A stretch of DNA of 64,000 nt from Isoetes taiwanensis. Its lineage: Eukaryota > Streptophyta > Lycopodiopsida > Isoetales > Isoetaceae. The stretch spans positions 22,334,942-22,398,941 of the forward strand of contig JAJEKV010000002.1 in NCBI GenBank assembly GCA_021234155.1, written 5' to 3'. A program made the position numbers and the translations under genes. Of the stretch, positions 1 to 64,000 are shown in pieces. Within the stretch, counting starts at the first letter, position 1. Each line of letters starts with the position of its first letter. A model generated the notes under the pieces. The model saw only the letters and a list, made by a program, of their open reading frames with translations, made no database searches and was not told where the DNA came from.

Positions 1-2060
1 ATCATTCCTTTGAACAGTTGCATTATTGCTGTTTCCAAGTCCTTGGTGAACAAATTGCCCACGGAACTATTATCTAACAAAATTCTACCTATGTGATTTT
101 GATTATACCAATTGAATTTGAAACAATTGTAGTTATTGGCTGAAAAGGAACCAATCTGATTTTGATAATTATGCATATATCTTTGGCAAACATTCCGGAT
201 GCAGGCTGAGAAACCGTCACAATGTTAGGTATGATGGCCTTTATCTATCAATTTTCGTGGTGAGAGGTGGTAGTGGTTTGTTTTAAATTGACCCGTGTTT
301 GCGTCCCCCTCCATGCCACTCATTCAGGGTAAAACCGAATCATCACGTGGTGGGTGCTTTCCATAAACTGATATGATCTGAATCCGATGCGTGTTACCTT
401 ATTACGTAGTGGTAGTCATCGCTGGCAGAGAACATGTCATAAGGCTTATGATGAAAAACGCTGCAGCTATTACTGAACATGCGATTGTATCAACGTGATT
501 CGAGTCTTTTCATGTTTACGGTTTACCTTCCATTTCATTTATTACGGTGCCTCACACTTTATGATGAGCTCTACTCTCGTTAGTTCTGAGTTATCTATGT
601 TTGTTGTATCCCAAAAAAGTTTGTTCCTATGGCTGATCGGTATACCGCCAGTTAATTATTGTGGCAACATTACTGTTTCTGTCGCAGGCCCTCGAGGGTG
701 TTCGGGAGTTCTGCTCGTGCCAGGATTAGCCAGAACCGCCAACTACCGGCGCTGGCGCGACGGTGATCTTGATGTCAAAGGTCACTTTCGGAATGCGGTC
801 GCCAGATCAGCAGAATGAGCTTCTTCTTGTAGCACATGACGCTGGCATGTTATAGAACTCTCTGGATGATAGTTTATATGCTGTTCCTGCACTTCGTACC
901 TTGATAATTACTCTACTAACGGCGGCATTCACGCTTTGGCATTCAATTTTCAAAGGCTTTTGAAATGAGCATCATCTTTGGTATCCATGGTTGCAATTAC
1001 AACCGCCAATAAATTGGTGTTTATTCATCGTGTTGCTTCCAGGTAAGCTAGTGTCAATCCTTTCACATTTCGCCATTAAGTACCACCTGGAATTCTGGAG
1101 TTGGTATTCCACGATATTTGTGATGCTTTTCACTCTCTTTGGGGTTCATGTATTTCCGTCCATTCGTGATTACACCAAGGGTATGCCTTTGCCCTATCTA
1201 TTGAAAGAAATCTGAAACCATTTGATTTTAAAGCTTTCATGACTTATTTGAAACTCAAATTATTTCCTATAAAAGATTTCATCTTGACAGTAATTGTTGA
1301 ATATAAATCCAAGCTTTTGGGGCTCTTGTGCCTGGTGTAAACCTTCATCATGGGTTCTGTTACTGACACGCCACAGCTCTGAGAGAATGGTAGTGTTTCT
1401 GTTGGGAAGAAACCCTTATTTTGGTCCGGTAGGATCATGTTGATTCATGCAAATGGGGGTGAAGTTTTTGGGCACTGAAGCTGTTCTCTCCTGGCACAAT
1501 TTACATTCAAGAATCATCATGCACAGTGAAAACCTATTACTCCTGTTGGGAGCTTGAACAGGTATAAAACCACCAGTTTCCATTTTAGGAGTCTTGGATG
1601 CATTGTATATTCTTGCCTCCAAGGAAGGAGTGTAAGAAGCTTGGTCTAGAAGTGCGAGATTTTGATGGCTATTCTCTGATTCAGGAAACTTCAGGGTTTT
1701 TGATCACAGACTCATGGAGTGTCAATTAAGTCATAATTATTTTTGATGTGAATGCACCCAATGGGTGGTGATAAGACTGGAGTGATCAATGGGCGATTCT
1801 AGGGTTTTTGGGATAATTTTCGGTTTACATATTTTCAATGGCAAATAGCATGGCTTTCGTCTTTGGTATTGTTCTGAAAATGTTCTGTCACTGATCCTCT
1901 GTTGTTAATCAATATTGTGTGGTTTCTTGTTCGTGTTTTTTGATAATTTGTTTGATAGAAGTCATTCAGAGAGAATGTAGACATAATCCAGAGAATGAGT
2001 CCTAGGCACTGCTTCATGCCAGGTTCTCAAGATTCCTTGATTCACCATCAAGTTGTTGTT
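1..2060. other. No recognisable gene
   Basis: I see no conserved protein block, RNA gene or clear repeat boundary here. The open frames are short, overlap on both strands and match no family I know. The right part may hold upstream, fully decayed sequence of the copia remnant that follows, but I cannot show it. Confidence 0.5.
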
Positions 2061-3820
2061 TCTCATGATCCTGTGCCATGCAGACCAGCACTTGTCTTCC
2101 CAAATCCATGAGATATTGGAAAATGCAATCGGGATGAATATGATTCTTTGATCTAAAAGTGCCGGACCATAACTGAGATTGTTTTTGAGAGAGAAAAGCA
2201 ATCAAAGTGTAAAGTGGTCTTCGGGCAAAAAATGTTGGTGATGGAACTTTTGATAAGTTTTAAAGCTGGCTTGGTAGCCAAAGGATACTTTCTGAAGTGC
2301 AGTGGGTCAGAGGAAACATTTTCTCAAGTTGTCGTTTAAATGCTGTTAGATGCCTTTAGCCTTTCGCGGTACAATTTGATTTGAAGTTCACTCGGATGGA
2401 TGTAAAAGGCACTTTGAATGGAGATATCAAAGAAGATTTATATGAACAACCCAAAGGTTTTGCTCTTCCGGTGAAAGGAGCCAATGGTTTGTAAGTTGAA
2501 TCGCTCTCTTGAGTGGGTTGAAATGCTTCCAGAAAATGGTATGAGAAACGGATGCTTTTCATGTTCCATTAGTTTTCGCCTTCTAATGCAGATCCTAATC
2601 TTTATAGTAGGATTCATGGCAAGTTATTCATTTTCATTGCACTTTATGTTTGACGATAATATTCTTGTTTGTAATGATATGACACTTCCTAACTAATCAC
2701 AAGCACAGCCTAGCCTCAATGTTTGAAATGACTGATCTTGGAAATATCCAAGTTTGTCTTGGTTTCAACATTCAACGTGATCGTTCAAAAAGGATGGATG
2801 CATTTGGAGTCAGGCAGATGCTATACTAGAGGTCAGACAAGTTTGGTCTATCCAATGCAAAAATTAGCATCACCTATGGTTGTTAGTCCAAAAAGGATTT
2901 ACATTTGTCTAAGCCGCATTGTCCTCAAACCTTGGATCAAGAGCAGGATGCCAGTTTTTGAAAGATATTCCTTATGCCAGTTTAGTTTAGACTCATCACT
3001 TTTTTGCACATGCTTCTCGCTGAAGATATTTTCATTTGCCACCAAATCTTTTGGGTCAATTTATGTCCAATCTCGGTAAAGAACATTGATTGCCGCTAAA
3101 CGATATTTTGAGATATTTGAAAGGAAATGTACCAACTATGGACTTTTTTATATTGTAAGCAAGATGGTGAGCAAAGGGATTTATGTCTTTAATGTTATAC
3201 AGATGCTGATTAGGCAAGTTCCGATCATCTAATCGATCTAAAAGTGGGAATTGTTTTACCATTGGATCGTCTTTAGTATCATGGGCTTGCAAGAAACAAA
3301 ATTGTATTGCCACTTCTACTACGAGACCTGAATATGTAAGCCGCTTCATTTTGTTTGTATTGAGCTAGTTTGGTTACGACGACTCATGATTTTGGGTTTC
3401 CACCCAAAGGACAACTTTGTTTTGTGACAATCGGGGTGCTAATTCACTTGCGAAAGATCAAGTTGAATTCAAATCTAAGCACATAGGAGATACACAATCA
3501 TTATGTTGAATGAAGTCAAAAAGGGCACAAATAAGATTGAATATTGTCCTTCACATTTAATGCGTCTTTGATATGTTTAAAGGCACTTAGTGAGAAGCCA
3601 TTATCGAATATAGACTTGCTTTGGGAGTTACACTAGCTCCGCTGTGATTACATACTCTGGGAGGGAGCTCGGGTTTTTCCTTTTGATTCTACAAAAGGTT
3701 TTTTTTTTACTCGAGCTAGAGATCAATTTCAGGGGGATACATGACACATTGTGCATTTGATCTCACCCTCGGACACATGTCGCTATTTTGATTTCATAAA
3801 GAGACCAAGTTTGTAGGGGA
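2060..3820 (+). pseudogene. Ty1/copia pol remnant (RT and RNase H)
   Basis: Decayed reverse transcriptase and RNase H part of a Ty1/copia polyprotein, an LTR retrotransposon. Reading across frames in order, I see the block before RT (KCK..FGQK near 2200), LVAKGY (2270), MDVKG..NGDIKEDLYEQPKGFALP (2397-2475) and the YVDD-like catalytic box, read YVDDNILV with frame changes (about 2645). Then follow FEMTDLG (2725), IPYAS (2970), GQFMSN (3055), YTDAD.A (3200), SWACKKQ (3280) and ELVWLRRL (3362). These keep the order of intact copia elements. Several stops and frameshifts rule out a working protein. No gag, protease or integrase was recognised upstream. Confidence 0.8.
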
Positions 3821-4030
3821 TGTTGGAACGGTCATATTTACATGTTACAATCTTAGTTTTTAGTTTTATATTTATTCAAGGAGCTAAAAGGGTTTTTGCC
3901 TTTAGCCTCATTATATATAAGAGCATGCTCTCTTCATGAATATTCATTAACTTTGGGATTAACTTACTTTCTCTACTTTCTCCGTTGTTTTGTAAGTCTC
4001 TTATTTCCTTGCTTGTCATGTCATTCTCAA
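3821..4030 (+). mobile_element. Truncated copia 3' LTR
   Basis: Immediately after the pol remnant a purine stretch (TGTAGGGGA) is followed by TGTTGGAACGG, the usual plant copia order of polypurine tract and LTR start (TG). A TATA-like ATTATATATAAG lies near 3930. The LTR is cut off where the mannanase-derived fragment begins, so its 3' end and target duplication are not visible. Confidence 0.55.
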
Positions 4031-4515
4031 ATGTATCCATTGACGTAGAATGGAATCCCCTCACAAATAAATGTGGAAACCTTGTTTTCACAAAATCGCC
4101 ATCAACATAGTCGCATAAGAATGAAGAAGAAATGGAGATTGAGATTAAAATCTGGACCCATCTACAATGAGGAGCGATTCATAACGACCGGATTCAAATC
4201 TTGGTTCATGTCTTGGCTTGGATCATTTTTATATAACAGATGAGCATCGAATCAAGATTGTGGCTAAATTTAGTATCGATGTTTGAGACATGATTCTCGC
4301 CCCCCGCTAAATTGCCCGAAGTCCGTCGGTAAAATTGTTATTAATTGCTTCCGTTAGATGGCCTAAATGCGGCTTCGCTTGAAACCCGGGCATGAATGTT
4401 AATATGCCCTCCATGGTACAAACCATAGATTTTCTTGCCCTATAATTGTGCAAAATTTCCTATATGGTAGGTAGTGCAAATATTTTCAACCTGAGAAGAA
4501 ATTAAATTTATACAA
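4031..4515 (-). pseudogene. Mannanase promoter and exon-1 fragment (copy A)
   Basis: A decayed copy of 32590-33100, the promoter, leader and start of the intact mannanase gene. It keeps the block equivalent to the ATG and signal-peptide codons (near 4130-4155), the sequence ATTTTTATAT that matches the TATA region (about 4226), and the upstream stretch up to GAAGAAATTAAATTTATA (4496-4513). Many small deletions destroy the reading frame. It joins the copia LTR directly on the left, with no obvious target duplication. It cannot encode protein. Whether it still has promoter activity is unknown. Confidence 0.75.
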
Positions 4516-4539
4516 GAATATACAAAATCGTCCGACCTT

Positions 4540-4625
4540 TGCTCATGTAGGTTTCGGCATATTTGAAGTATATGTCTTCAGAATATCTTAGAATATGCCA
4601 AAAACTTATTGTTTCCTGTGGCAGT
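4540..4625 (+). repeat. Short dispersed repeat R3
   Basis: The block CCTTTGCTCATGTAGG followed by GCATATTTGAAGTATATG and AGAATATGCC is shared with 21256-21335 and 54870-54960. In those two places it follows a pyrimidine-rich tract. No coding potential. Confidence 0.6.
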
Positions 4626-4697
4626 CCACCGTAGTTGCTGTTCGCCACCGTGCAAAGCTGACTATCGCGGTCTTTGTTCCCTACAGATATGGGCGCA

Positions 4698-5127
4698 ACA
4701 TAACTACCATTAACATTATTAATTAACACAACCATTGGATCTAACACATTAAATTAAAATCCCCTAAACCCCTTTGGTTTGGGTGCATATTCACATCGGT
4801 GACTCAGAACAACGAGAGTCGTTGGATAAAATATTCACCCTTATTCCTTAATCTATACCCGTGCGTAGAAAGTTCCTCGTTTTGTGGGGGTATGCAAGTA
4901 CAAAATTTGCTATACTATATAACAAGATTTACAAAATACTATAAGATTTCAAGCAAAAATATATGGTGTTGATTTTGTACATGCAAAATATAATTAGTAA
5001 GGGCTCTACCTGCCCTCGTCACCCCGTGTGAATATGCACCCAAACCAAAGGGGGTTTAAAAGGGATTTAATTTAAATGTGTTAGATCCAATGGTTGTGTT
5101 AATTAATAATGTTAATGGTAGTTATGT
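4698..5127. mobile_element. Foldback (long inverted repeat) element
   Basis: The left arm, 4698-4795, is the reverse complement of the right arm, 5027-5127, with few mismatches. Both arms contain the block that reads LDPMVVLINN in translation on opposite strands. About 230 bp of AT-rich sequence lies between them. The spacer plus right arm recurs at 59085-59405 without the left arm. The element resembles a foldback or long-TIR MITE. I could not define a target duplication. Confidence 0.65.
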
Positions 5128-5129
5128 GT

Positions 5130-6184
5130 TGGTTGTTATACTAAAAAAATTTTGGGCCCTTGGGGCCCTAAAAAAAAAACAAACATACATTAAAAATATG
5201 ACATACGTAAAAACATGTAAAACATGCAAAACTCGTGATGATGTTCTTTCCATAGATCTATGGCAATGTTCCTTTTCCGCATCATTATATGCCGTTACCA
5301 CAACATACCACTCATATTCATAAAGGCTATCCAATTCATAAGGCTTTCCAAGGTGCCTGAACAAAAAGTAAATTCTCTTGATGAACTAGAAGCACAAATA
5401 CAAAGCCTACTTCTACAAGGAAAATTGCGCGGGATATGCCTCAATTTCCATACATCTATGGTAATATTAGTTTTACCACATTTACATGATTATGTATATC
5501 ATTCTCGCGACGAGACAACTAAAGGCTTTGGCAAAAGGAATTCCACAACATTGTCAACATTGGCGCGTATCACCTCACAACATTGGTCAATGGCATTTTA
5601 TGTGCATGAGAAATAGTAAGTATAGAAGAAGAAACCACCGCGAATTGTTGTAGAATATGGATTAATAAAACAACCACAATCTTGAATCAAGATTTCAATA
5701 AGTCCTTACTCATATAAGATTGCCACCACAATTCAACTTCAACCAAAAAATCGCCAACAAGCTTAAAATGGCAACCAGATTTGTAAATAGCTACAATAGC
5801 TACTGCCTCAAACTTAGACTTACAGAAAGATATAATATTAGATATAATATTACTGCCTCAAACTCAAACTCACAGCCTCAAACTCAAACTCAAACTCACA
5901 GCCACGCTTTGTGATCACAGCTCTTACTGCCAGCAACAGGGAGATTTACTAGTCACTGCCCACTGCCAAAAGCCTTATGGCTACCAAAGCAACAGAGATG
6001 ACAGACAACCATTGCTTTCAATCCATTGTTTTCATATGGCAGGACACACCAACCGCAATCACAAATACTGTCCATGATATTCCTCACAAGTTTTTTACTG
6101 GAAACAAGCAACAAGTCTCAAATCCGTCTGGAACTGTCCACCACGGTGGAAAACACTACCTCCTCCATCCACAGACCAGTAACA
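5130..6184. other. No recognisable gene
   Basis: AT-rich sequence without a conserved protein block. It holds a short (CTCAAA)n-like stretch at about 5860-5905. Nothing else is supported. Confidence 0.5.
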
Positions 6185-6945
6185 AAAACTCAGATGTTCT
6201 TCTTCATACTGTTCTAGCTCATAGGAACAAATTATTCTATCTCTTACCAGGCGATTTTTGGTCTCAAAAGGCCGAGCTCCTCTTGCCTTAACCCTTTCGG
6301 CGTCCATGTGATGAAGCCGTTCAAAGCACGGGCTTGCCACCAGATTAGTGCCATAGATTAGCTCGAATAGGGTTTTCCAGCCACCCAAATGATACAATGC
6401 ATCTAAGGAGCGGAAGACATGTGCCATGGCAGCTCCCGCCATAAGATTGGGTCTTAGGCACAATGAAGATGAGATTTGGGTGGCGGGAATAAGCTTGAAG
6501 ATCCTCGGGTAGCGCCATTGATGCGGAAAATTTTAAGAGCTGATCCCCTGTTCTTTGCGGATTTGCAAGCCAACACCCGATAACTAAAACTCGATGTTCT
6601 TCTTCGTCTTTGCTCTAGCTCATAAGAACAAATTATTACATCTCTTACGAGGCGATTTTTGGTCTCAAAAGGCCGCTCCTCTTGCCTTAACCCTTCAAGG
6701 TCCATGTGATGAAGCCGCTCAAAGCACGGCTTGCCACCAGATTAGTGCCATAGATTAGCTCGAATAGGGTTTTCCAGCCACCCAGATATTACATTGCATC
6801 TAGAAGCGAAGACGTACATGGCAAAGCTCCCGCCATAAGATTGGGTCCCGCACATGAAGATGAGATTTGGGTGGTCAATAAGCTTGAAGATCCAGGCCAG
6901 CAGCTGATCCGAAGATTTTCGTGAGCTGATCCCCTTTAGCTTTTG
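6185..6945 (-). repeat. Tandem duplication of about 400 bp, unknown origin
   Basis: Two diverged copies lie side by side: unit A at about 6185-6570 and unit B at about 6585-6945. On the minus strand both contain the coding-like blocks PFETKNRLVRD and IICSYELEQ, and GGWKTLFELIYGTNLVAS in A. Indels put the blocks in different frames. This suggests a duplicated fragment of an old minus-strand gene. I do not recognise the family. Confidence 0.55.
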
Positions 6946-7019
6946 ATTTGGAAGCCATTTACGTCTCCTAAAATGCTATCCACGAGGATTGCATGTTCAG
7001 CCCCTAAAATAAAGAGGGC

Positions 7020-7205
7020 TTTTTGTTGTGAGCCCTTGGATGTTAAACCATTGAAAAAAAAAAACTAAATCAACGACTAAGAAATGGTGCACTCTAGATG
7101 TACGCATTAGTACATCCATTCGAATACGCCATGAAATCTTAGGAAAACCTTTGTGAAAAGCGTACAAAAACACAAAGAAAACCCCCTGTTATTATGCTAC
7201 ATATT
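7020..7205 (+). repeat. Dispersed repeat shared with 60310-60475
   Basis: The block GGCTTTTTGTTGTGAGCC, a poly-A run, GAAATGGTGCACTCTAGAT, GTACATCCATT and AAAACCCCCTGTTATTATGC occur in the same order at 60280-60475. Non-coding. In the second location its left part is expanded into a tandem array. Confidence 0.7.
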
Positions 7206-7619
7206 TATATTTGAACTGAGCCGGATTTTCTGCCCAGGAAGGTGCCCTTGCTTATTCTTCTACATATTCTCTGAGAAAATTCTACCCGAACTTTGATGTT
7301 GACAGCTTGATCTATGTTAGTGAGTTGTTTGTTTCAGGTAACTAATAAATCATTTGGTTTGTTGAGGATTTAAAGGGTCGGAAAGCTTAAGGAGAAACTA
7401 GGAGAACCTTTAATTATATTATATTACCTTTGGCTCTTCTAATCAAAGCACAACAGTCACCATTTATGCTTCAAATTTTAATTCATGGTTTATGAGCAGG
7501 TTGTGGCTCTGAGCATGATGAAATAGGCTCATAGGTAATGGAGTATTTTGCAGCTTGGAAGCAATGTGATCTTTACAAAGCAATTTTGCCTGACAAGCAT
7601 TGTAATATATTTCTTTCTT
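7206..7619. other. No recognisable gene
   Basis: AT-rich sequence between two repeats, with no conserved protein block and no repeat boundary that I can place. Confidence 0.45.
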
Positions 7620-7702
7620 ACCATGGGGATATGCGTTTGGCAATGATCATGTCAAATTTATGGAAAAAGTGGAAAAATGAGTCATCCAATGGTTACAAAA
7701 CT
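7620..7702 (-). repeat. Repeat R2 copy C, left part
   Basis: Reverse complement of the R2 repeat near 34020-34100 (GGGGATA..TTTGGCAATGATCATGTCAAAT). It is interrupted after 7702 by the transposon at 7703-14083 and resumes at 14084. The last four bases, AACT, are the left target-site duplication. Confidence 0.7.
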
Positions 7703-8026
7703 GGGTGCTTTTTTGCTTAACCTACCCAACTTTTTGAAGTTATAGCACCTTACCAGCACCTAAATTAACGAGCACGGACGGGCTGGGACGGGCTCATGAA
7801 GGGTGGTGGGCTCATGATGATGGCCTCGACTGGGGCCCGGGCTCATGATGGGTTCTCGACGGCTTCAATTCCGGCGGTCATCATCATAGAATTTTCATAG
7901 CAAAGATCATCATAGAATTCCGTGGTCATCATCATTCGAGCTCTTGAACAAACTTATCTCCCAAGCTTTTTGTATTTGTACTGCTTTTCTTCCTTTGCAA
8001 TTCCGCGGCTCTTTTGCAACTATACC

Positions 8027-9680
8027 ATGAGTTCACCCCAGCTTGAGGTATCGTGATTTTTGCTATCTTTTTAGAAAATGTTTGTGCTTCAAAGAAATTT
8101 ATAACATAAAGTACTCAAATGTAAGTGGTTTTACTTGTTTTATTATATTTCAATTGAAGCCGCCAAGAACACAAGATGAATTTGTTTGAGTTTCGGAAAG
8201 TGGAGTCGTCTGGAAGAAAGCCAAGCCAAATCAAGGCAAAAGAAGTATCAAATGCTGAATTTTTATCAGTTTTTGAAGTTCCTTTGAGGTCCGGGAAGAT
8301 CAACATCAAGGAAATCAAGCCTGCATTCGAGCAGAAGTTCAATGAACTCCTTCGAAAGTATACCGAATGGCCCTACCAACAATGAAGTGAGGACTCGCTT
8401 TGCAAGAGCATTTGTATGGCGAACACCCCTAAGGCTTTTGTATGACCCCGAAAATTACAAGGTAAATTGGGCATCTTTAGCACAGACTCCCATTTTTTCA
8501 GAGTTCATAAGAGTAAAGATCATGAAGTAAATTGTTTTGAAGTTAACCTCAATGTGATTATCAATCACATTAGAAGCTTGTCAGAAATGCAAAAGAAAGC
8601 TGAAGAAGAAATTAAAGGAAAAAAGGCAGCTTTGTTGAAGAAGGTAGGTGCAGTGCAAAGTGCTGAAGCTACTTGCACTTTATTGTACAAGCAAATTTCG
8701 AGAGAAGAGAGAATCTATCAAACTTTACAAAGGCATTTGCCTAACAACCAAGCTTTGGTTGCATACTTGAAGAAAGATGAAGCAAGTTTAATGGCTTTAC
8801 TTTCTGAAACTATTGGGAGTGCTAATGTTTCTGATGCAGAAAAGTTGAAGGAAGAAATCAAATCCTTGGAAGTGAATATTGAAGCATATGGCCATAGGAT
8901 GGAGTTTTGGAATGCAAAGTCCAAACACATATCCGCTATGCAGATTTCATAAAGGTAAGAAGGAACTCAAAGTTCACATGGGTGTTTATGATCCGCCTCG
9001 AGATCAATTTATTGAAAAGATGAAGGTTGTGGTTTGAGTTTTAGCTTGGATGACATGCTTTTCTTATCAAGTTATCATGTGATCATAAATTTCATGTTTG
9101 CTTGCTTTGGTTCTCGCCTTGGATACTATGCATTGTACATAAGGCAGGTTGTGGGGTAGAAGTGCCCCAAGCTTGAGCAAGAACTTGGTTACTTTAAAGC
9201 GTATGAAGATGAAGTAACCGAGGAGTATGAAGAAGAGTCTTCGATGAAGATGTGAAGGTGACAAAGGTCACAAAGGTGCAAGGAAAAAGGTAAAGACATG
9301 GGTGAGGATTCTAACTGTTTGTAACCGAAAGTATGACAAACCTATTTCCAAAGATTTTGTTGCTAAGAGGAAAGGCAAGAAGAAGATTCTTAGGAGCAGC
9401 AACAAGAAAGCAAGATCGAAGTCACCAAGTCCTAAGACCCGAAACTAGTCCTCGAACGTGAGATCCCAACAACTCCTGCTACACCCGTTTCTCCACTTGC
9501 TTCTCCTCTGTACACATGCTTCTCCCTGTTACACACGCTTCTCAAGCATAGCCCAACACATGAAGAGCCTACTCCTTCAAAGTCACCATTCACAGATATC
9601 CAATCTGATGAGGAAGACCTCACTCTTGCAGAGAAGTTTATAAGGAAGCTGGATAAGCAGATTGCTAGCTTTGCAGGTTC
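8027..9680 (+). pseudogene. Accessory gene of the two-gene transposon, copy 1
   Basis: Homologous to the genes at 52575-53900 and 61398-63103. A possible first exon, 8027-8047 (MSSPQLE), ends at GAG|GTATCG; the next starts near 8159. Visible in order: a basic region, then PLRSGKINIKEIKPAFEQKF (about 8280-8340), and after a frameshift near 8360 the PTNNEVRTRFARAFVW block. Next come a heptad-like coiled coil (8560-8930) ending KSKHISAMQ, and remnants of a RING-like Cys/His cluster (CDHKFHV-like, shifted frames, near 9070-9100). The tail is acidic and proline-rich and ends KLDKQIASFAG. Its role in transposition is unknown. Frameshifts and stops make this copy a pseudogene. Confidence 0.65.
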
Positions 9681-10769
9681 AAGTTGAAGTTTGGTTTTGA
9701 AACAATCTCAATGTTAACTTCTCTGTCGGGTAAATTTTGAGTATGATCTGCAATTTTGTGAATATATGCAGGTCTCTCTAAGTTATTGAATATGTAAACT
9801 GCATGTTGAATATGTGACAGGTCTGCAATTTTTTGAATGTGACCATGTCTCAGAACCACTTGAATATATGAACTTTGTGCTTCTTTAAAATTTTGTATAT
9901 TTTTTTCTTCATTGGTTCAGTTCTCTTGTTTATGCAAAGTGTTTTGTACCAGAATCCAAATTCTTACAATTCAAACGATATTCGCAATACCACGTAAGAA
10001 TTAAAACAATTCAAATGATATTCACACGAATTCAATTGATATTCTCAATACCACATGCATACCAAACATCAATTATATTTGCCCTTTCCCATAGTTTATG
10101 GCTTTGCACACACAATCTTAAAGATCATCGAGACCATTCCAAGTGATTATACCACTAAAGAAAATTTGAACACTTCTGTTGCAAATCTTAGCTCCTTTGC
10201 GCCTCGGTCATTGACCAATTTTTGACCTGGTCAATGACGATCTTTTGAAATAGCTAAGTGCATCGACTTGAGAGAAAGTTTATATCTACTTAAGTACATC
10301 TCTCAAGCATATAAACCAGCTGGATTCAACACCTAAATACATTAAGACCTGCTAGCATTTGGCATTTGAAGTACCACGGTCTTTTTCTCGAATTGGGAAA
10401 CCCGGTGCAAACGTAAATGAGCTTCATTCTTGCAAGATCAAGGTATAGATTGGTTGCCATGTGCAACCTGGAGGTCCTGCACCAACTCAATTGAGGGATT
10501 ACCGGATCTGCAACCAAATCTTACATTTCAAAATAAACCTCGCAACTAGTTCTTACTATTCAAACTAGATTCTCAATAGCAAAAAAAGAATGAAACTTTT
10601 CTTTATTACTTGAATATGAATGTTACAATTGAATACAGTTTGGTTAGCACTAGCAATGCTTGTATGCTAGTAAAGAATTCATTTGGTTCCATTTCTCATT
10701 GAAGAGCTCGGTGCAGCTCATCCTCATCTACTAAGCTATCTCGCATAAAGACTACTCTTGTGCTCCAAA
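9681..10769. other. Intergenic part of transposon copy 1
   Basis: This lies between the 3' ends of the two convergent genes. It is AT-rich and holds short irregular repeats: TTGAATATGTGA-like motifs at about 9740-9870 and AATTCAA(A/T)TGATATTC at about 9970-10050. No protein block is recognised. Confidence 0.5.
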
Positions 10770-13700
10770 ACTCGATCTAAAAGATGATCATGAACATCCT
10801 TTGGAAGTTTGTATATGTTTTCACTTACGATGGCACCATATCAAAGCAACACGACATGACCAAGTGGTCAGATGCATTGCACTCTGGTGCATCTTCAAAA
10901 ACAATTCAAATTCACTACCTCCTAAAAACTTATAATACTTACGAGGACCACTTCTCTTCTAGCAAATTTAGCACCCCATGCATCTTTAAAGGCCCTCTCT
11001 ACAATGTGTTTAGGCTTAGTGCATTTGATGATGTAGAAGTCTACACTGAATTGTTGTTGGCCTCGGATGGTACTGCAAAATTATCCCCAACATCAACTAC
11101 ATCAGAAACCCATTCATGATCCCCTTCATAGATGGGACCCTGTAATGTTTCAGCTAGTCTTGGGAGACTGGAATTAGTTGAAATAAACCCAAGATCCTAT
11201 TCTGCTTTTGTTTATGCACTTCCCAAACTTTCAATTTTTGTATAAATTAATCCATATGAGCAACCTGAGTAGGGTCATTGGAATGCACACCCGTCTGATA
11301 CAATGCAACTTTTGAACTCCAATGTCTTGCAATCATGATTTGTCACTTCTATCAACCTCATTGATAGCTATCTCCCAAAAATATCACAAAGGAATCATGT
11401 AAAATAACATGCAATGCAAACAACATGTAAAACCTGAACTACTGTGTACCTGCAAGGATGATCTCCTTCATTGTCACAATCTGACTTAAAATGTGCTCTG
11501 CAAAACACAACTGCATCATGTGCATTCCTTAGTGGTACTGAATTCCTTAGTGGCACCGTTCTTCCCCTGATCTTCTCGGCGGCTCCTTTCTTCTTAACAA
11601 GTTTTCCTTCTCACCAACCTTCTTAAGATGCTCTTCATCTATGCTCTGTCCCATTTTAACTATTGCTATAAGAATGGCAATTGGCAATACAAACTCTATT
11701 AACATTATTTCATCATTAAAAGCCCTGTTACCTTGTCCTCATAAACCTGTTATGTTCAAAAGAAGAATTTGAGCTGAAAAGAATATCTCATTTAAGAATA
11801 ACAATTTGAATTACCTTATCAAATGTCTTCCAATCTACTTGATGGTTCAACTTGTAATCTCTTTCTTTTTGGACAAGTTGGCACTTTGTTTTTCCACAAG
11901 CCTTGCATTTAAGCAGGAGACAATTATGTTGATGCCACTCTTTCTCGATTCATCCTTAGGACATACCAAAAGATCTCCAAAGCTCAGAGGTTGAAGCATA
12001 TGTAGCTTTAGATGCATTGCAGGTTGGTCCTATACCACATACATCAATTGCATGTGCAATTTGGCCCATGGAGGTCCTGATCTAATCTTACTTTGTTTAT
12101 GGCCTGCCTCACAAAGTCAACTCTCAAATGGTAGATACAGCAGACAGAAAGTCTCTATCTTTTACCTTCCCGACATATGGAGGCTTTAGAGCATGGAATG
12201 CTGTAAATGATATTTGAAAGTATGGATATTGCCTTTCAAATCGTTGGAAGAAAACTTGCTGCAGAAACAGCAACAACATATCAACAACCTTAAGTTGAAA
12301 ATCTTAAACCTTAACAATTTGAAAACAAATTGCTTTAAAATTACCCTGTCTCTTCAAGAAAGTGTAGTGCATGCAATATCTTCTTTCCGTAAGTGGCTTT
12401 TATCTTGATGACATGTTTCTTACATAGGAAACTCTTGTATTGTGTCTCCAAAAATCCACCACTAGTTTTCTCTCGTCATAAGAGTTTGTCACATCTAATC
12501 TTATTTTTTTTGAACATGGACCATGGACCCTCACCAAGTTCAGCATCTACTCTTCTTCTTACAGCAGTTGTGACAATCTTTCTGTTCAGGCATAGAGTTC
12601 TGGAGAAAGCTGATTTGTTAATATTGGTATTGACAGCATAAACCATGGCAGCAATTCTTGCCCTCTTAATATCTGTTTTCTTCTCATTCTTATGATCTCA
12701 AAAGAGTTCTTTAAATTCTCCACAATTTTCTTCATTACATTTCATCCTTGGAGTTAGAACAACAAGTTCAGTAGCCACTTTGGCAGCAGACTTAATTATC
12801 TTTCCTATCCCTACAACTTGCATTACCAAGAACCTTTTTCACCTTCATTAACCTTTTTGATAGCATTCTCTTCTTCCATGTGCTTAGATCACCTTGGAGC
12901 AATGCTTCTTCATCTTTGCAATTTCCTTTTCCCTCTTAAGCTCTCTCTCTTTCTCCTTAACTCAGCTCTATACCTTCTAAAAGCATGACAATCTGCTAGA
13001 AAAAAGAATCTGAAATGAAAAGTCAAAGAAACCTTCAAATCATGCAAACCTTGCCTTACCTTGAAAATGAGGTTGATCATGACATTGGGTTCCTTGTGTA
13101 TTATCTTGGTGACACCCTTCATAACAAGAAAGACAACAAAGATTAGCAAAAGAAAAGTTCAAAGTAAATTCAAGGAATCCAATTCCTTGAAATCGACTAA
13201 AGAAGGTTGCACACCTTCTTCACTTTGAACATCTTGAGTTCCCCATTGGCGCCACCCTTCGGACTCTTGAAATCACCTTCATGGTAAGAAGGTTGCAAAT
13301 CTTCATGAAATGCGCACTCTTCATTGTCTCCATAAGGTTGGGATTGTGACAAGAAACATTTTCTAGAATTAAAGCAAACATCAACAAATAAGGAAAGAAA
13401 TCAACAACAAATATGTAAGTTCAAAATTACCCCAATCTATAGGAATTGATGTAGCCATATGTAACGATCTTGTCCAGCTTCTTTTCAGTTCAAAGCAAAC
13501 TTATAGATTAATATGCATTTCAGCAGATACATGAAAATGAAATGCATCATGATCCTCAATTACCATGGTAAATATCTAGCACAAATTAAATTTGCATCCG
13601 TTCTTGAATCGCGACTTATGGTTAACGACAAATTGCATCAACAATTCGGGAACAACTTGCCAAAAAATTTTTCAGTCCGACTCGAAAACTTGGAGGCTAG
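10770..13700 (-). pseudogene. Transposase gene remnant, copy 1
   Basis: The minus strand carries blocks in the same order as copy 2. These are NKSAF (about 12600), GPWSMFKKN (12520), SYDERKLVVDFWRHNTRVS (12450), AFHALKPPYVG (12160), SELWRSFG (11970), WKTFDK (11820), SVPLRNAHDAVVF (about 11520) and EAPECN-like C-terminal sequence (10900). I could not find the DFAEN, SDGC and EHDGA blocks expected between WKTFDK and PLRNAHD. The gap there is too short to hold them, so the catalytic core looks deleted. Stops and frameshifts occur elsewhere. It cannot supply transposase. Confidence 0.65.
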
Positions 13701-14083
13701 ATAGCAGTTTTGCAACATCAAAATTAACTTGATTCTTGCACACGATGCACGAAAGCTTCTCTCCATTCGCCATAGACGTAATTGGAGAAATCTAGCGACA
13801 AAAGAAATTCATGGTAGTTATACTACGAAGAACTTCAAAACCGCCAAATTTACTTTCAAATTGCTTGCGAACATGGCGTCATCACCTCGCACCAACAAGA
13901 CGGATCAACAACCCGCGACGGATTGCTGGCAATTTCACGGGCTTCGGATCGAACGCATTTGGCAGGAGGAAATGGCGGGTGAAGTGCTATGACGAAATTT
14001 AAAAAATTTCACTTGATCGGTCCAAACCCGACCAGCACAAGCGTCGCCACATAAAAAGTTGAGTACCTTAATAAAAAAACACC

Positions 14084-14245
14084 AACCGCACTTATGGGAA
14101 AAGAAACATGTGCCAAAGAAATGCTATGAATCTTGATGACTAATTACAAATGTCAAGCTACTATAATCCAAATCTTCTAAAAGGTACAAAGAATCATGCA
14201 CAATGAGGGGATAATGAATCATGCACAGAGGAATGGAAAGGATTT
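14084..14245 (-). repeat. Repeat R2 copy C, right part
   Basis: Continuation of R2 after the transposon: ATGGGAAAAGAAACATGTGCC, AAAGAAATGCTATGAAT and AATGAATCATGCACAGAGGA match the reverse complement of 33880-34020 and 40330-40480. The join restores a normal R2 repeat if the transposon and one 4-bp duplication are removed. Confidence 0.75.
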
Positions 14246-14563
14246 AGTATTACAGAGGATTTAGTATTACAGAGCAATTATTATGGAATATGCCTGGATC
14301 TATGTAATGCATCGACGCTTTAAAAGCGGCTTAAGTCATTAACCGATTCTACATGAATTCCATAATTCATTAGAACTCTCAAGCAATCTAATCCTCAAAA
14401 TTATTCTGGATCTGTACAACTCTTAAGCATCTAAATGCAAATATAATTTCGAACCTGAGTATGACGTTGAAGATTGGATGATTTATACATGGAATCATTT
14501 ATGGTTACTTGATATACATTACATAACGAATTTCCTACTATGTATAGTTGATTATTAACAAAA

Positions 14564-14591
14564 CTAGTTATGGTGCCCGGCGTTGCCGGGC
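14564..14591 (-). mobile_element. Helitron-like 3' end
   Basis: On the minus strand a hairpin (stem GCCCGGC / GCCGGGC, 14575-14591) is followed after seven bases by CTAG (14564-14567) and then T. This is the 3' terminus expected of a Helitron: a short GC hairpin, then CTRR, inserted before T. The body would extend to higher coordinates. I did not find the 5' TC end or any Rep/helicase sequence. An end with the same architecture is at 57665-57692. Confidence 0.6.
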
Positions 14592-17175
14592 TTTAATAAA
14601 AATGTGAAGGGGTGGTTATTTCATTGTTGCGTGGTCTGTGTTTATGTGGTAACCTTTACGAAGATGCTTTTATAGTTAGGTCCGGCTGGCTTTAGGATGT
14701 GTTATAATGTTAAAGCAATAATCGTTTTCGAAAGTAAAACTATCTTCACGCTATCATGGTTTCTCATTGATGCTCTTGGCAATGACTTTTATTAAGTGAG
14801 ATAGTAGAAGTGATCTAAATTAGTGTGGGTGCATATCGATGAAGTCTATGGCAACATGATTGTATTAGGAATAAAACAACTATATGAATTATGTTTAGAC
14901 CAATTCATTTAATGTAGGACCATTGGAAGGCAGTTTAACGTTTGATATATGTATGGATGCCCTATTTATGTTATGGAACTTACAAAGACGTAGAAACAAT
15001 GGAAGGTTTTAATTGATTATGACAGCACTTCCAGTTCTTCCACCATCTTTGGTCTATCACCATTATTTACATCCACGTTTATTCAGGTGGAAGATTGCTT
15101 CTAATTCTTTTGTGTTATCTTTGGTGCATATCATAATCCAAATCCATAATTCTCCAACTGATACAATCGCCATCCTAGAGTTGTAGCCTTTTAGAATGAG
15201 CCCTCCTCTGTGCCAAACTTTTCTTGCTCTCAATCGCAAAAATGTTCTTGCTCTCGATCGCAAGAATGTCTCCAATTCTCATGTGCCTTTGGGCCTTGAC
15301 CATTATTCAAATCTACAAATTTCTAAAGAACTGCTACAATGTCTATTCTAGAGGATAATGGCATTATTAAAATGAGATCATTGGTCCCAATGTTCTACTC
15401 TCCATTGTCCCCCTCTTTTTGCCACATCTATCTTGTAATAGATCCATGAAGAATTTTTGGCATGCCTACCATAACTAAGTATCAACATATCCAAGTGCCT
15501 CTCACACTGACCAATGCATCACTTAGGAAATGTTCTTTTGATAAAATAGCACACTAAAATATGACCCATACATTTTCTTACAGGTGGAGAATGAAAGTGA
15601 TCTTTTATGAGATCTAAATATAAAGGTAAGCATGAGAATGAACTGAATGCGCCCCCATTATTAACTTGATTGCCTTGCTAGAAAAATTATGTTGCAGTTT
15701 CAATGCAAACTGAGATTCTAAAAATGCCATTAAGCATCCATTTTATGTATACACCTGCCAAAGCTCGCCAAAGCTCTCCAGAGTTAGGCATTTCGACAAT
15801 CTGCATACTACAAATATTAATGAATCTAAAAAGAAGAGAAGCAGATAAAAATCCTAGAGTAAATCGAAGTAAAATAAACACTGAAGCACATTATGACATC
15901 ATCGCATGTCGGCCCTTATCAAACAATATGTGGGCCGTGTGCCTCCATTTAAGGTCTTGCATACTCGTCATTGGAGTAATGCAAATTCAATGTTATTAAC
16001 AGATCCTGAACATTGCTCTTTTTATTATATGCTCAGATGTGTTAGTGAACATAAAACACTTTAGTGGCATCTTATAATCATTACAAAAAGTTTTTTTTAT
16101 TGGAAGTATTGTATTATATTTAGTTTTGAGAGATAAACAAAAGGAACAACTCTTTGAAGGAGAATCCACATCCATAGTTAGTTATTTGACAGCAGTTAAA
16201 GCTTCGTGTTGGATCGGGTAAAGACAGTGACTCTAATTTTAAGATCACTTATACCGTCTTCTCTAACCAACTCTGGATGAGGAAAATGAACATTGAATCG
16301 ACTATACATTATAAATAAATGCTAGAAGTAATAAAAAGCATTGAAACCTGTTTGTTGAGGGGCCACGGGAGATGTATTTCCTTTATTTCACCCTTGGGTT
16401 TCAAGCAATGAAAGGATAGTGCATACCATTTCTAAGCAAATTCCTCCCTCAATAATTGCTAGAACCTATAAGAAATGGGCTATAGAGACTTATTATGACT
16501 TGCATTTGCCATTAATCAAAGATGAAATGTGCACCATCGCGAAGAATGAGAGTTAATCAAATAGCAGCTCCCACCATCTGCAAAGTTGTGAACTTATCCC
16601 TCAATGTAGAAATTTGCAAATGAAAACATTCTAAGACATGCCCTATGAAACTCCAAACTGTCATCAAATGCACGTCCGTGCATCATCAAGTCATCATGTT
16701 TCTGCAAACATGATTGCCAAGTTGAAAGTTTCATATGTGGAGCACCCTTGGCTGTGCATACCCAATATTCCATTCATTCAAAACCAGGTCTATCATATGC
16801 AGAATATAAATTTCCTATGACTAAAAAACATGCCCCATACAACCACATCCACTGCCAATCATTTGCTACGATATGACTATGGGTATCTGGATTGGAAAAG
16901 ACATGTTGGTTTGTGTTTGGAGAAGGCATTTTTATTGAGCTTCAGATGAGAAAGCCAATGCCAGTATTGCATGAGCGCATACTTATCTATGTGATATTTC
17001 ATGCTGAAACAAATGCACTAAGAAGATATACAGAGTGTGATGTAATGCGTTGTTCAGGTCTCTTGTTGGGGGCTTGTGTGCACATTAGAAAAGACATTGG
17101 TCCAGCTTCAGTCATGAGCGCATAGATATCCATGTTCAATGCCTCAAAAACAAAATGTCAGGCCTGGGTTAAGGG
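14592..17175. other. No recognisable gene
   Basis: AT-rich DNA, presumably partly a non-autonomous Helitron body. Open frames at 15687-15999 and 16638-17125 match no family I know. Confidence 0.45.
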
Positions 17176-17385
17176 CATACTTACTATATTTTGATGGTAT
17201 AGAGCATACTTACTATATTTTGATGGTATGGATATCATATTCTCTAGACTGTACCCATACTTAGTATTGCAAATGTTACAGTCAATATTCTGTCTCCGCA
17301 CACTTAAGCAGCAAGTATTTGGTGGACTACTACCAGTTGCAATATTACAGTCAATATTTTGTCTCCACAGATTAATCAGCAAGTA
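17176..17385 (+). repeat. Local short duplications
   Basis: GCATACTTACTATATTTTGA with GGTAT is present twice in tandem (17176-17229). A second pair shares TTACAGTCAATATT.TGTCTCC and CAGCAAGTA (17276-17318 and 17344-17383). Non-coding. Confidence 0.6.
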
Positions 17386-17732
17386 ATTACGTCAAAATAG
17401 GCTACTATTCTACTGCATGTAATTTACAACATCAAGAATGGATGCGCCGATTCTCAGCTAAAGGATTACAATTTGCACATGAGACTATGAAATCTTAGAG
17501 TGCTTGCATTTAGCAACTACACATTATAAAGGAATGACTGTATTTAGTTCCAGAACCTTCAGAAAAGAGAAAATACCCAGCGAAGACATCGAGAATGAGC
17601 TATAGGATCATTCTCCTCCTTACACATGTTGTTAACAACTTCGACAGAGAATTATTTGTAGAATGTAAAATTTAGGTATCTCGAATCATGTGATGTACCT
17701 GAATCCATAGTGCATATGGCGATTTTGGTTCC

Positions 17733-18303
17733 TTATATCTCTACTTTTCGTCTACTTCTCAAGCTTGTGGCCTTTCTTTGCCTTGCGCTAAATATTGCTT
17801 GCCTGAGCCTTTTTGTTCTTTTATGTATTCGGTTTTCTAGCTCCTCCAATGTCTGAATGTCTTGCAAATTCCTAATACAGATGCAATGAAAAATCAACGA
17901 AAACATGAGGTTCTTTGCCTCGTAAAATATAGAGTGATCAGTGAGAAAAAAAATTGATAGGCAGAGTTAGTTATGTAGTAAGCAGTGGAAATAAGGTTAT
18001 ATGCATCTCTGGATTTTCCAAACCGTATAGAAGAGTAAACAACCAAAATCTTTGCAACTTTGAGCGTAACAAACAATATGCATCTTGTTAGAATCACATT
18101 AAACTATTAACAATACAACAAAGAATAAATGAAAAATCAACATTAAACTATTAACAATACAACAAAGAATAAACGAAAAATCAAATACCTGGATCTTGTG
18201 AATGGAAGACTTTTGAGTTCCCTATGTGGCCATCTACATATTCCAAGTTTTCTGTGTCTTTTCTTTAAAACTGTCAACTCAACTTTGAGTTCTCTCGATG
18301 CTT
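17733..18303 (-). CDS. RWP-RK domain transcription factor (RKD-type), partial
   Basis: Two exons are supported: 18303-18189 and 17871-17733, joined in frame across a GT..AG intron. The first gives the core of an RWP-RK DNA-binding domain (TVLKKR, then LGICRWPHRELKSL). The second gives a helical, basic C-terminal part (LEELENRIHKRTKRLRQA) and a TAA stop. Plant RKD proteins have RWP-RK followed by the same kind of RTK.LRQA segment. They act in the nucleus and control egg-cell and gametophyte identity in the cases studied. Deviations seen: the invariant RK reads RE, and a usually conserved Cys (KKRC) reads His. The first half of the domain (the FHLPI region) was not found upstream. Exons above 18303 are uncertain, so this may be a decaying gene. 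Confidence 0.6.
18097..18184 (+). repeat. 44-bp direct tandem repeat
   Basis: Two near-identical 44-bp units (18097-18140 and 18141-18184) begin CATTAAACTATTAACAATAC and end AAAAATCAA. They lie within the proposed intron of the RWP-RK gene. The single difference seen is AAATGAAA versus AAACGAAA. Confidence 0.85.
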
Positions 18304-18429
18304 CTATTATTATCGCTATCTATCCTTGATTTACTTGCAGCAGACGCTTTTCTCCTTCAGACAATACAGTGAACATGAAAGATACATGAACCATCTGAAA
18401 AGACATGCAAGTAGGTCAGTTACACTCAC

Positions 18430-18632
18430 CGCAATGACAGCACAATGATAGAAGTATCCAAGCTGTTGTTATAAGCCAGGACTACCTTATTCAACATTTG
18501 GCAAGGAATTGAAGCAGCTACTAACATCTTCGTCTCTGAATTCACAACACAACGATAAACCACAATATGGGCATGCTTAATACGTAAGGCTTTTATAAAA
18601 GGCCCGGAAGCAATAATACAGAACTTTTGCAT
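18430..18632 (-). CDS. Possible upstream exon of the RWP-RK gene
   Basis: A minus-strand open segment containing HAHIVVYRCVVNSETKMLVA ends at a good donor (GCG|GTGAGT, 18430/18429). It lies just upstream of the RWP-RK exons on the same strand. The N-terminal parts of some RKD5-like proteins carry similar short beta-rich segments, but my recognition is weak. I could not connect it in frame to the RWP-RK exon. Confidence 0.3.
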
Positions 18633-18639
18633 GTCTGCA

Positions 18640-20715
18640 TTCCTTCAAAATAAAAATGGGTATTTTTTTAATATGGAGATTTTGAGAGGGACGATCGCAA
18701 GATAAGATATGTTCATTCCATTATCTCAAACACAAAGAGAAAGGCATTAGGAATCTACACTGTGCATGTGCATCTTTTCTCGAGATGGTTTGTATCCAAT
18801 CCCACTGCAAGATTCAGGCATAACTCTGTTAAAACACCTTGAGAATAAATTAAATGTCTATAGAAAGGAAATAAGAGTAGATCTGTACCTGTGATGAGGA
18901 CTGAATTGTAGTATGCGCGCCAAGATGACCTAACGATATTGGACCTACTGTAGTTTTGGAAGTGTCATGGACGATGGGCTACATTTTGCGTTATCTGAAA
19001 TGACTTCACTGGGCTCTTGTATAAACAGTATAATTGCCCAAGGTATTACCATAGAGCAATACACAAACCAACAATACGTAACCAAACCGGGTAGAAATCA
19101 TTTGAAAAACTCGCCGATAAGATTTTCCATATTCATAACTAACAATACCAAACAAATACCAAGAAGATCGTGCCTATCCAAACTCAACATATTGTAGGCC
19201 TAACTTGCATTCACATGAAGGAAGTGACCCAATTGATTTCAAAGTCTAGAATTTATAAACAATTGGTGATCGTCAAGATGCTGAAGTTTGCTGCAGTGGA
19301 TGTGATTATATTCGGCATATAGAACACCAAATATGAGAGGCCATAAGGAAACAATCAACAAACATTCTTCTCCTTGGAAGAAAAAACTTGTGTCCTTGCA
19401 TATCCCCATGCACTTTCAAGTGCTTTCTTGTCTTGAATAACCTTGTTGTCTTATTGAGCATATGACCTTGTCTATGTAGAAAATAGGAAATGCTCAAAGT
19501 AAACAAAAGATGCAGTACCATCCTAGATTCTTCAAGAGCACTATGCGAGTCTAAACCAGGCATCATATTAGCATATCATATCCACAAAGGCAAATATGCC
19601 TTACATGCACAAAAGCAACTGATGGAAAAAGGCAAAGCAAGCTACCTTTAATCTTGGTTGGTATCTTCTTCAGTCCTCCATCATGACCAGCTGCGTAAAC
19701 ACCATAAAAATTATGATGATCTCATGTACCTAAACTATAACTGCATCTTATAGAAAATTTCCAAACCCATCTTACTCTTAAACCACACATTTAATATTAC
19801 AGGCTTACAAAGGATAGAGATAACAGATCACACCTCTAGAAACTTAAAATCTGTTATAGCATATGCATGAAGGGGCTCTATTCCCCTGGCTCTGTTGTGA
19901 TCCTGTGATGCTACCTATGAAACAAAAACTGAAAAAATAGTGCATGTCGCTCCAGCTCTTACTTCCTACAACATACTAATCTAAATAAAACATATATTCT
20001 TCTCTGCAAAAAATACTTGATGCAACGGACCTGGTTTAATTATGTAAACACCGTTTGCTGAAGGCTTCGTCAATCAAAGTCCATAATTCAAGCATCAAAA
20101 CAAAGAAAGACCCGACTAAGCCAGAAACGGCAAAGCAAAGAATCTCAAAGATAGGGTGCAGTCTACTCCTGCGAAATCCTGTTTTTGGCAAACCTGGAAA
20201 TAAAACTCGGATTCTGCCCACAACCGTGGCATATGCATGCCGAAATTTGAAAGGGGAAAATCGAGATTGAAATGGAAATGGAAAAATTGAAATCGAAATC
20301 AGAGCAAAAAAAAAAAAAAAAAAAAAACCTCGATTTTTGGAACATCGGATTTTTTTTTCTGGGACCAAAAACTTCAAAACCTTAGAGAAATCGCATAGAA
20401 AAAAATCCAAAAACATTTTTCTCCATACCGGAAAATCCCAAATTAACAAGATAGATATTCTCCCTCTCTAACAAAAACAAATAGTTTATACATGGGAATA
20501 GATACACGTTTACTCCTGACATGAGATGACATCACCTCGTGGAGGCTTGAACTGCTTCATCACATAACATATAAGATGCCAAACTTGCATAGAAGTGATA
20601 TGGCTAATAATGCTAGCACCAATTAAGTTTGCGACTCTTAAAATATAACTACCATAGATCAACGAAGTCCGAAAATTGTTGAAACATATATGGATGAAAA
20701 CCAAAGTGTCAAGGT
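18640..20715. other. No supported gene
   Basis: This may contain further 5' exons of the RWP-RK gene. For example, a short minus-strand segment near 19647-19690 is framed by AG and GT, but I cannot assign any. A 23-base poly-A run lies at about 20306-20328. The 137-residue minus-strand frame across it contains a homopolymeric Phe tract and is not convincing. Confidence 0.4.
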
Positions 20716-20719
20716 CCGA

Positions 20720-20965
20720 CTTTGCTCATGCTTCATCATAAAAACAAATGGGGTGGCAAATTCACACGATTGTGTGTTATATTTGCATAAGACACAGTTT
20801 AAAAGAGAAAAGCCAGAAAGAGGGAGGAGGGAGGAAGGGTGGGAGAGAGACAACACTTTGTGAATTTAGTTGAGGAATTCATGAAATGCTGGAGATTAGT
20901 AGCAGGTCTAACAACACAAATTTAAAACCCAAAGAAATGTTAGTGGTCGCCACGATAAATCGTTC
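20720..20965 (-). repeat. Composite repeat R4, inverted copy
   Basis: Reverse complement of 54600-54860. Shared blocks include ATTCATGAAATGCTGGAGAT, a GGGAGGAGGGAGG stretch matching the (CCCT)n array at 54717-54772, and TTATATTTGCATAAG. No coding content. Confidence 0.7.
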
Positions 20966-21039
20966 TTGATTAACTAATAATGGTGCCAGTTCTTTGGTAT
21001 AAGTTGAGAGCCCCAGAAATGCTTTGGGATGCGAGTGAG

Positions 21040-21335
21040 AAAAGCCCCTATCCCCCTTTCCCTTTCCCTTTTGTTGTATCCCGCATTTCATTTTTCTTAT
21101 TTTCTCTACTTTTTTTCTTTTTTTTTTTCTCGCCTTTCTCACATGTTTCCTTGTTTTCCCATCCCTTTCCTTCCCCTTCCTATTCCCCGATAACCTTTTT
21201 TTCCTTCCATTTTGCCTCCTTTCTCCACCTTTTCCCTCTTCTCTTTTTCTTTTCCCCTAGGGGCAAACCCTTGTTTATGTGGGCTTTTGGCATATCCTAG
21301 GTATATGCTAGAATATCCCTAGAATATGCTGGTGA
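21040..21335 (+). repeat. Pyrimidine tract plus repeat R3
   Basis: 21040-21255 is nearly pure C/T on the + strand (CCCTTTCCCTTTCCCTTTT and similar). It runs into GGGCAAACCCTTGTTTATGT and CATATCC...AGAATATGC, the R3 block also present at 54870-54960 in the same arrangement. The open frames here are artefacts of base composition. Confidence 0.75.
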
Positions 21336-23953
21336 CTCGCTAAAACTTATGATTGGTCATGAATGTTAGGTAAATTCATTTGGTGGGCAGCAGCTCAGAA
21401 ACCGGCTAACCGAGAGGTATCTTGTCCTTGGAAAATGGTTCATCTTTTATCGACCACCGCCTCTTTAATGGTGATCTTGTCTAATGGCCCTCGTTCGACC
21501 ACACACAAAATATTCGATTCCTGCAAAATAGGTGAGTTTTAACAGAGGCCTTCATTATGGCAAAGCCAATAAAAGCATGATTCTACCATATTTTTGCAAA
21601 GCGCCGAACTTTGCTTTCGGAGAAAATGGAATGTTTTTGAAGCTTAAATATAATTCTCCCCCGCCCGCACCGATGCAAAAGCTTCGTTATCGGAAAGGTT
21701 TTCGAGTTTCAATGCAATAAGATAAGGGAGAGTGTGCATACGATCAGTGAGTTCGAGATCCATCCCACGCCTTTTATTCTCTCTGCTTTGATAATCACAG
21801 CTTAGTAAGAAGGCAAAAGGGCGGTAGCAATATATGATACCACTCATCTTTCATGTCGAATGCCCGGGCGGAAAAACTAAGCCTCAAATCTATAGCTACG
21901 GAGACCAGCTCCGCCCATTTATGAAGCCCCCGACCGAAATGAAGCCTCAACTACATGGACAAGAAGAAGAATGCCTGATTAGTTTCGTGTAGCCGTATTA
22001 CATGTCCGGAAGGAAAAATCGAATGAGTTTGTGCTTAGGCTGGGGTGATCGCTCAACCATGGCGTCAAATCGTGAGCCGGTGATTCTTGTGCATCGATCC
22101 CGGCGTAAACGTAGCCCGATTATGGAGCCCCCGACACATTTTAATAGAAAGAGTTTTTTAGAGACCTGCTCATGATATGATCAACATAAAATGTACCTAC
22201 CTAGCTTTCCAAGAGCGAACTCCATCGCCCGCAAATAGACATGGAAAGAAAGGCATGCAAATAGACATGGAAAGAAAGGCATGCGCCCCGCATGCAAAGG
22301 AATGGGGCCGGAGATAGCCATAGCTGCAACCCTGGATTGGATCACCTAATGGGGCTGTCGCCATGGCTATGGAGCGGCGGTAAGGAAAAGATAAGTTCAT
22401 AAGGCCTCCGGGTCGGTGAACGCCCGTAATGTCTGGAAGAGACAGTTTCGCATGTGTCGTAACCTCGCATGCGCCAGAGAGCCATCATTTTTGTGTGGGC
22501 AGTCCAGTGGAGTCGACAACCCGACACTCCTCCCATTGGTCCACGTATCCAGCTACCCCATTATGTCCGTTGATGCCTTTATTGCCGCCACCCGCTTTCT
22601 TGGTGATTACACTTTTGTGAGTAAGGGTTTCCTTTTGATCAAGGTTAGGTTTCATATAGTTTATTATCTCTAGGTGTTGAAGTGTATTTTGTGGCCAAAG
22701 GTGGGCGTACGAAGTCCCCTTAGCCTTTTTCCAAATCCCTAGCCATCTTTTTTCCAAATTCCCCTAGTTAGATTTCCTTTCTAACCGTAAGGGCAAGGCT
22801 AAGATATGCATTCCTTGCTAGCTCATGAAGTTAAGAAGGTGTCCGCTCAAGCCCCTATAAGCCCAACAAGTATGTGTGTTTTGAAGCTCTTCGGGATTTT
22901 GTCCCGGCCTCGCTTGTGGATTCACCTACTTGCAAGCTACAAACAACCCAAATCGTCATAGATCTTCTCTTCCTTTGGACGTTTTGTAGGCCACATGGCT
23001 TCCAACAATGATCCATTAAGGTATGTTTTCTTTGTTATGTTGCATGGAAAAAAATTCCATTATGATGGATGATTGAGATAAAGAAGTTGTATAAGAACCT
23101 CTTACCATCAAAACAACGGGTTCCTAGAGCTTGGAAAACTTCAGCCAGATCTTGTTTGTTTCAGTTAAGCAAAATGGCGTAAAATATTGCCCTTGCTTTT
23201 TAGTTTTGAGGCATATCCCCGTGTAATCGAGCTTTTTCTGCCAGTGACTTATGTGGCTCATGTACTATGATTTATTTCACTCATTTGTAGTATGAATTTG
23301 TAAAACATGTACCTATCATTTTTCATAGGTTTTCCAAGCTTTTCAATGCATGTTCATGTTTAAGAAATGGAGCTTCTGGGTTGAGTTATTTGGCACTACT
23401 ACGCTATAAAATTAGAGCAGCAAAATGCATTTTGTCGTAGTTTGGGGTTCCGTTATACCCATATGTAACTCTACACAACTACAATGTATTACAAAGACAC
23501 TCTTGTGCTATGTTGAATCTTATTGCGTTGCTAGAGCATGCAAGTTTGGAAAGCACAATCATTGGGAATTATATGATTTCTATCATGTAAGCACTAACCA
23601 TCATCTTAGTAGATGGAATTTATAAATATTACATGTGATCATCTTATATGTGATCATCTTATATCTTTATGTTGTGTAAGCGTAATAGAATGCCAATCTC
23701 GTAGGTACAATCTGCAGTGTACACTGCAGGATGAAGGCTAAGAAAAGGATAGACTAGTTGCCCATTATTTGGAATGTTTAGGATTGAATATGCCACTAAG
23801 CTATACATAAATGTAGTGGTTCTGTCTCTGGCCTCCAAGAAACTTCCACAACTCCAAATGAATATATTTTGAGATTGCCCGATTGAATCTAATAGAGGTA
23901 CAATATTTTACTACTTAACTGTTATAAAGTTTTTTTAGTCATCCCGATGCTTG
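21336..23953. other. No recognisable gene; one short tandem repeat
   Basis: A 26-bp unit (CAAATAGACATGGAAAGAAA plus GGCATG) is repeated twice at about 22232-22284. Short open frames on both strands around 22200-22750 overlap one another and match nothing I know. Confidence 0.5.
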
Positions 23954-24217
23954 AGCTATAACACTCTCTTTCTGGCTCTTTGTGAGAATGAGAGATATAG
24001 TGAAGCAGTAGACATCTATGAGCGGATGGTTGAGAAAGACTTTGCTCCTAGGGCGTTAACATTTAGGGACCTTATTGACAAGCTTTGTAAAGTGGAAAAA
24101 TAGATGAGGCACGGAAGTCGCGGCTTGAGGAGCTTGTGTTCCCAAAGATTGAGTTCCAAATGAGTTTCTGCAATACTTCTTCCATGCCGAGCACCAAAGA
24201 TTTCTCCGGGCCAATTC
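23954..24217 (+). pseudogene. Pentatricopeptide-repeat gene fragment
   Basis: 23954-24103 reads as a 49-residue PPR-like segment (SYNTLFLALCENERYSEAVD, then a second helix pair with TFRDLIDKLCKV). It then hits a stop. One base deleted just before 24101 explains the stop, because KIDEARK continues in the next frame. PPR proteins bind organellar RNA as arrays of 35-residue helical repeats; only about one and a half repeats remain. No start, targeting peptide or further repeats are visible, so this is a dispersed fragment. Confidence 0.65.
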
Positions 24218-24339
24218 CATAAAGTCATGGTATCAAGCATTCTATTGTCTAGAAGTAGCAATTTGAATTTATTGTCAAAACATGACTTTGAACTATGATT
24301 TACGCCACTTCACCCTCCGACGATGGAGGGCAACCCTCC

Positions 24340-25690
24340 GTGCGCAGCACCTTGTTTTTTTTATGCCTTCTCTTTTCCCCACCCTTTTTTCCATGTCTTC
24401 CCTTTTTCTCAACCTTTTACTCTTTTGCCCTTTTCCATGCCTATTTTTCCCTTCTCTTTTCCTCCTTTTCCCACTCTTTTCCTCCTTTTTGTGTGCCCTT
24501 TTCCCTTCCATTTTTCTTTTCTCCTCCCGCTTTCCATGCCCTTTTTTTACCTTCTCTTTTCCATCTCCTCACCATTTCCCTCTTTCCCTTTTCCATGTTC
24601 CCTTTTTTTCTGTTCCCCTTTCCATTTTCCTCCCCTTCCTTTTTCCCTCTCTCTATTTCCCCTTTTTCCATTCTTTTTTCTTTTCTATTCCTTTTCCCAT
24701 GCCCTTTTTTTCCCAATCCTTTTCTTTCTTTCTATTTTTCAACTGCTTCCTTTTTCCTCCTTTTTCCCACTCTTTCCCTCTTCCCCGTGCAATTTTCCTT
24801 TCTTTCAACCCTTCCTTTTTCTTTTCTCTTTTCTTTTCCTCATGTCCTTTTTCCCTTTCCCTCCCTCCATCACTCCCCCCGCTTCCTTTTCCTTTCCCTT
24901 TTTTTTCCGCTTTCCTTTTCTTGATGGGATTTTTTTTCTTTCCTCGCTTTCCTCCTTTTGGCGCATCCTTTTCCCCAGCCTCCCTTCCTTTCCTTTTCCT
25001 TTTCCCTTTTCCATGCCTTTTGCACATTTGTTTTATTCTCTTATTTTCTATACCCATTTTTCCTCTTTCCACCCTTTCTCTCAAGGTTCCTTTTCTTTTC
25101 CCCTTTCTTCACCATTTTCCTCTTCCCCTTTTCTCTCTCATGCCCTTCCCCTTCCCTTTTCTCGTTTCCCTCTTTCTTTTCCTTGTGACCTTTACCCAGG
25201 TTCCTTTCCCCTTTGTCCCTTCCCTTTTCCTCATTTTTCCAACCTTTCACTCTCCCCTTTTTTTTGATGCATTTTTTTCCCTTCCCTTTTCCTCTCTTTT
25301 TTTTCCTTTTTCCTATGGCATTTGTCCCTTCCTTTTTCCTTTTTCCTCCCTCAACGCTTCTCTTTTCCCCTTTTCCCATGCTTTTTTCTCCCCCCCTTTC
25401 CATGCTTTTTTTTCTCCTTCATTTTCTCCTTTTTTCAACCTTTTCCTCTTTCCTTTTTTTTTCATGTCCTTTCCATTTACCTTTTCCACTTTATCTCTTC
25501 CTCCTTCCCTCGTGTCTGCCCTTTTCCCTTCCCCTTTTCGCTTCCATGCCTTTTTTCTCTTCTCTTATCCCCACCCTTTTCCCTTTTTACTTTTTACCCT
25601 TTTCCTTTTTCCCCATGCCTTTTTGCCCTTCACATTCTCTCTTTCCACTTCCCTTTTCCTTTTTCCCTTTTCATTTTACCCTTTCCCCTT
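24340..25690 (+). repeat. 1.35-kb polypyrimidine tract
   Basis: Almost uninterrupted C/T on the + strand, built from variants of CCCTTTTCC and CATGCCTTTTT, with scattered CATG and CAAC words spaced irregularly. It produces long spurious open frames (Phe/Ser/Pro/Leu on +, Lys/Glu/Gly/Arg on -). A shorter relative is at 21040-21255. Such homopurine/homopyrimidine DNA can form triplex structures and is prone to length change. No gene is supported. Confidence 0.85.
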
Positions 25691-25824
25691 AAGAGATCGG
25701 CATGACCAATCACAAAGTGTTGGTAAGTGATGCGGTATAAATCTAGGCCTTCTGATGCATCCGGATGATCTCGGCCATTCAAATTAGGGGCTCGATGCAC
25801 TACTTACTGGTATAACATTATAAT

Positions 25825-26290
25825 ATAAGACAAATTTGATACACCTAACCGAAGTCATTCTCGCTATGAAACGGATTCTAAAGTTTTTTGCATCCCCATG
25901 CAAGCAATTGTACTCAAACTTAGGAAAGTACCTAAGACCAAATTTTGAGGTGCCTAATGGATCTACCATTCTTAGACTATCGGTCACATATGTCGGGTGC
26001 TATTGGCCTCGTAAAACAAGGTGCGTGAACATGCAATGTATAGCTAACTTAATATATTGGTCTACCGAGGATTGTTAACCCTAAAATGCATCAAGTATGT
26101 TAGGGGCCAATTGCAACGCGTATATATTCAAATGGAAAGACAATGATTTGTCTTCATAACCCATACAATGTCCACAAATGTGCACTTGTGCTTATGAGTT
26201 TTGAGTTTTGCGGTGCCTCTATTGGACTGACCATTTGTCGGAAGGAATCTTTGTTAGACTATCTACACATAAGTCGTCATGGCTTGGGGC
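25825..26290 (-). repeat. Repeat R1 with adjoining block, inverted copy
   Basis: 25825-25970 is the reverse complement of 54480-54600 (shared GCATCCCCATGCAAGCAATT). 25975-26290 is the reverse complement of R1: it contains CCCTAAAATGCATCAAGTAT, GGCCAATTGCAA and GACAATGATTTGTCTTC. The right part, ACCATTTGTCGGAAGGAATC, belongs to a second R1 unit, so this copy spans a tandem R1 junction. Confidence 0.8.
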
Positions 26291-26928
26291 ATGCTAGCAA
26301 AATGGCGCTTAGAACTATAACTTTCATTTGTTCTTTGGAGCTAAGTAGAATTCTATTATAGGCAAGCATGAAGTAGCATAATGTAGAATATGTTGCTAAG
26401 ATTAAATTAGGGGCAAAGAGAAAAATAGGAGAATTGAAAAGGCAATTACATGTGAGAGTTAAAACATAATACACTTCAAAATTGTGTGATCGGATTCGTT
26501 AAAGTCTTTTGGAGATAAGTTTATGGTTAATTTAGAATTGCACCTTAAATTCTATGATTAGAATCGGCCGAGGTTCCTTTTGAAAAGAAGTTTAGTATTT
26601 GTTGAGGATTTTAACCTATGTTAGCAATGCGCTTGTAGTGATAACTCAAGGTAGAATTTCTACCCATTTACAAATTTTATCTGAGTTTTGCCTAATGTTG
26701 CAATTACCTTTTGCCTAATGTTGCAAATGCATATTCTTTCTCATTTTCACAATTTCTCCTCCATTAAGGAAGGAAGGAAGTATATTTTAACGTCCACCTG
26801 AGGCCAACCTGCCTATGAGATGCATGTTACAATATATCGATTCTAAACACAAAAGAAAACCACTAAGGAAATGCTCAACGAGTAATGTTGAACGATGCCT
26901 TAGAGATGAATTGGCAAAGCCTCATCTC
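26291..26928. other. No recognisable gene
   Basis: AT-rich, with a short local duplication of TTTTGCCTAATGTTGCAA at about 26690-26725. Nothing else supported. Confidence 0.45.
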
Positions 26929-27200
26929 AAGGATACTTATATTCAATGCTCGATGTAGACATCTAAGAGAGTGCCACATTCTTTAAGTTGAAGGGTGCTA
27001 CCTCTATGGAGTGCTTGGCTACGATTTGCAAGGTCTTGATACTCAATTTGATGATGAGAGAAAACATCAAGGATACTTTATATTCAATGCTCAATGTAGA
27101 CATCTAAGAGAGTGCCACATTCTCCTTCTAAGTTGAAGGGTGCTACCTCTATGGAGGCTTGGCTACAGATTTCAAGGTCTTGATAACCAATTTGATGATG
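26929..27200 (+). repeat. Direct tandem duplication of about 135 bp
   Basis: Units 26929-27060 and 27066-27200 share CATCTAAGAGAGTGCCACAT, GAAGGGTGCTACCTCTATGG and CAATTTGATGATGAGAGA, with small indels. Coding-like words (QFDDERRLVSSYLSRL after 27190) suggest a decayed gag-like or gene fragment, but I cannot identify it. Confidence 0.65.
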
Positions 27201-29316
27201 AGAGAAGACTTGTGTCTTCTTACTTATCTAGGCTTAATTACCTCCTATGCCTGCAAAATAAAAATATACCTATTTGGGATCTCAAGGAAATCACCAATTT
27301 GCAATAAAGATGTATATCTTGCATGATGATTTTTAAGGTCGTTTCAAACGGATCAAACATTCCATAACCTCGCCCAAAGATCATCATAATTTTGATGAGC
27401 ATTAACATTGTGCAAAACATATAATCAGGGCTAAAAGAGTCAATAATAATAGAAAGCCAAACAAGAAATCACAAAGTTGTCTCCGCTCATCACTAAGGAC
27501 ATATTTATGGACATCTAAGCCTTTGAAGGGGTAGATACAACCATACCAAAACCAATTAATGACTTATCAATGGAAAAGATGCAATCTCAACTAAAAAGAA
27601 TAGTGACTCAAATGCAAAATAAGAAGTGATTACCTATTTGGGATCAACTAACTTTTTATTGCAATAACTTGCATTGCTCGAGATAATGTTAAGGCCTTCT
27701 TACAATCGTGAACAATGCTAACAAACGAATCTTCATTTCATATGCATCGGAACTTAAAAAATGCAAGTTGCTAAGATAATATAAAACTTTTTACCAAAAG
27801 TGCATTAAAACCACTACTTTTATTGCATCAAGTTTGTGGTTATATACACATCCTTTAGATAGACAAATTATCAAATGATAAACCTACTCGCTAACATAGA
27901 ATCTGACATGCAATTAGAGGATTCATAGATTGGCTTATCAAATGATAAACCTACTTGTAGGCATAGAATCCAACATGCAATTAAAGGTTTTCAGAATCGT
28001 GAACAACATTACTCTATATGTATATGTTTAATAAGGGCATGCAAGTAGAGGAATAAATTTTTTTAAACTAATGGGCTGAACCATCAACAAACAACCAAGG
28101 CACAATGGGAGATCTCAACCCACTATTTCAATTAACCTAATATTTACCCATCTCTCCGACATTAACATGCAATTTTCATTCTACCCCGCACATTCTAGTG
28201 GAATAACGTTTAGTCTATTCTGTCTGATATTAACATGGACAATGGGAGATTGGTGCAACAACAATTTTCACTCTATACCTGACATTAATATGCAAGACTG
28301 GCACATTCCCTTCTAGAATAACATTTTTGCTATTCTCATCTTAACATGGACAAGCACTAAATCAAAAATAACCATATTTCACTACAAAAATAATTTGAAA
28401 TAGCACCTATCAACCGCAAAAAATAGCAATAAGTAAGATGGAACATTTAAAATGTACAAAACATGGTAATCAAAGAAGAGCATGAACATTTGGTGAAGCT
28501 ACTTGCAAATTCAGATGTTTAATTCTCCAACCTATTTTTATTTTTGAAAGCAAAGAATGATAAGAAGGCAAACAACACTAAAAATATTCATCTGTATAAA
28601 TTAACCAGACAATTTGAAACACCAAACATTTAAACATTGCAGGACAACTAATCTAGACATTTAGAGATAACATAATAACCTGCTAAGGCAACTAACAAAT
28701 AACTTAACAGCTCAAATAGAAAAGAAATTATGTACTGCTCGATCTGGCATTAACATATCCAACGGCGCATCTATGCAACAACAATTTTGTATTCTATCTG
28801 GCATTAACATGGAGAGTGGCAGCTTAGTACAATGCCATTTCGACTATGTAGGTCAACACACCCAAGTAGTTCCACAAACAATCAAACAGCCTCGGAAATA
28901 GAATTCCAAAGACCTAACAAAATGCTTGTTTGAGAATAGAGGCAATCACTGAATTGTTTTCTTGCAATAATTTTCTATGTAATTCCTCATTTGAATGCCT
29001 GCATAGAAACCCTCATTTTCTTGAACATTTTACCTGAAAACCAAGCACGCCAACATAAGCTCTGTCATCTTAACCTCCGTCCGCTAATTTCTACCTCCTA
29101 GCCTGCTAGTTCAAAGAGAGGAAGTTTGATAAACAAAGCAAAGAATTGATGTTCAAAAGAAAGAACTTACATAGCTAATGCTGAACGGATAAACTTATCC
29201 CCATGAACAGATATCTACACGATCAGCAAATACTTTAGCAGCATAGATGGCTAATTGCAACTCGGCAAGACATGCCTAAGAGAAATCATGCCTCACAAAA
29301 ATCATTCCAGTAAATA
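27201..29316. repeat. AT-rich region with degenerate local repeats
   Basis: ATCAAATGATAAACCTACT with a following CATAGAATC..ACATGCAATTA occurs twice (about 27866-27935 and 27937-28005). The words ATTAACATG, CAACAACAATTTT.ATTCTA and TGGCATTAACAT recur at 28160-28420 and 28745-28815. No gene recognised. Confidence 0.5.
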
Positions 29317-30564
29317 TTACGTGTCATCCATGCCATAGAAAGAACCTTGACGATGATGACTTACTGCAGACTCACATAAGATAGGAGTTTTAGGATCCTG
29401 ATAGTCATACAAAAGAGAGGTTGAAAGCTCTAGAATTGAATGAAAAGAAAAGAATCTAACTGATATAATACGATATGAACCACAAAATGCTAGTAAATAA
29501 GAGTGAAGAGGGAGATATAGCCCATGAAAGATTGCTCCAAATGGACCTGCTCCATGGTCTCTAGTTCCGTGATATAGCATCACATGCGACCTGCAAAGGA
29601 AGGAACTTTAATTTTTGTGGGCTGAGAATTATACCTAGTTTTCCTTGAAGAATCAATTGAACTCTAGCATTCACATAGTGCAGTAGCCTGTCCTTCGAGA
29701 TGGAGATGTGTGGGGACTTCATGCCTGCAGAACATGCAGCAACATCAGTAGTAAATTCAAGTGATTGTCTCAAGGTAAATTAAGTGATTGTCTCAAGGCA
29801 TGTTTCAAACACTATGGTCTATGCCATACATTTATGACATATAAAAGACTATGTTTGTTGGTTTTATTCCTTATTAGAACTCATTCTGAGCCATGATGAA
29901 CTGAGAAATGCATGAACCACAGCCACAATTGACCAAATTTTACGCAAGCCAGAACAAAGAAAACTAATATATGTGCATACCTAGCTTGCCAAGTTACATC
30001 ATGGGGGAAACAATTCTTGAGCACTAAAGGTAGCAATACTTATCTGAATGTTTTGTATGCACTTATAGCAAGCTATCCTTGTCCAAAGATAGAGAGTCAT
30101 ACAAGTCTGGCTATGGAAACACACACAAAAACTGATATAGTTCTATAAGAGTTGCATGCTCAAAATCCAAGGTATAATACTAAAGGCTTTAGCATATAAT
30201 CTAGATGGCAATATGAAGAATGTCAAACAACCAAATTCTACCCAGAATTGGATGTCTAATTCTAGCATGATTCCATGGCTATGACCATAGACTATGCTGA
30301 ATAAGGATGTGAAGAGATTTTTCCTTGAAAATATACTTTTTTGCCGCGATCCCTCCATTCATAGGTTGTAATCCTGGTTCTACATTCAGCTATGAAGTCA
30401 TTGCTCAGAATTATGAAGAAAATGGACTCTACGAAGGAAGCACTCGTCAAGCAAGAATGAAAACTGCTCTTTCCATCATTAACTGAGCTGTGCAAAACAC
30501 GAATTGGAGGACGAAATTGTATGCCTCCTACACCCGTATCTATGCATTGTGGTGCCCCATACAA
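29317..30564 (-). other. Exon-like segments of an unidentified gene
   Basis: Several minus-strand segments look like real protein. One at 29730-29635 reads KSPHISISKDRLLHYVNARV and is framed by TGCAG and AG|GTATAA. One at about 29588-29520 reads MLYHGTRDHGAGPFGAIFHG. One at about 29430-29320 reads DYQDPKTPILCESAVSHHRQ and ends at a possible donor. A longer open frame lies at 30564-30292. The first two do not join in phase as I read the splice sites, so this may be a decayed gene. I do not recognise the family. Confidence 0.3.
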
Positions 30565-30773
30565 TATCTAGCCAGGATACTATCCACGCCAAAGCACAAA
30601 TTTTCTACTCAGACTTCTTGAAGGGTGCAATATTTCAAATTTACAATAAACAAATGTGGTGGATATAACAAGATGATCTCGAAGATCTGAATGGAAGCCT
30701 ACACTTATAAGAAACAAAAATGTTGGATCATATTTTTCCCTTGCCAAATGGATGCAGTAATTTTTTGCCTTTG

Positions 30774-30870
30774 TAGTGCGCATTGACCATGCATCTATTG
30801 AAAGTCTTCTTGTTCGAATGTAGTGCGCATTGACCATGCATCTATTGCTTTGAGCTTCTTGTTCGAATGT
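30774..30870 (+). repeat. Short tandem duplication, period about 45 bp
   Basis: GTAGTGCGCATTGACCATGC followed by ATCTATTG and CTTCTTGTTCGAAT appears twice in succession. Non-coding. Confidence 0.75.
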
Positions 30871-31225
30871 CCATTAGTCCTTTGCAACATTAGCATAAAT
30901 GTTAAAGAAGTAAAGGGTCTGAAGATAATACTTCCAATGATTGTATGGTTGCAATGTTTGAATAGCAATTCAATTTTCAACTTTTATAAGATTGTGGTAA
31001 GAAGTTTAGTGTAACATGTGAGTTGTCGGTGCCTAACTTGTTGATTATTGCTAATGACACCCTACATTATTGAAGGGAAAATGCTCCCGTTGAAATGAGC
31101 TTCATTGAACACAACAAAATGAATATTGTTTTGAAATGTTTTGAAGCATTTTCATGAATGAATAATTGTAATAAGAATATCTGAAAAAATTACATTAGAT
31201 GAATGAATAGAGGTGGCGATGATGA

Positions 31226-32736
31226 TCATTTTAGAAGGGCCATCTTGTCGGATTGAGCACGAATAATGTCGACGAGGGATGTATCTTTGGAGATGAAGAT
31301 TTGGAAACCATCATTCCATGCAGCATCCATTTCATCTGGGAAGAATTGCCATAGCAGCCCTCCAGCACTTGGCAATCCTTTTGCTGCTGCTTCGTATATG
31401 CTTGAGTAGATTGTGGAGAAGAATAGCTCCCTGTCAGCAGCTTGGAAGCCCGAAGAACGATCGGATTTGCCAAATTCCGTAAAGAGCACTGGCTTCTTCA
31501 ATTGTGCTGCAGCATCTTGGGCATGTCCTTGGATCCACTGCTTCACAAATGACAACTGCTCTTCATATGCTCTACCTGGCATCCTGGAATGTTGAAAGGA
31601 TCATCAGATCAGACTAATAACTTAGCTTGCTGACTATTGACTGTTGACCTTGTCAACTTACCAATTGTCGGGATATATGTGCACTGTTGCAAAGTCAATC
31701 TGGGGGATCAGATTATTTCTGATAAAATCAGTGCCCAGATCCTCGCTCCAGCTGCCAGGACTCGAACCTCCAGGATTTTTCTTACTGTAGAATCCTTCAA
31801 GTCCGACTTCTAGCATGTGGTTGCTATCGATTGACTTAACAAAAGTTGCCATTTCTGTGATCCAAGACTGGAAGAACAGCTCAACATAAGTATCTGATCA
31901 TATACAACCAGTTCCAGAGTATCTAGAGTGACTCCAAATATTAGTTACCTGAAGAGTATCTCCAGATGGGTCGGATGAACGGGGTTCATTAATGAGTTCC
32001 CATGAAAAGATTGTGGGATCTTCGTTAAACTTTACGCCTGTGATACTGTTCTTTCTAGTCAAAATCATCTGCACAGACAGACAGAAAAAAGCTAAGTATA
32101 ATCCGGTTGAGTGAGGATTAAGTAGTTAAGTTAGGATTCAGAAACCTTAATGTATTTCTTGAAATACTGCTTGATGGTGGGATCTGTGTAGAAATCATTG
32201 TCCGAGTTCACATTGGCCCCGGTTGCTTTGACCCAGTTAACATACTGAGGTCTGCCACCGAGGTCGCCGTAGTTATTGACGAAGGCAAGGATGAGCTTGA
32301 TGCCATTTTTTGAAGCTTCAGAAACAACGAAATCCAAGCCCTGTGCAACGACAAATCCAAGTTAGCAAGTTACTCAGAAAATGCAAAACCCATTTGATTA
32401 TTTAGGAAGCAGGAAACAGACCTGCAGGGCTTGTTCATCATAGATTCCCAGGGAACTCTGCATAGCATTGTAGCCTCCATCTTTGAAGGCCCAGGTCCTT
32501 GCCACATTCAGCCCAACACCTGCTGCTTGTTTCATAAACTTGCTCACAATGCTTTGGTTTTGGGCTGCAATATAAGCCATCCAATATGCATTGAATCCAT
32601 TGACGTAGAATGGAGATCCCCCTGCTGTAAATGTGGTGGAACCTGCCTTCACAAAATTGCCATCAACAGTCCCGCCATAGCTCGGCATAAGAATGAAGAA
32701 GAAAATGCAGATTGAGATTAAAAATCGAGGACCCAT
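31226..32736 (-). CDS. MAN: Mannan endo-1,4-beta-mannosidase (GH5 family)
   Basis: Secreted endo-beta-mannanase that cleaves beta-1,4 bonds within cell-wall mannans, as in seed, spore or growth-related wall loosening. Five exons on the minus strand: 32736-32422, 32340-32146, 32068-31949, 31867-31662 and 31583-31226. All introns are GT..AG, and the frame closes to 397 residues plus stop, a normal family length. Residues 1-22 form a signal peptide. Family blocks in order: ARTWAF (exon 1), VNNYGDLGGRPQYVNW (exon 2), WELINEPR with the acid/base Glu (exon 3), FATVHIYPDNW (exon 4 into 5) and LFTEFGKS with the nucleophile Glu (exon 5). The start is the first ATG and precedes the signal peptide. No defect is seen. 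Its promoter and first exon were copied twice elsewhere in the window (4031-4515 and 46101-46745). Confidence 0.93.
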
Positions 32737-32807
32737 CTACAATGAGGAGCAGATTCTTAACGACTGGATTCAAGTGTTGGTTTATGTTCATGGCTTGGAG
32801 TTGGATC

Positions 32808-32817
32808 ATTTTTATAG
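32808..32817 (-). promoter_or_regulatory. TATA box of the mannanase gene
   Basis: The minus-strand CTATAAAAAT lies 72-81 bases before the start codon, a usual distance for a plant TATA box plus leader. The same position is TATA-like in both partial copies (about 4226 and 46430), within sequence conserved among the three. Confidence 0.6.
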
Positions 32818-33094
32818 AAACAGATGAGCATCGAATCAAAATTGTGGCCCAAATTTAGCTGTCGACGTTTCAGACATGATTCTGCCCCCGCTAAATTGCC
32901 TGAAATCTGATCAGCGAAATTGTGGGTAAATGCTTCCGTTTCGACTGTTAGATGGCTACAAATGCGCGCTTCGTTCGAAACCGGACATGAATGTACATTT
33001 GCAATAAATTGCCCTCCATGCAAACCATGGATTTTCTTGCCCTATAATTGTGCAAAATTTCCTATGTGGTAGGTAATGCAAATATTTTCATTGC

Positions 33095-33420
33095 AGAAGA
33101 AATTAAATTTATACTAGAACTCGAACTCATGAGCACTAGCGCACAACTGGTTATAAAGACAATTGATTGTCTTTCCATTTCAGAATACATGCAGTCATGT
33201 TGTTGGAATGGCATCAGCTTGTAGAGTTGGAACAGGACGATCACATGCAATTGGCCCTAACATATTTGATGCATTTTAGGGTTAACTATCTTCATTAGAC
33301 CAATGAATTAGGTTAACTATCCGTGCCTGGCAATGATCTACATGGCCAATAGCACGCCGACTTATGTGGTCGAAAAAATGGTCGACGTCCAATAGGCACC
33401 TCCAAAACTCAAACTTGTGT
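33095..33420 (+). repeat. Repeat R1, copy a
   Basis: About 300-bp dispersed repeat. Landmarks: GAAATTAAATTTATACTAG, CTCATGAGCACTAGCGCACA, GATTGTCTTTCCATTTCAGA, GCATTTTAGGGTTAACTATC, CCAATAGCACG.CGACTTATG and GTCCAATAGGCACCTCCAAA. It abuts the mannanase upstream region directly, as it also does at 46745. Other copies: 41585-42176 plus 45921-46100 (tandem, split), 46745-47122 plus 54252-54480 (split), and 25975-26290 (inverted). No coding potential and no clear inverted termini. Confidence 0.8.
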
Positions 33421-34150
33421 CGAGATTTTGGTTATGCCAAGATTCACCACTTCCTTGGTTAAAGAAATCATTTCTTTGTCTACAGCCAACGCCCAATGAA
33501 TGAGTCATACCGCTATAGCAGAAATGGTTGGGTGCTATAGTGCCGGGCATTATGGCTTTGTCTCTGTAGATTGAAAAAAAAAGGGAAGGGGAGCTTGCGG
33601 GAATTGGGGGGTGTGGGGAGGGGTTACAGTGGAGCTTCTTAGCTTGACATGGACTTGCAAAAGAATGCAAGAAAAGAATGTGTCATGGCTACAGTGCCAA
33701 CCATTAAATATGCAGAGGATTTGAAAACATTGGCATCAGGCGAACTGTGTCTGCATTAGAGTTTTTTACCCATGTTGCCAAGCAAAATCTACCCACAATT
33801 CACCTCTTCTACTTTGGTGAAAATTCTTTTGCCAATATTTATATATGTCAAAAAGCAAATAAAACACCTCCTTTCCATCCCTCTGTGCATGATTCATTGT
33901 CCCCTAATTACTTAGTGTGCATAATTCAATGTACCTTCTAGAGGTAGATTTGGATAATATTGGCTGACAATTGTCCTTATTATCAATATTCATAACATTT
34001 CTTTGGCTCATGTTTTATTCCCAATAGGTAACGATTCCATAACCATTCCATGACCCCTTTTTTCACTTTTCCATAATTTGACATGATCATTGCCAAACAC
34101 CTATCCCCATGTCCGAAGCATGTTCTAAGACTAAAATGAAACCAATAGAA
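33420..34150 (+). repeat. Repeat R2, copy A (uninterrupted)
   Basis: Contains GGTTATGCCAAGATTCACCA, CAACGCCCAATGAATGAGTC, TATGCAGAGGAT, CTGCATTAGAGTTTTTTACC and TTGTCCCCTAATTACT. Copy B (34360-40560) matches throughout but is split by the LINE. Copy C (7620-14245, inverted) is split by the two-gene transposon. Copy A therefore shows the empty site for both insertions. Confidence 0.8.
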
Positions 34151-34359
34151 TTTCCTGCAGAGATCAGGAGTTATTAGATGGAACCTAAATCCTACCTTCG
34201 CCTCGCAAACAACACGAACATAATAAATCTTTCCCCTGGTTAATAGAGCCAATTTCGACCTTATCTTTCATGCCTTGTATGGCCTGAAAGGAAAAGAAAA
34301 CCAAGAAAACCTTGTAAAATCCTTACCTTGCCAATCAGAATCGCATTCGCTCCTGCCCC

Positions 34360-34709
34360 GTAGAAATTGGTTGTGTCAAGATTCTGGTTATGCCAAGATT
34401 CACAACTTCCTTGGTCACAGAAATCATTTCTTCGTTGACAGCCAACGCCCAATGAATGAGTCATACTGTTGCAGCAGAGATGGTTAGATGCTATATTGTG
34501 GGGCATTGTGGCTTTGCTTCTGCAGATTGGAAAAATAAAGGAAAGGGGAGGTTGCGGGAGTTAGGAGGGCGGGGGGAGGGGTTACTGTGGAGCTTCTTGT
34601 TTTGATATGGGCTTACAAAAGAATGTTATCATGGCTACAGTGCCACCTTTAAATATGCAGAGGATATGAAAACAATGACATCAGATGAACTGTGTCTGCA
34701 TTAGAGTTT
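34360..34709 (+). repeat. Repeat R2, copy B, left part
   Basis: Matches copy A from GGTTATGCCAAGATTCACAA to CTGCATTAGAGTTT, where the poly-T of the inserted LINE begins. The repeat resumes at about 40163-40560. Confidence 0.8.
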
Positions 34710-34956
34710 TTTTTTTTTTTTTTTTTTTTTGAAGGACGACAAGCTTTATTCACCAACTAAAAACTAGAGCAACATAAAATGCAAAGACATGATTATAACC
34801 CCAGTGGACAAACCGATCCAACTGAACACAACCACTTGCCTATGCAAAAGAATGAATCTGAAGGTAAGTATGCCAGATCAGTACTTTCTTCTCTTGATCA
34901 AGAGAAGAACAATTGTAAGCCATAACAATTTTATTTTTGCCTAATCAAGAACAATC

Positions 34957-37900
34957 TCATCCGCAAAGATCTACGCCCTTAAAGATAAACAACCTCCTTC
35001 TCTTCCAGATTGACCATAAAAGCCAGCCACATGCGAGATGAAAAGCTCGTTTCCGTAGTTTGGGCCAAGTATCAGGATAGATAGCAAGCAAAATATGCTG
35101 GCTAGATCGAGACCTGCCAAATAGGGTCAAAGACCATGCCTGCCGAAGCCGCTCACACAAGAAAAAACAATGCTCAATACTCTCAACCCTTTGCTGGCAT
35201 AAAGGACAGAGCTCTAAAATCCGATTATCCATTTTATGGACTAACCTGTTGACTCTGAGGCATCTATGGATCACTTGCCACCACAAAACTACTACTTTGG
35301 GATGAAGCAGCTTATCCCATACCCATATCCAAACACTTTTCCATTGTGGCTGAGGGACTTGAAGATGCCACCTATTAGATGGATGCAAGATTTCAGAATG
35401 CAAAAGCAATTTATACACAGAAGACACAAACCGCTCTGGCTGGATATCCTGATGGCAACCCCATACGACTACCTCAATCTGTGGACCAGAATCCTGTGGC
35501 AACAATGCAGCAATATGATTCCAGATTACTCTGTCCCATCTGTACAACAAGAACTTTGTTCTAAATGCTTCCCATGACATGAGATGACCAGACTCATACC
35601 AAGCTGCAATAGTGCTTATACCAGCTGCTATCCATCGTCGTTGTGTCTTTGGATGAACAACCACACTTAGAGGCACATTCTGTGGAGTGTCCTGCAAAGG
35701 AATCCACCAGCATGGAGTGGACAACTGAAGACATGCCTCAGGATTAATATGGAAAAGAGACCTGACAAGTGTCCCAAGCAGCAAGCAACCCCTTTAGAAA
35801 GGGAGAAGCATTAGATACGGATGCATATGATAAAGTAAAGCCCAAGGAAGGAGGGGCTTAATGGTGGCCTTATGAAATGGGAGACAATGCTGAATCGACT
35901 GCACCAACATCCTCAGGCCAGGAGAATCATCCTTACCAATGAAAATCCTCCAAATTAACTTTGATATCATCAGCTTGGTTTGGAGGTGAAAATCCAACAT
36001 ACCAAGACCACCAGTTGCCTTAGGTCTAATGCATTTCACCCAAGCTACCTTGACCACCGCTCCTAACTCATTTCCACCCCAAATAAAATTTCTGATGATA
36101 CGCACAATCTCCTCCATCTTACACTGCGGAGCTAATAGAGCAGACGCCATGTAGACATAAGTATTACTAAGAACACATTTAGCCACAGTGATTCTACCGG
36201 GCATGGACAGTTTAGCTGTTCCACCAAAACAAGTGCTTTTGCAACCCACTAATGATTTCATCCCAACCATCTGAAGCAAAGACGTGAATTCCAACTGGGA
36301 TACCAAGCAACTTTGTGGTATTACTATGCGGAAGAAAGAATCTTCCATGGATAGTCCAAAATACAGGGAGGGATGGGACTGTCCAACGTCCACAAAGCTG
36401 TACATTTTTGCCACCCTACAAGAACTCCTGATGCGAAGGAGAATGTGTCTAATAATAGCTTAGCATTACGAAGATTCTCAGCCTCGGCAATTAGGAACAA
36501 AAAAGTGTCATCGGCATATTAGTTACATACCTCTTGAGAACCATCGTCCATTAGGAGGCCTTGAATAACGCCATCTTGGGTAGCCACGGAGAAGAGCTGG
36601 GATAATACTTCTGCCACAATTGTGAAAAACAAGGGTGCTAAGGGACAACCTTGCCGAATTCCTCTACCCACTACAAAAATATCAGATGGCTCGCCCTGGA
36701 AAAGGACAGTACATCTGGCTGATGTATGGAGCTTCATGACATTCCTTGTGAATGACTCCCCAAACCCAAGTGCAAGAAGACACTTCTCCAAGAAATCCCA
36801 ATCAACACTATCGTAAGCTTTAGCAAAATCAAGCTTAAGATACACTGCTCTACAGGGATAGGTTCAATACGTTGTACGTTTTATATGGAATACGTATGAA
36901 TTGTATGATACGGCACATATTTGCCGTATAAAACGTAAAAAATACGGCAAAAAAATTCCCGGCTGTCGAAGATTTTCGGCGACGCCGAACCTTCTAATTC
37001 ACGACGCTGAAATAGTAAAAAACAGCGTCTGCCGAATTTTTTTTTTTCGGTTGACGTCACGAAACCTTCTATTTTATGCGTCTGTGAAAAATTTCGCGTC
37101 TGTACGCTGAAATGGAAGGTTTTCGTCTGTGATTTGAAATTTGAATTTTTTTTTTTTTTTTTTTTTTAATTTGAAATTCAAATTTCGCAGACGCTGTGAA
37201 AGATAAACAACAGACGCTGAACTTTTTTTCGCGACGCTAAAAAAGGTTTCACAGACGTCTGTGAAAAAAAAAAAAAAAAAAAAAAAATTTTTTTTCACAG
37301 ACGCTTTTTTACGGTTCGTTCACAGACGCTGAAAAAAGTTTCGCGACGCAGACGCGGAAGCTTTCGCAGACGCTGAATTTTTTTTTCCTACCGGGCGAGG
37401 TTTTTATACGTTAAATACGTATTTTATTAAAAAATACGTATTTTTTGACTTTATACGTCAGGAATTTTGATTTTGTACGTATAGAACCTATCCCTGCTGC
37501 TCTATGACCCTGTAACCGGGCCCAATATATTCCTTCATATGCAGCAGCCACGTTATTGAGAATACAACGACGAGGGAGAAAGCCAGATTGTGTTGACGAG
37601 ATAGCGTCAGCCAAGATGTCTCAGACTCTTTCTGCCAACGTCTTAGCAAAGAGCTTGTACACTGAGGAAAGCAACGTAATAGGTCGCCAGTCAGAAATAG
37701 TCTTGGGTTCCTTGCTCTTTGGAATGAGAGAGATACAATCTATATTCAAAATCTTAAAAAGGCTCCTAAATCTCTGAAACTCACAAAAGGCATCATATAT
37801 GTCATCCTCCAACCAGTCCCAGCACTTCTGAAAGAATTCAATAGGAAAGCCATCAAGACCAGGGCATTTGTCCCTTTTCAAGAGAGCCACAGCTGCTTTT

Positions 37901-39249
37901 AAGTCCTCCTTCACGATATTGGACTCAAGAAGCAACCTCTGCTCTTCAGAAACAATGCGACGCACCTTAGTCAACACGACCAATTGCATATCCTTCTGAA
38001 AGGGCAATGGGTGTCGTGCAAAGAATGAAGAAAAGTGATGATGAAAATACTGCTTAAGATTCACCGGATCGGAGATAAGAGCGCCATCTGGCAACACCAA
38101 AGAATATATAGAAGTGACGAGTTTCCTTCTTCTTGCAGCCGCAAAAAAGAACCGGGTACATCTATCTCTGTCCTTGAACCACTGCAACCCTGCCTTCACC
38201 TTGCCTTCAGTAACTTTTACAGTTTCCATAGCCTTGATCTGAGATAATAACTCCTTTTCTCTGACTCCACTAGTATGGCCACGAGCGCGGAGTACTTCTA
38301 ATTCCTGGTACAATGCAGTCAATAGTCCTCTAGTTTCAGCAGCTCTGACTCTCCCATATTCTTTTGCAAATGACTTCACTGCAGACAATGCTGCGACAAC
38401 CCTAGACATGCCCCTACGAGGTGAGAAGGCCCGAGACCAAGCCCGACTACAGCCAAGTTTGAACTCATCATCCTCCAAGTACTTGCAATTAAGCTTAAAG
38501 TAGGTCCTGGTAGGTCGATGACAATTAGCCACATTATTAGTTAGGAGTTGTGGATTATGATCAGACACGGAGCTATCCAAGAGATTTGAGCGACGAAAAT
38601 TCGCTAGCCGAGCAGCTGCACAAGTATTAAAGTATCCTCTATCATGCCTTGCATAAGCTCTGCCAGCTCCTGTCCAACCATTACACCACGTAAAGGACTG
38701 ATCACCATCAATCTCTATAAGCTGACCATCATGTAAAAGGCGTAGCCATTGTTCTCGCTCGAATCCTTGCACCACTTCAGAGCCGCGACCACTTCTATCT
38801 CTTTCCAACTCGACCATATTAAAGTCGCCAACGAGCAACCACGTAACATTCTGCCCAAACTGAAGAACTTTACTCCTCAGAGTTGCTCACAAAGCACCAC
38901 GCTGACGAGGTCCATTATGAGCATATACATTTATCAAACCCCATTCTTGGCCCTTATCTTTCCATTTGATTATTATCCACTGCCCCAACCTATCTGTTTG
39001 AGTAAAAGTGACATCCACAGAAGACCCACATGCAGTAAGCACACCAGCCTTAGATGCATCAGCAGCAGACACCAAGACATTATAGTCACGTCCAAATACA
39101 TTAGCTACTTTATGTACATCACCTCGGCGACATTTATGCTCTTGAAGGCAACAAAAGGTCGTGGAAAACTTAGACAGGTAAAGAGACAACCTGCTTCTTT
39201 TACTTGGGGAAGAAGCCACTCCCCTCACATTCCAAGACAACGGGTTCAT
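34957..39249 (-). pseudogene. LINE ORF2: endonuclease, reverse transcriptase, zf-RVT
   Basis: The order of domains is that of plant L1 elements. The AP-type endonuclease starts MNPLSWNVRG with LLVGDFNM and SDHNP (39249 to about 38500). The reverse transcriptase has RPITLLSSVYK, LDFAKAYDSVDWDF, GIRQGCPLAP and YADD at about 36505-36516. A zinc-knuckle zf-RVT domain (CPLCQQRVESIEHCFFLC, near 35160-35215) follows. Defects: an in-frame stop at about 38888 between endonuclease blocks, a stop just before YADD, several frameshifts between 36420 and 35790, and the 644-bp insertion at 36853-37496 after GHRA. No RNase H domain is seen after zf-RVT. The remaining frame at 35784-34957 is open. Confidence 0.88.
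36853..37496. mobile_element. hAT-like non-autonomous element in the LINE
   Basis: 644-bp insertion within LINE ORF2. Ends are CAGGGATAGGTTCAATACG and the inverted CAGGGATAGGTTCTATACG, with a perfect 8-bp target duplication CTGCTCTA at 36845-36852 and 37497-37504. CAGGG termini with 8-bp duplications are typical of the hAT superfamily. The interior is non-coding and full of CAGACGCTGAA-like words in both orientations, plus poly-T and poly-A runs that could fold back. Removing it with one CTGCTCTA joins the LINE reverse-transcriptase frame. Confidence 0.92.
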
Positions 39250-40162
39250 GTGGCCAAAATATTATGTTCCACCTCCATACCAATAGAGCCAGCATCAACC
39301 ATGTCCATCTCGCATGGTTCTGAAGGGAGGTCAGCCCACCTCGTCCTGGAAATTGGCAATAGGGAGCCTCCTCTCTGTTTCACCCTTCCATTGTTTTGTT
39401 CAGCACTTGGTGAGGGAGAGCCTCCTCTCTGCTCTACCCCTCCATTATTTTGTTGGGTAACTGGCAAGGGAGAGCCTCCTCTCTGCTCCACCCTTCCATG
39501 CAAATTATCAGAATCGCTCATGACTTGAGACACATGTTGACTAGCCTTATTGCGTGCAGCTCTTTTCCAATTAACATTTGTCCATCCCTCTTGGGCATTT
39601 TCATGATGCTCTTGAACATTTTCATGCCGCTCTTGCAATTCCTGGATCTTCTGTAACTTAGCCCTCGCATCCTCATCAAAAGCGGAAGAATGCACAATCT
39701 TCTGTGGGATAGTGGTTTTAGCAGCAGATGGAGTAGCAACAACAGAGGTAGCAGTAGCATTGGCAGAAGGGACAACAGAGGGTAAAGGGGACTCAACAGA
39801 GGTAGGAGGCATAGAGGAAGAAGGGACCATTGCAGGACGATCTCTCTTAGCACGAAAATTTGCAAATAAAGCAAGTTGAGGAAATAAATCAGCAAGCTGA
39901 GGGCCATTGAGCAATTGCAAAGCATACTTCAGAAAGATAGGGCCACTTTTCACAACCACACAGTCAGGAAGACCGCGACCAGAAGGAAGAGAGACACAAA
40001 TTTTAGCAGCATCAACAATAGAATGGGCCAGATGAGTACCCAGACCATTAGCAATACTGATAAGAAACTCCGGCACCAAGAGATCAGGAGGAAGATTAGG
40101 AATAGAAAACCAACATGGCATCCTAAGAGCACGAGTCATACCAGGAGAAAATCCAGGCGATG
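39246..40162 (-). pseudogene. LINE ORF1, 5'-truncated (nucleic-acid-binding protein)
   Basis: An open frame that begins inside the domain common to plant L1 ORF1 proteins (DUF4283-like; PCWFSIPNLPPDLLVPEF and LPSGRGLPDCVVV near its start). The true N-terminus is missing because the element is 5'-truncated; the apparent Met at 40187 lies in the target duplication. The C-terminal part (about 39480-39340) contains three 20-residue tandem repeats of the type VEQRGGSPLP..QNNG. ORF1 overlaps the start of ORF2 by four bases. ORF1 products of L1 elements bind element RNA. Confidence 0.75.
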
Positions 40163-40560
40163 TTGCATTAGAGTTTCTTGTCTGCATTAGAGTTTCTTGC
40201 CCATGTTGCTAAGCAAAATCTCCCCACAATTCACCCCTTCTACTTTGATGCAAATTTCTTTGCCAATAGTTATATATGTCAAAAAGCAAACACGACACCT
40301 CAGTATTAGCAAATCCTTTCCATCTCTCTGTGCATGATTCATTGTCCCCTATTTACTCATTATGCATGATTCACTGTACCCTTTAGTGACAGATTTGGAT
40401 TCAACTGGCCGACACTTGTCCGTAGTCATGATATGTATAGCATTTGTTTGGAACATGTTTCTTTTCCCATAGGTGGCAATTCTATAAGCATTTGATGACC
40501 CCTTTTTCCACTTTTTCCATAAATTTAATATTGTTGAAATTGTAGGTGGTTCATCACACA
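40163..40560 (+). repeat. Repeat R2, copy B, right part
   Basis: Resumes R2 after the LINE: TTGCCCATGTTGCTAAGCAA, CAATTCACCCCTTCTACTTT and GATGACCCCTTTTTCCACTT match 33770-34070. The start carries two tandem copies of the target sequence TGCATTAGAGTTTCTTG. Confidence 0.8.
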
Positions 40561-41584
40561 ATTTATGCACAAAATGCACTATCAGTTCAAGGATTCATTT
40601 TTTAAGAGTGCATGTTTATTTGTACAGGGGTTACACTGGAGGACATTAGCAGCTCAAGAATTCAATCCTAAGATTGCATACATATCTGTACAGAGATTAT
40701 GTTTAAGTTCTACAGTGGTAACTTAGCAAGGGCATCATTATTTAAAGGGCATAAAATTATGTGCATAGTGTAACATTGGTTCAATGGTTGTATTGAACCT
40801 ATATTTGTAAATATATGTTGTGCTGGCCCGAAACTATGGAGGGAAACTCCATATGAATAGCAGCTCGGCAAAGCGGCCGATTCCAGTGCCATAACCGCCG
40901 AAATTGCTTCAATCAAAGATCACAGAGGCCGGCTCATATGAATAGAGCTGGTCTGGGATAAACCTAAGGAGGAATTTCTGATCGAAACAAAGGTTCAAGG
41001 TTGAATACTCATCGGGTCAACTTTGCTACAGTGTTAGGGTCAATCCCTTAGCTATAGTACTTTTGCTACAGTAATTCAATGGTAAGAAAGACAATTATTT
41101 CAAGGCCGGGTGAAGAGATTTGAAGCACGTTCTAAGACTAAACACGCGTCTCATTTTTCACCATATGATTGCATAGCCAACTGAAAAGCAAATGCTCTTG
41201 AGGACCAATGTCTGTGGTAGGGGTGCTCTTTTAGTTAATGTGTGCAAACAGATATGCACACTGTGTTACATCATTGGTGGGCGGAGAAGCATAATGCATT
41301 ATACTACAACTGAAATGGATTTGCGCAATTATAAAAGTTAATAGGCCCATCTCATTAGGGACATATATAATGAACCCCTATCGGGAGCCTTAACATCTTA
41401 TCAACATTCTTCTGAAAATGTTTTCCAAGTGATTAGATGCTTTTTCGGGCTATAGAACATGCCCTAGTAATTAACATGGACTTACTTATACTAATGCATG
41501 TTACTACTTGGATTACGCATAACCGAGAAAATCTCATAATTATTAACAGTGCATGGAATTGCATTGCATTTGAGAAGATTGAGA
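40561..41584. other. No recognisable gene
   Basis: AT-rich sequence. AAGCACGTTCTAAGACTAAA at about 41124 resembles 34128-34147 of the R2 flank. Nothing coding is recognised. Confidence 0.45.
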
Positions 41585-42176
41585 AGATGGAGAAGAAATT
41601 AAATTTATATAAGAACTCAAACTCATGAGCACTAGCGCACAACTGTGCACATTGTATGGGTTATAAAGACAATTGATTGTCTTTCCATTTCAGAATACAT
41701 GCACATGTTGTTGGAATTGCATGATCACATGCAATTGTCCCTAACATATTTGATGCATTTTAGGGTTAACTATCTTCGTTAGACCAATGAATTAGGTTAG
41801 CTATTTCGTGCATGGCAATGATCTACATGTCCAATAGCACGACGACTTATGTGGCCGATGGTCTAACAAATATTCTGTCCCAAAAAATGGCCGTCCAATA
41901 GGCACCTCCAAAACTCAAACTCATGAGCACTAGCGCACAACTTTGCACATTGTATGGGCTATAACGACAAATGATTGTCTTTCCATTTCGGAATATATGC
42001 ACATTGCAATTGGCCCTAACATACTTGATGCATTTTAGGGTTAACTATCTTCGTTAGATCAATATATTAGGTTAGCTATTTCATGCCTGGTAACGATTTA
42101 CATGCCCAATAGCACGACGACTTATGTGACGGATAGTCTAACAAAGATTCCTTCCCGACAAATGGTCGTCCAATAG
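41585..42176 (+). repeat. Tandem R1 repeats, copies b and c
   Basis: Two R1 units head to tail (about 41585-41905 and 41906-42176), with the landmarks given for copy a. The second is interrupted after GTCCAATAG by the inverted-repeat element 42177-45920. The next R1 unit begins at 45921. Confidence 0.8.
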
Positions 42177-42384
42177 CATTAGGGCGGATTTAGGGTCTCA
42201 AAATGGCCCATAACTTGGATGCCAGAATTCCACGTCATGTTTCTCGCGACCAATGATGTTTGCGCATTTTTTTCCAAAGTCAGTATTAGTTGGCAAGTAG
42301 AAAGAGGAGCAGGCTTACTTGGCATCCACATGGCGAAATTTCATAGGACATGTTTGTGCATTCATTGCAACCACATTAATGGCC

Positions 42385-42540
42385 CGCATTTTTCGAAAAT
42401 CATATTGCGGACCAAAATAATGGCTACTTTTTCCGCCTACTGTGCACATGCCCAGATGCTGGCCCGCATTTTTCGAAAATCGTATCGTGGACCAAAATAA
42501 TGGCTACTTTTTCTGCCTACTGTGCACATGCCCACATGCA
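42385..42540 (+). repeat. Tandem duplication of about 80 bp
   Basis: CCGCATTTTTCGAAAATC, GGACCAAAATAATGGCTACT and CCTACTGTGCACATGCCCA occur twice in a row inside the 3.7-kb element. Non-coding. Confidence 0.8.
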
Positions 42541-42875
42541 CCAACCACCTTATCAAAATTTGGCACCAAGATTTCCATTGTTCACATTAGCGCCGCTACG
42601 TGCATCCTCTCCGCCTTCACTCTTCATTTGGAATCCAAGTCTCCAATAGTGTCTGTATTTTTGCCCCATTTACAGAACACTCAAGGTCAAGAAGTAGGAG
42701 GTTATGTCTTCAAATGGGTGAGTATGTTATAGCATCGATGAGGGGCGAGCATAGAGTTAAGCGACAACGGCGAGGCGATGTGCGGACAAGCAAACGTACG
42801 TTACATGCCATGTTTTTACTACCCAAATTTTCATTCTGAAGTTTTTCTACTTTTCAGCTCTTCCCATTCATCGTA

Positions 42876-43140
42876 TTTTTTTTTTTTTTGAAGAACTGTG
42901 TCATCAATATATTAAAAGAATGGTAATGTTACAAAACAAGTGAGGAGGAAGGAGAACTGCCCCAAAGAAACAGCGATACCTCGACACTCCACAACAAACT
43001 CACAGAAAACCCGGCCATTCATTCTTACAATTCAACGACCGATCTGTATCTCTAATTGCATCCATCATTGCTCCTAGTACTCCTACATTGCTTCTGCAGT
43101 TCATCACTTACAAAACAATAAAGGCATGACGGTGGAAGGA
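42876..43140 (-). mobile_element. Possible short LINE 3' end
   Basis: A T run (42876-42889) followed by GAAGAACTGTGTCATCAATA and TTAAAAGAATGG resembles the 3' end of the LINE at 34707-34760 in layout: poly-A on the minus strand, then an A/T-rich UTR. No coding sequence and no verified target duplication. Confidence 0.35.
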
Positions 43141-43358
43141 TATCTATCCATAGGCTCGTGGGTGAGAATGCTATTCTTAACGAAGGGTGACTATGGAGTT
43201 ACATCGCCGGAGCGACATTCATACACAATGAATAGGTAGAACTATAGGGTTCAAAATAAATGCTATGGATAGTATATTGCAAAAAAAAAAAGGGAAGGGA
43301 GGGGGGGAAGGGATTTGAATAGGAGAATATTTGCAAATTTGCACCCTCAATAATACAT

Positions 43359-45174
43359 GGATCACACCATGCGAAAATGCATATGCACTTTGTAAATGTG
43401 TAGTGAGATTTCGCATCATGTGATCCTTGCTTCTTTTTTCTTCCCTCTTCTTGATTTATATTCACCCACTAAATCAAATATTTTTCTTTGGGCTATATTT
43501 ATCAGATGTCGGGCCTTTGGATCAGTTAACACAAAGTGTCACATATGGAAACATTGTTAGGTTTGATAAAATAACGTAAAAATCTTATTTAATAAAGCTT
43601 TGGTTGTTGGTAAAGTGTTGGCTTATTGATTAAGTGTTTGTATTTTGCTTTGGGACCCTCTTTGAAACATAATATAACTTGGAATGATACATATTTTATA
43701 TGCAAATGGGAGACTATTGATGAGGGACTTGGTGTTATTATCTATTGACAACAAACAAGAAAGTGGATCACACCATGCGAATTTAGTATATTCCAACCTT
43801 TTAGCTTATACAAAATTCGCTTGGTGTGATCTTTTTGGAAAAAGATGACTTCCTATAGTAAAATTACTTTGATTATCTTTTAATAAAAGAAATATATATG
43901 TGTCTTATTTGAAGTTAAGTGTGGATATGTGACGTGCTAATTTATTAATAAAGTGTTTGCTTTTTGAAAAGGGCTAATAACTTTATGTACTACTAGAGTT
44001 GGTAAAGTATTTTAGATGCAAATAGGAAGGGGTACTTGTGTTTAAGTTTAATTTGACAATAAGCAAGAAAACGTATCACACCATGCGAAATGATTGTGTT
44101 CTATTTTTTTTTGCATTGTATTATTCGCTTGATGTGATCCTTCTTAAAAAAAGATATGCTCTTTGAAAAGGACTAATAACTTTATGCACTTGGGGTGGTA
44201 AAGCATTAAATGAGAAGGGGTACTTGTGTTTAATTTTAATTTGACAACAAATAAGAAAGTGGATCACACGATGCGAATTTAGTGTGTTCCATTTTTGTTG
44301 CATATGTACTATTCGCTTGGTGTGATCCTTCTTGAAAAAGAATATGCTCTTTGAAAAGGGATAATGACTTATGTACTTAAGAGTGGTAAAGCATTTTAGA
44401 TACAAATAGGAATGAGTACTTGTGTTTAATTTTAATTTGACAACAAATAAGAAAGTGGATCACACCATGCGAATTTAGTGTGTCCTTTTTTTTTTTTTTT
44501 GCATATGTATTATTCGCTTGGTGTGATCCATCTTGAAAAAAAAAATAGCTTTCAAGTAAAAGGAAAGAAAGAAATATCTTATTTAAAGTGTAAAGTGTTA
44601 GTATGTAAAGTGTTGGTTTATTAAAATACTATTTGTTTAATTTTCTTAAAAAACGGTCATCAAATGGATAACTAGTCAAAGAGTTTTGTACTTCAAGAAT
44701 GTATAAACCCTTCGCATTGCAAAGTATAATGTCATTTATTAGCATCTTCACGGACATTTCCCCTTCCTTATCGGAAGCAGCTCATCTCAAGGAACTATAT
44801 TCGATTCCGAATGCCTTCATCCTCTCTCAATCTCTCACAATATCCCAGGAGGCTAGAGTTACCGTCACCACAAAATCGGACTAAACTTGAAACGTCTCGA
44901 AATGACGGTTTCTTGCCACTCAACGGATCTAATGGATATAAACTGTCATCCGCCCAGATGTCGACACTTTTTTAGCATGCAAGACGCAACACGTCGAGGT
45001 CTAAGTTCTTATTTTTTAGACCTCCTTTTTTGCGATTGAAGACTGGAGCATATTCTTGAGTCAGTTGGATCCTTATCCACATATCATTTGGAGCTTCCAT
45101 ACTGCGTGGATCGCACGGCGCGAAATGAAGGTGTACAATTTGTATGCCCCAGCACAATTCGCTTCATGTGAGCC
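43359..45174 (+). repeat. Array of six 67-73-nt imperfect hairpins
   Basis: Each unit has the left arm GGATCACACCATGCGAA and the right arm TTCGCTTGGTGTGATCC, or close variants, separated by an unrelated AT-rich loop. Positions are 43359-43426, 43765-43832, 44073-44140, 44261-44328, 44457-44529 and 45108-45174. The first four are exactly 68 nt although their loops differ; the others are 73 and 67 nt. Units 2-5 also share the upstream words TTGACAA(C/T)AA.CAAGAAA and lie 188-308 bp apart. In units 2-5 the arms keep the same mismatch (ATGCGAA against AAGCGAA). No protein is encoded. Function unknown. Confidence 0.8.
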
Positions 45175-45335
45175 GAACGTCCATACTAACCTCGTTTTTG
45201 AAATTTGCAACGTGCATATGGAAATCGAAAAGTCCATTCTCCTACAATCCATGCTTTTATACATAAAGCAAATTCAAATTTCGAATTGTAGGGGGCAGGA
45301 AGCCTGTATTGGGATGAAGTAAAGATCCCGGTTAA

Positions 45336-45532
45336 GGGTGCTTTCCCATGAATTGCAGACCTGAAAAAACCGTACTAAGGTCAAAAAACTGAGGCTCAGA
45401 ATTGTGTGGAGAATACTTTGTGACTCAAGGTCCTAAACCTGAATCAAGCAAGTAAGGCGCTCATGGGAACACCGGAGCCTTCGGCCTGACCTCAAGAAAA
45501 TCTCCGGGTTTTAGTCCCATGGGAAAGCACCC
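45336..45532. mobile_element. Tourist-like MITE (197 bp)
   Basis: Termini GGGTGCTTTCCCATG and its inverse CATGGGAAAGCACCC are flanked by TAA on both sides (45333-45335 and 45533-45535). A 3-bp TAA duplication with GGG-starting inverted repeats is typical of PIF/Harbinger (Tourist) MITEs. No coding sequence. It is nested in the 3.7-kb element. Confidence 0.85.
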
Positions 45533-45920
45533 TAAGGCGCAGCCGCAGCGCCTCGAAATGAAAGTCTGATACAAAGCTTCAACCTACACATTCAAATTTT
45601 GAAATGTAGAAGGCGGGAAGCTTGTATGGCCATGGCCTCTAAATGAAAATAGCACAAGACAAGAATCGGTGACGCGCACGCTTGGTATCTGACAAACCAA
45701 GAGACACCGTCATGAGTTGCCGGTATGCTATAATGCAAGTGGCTTTTTAGAAGCGCCACGTGTTGCATCAGTCTGTCTGCCAACCAACAGAATTAAATAC
45801 ATATGGCGCCATGAATGCGCGATCCCCCTTATTCCTAGGTGGCATAGGAAAAAAGGAGCGGAAATATGACGTGGAATGGCTGATAGGAGGCCATTTTGAG
45901 ACCCCAAATCCGCCCTAATG

Positions 45921-46100
45921 GTACCTGCAAAACTCAAAACGCATCACTAGCGCACGATTGTGGGCATTGTATGGGTTATGAAGACAAATCATTGTCTTTC
46001 CATTTCAGAATATATGCACGTTGCAATTGGCCCTAACATACTTGATGCATTTTAGGGTTAACAATCCTCATTAGACCAATATATTAAGTTAGTTATTCTG
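45921..46100 (+). repeat. R1 repeat fragment
   Basis: Begins with the R1 junction variant GTACCTGCAAAACTCAAAA and continues through GGCCCTAACATACTTGATGC to GTTAGTTATTC. There it is cut by the mannanase-derived fragment. Confidence 0.75.
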
Positions 46101-46745
46101 TCTTTGAAGGCCCATGTTCTTGCCACATTCAGCCCAACACCTGCTACTTGTTTCATAAACTTGCTCACAATGCTTTGGTTTTGGGCTGCAATATAAGCCA
46201 TCCAATATGCATTGAATCCATTCACGTAGAATGGAGATCCCCCTGCTGTAAATGTGGTGGAACCTGCCTTCACAAAAATCGCCATCAACAGACCCGCCAT
46301 AGCTCGGCATAAGAATGAAGAAGAAAATGGAGATTGAGATTAAAAATTGAGGACCCATCTAGTTACAATGAGGAGCAGATTCTTAACTACTGGATTCAAA
46401 TCTTGGTTCATGTTCATGGCTTGGATCATTTTTATAGCAACAGATGAGCATCGAATCAAGATTATGGCCCAAATTTAGCCATCGACGTTTCAGACATGAT
46501 TTTGCCCCCGCTAAATTGCCTAAAGTCTGATCAGCGAAATTGTTGGTAATTGCTTCCGTTTCGACTGTTAGATGCCTACAAATGCGCACTTTGTTCGAAC
46601 CTTTCAGTAACCAAAAAACGATCAATAACCTTACCGGACATGAATGTTACTATCTAAATTTGCAATAAATTTCCAATAGATTTTCTTGCCCTATAATTAA
46701 TTGTGCAAAATTTCCTATGTGGTAGATAGTGCAAATATTTCATTG
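46101..46745 (-). pseudogene. Mannanase promoter and exon-1 fragment (copy B)
   Basis: A close copy of 32490-33110. The minus-strand frame starts at 46358 and gives the signal peptide and MPSYGGSVDGDF. An extra A (CACAAAAATCGCC here, CACAAAATTGCC in the gene) then shifts the frame. The other frame continues VKAGSTTFTAGGSPFYVNGF as far as ARTWAFKD, where the copy ends inside exon 1 at 46101. The TATA region (about 46430) is kept. As in the intact gene, the upstream side runs directly into an R1 repeat, so promoter and R1 were copied together. It cannot make an enzyme. Confidence 0.88.
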
Positions 46746-47122
46746 CAAAAGAAATTAAATTTATACTAGAACTCAAACTCATGAGCACTAGCGCACAACT
46801 GCGCACATTGTATGGGTTATAAAGACAAATGATTGTCTTTCCATTTCAAAATACATGCAGTCATGTTGTTGGAATGGCATCGGCTTGTGGAGTTCGGATA
46901 GCACGATCACATTGCAATTGGCCCTAACATATTTGATGCATTTTAGAGTTAACTATCTTCATGAGACCAATGAATTAGGTTAGCTATTCCATGCTTGGCA
47001 ATGATCTACACGGCCAATAGCACGATGACTTATGTGACCGATAGCCTAACAGATATTCCTTCCCGACAAATGGTCGTCCAATAGGCACCTCCACAACTGT
47101 GCACATTGTATGGCTTATAAAG
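46745..47122 (+). repeat. R1 repeat copy d and start of copy e
   Basis: One complete R1 unit is followed by the start of the next (CAACTGTGCACATTGTATGG). The latter is interrupted at ATAAAG by transposon copy 2 and resumes at 54252. Confidence 0.8.
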
Positions 47123-47415
47123 GGGTGCTTTTTTTATTGACCTACTCAAAAAATCATGTCGCGACATTGGTGCTGGTAAGGTGCTGATACCCGTCATAAA
47201 ATTTTTTCGACCGCCCTTCACGTTTCGTCAAGCACTTCACCCGCCATAGCCAGCCTTGAGCGGGAGTCAAGATCCATCATTCCTGCTATTTTTGGCCAAG
47301 TCATCGATCCCGAAATTTTAGTTTGCAATCTCCAATTCGAATTGGAATTTCCCCGCCCAAATCAAATGCTGCACCTTCAGAATTATGCTGTTTCAGCGTT
47401 TCTTGAAGCACAACT

Positions 47416-50400
47416 ATGGTTCTTGAGTTGAGAGATGAATTCCTTGCTTCTGTGTCCAGGCATTGTGCGCAATTTGATGCCCGGGGATTGCTGGCGGGCA
47501 TGCAAGAGTTCATCAACAATTCCAAGCGATTTCTGGAGTGCTGTTCACAATTTGCAGAAAATTACCTTGAAGAATCACCTACACAAATCGAAGCTGGTAC
47601 TCACATTGAAACAGTGGATTTCACAAGGAATGAAGAAACTACATTTGAAGACGAAAATTCAGATCAAGAATTTCATCATGAAGATGAAAGACCAGGTATT
47701 CCTTGTTAAATGCCTCTGCTATTAAATTGGTGAATTTTTTTGTTCTAAATTGCTGACTGATGTAATGTAATCGCTTTCAAAGGAAAAGATTTCATTCAAT
47801 GGTGCTGAATTTATGGACTTTGAACATGATTTCAACATGTCGAGTATGCAATTTAAATTTGTTACTTGGTTTATAAAAAGTAAACTGACATGCTAAAAAT
47901 ACAGGAGAATATGGTGGAATATCAAATGAGGATGATGAAGTTATGGATGTTGGCAATGCTGTAGAGGTTGGATCTGACTGTCATAATACAGGTACTTGCT
48001 ATAATAGAGGTATTTGCATTGATAAATTTCGCTCGATTTGTAGTTAGAATTGCGCGGTGCTTGCAAACCAAGAGAATTATGAAACCGCTTTCAAAAAAGA
48101 CAGTCGAAATCGAGGATTCAAAGACGTAAAAAAAAAAGAGAAGTGGATGCTGCAACTGGCAATTTAGGTGCAGTTGCAAATATGCTACCTTGTTGGTAAG
48201 AAAGGTTCTTTCAGCAGGTTGGAAGAAAAGAAAGTTGTCAAAAGAATTAGGCAAGCTTGTGAACGAATTGTGTGAGAATGCTACATCCAAGAAAGAGTGG
48301 AAATTCTAGGGGTGCTAGAAAGTGGATACCGAACTAGATCTCTCAAACAAAGAAAGAATTAAACACAATGAAAACAATCATTAACAATTTGAGGGAGTCT
48401 TTTGCAGCTCATAAGTATTCAAAAAAATACGATGTGTGGAGAGCAAGAAGTGCCTTTGCAATGACTTTTACAAATAATGGTGAAACTAACAAGTCCGCTT
48501 TTGCCGTGCAAATGAATCAAATAGGAAGATTGTGTCATTCTGAAGAAATAGAAGATTGGTCAAGAGCATGGTAGTGGACCATGGTCCATGTTCAAGAAGA
48601 ATACTAGATTTGATGAGACTCTCTTATGATGAGAGGAAGCTAATAGTTGACTTTTGGAGAGATAACACACGAGTGTCTCCATGCAAGAAACATGTTATAA
48701 GGATTAGAGTGGTCAAGGATTCAAGATCATGCATCCATTACACTTCATGGAGGATACTCAAAGTTAGTTTGATTGCACATGCCGGATGTTGTTACAATTC
48801 TTTGTAATTGGCCGTAATTCTCACTGTAATTGCTTTAATTGTCAGAATTCTTGTGTCCTGCTTTTGCAGGTTTCATTTTACCGTTTGAGAAGGGAGTATC
48901 CTAAGTTTGAGGTTTCTTTCTCAAGATTTCATGCCTTGAAACCCCTTTATGTCGAAAGTAAAGGACGACGAGAGACGGTCTTTGTTGTGTGTATCATATG
49001 AGAGCAGATTTTATTCGACTTGCAATGAACAAAGTAAGACATGATGAAAAAATTCATGGTCCAAATTGTAAATGCACGCGTGTGAAGTTTGTGGTCCCGA
49101 CCAACATGCATGGCAAGGAAGAGCACCTATGCTTCAACAAGTGAGCTTTGGAGGTCTCTTATTTGTCCAAGAGATGAAAGTGAAGAATGGTATGCACATG
49201 ACCCGCCTAACTCTCAAGTGCAATAGTTGTGGACCTAGCAAGCTGCCAACATGTCCAAAAGAAGTGAATTTCAAAAATGGTGTGCGGTGGAGTGGAAGAC
49301 ATATGACAAGGTACTAAGATTGTTGCTTGCTTTTTTATGCTTCATTATGGTGTAGCTTTATTTTTTATTTCAGATTTGTTGTAGATATATGAATCAGAGA
49401 AGAACCCGATGGCAAAGGTGGTTATAAGCCGGAAAAAAACCAAATCACTAAACCGGTTTTACAAGACCACAAGTGTTTGCTGATATTTTCCGAAATGCTA
49501 GAACAAAGGTTTGAAAAGAATTCATTCCACACAACTATGAGGCTAGATGGCGTGGCGTGCAATTCAAGGAGTGTTTGGAAACATTTCCAAAGGATGCAAT
49601 AGTTTCGATGATTGATTTTGCTGAAAATTACAGCTTCAAAATTCAGCAAGAAATTTAGAGTCCGGTGCATTGAAGGAATGATCGCACACAATTTTAGTGC
49701 ATATATCATATAGACATGCCACAAAAAGTGATGACCCTAAATTGGATGAAGATGAGAGAAGAATCATCAAAGAAACTCACTTCTACATTTCGGATGACGG
49801 GGAACATGACACTTTGTTTATGCAACATTGTTTGAACAAATCATGCAAAGATTTTTGTCCAAAAAACAAATCAAGTACACAAGAGACACATTGTTTGGTC
49901 CGATGGATGTTCTAGCCAAATGGAAAGGAAGTAGAACATTTTACTTTCTAGGAATAAATTATCAAACTAGTGGCATCCCAATAACTTGGAATTATTTTGC
50001 TTCTTATCATGGGAAAGGTAACTTTCATTTTCAAGCACCTAGAGTTAATGTTCATTTCCAGCACTAATCTGATAGAGAAACAAGTGAACATGATGGTGCC
50101 TGAGCTGTCATTAAGAGAGCCCTAACTCATGAGATGTTAAAACGAAATTCATTGCCACTTAGAAATGCACATGATGTAGTGGTTTTTGCAAAAAACATTT
50201 CGGTGACAACATCACAATGGAAGGCAAGGGCATATAATCTGTGTGTCTTTGAACTGCTATTTTTTATACATTCCAATTTGCCGAGCTTGTGAATGCTTGT
50301 GTTTGATGATTTTTTTGGGAAGTTGGCATAGGAGATGTTGATAGAAGTGAGAGGTATGATTGTGCAACTCTATCTGGCTCTAGCAAATTTCATTCCATCA

Positions 50401-51055
50401 GGCCTACTCAAAGAACTGACCCGACTCAAGTTGCACATATGAACTTCACTTGTTTCTGCCATAACTGGCCGGTTAGGGAAATATGCAAAGTGTCCCTACA
50501 TTGCTAGAATAGGCACGTGGTCATACTCAATTAAAACCCGTGGGTGCCGACTATGTTGAGGAAGTTGTTGAAGGCCCCTGTTTTTGAAGGAGATCATGAG
50601 TGGAAATCGATATCATTGTTTGTTGGAGATAACTTTGTCATGTCAATGCCGAGCCTAACAACAAAGAAAAAGTAGACTTTTATATTTTAAAATGCACTAG
50701 AACAAAGCATGTTATAGAGAAAGCATACAAGGATCCTTGGGGGCAAAAGTTTGGTAGGAATGAAGTAGTTGTCACTGGAAAATATTACAAGTTGATTAAT
50801 GGTAACTTGTATGAATTGCTAGAACATGAGCCAGAGTGTATGTATACCCATTTGGTTCTGGCTGTTAATTTTGATATGACCAGATTGAGGAACAACCTGT
50901 TTCAGCTCCCTGACATAGTGGAAGATCAAATTATGGATAGCTTGCATCAAAGCACATCCATTTATGCTCAAGAAGTTTTAGAGTCTAAAGGAAATGATCT
51001 GAAAGGAAAGAAGAAATCAAAAGCAAAAGCAGCAAAAGGCAAAGATGCTTTGTGA
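47416..51055 (+). pseudogene. Transposase-like gene of copy 2 (DDD-type candidate)
   Basis: Several exons. The N-terminal acidic part (MVLELRDEFLASVSRHC, from 47416) is followed by a basic region. Later blocks are SYDERKLIVDFWRDNTRVS (48624), RFHALKPLYVE (48930), SELWRSL (49145), a Cys pair CNSCGPSKLPTC (about 49220) and WKTYDKV. Then come three blocks with candidate catalytic acids: IDFAENY (Asp near 49614), VWSDGC (Asp at 49902) and EHDGA (Asp at 50092), with YFASYHGKG between the last two. The C-terminus (YELLEHEPEC to KSKAKAAKGKDAL) is basic. Related blocks occur in unnamed transposase-like proteins of animals. Stops and frameshifts (one between SDGC and HGKG, a TGA after EHDGA) indicate an inactive gene. 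Confidence 0.7.
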
Positions 51056-51059
51056 TTCA

Positions 51060-51790
51060 AATACTTAACCTTAGACCAATTTGTAAATTGTGAAACATAT
51101 TGTAAATTGTAAATCATATTGTAAATTTGTTGTCAAATATGTTGTCATAGTTCATATGTAATCAAACTGGTTGTCAATCATAACCATAAATATATTGGTT
51201 GTAAACATAAACAATCATATTGGTTTTCAATCATAAACATAAACATGTAAACCATAAACATGTAAACATAAACATGTCAACCATAAACATGTAAACAATC
51301 ATATTTGTTGTCAATCATAAACAATCATAAACAAATATGTAACCATAAACAATAATATGTAAACAATCATATGCTAGATAGCTATCAATCATAAACCTTA
51401 TATTCATGTACACCTTATATTCATAAACCTTATTCATTGCTATTCTTCATATGTAAACCTTATTCATAAACCTTATTCATTGCTATTCTTCATATCATAT
51501 AGACCTTATTCATAAACCTTATTCATTACTATTCCTATTATACATAAACCTATTGCTATTCATATGTAAACCTTATACATAAACCTTATGTAAACCTTAT
51601 GTAAACCTTATTCATATGTAAACCTTATGTAAACCTTATTCATATGTAAACCTTATGTAAACCTTATTCATATGTAAACCTTATATTAATGTAAACCTTC
51701 TACATGTAAAAACCTAATGTAAAACTTATGTAAAACTTATATTCCATAATGCAAACCTTATATTAGTGTAAACCTTGCTATTACATAAAT
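51060..51790 (+). repeat. AT-rich minisatellite between the convergent genes
   Basis: Irregular tandem copies of ATAAACATGTAAACAT (first half) and TAAACCTTATTCATATG (second half) separate the transposase stop from the accessory gene. Unit length drifts, so this is a degenerate minisatellite. Copies 1 and 3 lack an equivalent. Confidence 0.8.
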
Positions 51791-52574
51791 ATACAAAAAA
51801 CATGTCAACACTATGGAACAAAATTGTGTTGCATGTATACAAGATCCACATAATATTTAAAAAAAAAAAACATCCTCATAATATCCTCCTGGTAGATGCT
51901 GATAAGATGCTTGGTAGATGCTGAGAGACTGCTAAATTCCAGAAAGTCTTGCCTTTTTAAAAGCAAGATAATTTTCCTCCAGTGTACCACCTGGAAGGAT
52001 TTCTTCTTCATTCTCCTCCCCTTTATCCCGTGATAAATCTGCTCCTATATCCCCGTGATAAATCTGCTCCTATATCCTCTTCAAAGATCATTGTTCTTTA
52101 CATCTCCAAAGATCTTGATCTTCTATAGGCTCCAACCTTGCATCTTCAAAGAAGCTTTCCACAAAGAATGTTAGACACATTTCCTGCAACAAGAAATCAA
52201 TATTTAGTACAACTAAATTGAACATGGACTACTATTCAAAATTTCGATTAGACTTACCATTTTTCTTCAGTGCTCCAAGCTTGGTTCTTGCAAGGGTCTT
52301 CTTGTCCGCAGTTGTCCAAAGGTCTTTGGCGGGTCTTCTTATCTGCCGGGTTGTCCAAAGGTGGGGGGGGTCTTCTTGTCCAAGATTAATTTAAAATTAA
52401 TGTAACTTAAAGAGAAGTTATAATACTAAAACTAAATGTGTACCTTTTATGGGAGATATGTGAGCAAATTTAATGACTCAAATTTGTCAATATCTATAAC
52501 TGTTCAAATAGAATTGAAGTTAGCACAAAACAAATACATTACAAGATACATTGAACAAGAATACTTACTTGCAA
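51791..52574. other. Intergenic part of transposon copy 2
   Basis: AT-rich, with a local direct repeat around 52028-52080 (GTGATAAATCTGCTCCTATA twice) and another around 52305-52380 (GGTCTTCTT.TC, TTGTCCAAAGGT). It may include 3' exons or UTR of the accessory gene, which I could not define. Confidence 0.45.
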
Positions 52575-53900
52575 CAGGTTTCGAGTCTTTCTTGGTGCTG
52601 GCCCTTGTCTTCCTTTTCTTAATTTTTGCGAAATTTTTCGCTTTAAATTCAAAGACTTGCAGTTTATTCTACAAAGTGGTGTTTGCTTTCAACTTCATCC
52701 TTCTCGCTTCTTATCTTCATCACTTTGTTTGCATTTTCAGTTTCTTCTTCATCTTCATAGTTAGAGTCCTCTTCAATCACAATATCAATTCTTTGAATCC
52801 CAGCACTGCAAAATGTTGCTTGGGACTTCCTCTCCACAACAGGAACCACACAAAGGCATAGTTTTCAAAGACAGGTTGAAAAGCAAAACACATGGTACTT
52901 ATGTCCACATTGGTTTATTTTAACAAACAGGTCATATTCTTGAGGAAAACAAAGGCCACATGCCTGACATACATCAGTAGTTAGCAAAGGCAAAGAATAC
53001 ACACCCATACCCAACTCCATCCGAGCTTTGGTGCTTTCACTATCTTGCTGCATGGCTGAAATATGCTTAGCCTTTGCATGCCACTTAGCCATTGATTCCT
53101 CAAAGGTATCTATTTCATCCTTCAGCAAAGAAATTTCTTTACGAATGTGTTCTTCCCCTTTAGAATCTATTTTCAGAAGTGCTGACTCCAAAAGCTCTCG
53201 CATAACTTCTTCATCATTCTTTAGTTTTGCAATAGCATCAACTTCTTCTGGAAAATCACGTTCAAGGTCTTCTCTGGACTTCTGCTTGGCCTCTATATTT
53301 TCATATATAGCTTTGCAAGCTATGTCCGCTCCAAAGAATAGCACCTTCTTTCCTCAACAAAGACTCTTGTTTTGATAATAGCAACTCCTCTGCATCTCTC
53401 TTCATCTCAAAGAAGCTTACCCAAGTGATCCAAAAAATAAGTTGCTATTCAAAACAAGAGCTGCTGGTCTCTCCCTTAGAAATCTGGCGCTCAGATGTTC
53501 GATAAGCTTCTGCAGCAAAACTAGCCCAGTTCACTTTGAATTGCCCAGGGGTTGACAAAGCTCGTTGGGTATTACTCCAAGCAAAAGCTCGAGCAAAGGT
53601 TACCCTAACCTCATTGTTGGTAGGCTTGCTTTTTCGATAAATCCTTTCCAAAGAGGTCATGCGGACGCGGTGGCGAACCGGGGGCCTAACAAATTTTAAA
53701 TTTATCTTTCCTTTCCGAAGTGGGCACGCTGCCGGACTTCAAGAAAATCACGCGGCCGGAAACATCCTTCGCCTTCAAATCCTTTGGCTTCTTCCCTTCA
53801 TTACACAAACCTCTGTTTGTGTGAAATTCATACTCGCCTTGCGAAAAGCGGCTCCGATAACATCAAACAAACTTTTTTAGTTCAATATCGGTAGATAAAG
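52575..53900 (-). pseudogene. Accessory gene of the two-gene transposon, copy 2
   Basis: Read on the minus strand: RKGKINLKFV (about 53700), then KSKPTNNEVRVTFARAFAWS (53630-53570) and FKVNWASF. A predicted coiled coil follows (about 53330-53060), ending MAKWHAKAKHISAMQQ. Next is a Cys/His cluster CQACGLCFPQEYDLFV...CGHKYHVFCF..C (52970-52870), like a RING or PHD finger in spacing, and an acidic then basic tail (EEDSNYEDEEETEN, KKRKTRASTKK). The order is the same in copies 1 and 3. Such fingers often bind proteins or ubiquitin ligase partners, but the role here is unknown. Frame changes upstream of KPTNNEV and near the tail suggest decay. Confidence 0.65.
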
Positions 53901-54251
53901 AAAAATCATGAGAAATAGAGGGATTTTTACCTCACGGACTTCAATACCATAGCTAGAATCTTTGGAATTCCTAAGAGTAGCGTAATGAACCGAACTTCCC
54001 AACCCAATTACACTTTCAATTGAAAAATCAAAATCATAATCAAAATGATCACGATTCGAAAATCCCTAAATCGCACCTAATCAATTACGCCTGAAAAACT
54101 TTTTAGCCCCAGACACCTGCAAAAATGATGAAGGGCGCCCTTCAAAAATGATGAAGGGCGCCCTTCTTCCGTCGAAAAAGCTGAAAATAGGTCTTTGGCC
54201 GGTCTTCTTTGAGCGTCCGCTAAATTGGGTAGGTCAATAAAAAAAGCACCC

Positions 54252-54480
54252 AAAGACAAATGATTGTCTTTCGATTTCAGAATATATGCACATTGCAATT
54301 GTCCCTAACGTACTTGGTGCATTTTAGGGTTAACTATCTTCATTAGACCAATATATTAAGTTAGCTATTCCGTGCCTGGCAACAATCTACATGGCCAATA
54401 GCACGATGACTTATGTGACTGATAGTCCAACAAAGATTCCTTCCCGACAAATGGTCGTCCAATAGGCACCTCCAAAACTT
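54252..54480 (+). repeat. R1 repeat copy e, right part
   Basis: Resumes R1 immediately after the transposon: AAAGACAAATGATTGTCTTT to GTCCAATAGGCACCTCCAAA. With 47090-47122 it makes one normal R1 unit. Confidence 0.85.
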
Positions 54481-54965
54481 GGTCTCCGGTACTTTCCTAA
54501 GTTTGACTATAATTGCTTGCATGGGGATGCAAAAACCTTAAGCCACGTTCATCGCAAGAATGACTCGGTTGAGTGCATCAGATTTGTTATATAAGAAATT
54601 TATCATGGCGGCCAAGAACATTTATTTTGGTTCTAAATTTGTGGAGTTAGATGTGCCATTAATCTCCAGCATTTCATGAATTCCTCAGCTAAATTCGCAA
54701 AGGGTTGTCTCACTCTCCCTCCCTCCTTCCCTCCCTCCCTCCCTCCCTCCCTCCCTCCCTCCTTCCCTTCCTCTTTCTTGCTTTCTCTTTCAGCTTGTTG
54801 CCTTATGCAAATATAACATGCAATCGTGTCAATTTGGCAGCCCATCTGTTTTTGGGTTGCCCCTAGGGGGGCAAACCCTTGCTCATGTGGGTTTTCAGCA
54901 TATTTCAAGTATATGTTGGAATATGTTTAGAATATGCCGAAAACTGCTCCAAACCTTTGTTCATG
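54480..54965 (+). repeat. Composite repeat R4/R3 with (CCCT)n
   Basis: 54480-54600 is the inverse of 25825-25970. 54600-54860 is the inverse of 20720-20965 and includes a (CCCT)n microsatellite at about 54717-54772. 54870-54960 is R3, in the same orientation as at 21256. The CCCT array gives a spurious Gly/Glu-repeat frame on the minus strand. Confidence 0.75.
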
Positions 54966-56128
54966 TGGGTCAGCGAAAATTTAGTGGCCCCGGTGGGCCA
55001 TTTGGCCACAAATTACCGGTTCTGGCAAAATGTGGCGGCCGACATGAGTAGAATGCCTTACCTATGTACTACATGCAGATTCGCCATTTGTTGGCACTTC
55101 ATTGCCTATTACGACATTAGAATGGCCAATTAGATGTTTGCTAATTGGCGTGGTATCGGCTTTGGGGCCAATTTAGTCCCATGTGAGATCTGCATATGCT
55201 TATGGAATGGCCATTTAGGCCAGTTGGCCAAATCCCATAATGCCTAGTTTCGCCACATCCCAATTCATTAAGAGCGCTAAAGAAACACCTTATGAATCAA
55301 AACGGAAAAAATCATCTTAAAGAATTCGTAGATTAATATTCGAATGAATCGAAAATTGCAATTGCAACAAATATGCGAAGGGGATTCGTATTCATCGTCC
55401 AGGTTGATCCAAGGGTGCAGAAATAGCTAAAACTGAGTGTTCACCACTTATGGGGGCCAATATTAATAGAAATTCTTATTCCTAAATTTATTCACCAACT
55501 AAAAGAATCGCACTCTTTTGGAAAATCGAATGTTGAGGCAATTTTTTCGTAAAGACTCCGGCATCGGATTCTCCCTACCAGCAACAAGCAAAATTTTTCA
55601 AAGGAGCAGAAGTAAAATGCTGGAAACAAGGACGTCTGCAATCAGGTTAGATGCTCATTAGATTTAAAATGTTGAGCAAATAGAAGTGGTGACTGGATTA
55701 TTATGAACGGCATCATTTCTGTAAGATCTGTTTGTCTGAAGTTGTGTAGTAACAGAAATGATCTGTAAGCAGCAGAATAGTTTATTAAATTACGTAGTGA
55801 TTTGCTTGTGGCTTAGATAATTTCCGTTGATACAATAGGCTTAGTACAATGCTTAGTTCTTAGTGCAATATGCTTAATTCTAAGCGCTATGGTACATCAA
55901 AACTTGAAAGTAGAAGTGGTGGCAAATATTATACGAAGGAACTAATATATTAACTGGTTAAAATAGGTGGAATAAGTTAAGTGGTGCTGCTAGTGAAGTT
56001 CAGAGATAATACAATTTCAAGGTCAGAGATAATACAATTTCAAATATACTTTGAGAAAACAACTTACTATTGCTATTAAATGTGTTTGTTTTTGCAAAAA
56101 AGTTTGCAGATGAGAGCTAAGTTCAATC
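54966..56128. other. No recognisable gene
   Basis: Contains CACAAATTACCGGTTCTGGC and GGCCAATTTAGTCC-like words, but no protein block. A short direct repeat, GGTCAGAGATAATACAATTTC, occurs near 56000-56050. Confidence 0.45.
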
Positions 56129-57010
56129 ATGGAAAAGAAATCTCAAAAGAGTATCAATGACTTTATGCATGGTGCTGGTCCATCGAGCGAAAAACTTTCG
56201 CTGGTATTATCCAGTGATGGCAGTTATAACTCCATTGAAGATGAGGACTATAAGATGTCTCCTTTAGAAGAATCCAAGATAGAGTTAGATGAGACAATAG
56301 AGGATGAGCCTGATATTCAAGAACTAGATGATGACAATGAAATTGATGTGGAATATTCTGATTTGGGCATTGAACTCATTGGGTACAATGAATCCAGTTT
56401 TGGAAGATTAGTTAGAAAGAGGTCTTGTGTACCATACAAGGATAGAAAATCTAGTAAGTGGGATACCAATAGGAGTTTCAAAAAACATTGGTTGGCAGAG
56501 TATCCTTTCATCGAACCAATTCAAGTAGGAAGCCGCACGATGGTTAAGTGTAATATTTGTTTTTCAGCCTCTACAATGCAAAAAAAAAAATATTGATAGG
56601 CATGTGGGAGAACATAAAGCGAAAGTTATTGAAAATGGGGTTACAAAGTATGTCTTTGTTGGATGGGAAGGTCCAGAGAAGAATTACCATACTAGAAATG
56701 CTCAGCAATATGAAAAGTACCAAGCATTGGCGTTAGAAAAGGCACGGAAGAAACCATCTTCCATTATTTATTTCAGAAACAGGAACTTTTGGATTACAAG
56801 GCAAAGTGCACTCAAATGAAAACAATTTTGCATTTATTGCAATGTGGCGTCCAATGAGAGACTATCCGGAGCATGAGTCTTTACTTCGTGCACACGGTCT
56901 ACCTAATAACCCAGCATCACATTGGTCAGAGAGTGCGGGTTGGGAATTTGTAGGTCACATGGCAGAAATTGCTAAGGCTGAGTTACGAGATTTAATTCAA
57001 GGTACAAAAT
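56129..57010 (+). pseudogene. N-terminal fragment of a hAT-like zinc-finger transposase
   Basis: The frame from 56129 gives an acidic N-terminus, then KHWLAEYPFIEP and a BED/TTF-type finger MVKCNICFS...DRHVGEHK. A run of ten A at 56580 shifts the frame just before the histidines. After a second shift near 56780 come DYKAKCTQMKTILHLLQ and RPMRDYPEHESLL...HWSESAGWEF. These are segments of plant hAT-like proteins of the BED zinc-finger/DUF659-type group. The RNase H-like catalytic domain is absent, so the copy is truncated and dead. Confidence 0.6.
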
Positions 57011-57472
57011 TGAATTCAATTAAAGCATTTCCCATTTATATCAGGGTCTCTTCTCCCTACCTTTTAAAGTTATTTTTATGTAGCCTTTGATCATAGAAGT
57101 TTGAAGATGTTTATAAGATGTCGAACAGGCAAAGGGGTTACTGGATTAGTTTTCGGCTACAATTAAGTCCAAAAATGATGTTCCAAACCATTGTGCTACG
57201 GTGCACTGAATGAACAGTGCACTGGATGAATAATGTCACGCTAATGTTTGTGATTTCGCTTAATGGGTTTGCTTAATGGTTATTGGTTATGTTTATGATT
57301 TTGTTTAATGATTTTGCTTTTTGTTTTGTTTGATAAGTTATGTAAGTTGAGAAGTTCTATAAGTGAATGATGCAATTGATCATATTTGACATCAATTCTT
57401 AAGTTGGATTTAATAGATATGCATTAGGAACTTGATGCCTATATCAGAGACCACTAATTTTCTTTCCTGCAG

Positions 57473-57625
57473 ATGCTTGAGCGTAAGAGAGGCATATGTT
57501 TTGAAGATGTGCCGAAGTCCATGCTTGAGCTTTGGAGACGCATTTGTGTTGATGATATGTCGAAGTCTATGCTTAATCTAGGAGAGGCATTGGTTTTGAA
57601 GATACGTCGAAGTTCGAGGCATAAA
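57473..57625 (+). repeat. Three degenerate 50-bp tandem repeats
   Basis: The pattern ATGCTTGAGC..GAGAGGCAT.TGTTTTGAAGAT.TG.CGAAGTC is repeated three times with substitutions. No larger gene context. Confidence 0.6.
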
Positions 57626-57664
57626 ATTTATGGATGCGTGTAATTTGAGGCATTTTTATTAAAA

Positions 57665-57692
57665 CTAGTAATGGTGCCCAGCGCTGCTGGGC
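57665..57692 (-). mobile_element. Helitron-like 3' end
   Basis: On the minus strand the hairpin GCCCAGC / GCTGGGC (57676-57692) is followed after seven bases by CTAG (57665-57668) and T. The layout is the same as at 14564-14591. A further copy of the hairpin without CTAG (CCCAGC GTT GCTGGG) is at 58037-58051. The body would lie to the right; no Rep/helicase is seen. Confidence 0.6.
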
Positions 57693-58139
57693 ATAAGTTG
57701 GGTAAACGTAGTTGATCAAAGAGAAGAAAAGAGCGAGACATAAAGAAACTTTGTAGTCTTGAGATAAGCTTCACTTGGGATATATTATAATTAGGGCTTC
57801 TTCATTCTAATATAGAAATTCATGGACAAAGTTGGAGACGCGTTGTTATATAATAGCCGCTAATTTTGCATATTTATTTTGTGTATATTGGAGGAACGGG
57901 TCTTAATTTGAAGGATTTGAAAGTTGTCTCTTCTTTTGCATTTATACACTCGCTTTAAGAGATTGGGCCAAAATGTATATGTACCTTCTTTTCATGGAGA
58001 CCCAAATATAATCACTGAGAAATAGAAAACCAAACCCCCAGCGTTGCTGGGCTATATGTGGTTCGTGTTTATGGGGCTTGTGTTTATGTGGTATAGTCGA
58101 TGTAGAATATCATACTTTCACCTTTCTAATATAGAGAAA

Positions 58140-58620
58140 CCTTGTGAACTCATGCTTCTACATATGTAGTGTTTGATCTCCTCTTGTTCTACTATAATTT
58201 ATTGTACTTGATCCCCGCCAATTCTTAATGTTGATTTTAGATAGGATACTAATAAAGAGAAATCTTGTGAGCTCATGCTTCTACATATGTATTGTACTTG
58301 ATCTCCGCCAATCTTTAATGTTGATTTGAGATCGGGAATTCTATGTCATTAATTTACAATTTTGTGTCGTGATAATTATGGCCCTATGAAATTGCTTTAT
58401 TTTTTGTAATGTAATTTCCTAGTGTTTCTATGCGGCATAAATGGCATTGTTTTGTTGATTTACAATTTTGTGTCGTGATAATTATGGCCCTATGAAATTG
58501 CTTTATTTTTTGTAATGTAATTTCCTAGTGTTTCTATGCATATAAGCTCAACTATTTATATCATCTCCAAGGCCACAAAGGGCATAAATGGCATTGTTTT
58601 GTTGATTTACACGTATGATT
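58140..58620 (+). repeat. Local direct duplications
   Basis: CTCATGCTTCTACATATGTA with following CGCCAAT.(C/T)TTAATGTTGATTT is present twice (about 58147-58245 and 58270-58330). GATTTACAATTTTGTGTCGT, GGCCCTATGAAATTGCTTTA and TTCCTAGTGTTTCTATGC are present twice (58340-58430 and 58459-58540), each copy followed by GGCATAAATGGCATTG. Confidence 0.8.
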
Positions 58621-59084
58621 TGGGGTACGAAATTGTTTTGTGTTGATTTACACACATGGTTTGGGGTACATAAATGATTAGTTGCTGTAACTTCCTAGTT
58701 TGAAATCACGCCTCCATAGTAATGTTGATTGTGCTTGACCTAATCCCCTGTTCCACCCACAACCGCAACATCTCTGGTATGGCATGAATGCGTTATAGGA
58801 AGAATATATATTGTATTGAAGTTGCATTATCCCATCAGATATATTCCACTAGTTAAGCCACTCATCCTTTGTACCATTGAAACATGACAAAAGTAATAAT
58901 CACCAGGCATGGTATCTTAGTGTGATCATCACAATCTAAATATCAATTTATTGGCTCGCCCTTATTGAATCAGCTTCAATCACTTATATGGCGCAACATT
59001 TTTAGATCGGCCATGTTTGTTACATATACCTTAGAGCAAGCTCAGTAAATAGAACAGATATTTTTGTCAGCTATGGTTCCTTAA
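58621..59084. other. No recognisable gene
   Basis: AT-rich sequence between repeats; nothing supported. Confidence 0.45.
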
Positions 59085-59405
59085 TCTACACCGTACGTAA
59101 AGTTCCTTGTTTGTGGGGTATGCAAATACAAAATTTGCTATACTATATAACAAGATTCACAAAATACTATAAGATTTCAAGCAGAATACTATATGGTGTT
59201 GATTTTGTACGTGCAAAATACAATTATGGGGGCTCTCGCTGCCCTACGTCACCCCCCGTGTGAATATGCACCCAAACCAAAGGGGGTTTAAGGGGGATTT
59301 TAATTTAAATGTGTTGGACCCAATGGTTGTGTTAATTAATGTCAATGGTAGTTATGTGTTGGTTGTTAATGTCAATGGTTGTTATGTGTTGGTTGTTATG
59401 TGCTG
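59085..59405 (+). repeat. Partial copy of the 4698-5127 foldback element
   Basis: Matches 4845-5135 (GCTATACTATATAACAAGAT, TATGGTGTTGATTTTGTAC, GTGAATATGCACCCAAACCA, TGGTTGTGTTAATTAATG). The left arm is missing. The words TGGTAGTTATGTGTTGG are locally amplified at 59345-59405. Confidence 0.8.
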
Positions 59406-60130
59406 GGGGATTTAATTTTTATATGTTGGATGTTAATGGTTTGTGTTGCAAAATTTTTTTTTGGCCCCTTCGGGGCCTTAGGGACGCCCCCCCCCGGTGT
59501 GACAAAATTTTTAGAATTCAAACCAGAAAAAAACTAGAATTCATTTGAGGCTTTCATCACCTGTAGCTTTTGAATTTCATCACAATAAAACAAATAGAAC
59601 ATAAGTACAAGTTACCATAAAGATAGAGCGGATTGGTCCTATTATTCTGAAAGTCATAAAGTTTGCAACACCCATACACAAACATTTTTCAACTGGAATT
59701 TAACAGCAGCCTTTGGCCTCCATGGATTCTTGTGGTGAGAAACCAAAGTGGGAAAACTTTTCTGCTTGTTAGCACAAGGATCTAGAAGCCTTGGAATTTG
59801 CTTAATAACTGCCTCAAAATCTAAAAATGCATGGTAATTTTTTGCAACCTTCATTCGGAATGAGCCATAAAACAATATCCAATGGCGCAATCCTGTATTA
59901 ATCAGCTGGTAGGATGTGAAAGCCTACCAAACCCGGCCAAAAAATTACTGTTTTAGCATAGACAACTTAACCAAACATATCCATATCATACACTATCAAA
60001 AAGATCTCGGAGAGAGCTTTCCAACGCAATAAAAATCAACTCAAACAGAGCTATGGATCAAAAGTTATGATAAGAAATGTGTTGCCGGCGGGGAAACTGC
60101 ACTACATGCGCCCTTCAATCCCTTCATGTG
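59406..60130. other. No recognisable gene
   Basis: Contains a short GC-rich stretch (GGCCCCTTCGGGGCC, 59463-59477, a perfect hairpin) also seen as GGGCCCTTGGGGCCC at 5154-5168 in the related repeat. A minus-strand frame at 59654-59890 matches no family I know. Confidence 0.45.
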
Positions 60131-60475
60131 CCCATTATGCACCACACACACAAAAAGAGGGCTTTTGTTGTGAGCCATTGGTTGTTGATCATTATGCACC
60201 ACACGCACAAAAAAGGGGCTTTTGTTGTGAGCCATTGGTTGTTGACCATTATGCACCACACGCACAAAAAAAGGGCTTTTGTTGTGAGTCATTGGTTGTT
60301 GACCATTGAAAAAAAAAAGTCTAAAATCAATGTCTCAGAAATGGTGCACTCTAGATATACGCATTAGTACATCCATTTGAATACATCACGAAATCATAGG
60401 AAAACCTTAGTAAAAAGCGTACAAAAACACAAAGAAAACCCCCTGTTATTATGCTACATATTTTTGTTAGCTATG
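60130..60475 (+). repeat. Triple tandem repeat of about 57 bp, then dispersed repeat
   Basis: ATTATGCACCACACGCACAA, GGGCTTTTGTTGTGAGCCAT and TGGTTGTTGA form a unit present three times (60130-60310). The rest, 60310-60475, matches 7060-7205, where only one partial unit is present. Open frames across it are products of the repeat. Confidence 0.85.
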
Positions 60476-61013
60476 GTTAGTTGGCATCTGCATACTTATA
60501 ACACAATCCAATTATAATTCTAAAATGGTCGAAGGTCTTCTGCATATCAATGACAAACTGTATTGCATCATTTACCATGCCAGTTCTATTTCTCTGCAAA
60601 ATTCAAATGCAAATGCAACCAACTCACATCAAATAAGACAATACAAAAAGACCAGGAATCAGAAAACATCAGTTACATGCTACAGACTTTATATATGGCT
60701 TTAGAAAACATCTGGGTTTCAGAGGCATGACATAAAGAAAGGCAAGAATAAGAAATGGTCTGAGAATATTGAGGAATGGAAATGCCAAAGTCACCAATAC
60801 ACAAATGTTAAACTACTGGCTGCTGCCAGAACTGCAGGAGAGAAAAATGGCATAAAAAATACCATGAACAATTTTCTTACAGCAAAGGATCTAACTGCTC
60901 CTAAAAATAATGTGCGAGTGTTGCGCAAGATCTTGCTTATAGTGCATGCTTCTTAATACTCTATATCCAAGTTATATGGTAGCCAACAATCACTGATGAC
61001 GTAACTTTAAATT
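60476..61013. other. No recognisable gene
   Basis: AT-rich flank to the left of transposon copy 3; nothing coding recognised. Confidence 0.45.
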
Positions 61014-61397
61014 GGGTGTTTTTATGCTTGACATACCCATATTTTGGTTCGATCAGCACCCGATCAGCACCTTGAATCGCGACTGTCAGACGAAGGGCTG
61101 GGCTGTCCGTCATTATGGTGAAGGGTACACTCTTCATCATTCGTCATCGATTTTTGAGCGCGAATTTTCTTCGAGCCATCCCCTGTTTTTTCATAATTTC
61201 GAATGCATCATTGCCATCCTCGCTTTAAATCTATTCAGTCAATCAAGCTTCTCCTATTCTCTGTTTTCCGAATTCATCAAGCAAGAACAGATTTGTGATA
61301 GCGCTCAATTCCGGCGAGGTTGCTGTCCTTCTCTTTTGTGAAGCTCTCACATTTCCCTTTGGCCTATGAATTTCTGACCTTTTTTTTTGCTTGCAGG

Positions 61398-63103
61398 ACA
61401 TGCTGATGGCGAGAACGGAATATGAATTCCATGTTAACCGGCTCTTTCTAACAAAGGGAAAAAGCCCAAAGAAATTAAGGCAAAAGATGTTACAGAGGCC
61501 GATTTTCTTCGAGTTTGGAAGATGCCACTCAGGAAAGGGAAGATTAACCTGAAATTTATTCTACTGCCTATGAAACCCAAATTGAACGACCTTCTTGGAC
61601 GGATTTACCAAAAATCCAAGCCCACTAACAATGAAGTTAGAGTCACCTTTGCTAGAGCTTTTGCCCGGCTAATTCCCTCGGCATTTGCAAATCCCGAGGA
61701 ATATGCTATCAACTCGGGCATCCTTTGCTGTCACGATGCTTTTAGGACTTCGAGCGGCGGTTGTCGGTTAAGCAAGAGGGTAATAGCTACAAAGAACAAC
61801 AACAATGCCATACTCAATCAGCTTAGGAGGCTTGCTGCCATGAAAGCTTTAAAAAGAAAACGATATTTTGATGAAAGAAGAAGATTATTTGAGGAAGGAG
61901 GATGCTCTCACTCAAAGGCGACTTTCGGATCTTTGCAATAGAAGAGCGGATATCCGAAAAAGTGAAGGACAGAGGGCTTTAGAAATAGTCGCTGCATTTA
62001 ACAAGAAGCTATTCAAAGGCTTAAAGCACAAGAAGAAATGTGGCGAGACCCGCTGGCCAAAGACCATAAATAAGTTGGATAAAATGGATTGAAGAATTTG
62101 AAGGCCGACATCATCGAACTCAAAGAAGAAGTTGATGCTATTGAAAAGCATATGAAGATTTGGCATGCCAAATGCAAACATGTTGCTTTTCTCAAGCATT
62201 CTGAGTCCAACGTAAATCGGATGCACCTAGGTATGGGTTCCTATGACATGCCTTTCTTGGATAATAAGGATGCATGTGAAGCATGTGGCCTTTTGTTCTC
62301 AAAGATTATGAATTGCATGTCAAATTAACATGTGGTCACAAATACCATGTTTTTGCTTTTCTCACTGTTTTGATCAGATGCATTGCCTTTTTGTACCTAC
62401 CGTCATGAAGAAGAGGTTCCAGGAAAGATATTGCAAGAATTGGTATATAAAGAATACCATCCCTGTTGAAAGTGACACGAAAAGTGAGAATGATAGTGAC
62501 ACCGAAGTAACAAGGAAGACAAGAAAAACAAGATCTTTGAGGACCAAAAAAAGAGGTAAAGAAGAAGATGATAGCAGCACTTCTCAGACACGCCACTGCC
62601 GCTTCCTCGACTTCATTGCAGAGAGTTGCAAAGAAGAAGACCAGATCTGTGAAGAAGCTCAAACTGGAGAAAGGTAATGACTTTGACTCTATTTTTTATT
62701 TGTTTTAAAAGGTTTCATGTACTGTAGCTTGTAGAAATATTTTGCAGGTTTTATTGATGTGGACAAGTTAAGTCCAGTGAAATTTGCTCATGTCAGCCCT
62801 CTCAAAAGCACAAGGAAATCACCAAGGTTGAATGACAACCTGCTGAAAGGTGATGTTACCACTCCTGAGAAGAAGAAAATAGGTTCAACAGGTAACATAA
62901 CTTATTTATTTATGAAATGTTTGTATGCTTAACTTTTTTGTTTCATTCCTTACTGATTTCTGCTACAATGCAATGCAGAAAATGTGAATAATCTTGCTGC
63001 TGAACCTCAGGGTGCTGAACCTCAAGACAAAGCAGATATTGAGGAAGTGCTGAAGTCACCAGCACTTGGAGATTTGGCTGAAAGCAAAGATGATTCGAAG
63101 TAG
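61398..63103 (+). pseudogene. Accessory gene of the two-gene transposon, copy 3
   Basis: An acceptor TTGCAG at 61392-61397 opens an exon. Visible blocks are KGKINLKFILLP (61540), SKPTNNEVRVTFARAFARL (61615-61670), LRRLAAMKALKRKRYFDERR and a coiled coil ending KHMKIWHAKCKHV (62140-62190). Next are a RING-like cluster CEACGLLF...CGHKYHVFAF (62270-62355) and an acidic/basic tail with TRKTRKTRSLRTKKR. Later exons give FIDVDKLSPVKFAHVSPLKS (from about 62748, GT after 62890) and EVLKSPALGDLAESKDDSK with a stop at 63101-63103. Small frame changes (near 61880, 62090 and 62310) interrupt it. Tail motifs such as SPLKSTRKSPR may bind DNA or chromatin; this is inference. Confidence 0.65.
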
Positions 63104-63629
63104 CGATTCAAGAAGTGAACCCTGATATTACCTTGGCAAAGTATTGCCAGGACAAACAAGTGGAAAAGAAGTGAATGGTTTTATGAAAGAAAACCACCAA
63201 TTTTCAAATGTAGGTGGTTTTCTATGGTTTTCAAACTTTAAGTTATAACTACTTAACAGTGCTGCTATGACATGCTCATTTCTGTGAAATGGAGCTGTAC
63301 ATTTTGGTTATTTTTGTAAACCCTTCAGCACCTTTTAATATATGATCTACAGTTTTAACCAATGTCTTGTTTAATACTTGATTGTTTTAGAAAGCAATTG
63401 GATTGTGTTTAATTGTAAATAAGATTGTGTCATAGAAAGCAATTGGTTTGTTTGTGGAAGTGGAAGGTTTGTTTGTGAAAGTGGATTGTGTTTACTTGTA
63501 AATGAGATAATGGATTGTGAAAGTGGATTGTGTTTACTTGCAATTGGATAATGGTTACATTTTTACAATGTCAATGTGTTTAGAATTCAATGGTTGTAAT
63601 TTCTGTAAATTCAATGGTTACATTTTTAC

Positions 63630-63675
63630 AATGTCAATGTCAATGTCAATGTCAATGTCAATGTCAATGTCAATG
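63630..63675 (+). repeat. (TCAATG)n microsatellite
   Basis: About seven perfect TCAATG hexamers lie in the gap between the convergent genes of copy 3. Related short motifs (ATGGTTATAATT) follow. Confidence 0.9.
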
Positions 63676-63743
63676 GTTATAATTTCTGTAATGGTTATAA
63701 TTCCATTTCTGTAATGGTTATAACCTGAAATGGTTGGAATGGT

Positions 63744-64000
63744 TTATATTTCATTGTCTCCATTCTTTCTTCTTCTTTTTTTTGCAACCTTTGCACTGCT
63801 TTGAGTTTGTGATTTTGACTCAACTGCATCTTGTGCCAAGATGGTAGTGTTTTGTGGCAAGTTGTCCATGATGTGATCATGCACATCTTCATCAAGCTCA
63901 TACTGGTTATTTCCCACGTGATGCATGACAAAGTTCACTGCAGTAACTAAATGACTGTAAACACTACATTCAGGATCATGCTCCAGCAACTCGTATCTGC
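63744..64000 (-). pseudogene. Transposase C-terminus, copy 3 (cut by window edge)
   Basis: A minus-strand frame open to the window edge gives YELLEHDPECSVYSHLVTAV, DVHDHIMDNLPQNTTILAQD and a basic end (AKKRRRKNGDNEI). It aligns with the C-terminus of the copy 2 transposase (YELLEHEPECMYTHLVLAV, DQIMDSLHQSTSIYAQE). Within the window it has no stop, so it could belong to a better-preserved gene. The catalytic part lies outside. Confidence 0.75.

Follow-up and report, generated by a model that had tools for sequence, protein, structure and literature searches.

Plant transposons often capture genes, and in MuDR, whose ends are long and whose target duplications measure 9 bp, the gene for a MULE transposase is accompanied by a second, convergent gene (mudrA/mudrB). 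What jobs the accessory proteins of plant transposons do is, to our knowledge, mostly unknown. Elsewhere, piggyBac and Kolobok have a DDD/E transposase between short inverted ends and make TTAA duplications, Academ makes 3-4-bp duplications and has additional XPG-type nuclease/helicase domains, and Ginger and IS3EU have an integrase-type core detectable by Pfam. In the passages of PMC10741241 that deal with them, Sola elements have a DDD transposase, 4-bp target-site duplications, a length of mostly 2-9 kb and terminal inverted repeats of 11-1124 bp, and they occur in the moss Physcomitrella and are apparently uncommon in flowering plants. Excerpts of other papers name a Physcomitrella Sola1 (PMC9033089), a second gene, Fanzor1, in some Sola2 elements (PMC3627910), a mean Academ length of 5565 bp in bivalves (PMC10294476) and 4-bp duplications for piggyBac (PMC10045372).

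Here we analysed a 64,000-nucleotide stretch (the window; contig JAJEKV010000002.1, positions 22,334,942 to 22,398,941) of the genome of the quillwort Isoetes taiwanensis, a lycophyte. An earlier note, made from the sequence alone, had described three copies of one transposon with GGGTG-starting inverted ends and the same two convergent genes; the gene pair recurs in all three, copy 1 lacking the catalytic core of gene 1, and the GGGTG start proved to be the form of these families. Copy 2 (47123-54251, 7129 bp) is bounded by inverted termini GGGTGCTTTTTTTATTGACCTAC that are identical over 23 bp and unequal at the 24th base, and it is flanked by a direct AAAG/AAAG duplication, so that comparison of termini and flanks bears out the perfect repeats and duplications first read there. 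Joined together, its flanks align with five unbroken stretches of repeat within the window, in each of which AAAG, or a form of it differing by one base, occurs once; these give the empty site, as had been proposed. The features of copy 2 are:

47119..47122, no strand: left target-site duplication AAAG (flank comparison and empty sites)
47123..47145, + strand: left terminal inverted repeat, 23 bp (112 genome matches versus 0 for the control)
47157..47166, no strand: left-end palindrome TGTCGCGACA (of the form GTC-N2..3-GAC)
47169..47174, + strand: subterminal GGTGCT, first of a pair 11 bp apart
47180..47185, + strand: subterminal GGTGCT, second of a pair 11 bp apart
48048..48614, + strand: gene 1, N-terminal region (tblastn)
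49515..50187, + strand: gene 1, putative catalytic core with DFAEN / SDD / SDGC / EHDGAG (tblastn; relatives' alignment A1)
50310..51052, + strand: gene 1, C-terminal region, a Cys-rich stretch followed by a conserved domain (tblastn)
52655..53876, - strand: gene 2, convergent to gene 1 (tblastn; relatives' alignment A2; L030 model)
54229..54251, - strand: right terminal inverted repeat, 23 bp
54252..54255, no strand: right target-site duplication AAAG (flank comparison and empty sites)

The other two copies are inverted relative to copy 2 (tblastx, tblastn):

7703..14083, - strand: copy 1, another family, gene 1 catalytic core missing, duplications AACT/AACC
7744..7760, - strand: copy 1 AGCACC pair, 11 bp apart
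8185..8943, + strand: copy 1 gene 2 (tblastn)
10739..12715, - strand: copy 1 gene 1 remnants, N- and C-terminal parts (tblastn)
61014..64000, - strand: copy 3, another family, running past the window to C1018:22402657, duplication AATT
61055..61071, - strand: copy 3 AGCACC pair, 11 bp apart
61403..62463, + strand: copy 3 gene 2 (tblastn on L031, which is copy 3)

Copy 1 lacks the first G of one end; its AACT/AACC duplications and empty sites, also claimed earlier, were recovered at two uninterrupted places where the junction is less clean. With the L024 core as query, tblastn (E<=1e-6) found no match to the catalytic core in copy 1, and the same stretch is absent from tblastx matches between the copies. 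With its core missing, copy 1 is taken to be a deletion derivative. Completed from the host genome, copy 3 covers C1018:22395955-22402657 (6703 bp) between AATT/AATT duplications.

In the host genome the 23-bp end of copy 2 has 112 matches with at most two mismatches (56 forward and 56 reverse) versus 0 for the control, and these matches are not due to chance. Near-identical copies occur at many places, the left ends being 96-100% identical among 40 matches scored of 178 candidates, and the copy 2 family includes full-length, internally deleted and 264-bp copies. From about 33 pairs of terminal inverted repeats picked by eye we chose 20 copies with distance, not duplication, as the criterion, and all 20 (264-7355 bp) carry perfect 4-bp duplications, for example AAAG, ACTC, ATGG and GGTG. 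In other families, 12 of 14 elements paired by end sequence alone, again not by duplication, have perfect 4-bp duplications and two have none, compared with 11/868 in a shifted-window control. The 4-bp duplication put forward in the earlier note thus stands as the rule. For L025, L030 and copy 3 the duplications were read off a scan that demanded at least 3/4 matching bases, and they are for this reason not independent evidence; in L023, a member of the copy 2 family outside the 20, the right end is short by three bases and the duplication unreadable, and for five of eight loci scanned (L024, L026, L027, L028 and L029) no ends turned up in the sequence fetched. The earlier note had also taken the GGGTG termini and the presence of both genes as marks that genome-wide copies should share. 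The former holds in the families of the three copies, related families beginning with GGGT and other bases, and the latter holds for most copies of the copy 2 family, the whole gene-2 region being retained in 18/20. L022 keeps a quarter of this region and L021 none of it, and the core is missing in part or entirely from L010, L013, L021 and L022, all of these losses being internal deletions.

What is new here is an end signature composed of same-strand GGTGCT pairs and a GTC..GAC palindrome on the left end only. The two GGTGCT motifs lie 11 bp apart near both ends and on the same strand at both; the exact pair is present at 20/25 left and 20/25 right ends, at both ends in 16/25 elements, and is absent from one or both ends in 9/25. 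The palindrome GTC-N2..3-GAC occurs at 24/25 left ends and 0/25 right ends. The 14 other-family elements carry both end signatures because they were paired by them. A genome-wide search for the end forms gave 630 left and 634 right matches (control, 1 each), and the signature is common to families whose ends otherwise differ. This asymmetry offers a simple annotation handle for the group, including its miniature elements of 246-284 bp, at which profile libraries see nothing.

Judging by its conserved residues D (DFAEN), D (SDGC) and E or D (EHDGAG), the product of gene 1 seems to be a transposase built on an RNase H-like core. In alignment A1, which comprises 25 cores and omits six of the 31 core ORFs aligned over at least 120 residues (L003, L009, L029, L031, L033 and L039), D64 is invariant and D158 near-invariant, and the third residue is E197 or D199. 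The structure model of the core is weak (pLDDT 55.7, pTM 0.58) but its strands and helices follow one another in an RNase H-type order, in which D64 closes strand 58-65 and D158 lies just past strand 152-156. Fold neighbours of this weak model in the PDB are RNase H-like and below trusted scores, no match reaching Z >= 8 or Foldseek E <= 0.001: Argonaute/PIWI RNase H domains lead (best Z 7.8), and the only transposase that we noted near the top of the Foldseek list is IstA (rank 5, E 0.019, TMq 0.23). We claim no specific relative. The conserved residues fit the DDD/E transposase of the earlier note, the structure model being weak. In four gene-1 pairs with pS >0.1, dN/dS is 0.04-0.14. Searches for relatives covered the host genome and prokaryote, plasmid, phage and viral collections; no relative was confirmed in prokaryote genomes with A1, in viral contigs with a single query piece and with A1, or in phage records by tblastn with a single query piece, and the PDB sequence search gave a best E of 0.18. 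Pfam yielded only weak matches, none above cut-offs, for gene-1 pieces and the 25 cores, which says little because Pfam may lack models for rare transposase superfamilies; likewise, an integrase core of Ginger / IS3EU type found no match among the 25 cores, a weak absence. An IFT80 beta-propeller match (3.3e-5) arose in 3/25 cores and was absent when L028, L044 and L032 were scanned singly against Pfam. Animal hypothetical proteins with similar DFAEN / SDG / HGK-DG blocks are a possible lead to relatives.

The reading frame of the copy 2 core is broken. Variation between copies is highest at CGG, CCG, CAG and CTG, next at CG trinucleotides, and falls in short clusters, and the Isoetes taiwanensis assembly used R9.4.1 reads. 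Modification-linked R9.4 errors at GCAGC and GCTGG motifs appear for Listeria in the relevant part of PMC10687267. We reject ordinary decay as the main cause of the broken frames on the grounds of CHG/CG clustering and R9.4.1 reads; the differences at CHG/CG sites look like nanopore errors at putatively methylated cytosines, and real mutation at methylated cytosines may also lie behind them. Given this CHG-linked pattern, plant transposons that look dead in an R9.4 nanopore assembly may have been misread.

Gene 2 encodes a conserved N-terminal domain, a long coiled coil and a divergent RING-H2 finger. The spacing C-x2-C ... C-x-H-x2-H-x2-C ... C-x2-C is found in L025, L026 and L030 in alignment A2 (which omits L055, and in which the L059 and L061 ORFs stop before the finger); families close to copy 2 have C-x4-C instead of C-x2-C as the final Cys pair. 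The Pfam RING model matched 5/6 gene-2 proteins (best E 1.2e-4), none of the six above cut-off, and we call the finger divergent or RING-like for that reason. The matches in a fold search were coiled-coil proteins, and the Arkadia RING stood at rank 11 (E 0.32). That gene 2 could be a captured host gene or a passenger outside the system would fit the frequency of gene capture in plant transposons, yet we consider it highly improbable: by tblastn it lies convergent to gene 1 in 9/9 loci fetched for gene 1, it is alignable between families at 21-46% identity to L030 (A2), and a first look at the host genome gave 2751 gene-2 candidates. The nine loci had been fetched before any gene-2 result, seven by the gene-1 core (six with long open frames, and L030 for its lower identity) together with L023 from the copy 2 family and L031; the second gene-2 query was derived from L029, which the first query also matched. 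Purifying selection on gene 2 is supported in the four informative pairs (pS >0.1; dN/dS 0.12-0.36). Among all pairs compared, four very close ones give 0.70-1.83 on few changes, several distant ones lie near synonymous saturation, and L056/L053 lies beyond it with no ratio. The suggestion that the second gene is a regular part of the element thus gains support from both location and selection. Openly licensed papers, among the top matches listed, included none describing this gene pair. Here a RING-type protein is kept beside a transposase across families diverged to <30% identity, which makes the group one in which control of transposition or of host silencing through ubiquitin can be tested directly.

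By structure the group is closest to Sola, which we compared by description, or forms a new superfamily beside it. A plant branch of Sola with an accessory RING gene comes close to an even bet: the 4-bp duplications (20/20 and 12/14), the 7129-bp size and the 23-bp ends fall within the described Sola ranges, plant hosts are known, the D of HDGAG could serve as third catalytic position and yield a DDD triad, and Fanzor1 in some Sola2 elements, as excerpted from PMC3627910, is a precedent for a second gene, although the Sola passages cited mention no RING gene. Possible, on rather longer odds, is a new eukaryotic DDD/E superfamily defined by GGGT termini, same-strand GGTGCT pairs, the left palindrome and two genes, as the lack of Pfam matches above cut-off, of PDB sequence matches better than E 0.18 and of relatives in prokaryote or viral contigs would suggest, together with the same end signature in families whose ends are otherwise unlike; its structural features nevertheless overlap those of Sola. 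Membership in Academ agrees with the duplication length quoted in the earlier note (3-4 bp) and is improbable, since the extra nuclease/helicase domains were not seen in the gene pieces scanned, which represent part of the exons. Membership in piggyBac or Kolobok does not fit duplications such as AAAG, ACTC, ATGG and GGTG, which are not TTAA.

Taken together, these observations are best explained by a cut-and-paste DNA transposon lineage with GGGT...ACCC inverted ends, recently active in a lycophyte, a reading to which we give a probability of roughly 0.8. In such a lineage the gene-1 protein would bind the terminal repeat and the GGTGCT pair at both ends, the members of the pair lying about one helical turn apart. 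Its RNase H-like D/D/(E or D) core would cut the element out, and the protein would insert it into target DNA at a cut staggered by 4 bp. As the GGTGCT pairs keep the same strand and a palindrome precedes the pair on the left only, the transposition complex could tell left from right. Less securely, we infer a role for gene 2 in which its coiled-coil RING-H2 protein would dimerise and serve transposition as a cofactor of ubiquitin-ligase type, either to reshape the transposase complex or to eliminate host silencing factors. The fullest version, a new two-protein superfamily with a DDD/E transposase, an obligate RING-type ubiquitin-ligase partner and ends told apart by GGTGCT pairs and the left palindrome, we regard as unlikely.

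Its two genes and conserved, lopsided end repeats suggest that the group is a cut-and-paste transposon branch, little described so far, of an early plant lineage. With piggyBac and Kolobok it shares short inverted ends and a putative DDD/E-type transposase, and with piggyBac, on the excerpt available, 4-bp duplications; with Academ, in the part of the source cited, it shares short duplications and a similar element length, the nuclease/helicase domains of Academ not being seen in the pieces scanned here. The analogue in mechanism is MuDR, a plant element in which the transposase gene likewise has a second, convergent gene beside it; MuDR differs in its 9-bp duplications, long ends and MULE transposase, gene 2 here having a RING-type finger. 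The likeness to Sola1-3, as far as the Sola passages go, extends to 4-bp duplications, a possibly DDD-type transposase, a size of mostly 2-9 kb and a moss example, whereas the RING gene and the end signature that mark this group are absent from those passages.

Copy 2 had been described in the earlier note as a DNA transposon with inverted ends, flanking duplications and empty sites, and this description holds: the inverted ends are perfect over 23 bp, AAAG lies at either flank, and the joined flanks match five unbroken repeat places inside the window. The same gene pair, comprising a transposase-like gene (gene 1) and a convergent second gene with a RING-H2-like finger (gene 2), occurs in copies 1 and 3, both of which belong to other families. 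The features of the window are as follows.

7703-14083, inverted relative to copy 2: copy 1, from which the catalytic core of gene 1 is gone
24267-25730: open frame of 487 aa measured between stops, with further long frames overlapping it on both strands; a Pfam scan of the frame gave no match at E≤0.01
34957-40208, minus strand: likely non-LTR retrotransposon remains, judged by sequence (zf-RVT domain, E 1.2e-10; weak DUF4283, E 0.0056, below cut-off)
47123-54251: copy 2
51081-51700: tandem arrays rich in AT, with units like TATGTAAACCT, separating the convergent genes of copy 2
61014-end, inverted relative to copy 2: copy 3, 6703 bp in full length with AATT/AATT flanks once the missing part is taken from the genome

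The array region between the two genes varies in length among copies.

The host genome searched comprises 1,658,258,908 bases in 1110 contigs; the published description of the Isoetes taiwanensis assembly gives 1658.30 Mb in 204 scaffolds and 909 unscaffolded contigs (PMC8566536). Searching it with the 23-bp end of copy 2, allowing up to two mismatches, returned 56 forward and 56 reverse matches (control, 0). All 20 paired copies fetched carry identical 4-bp duplications, and they range from 264 bp (L021, nothing but two ends) to 7355 bp, with L022 at 3331 bp; the whole gene-2 region is covered by 18 of them. The left 278 bp are 96-100% identical (40 matches scored out of 178 candidates). An additional member, L023, has a right end short by 3 bases and no readable duplication. 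The copy 2 family has moved recently.

We analysed the ends of 25 elements, namely the 20 copies, copies 1, 2 and 3, and the gene-1 loci L025 and L030. At the left end, 20/25 have an exact GGTGCT-N5-GGTGCT pair beginning 46-47 bases inward; at the right end, 20/25 have an exact AGCACC-N5-AGCACC pair (as read inward from outside) beginning 41 bases inward; 16 elements are exact at both ends. The pairs of the two ends are thus on the same element strand, direct rather than inverted. The left end carries a GTC-N2..3-GAC palindrome in 24/25, at 34-35 bases inward, and none of the 25 right ends has one nearby; the palindrome therefore marks a single end. The right-end motifs of L030 are spaced differently, and the right pair of copy 2 is altered by CAG-type changes of the kind described below for the differences between copies. 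Because most of these elements represent one family, a genome scan served as the cross-family test. The left form GGGT-N41..45-GGTGCT-N5-GGTGCT gave 630 matches and the right form GGGT-N35..39-AGCACC-N5-AGCACC gave 634 (control, 1 each), while a left form with GTC-N3-GAC ahead of the pair, whose gap limits differ slightly, gave 437 (control, 0). Among the first ~100 ends listed, clearly different tips (GGGTCAAAGC, GGGTATAAGC, GGGTAAACGC, GGGTCTTTTT and GGGTGCTTTT) stand beside the common signature, which therefore crosses families.

The copy 2 family is one among many. Rough first-look counts gave 6512 candidates for the gene-1 core (150 scored and listed, many of these with open frames >200 aa) and 2751 for gene 2 (128 scored). 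Using the end signature to pair ends in other families gave 14 elements, 12 of them with perfect 4-bp duplications, compared with 11/868 matches in a shifted-window control; the two without may be false pairings or recombinants. Miniature elements are indicated by more than 20 left/right end pairs ~280 bp apart, recognised by eye among the end matches listed. Eight that were fetched (L062-L069) measure 246-284 bp and share the end signature, seven with perfect 4-bp duplications. Five left ends of identical sequence, all in one orientation, lie within ~33 kb of a host contig (C13:119235-152508), which suggests a local duplication array.

Aligning 25 natural, unrepaired open gene-1 cores revealed the blocks VIDFAEN, HFYISDD..HDTLF, WSDGC..QFK, HGKG and EHDGAG; D64 never varies, and D158 is near-invariant (≥90%). 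Twelve of the rows extend in frame through EHDGAG, with D199 in 12/12 and E197 in 11/12 (K in L045), so that DDD is as possible as DDE. An intron separates HGKG from EHDGAG in families of the copy 2 type and is absent from those of the L024 type; it is read through in L028, L032, L044 and L048, and the core frame of L023 runs into it instead of EHDGAG. A low-confidence structure model of the core (pLDDT 55.7, pTM 0.58) places strands at 58-65, 88-97, 111-122 and 152-156 and helices at 71-81, 129-145, 167-179 and 201-215, a predicted order that is RNase H-like with an extra helix after strand 1. Its closest fold neighbours are RNase H-like, Argonaute/PIWI being best (Z 7.8), with RNase H and RuvC further down among the Foldseek neighbours; no structural neighbour of the model with a trusted score was found. 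By eye, Cys-rich stretches lie on either side of the core. Within gene 1 of one family (L029:4082-6073) there is a long C/T-rich low-complexity stretch with open frames of 300-400 aa.

That gene 2 is a regular part of the element, as had been suggested, is supported by its convergent presence in 9/9 loci fetched for the gene-1 core (L023-L031, including copy 3 as L031), at E≤1e-6 and in some through the finger only. The large exon of gene 2 codes for an N-terminal domain (~110 residues), followed by a long coiled coil and then the finger; the L030 model (overall pLDDT 68.8, pTM 0.37; finger block ~54-75) shows a helical N-terminal part and a single helix of nearly 100 residues before the finger. 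Full RING-H2 spacing is found in L025, L026 and L030, and C-x4-C closes the finger in families near copy 2. Pfam RING models match 5/6 gene-2 proteins below cut-off (best E 1.2e-4), and a fold search ranked the Arkadia RING 11th (E 0.32). For pairs with pS >0.1, dN/dS is 0.04-0.14 for gene 1 (four pairs) and 0.12-0.36 for gene 2 (four pairs, a fifth being beyond saturation); close pairs (pS up to 0.07), which have few changes, give 0.13-1.83 (four pairs) and 0.70-1.2 (two pairs), respectively.

In 17 near-full copies, the trinucleotides most often off the majority are CGG (0.61), CCG (0.49), CAG (0.48) and CTG (0.44), followed by the remaining six CG-containing ones (0.28-0.38) and all others (0.06-0.26). 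The differences fall into 255 short segments (at least four differing copies per column). In L003-L020 and copy 2 they cluster at CHG and CG with recurrent replacements such as CTG to CTTTG, a pattern most likely reflecting nanopore errors at methylated cytosines. Near-identical repeats are hard to repair with short reads. The assembly is described (PMC8566536) as built from ONT v9.4.1 data together with Illumina and Bionano data, and modification-linked R9.4 errors are reported in Listeria at GCAGC and GCTGG motifs (PMC10687267). The frame breaks of copy 2 could alternatively be real, methylation-linked mutations; the uneven differences, the R9.4 motif errors and the poor short-read repair together argue that they may be assembly errors. 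Such errors may have disrupted many reading frames across the assembly.

Beside the ends, duplication length, gene content, conservation and miniature derivatives established here, we propose that the transposase would recognise the tip as well as the GGTGCT pair on one helix face, distinguish left from right through the pair strand and the left palindrome, and cut and join DNA at a 4-bp stagger by the chemistry of RNase H-fold enzymes. The gene 2 product might, with less support, be a dimeric RING-type cofactor that assists complex assembly or counters host silencing. Regarding placement in a known group, the elements are Sola-like in position, and they may instead represent a new superfamily. 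The likeness is one of description: duplication length, element size and length of the inverted ends fit Sola, and a DDD triad is as possible as a DDE one. The Sola-like position rests on published accounts in which Sola elements have 4-bp duplications and DDD transposases, measure mostly 2-9 kb and include a moss example (PMC10741241, PMC9033089), and in which some Sola2 elements carry Fanzor1 as an extra gene (PMC3627910).
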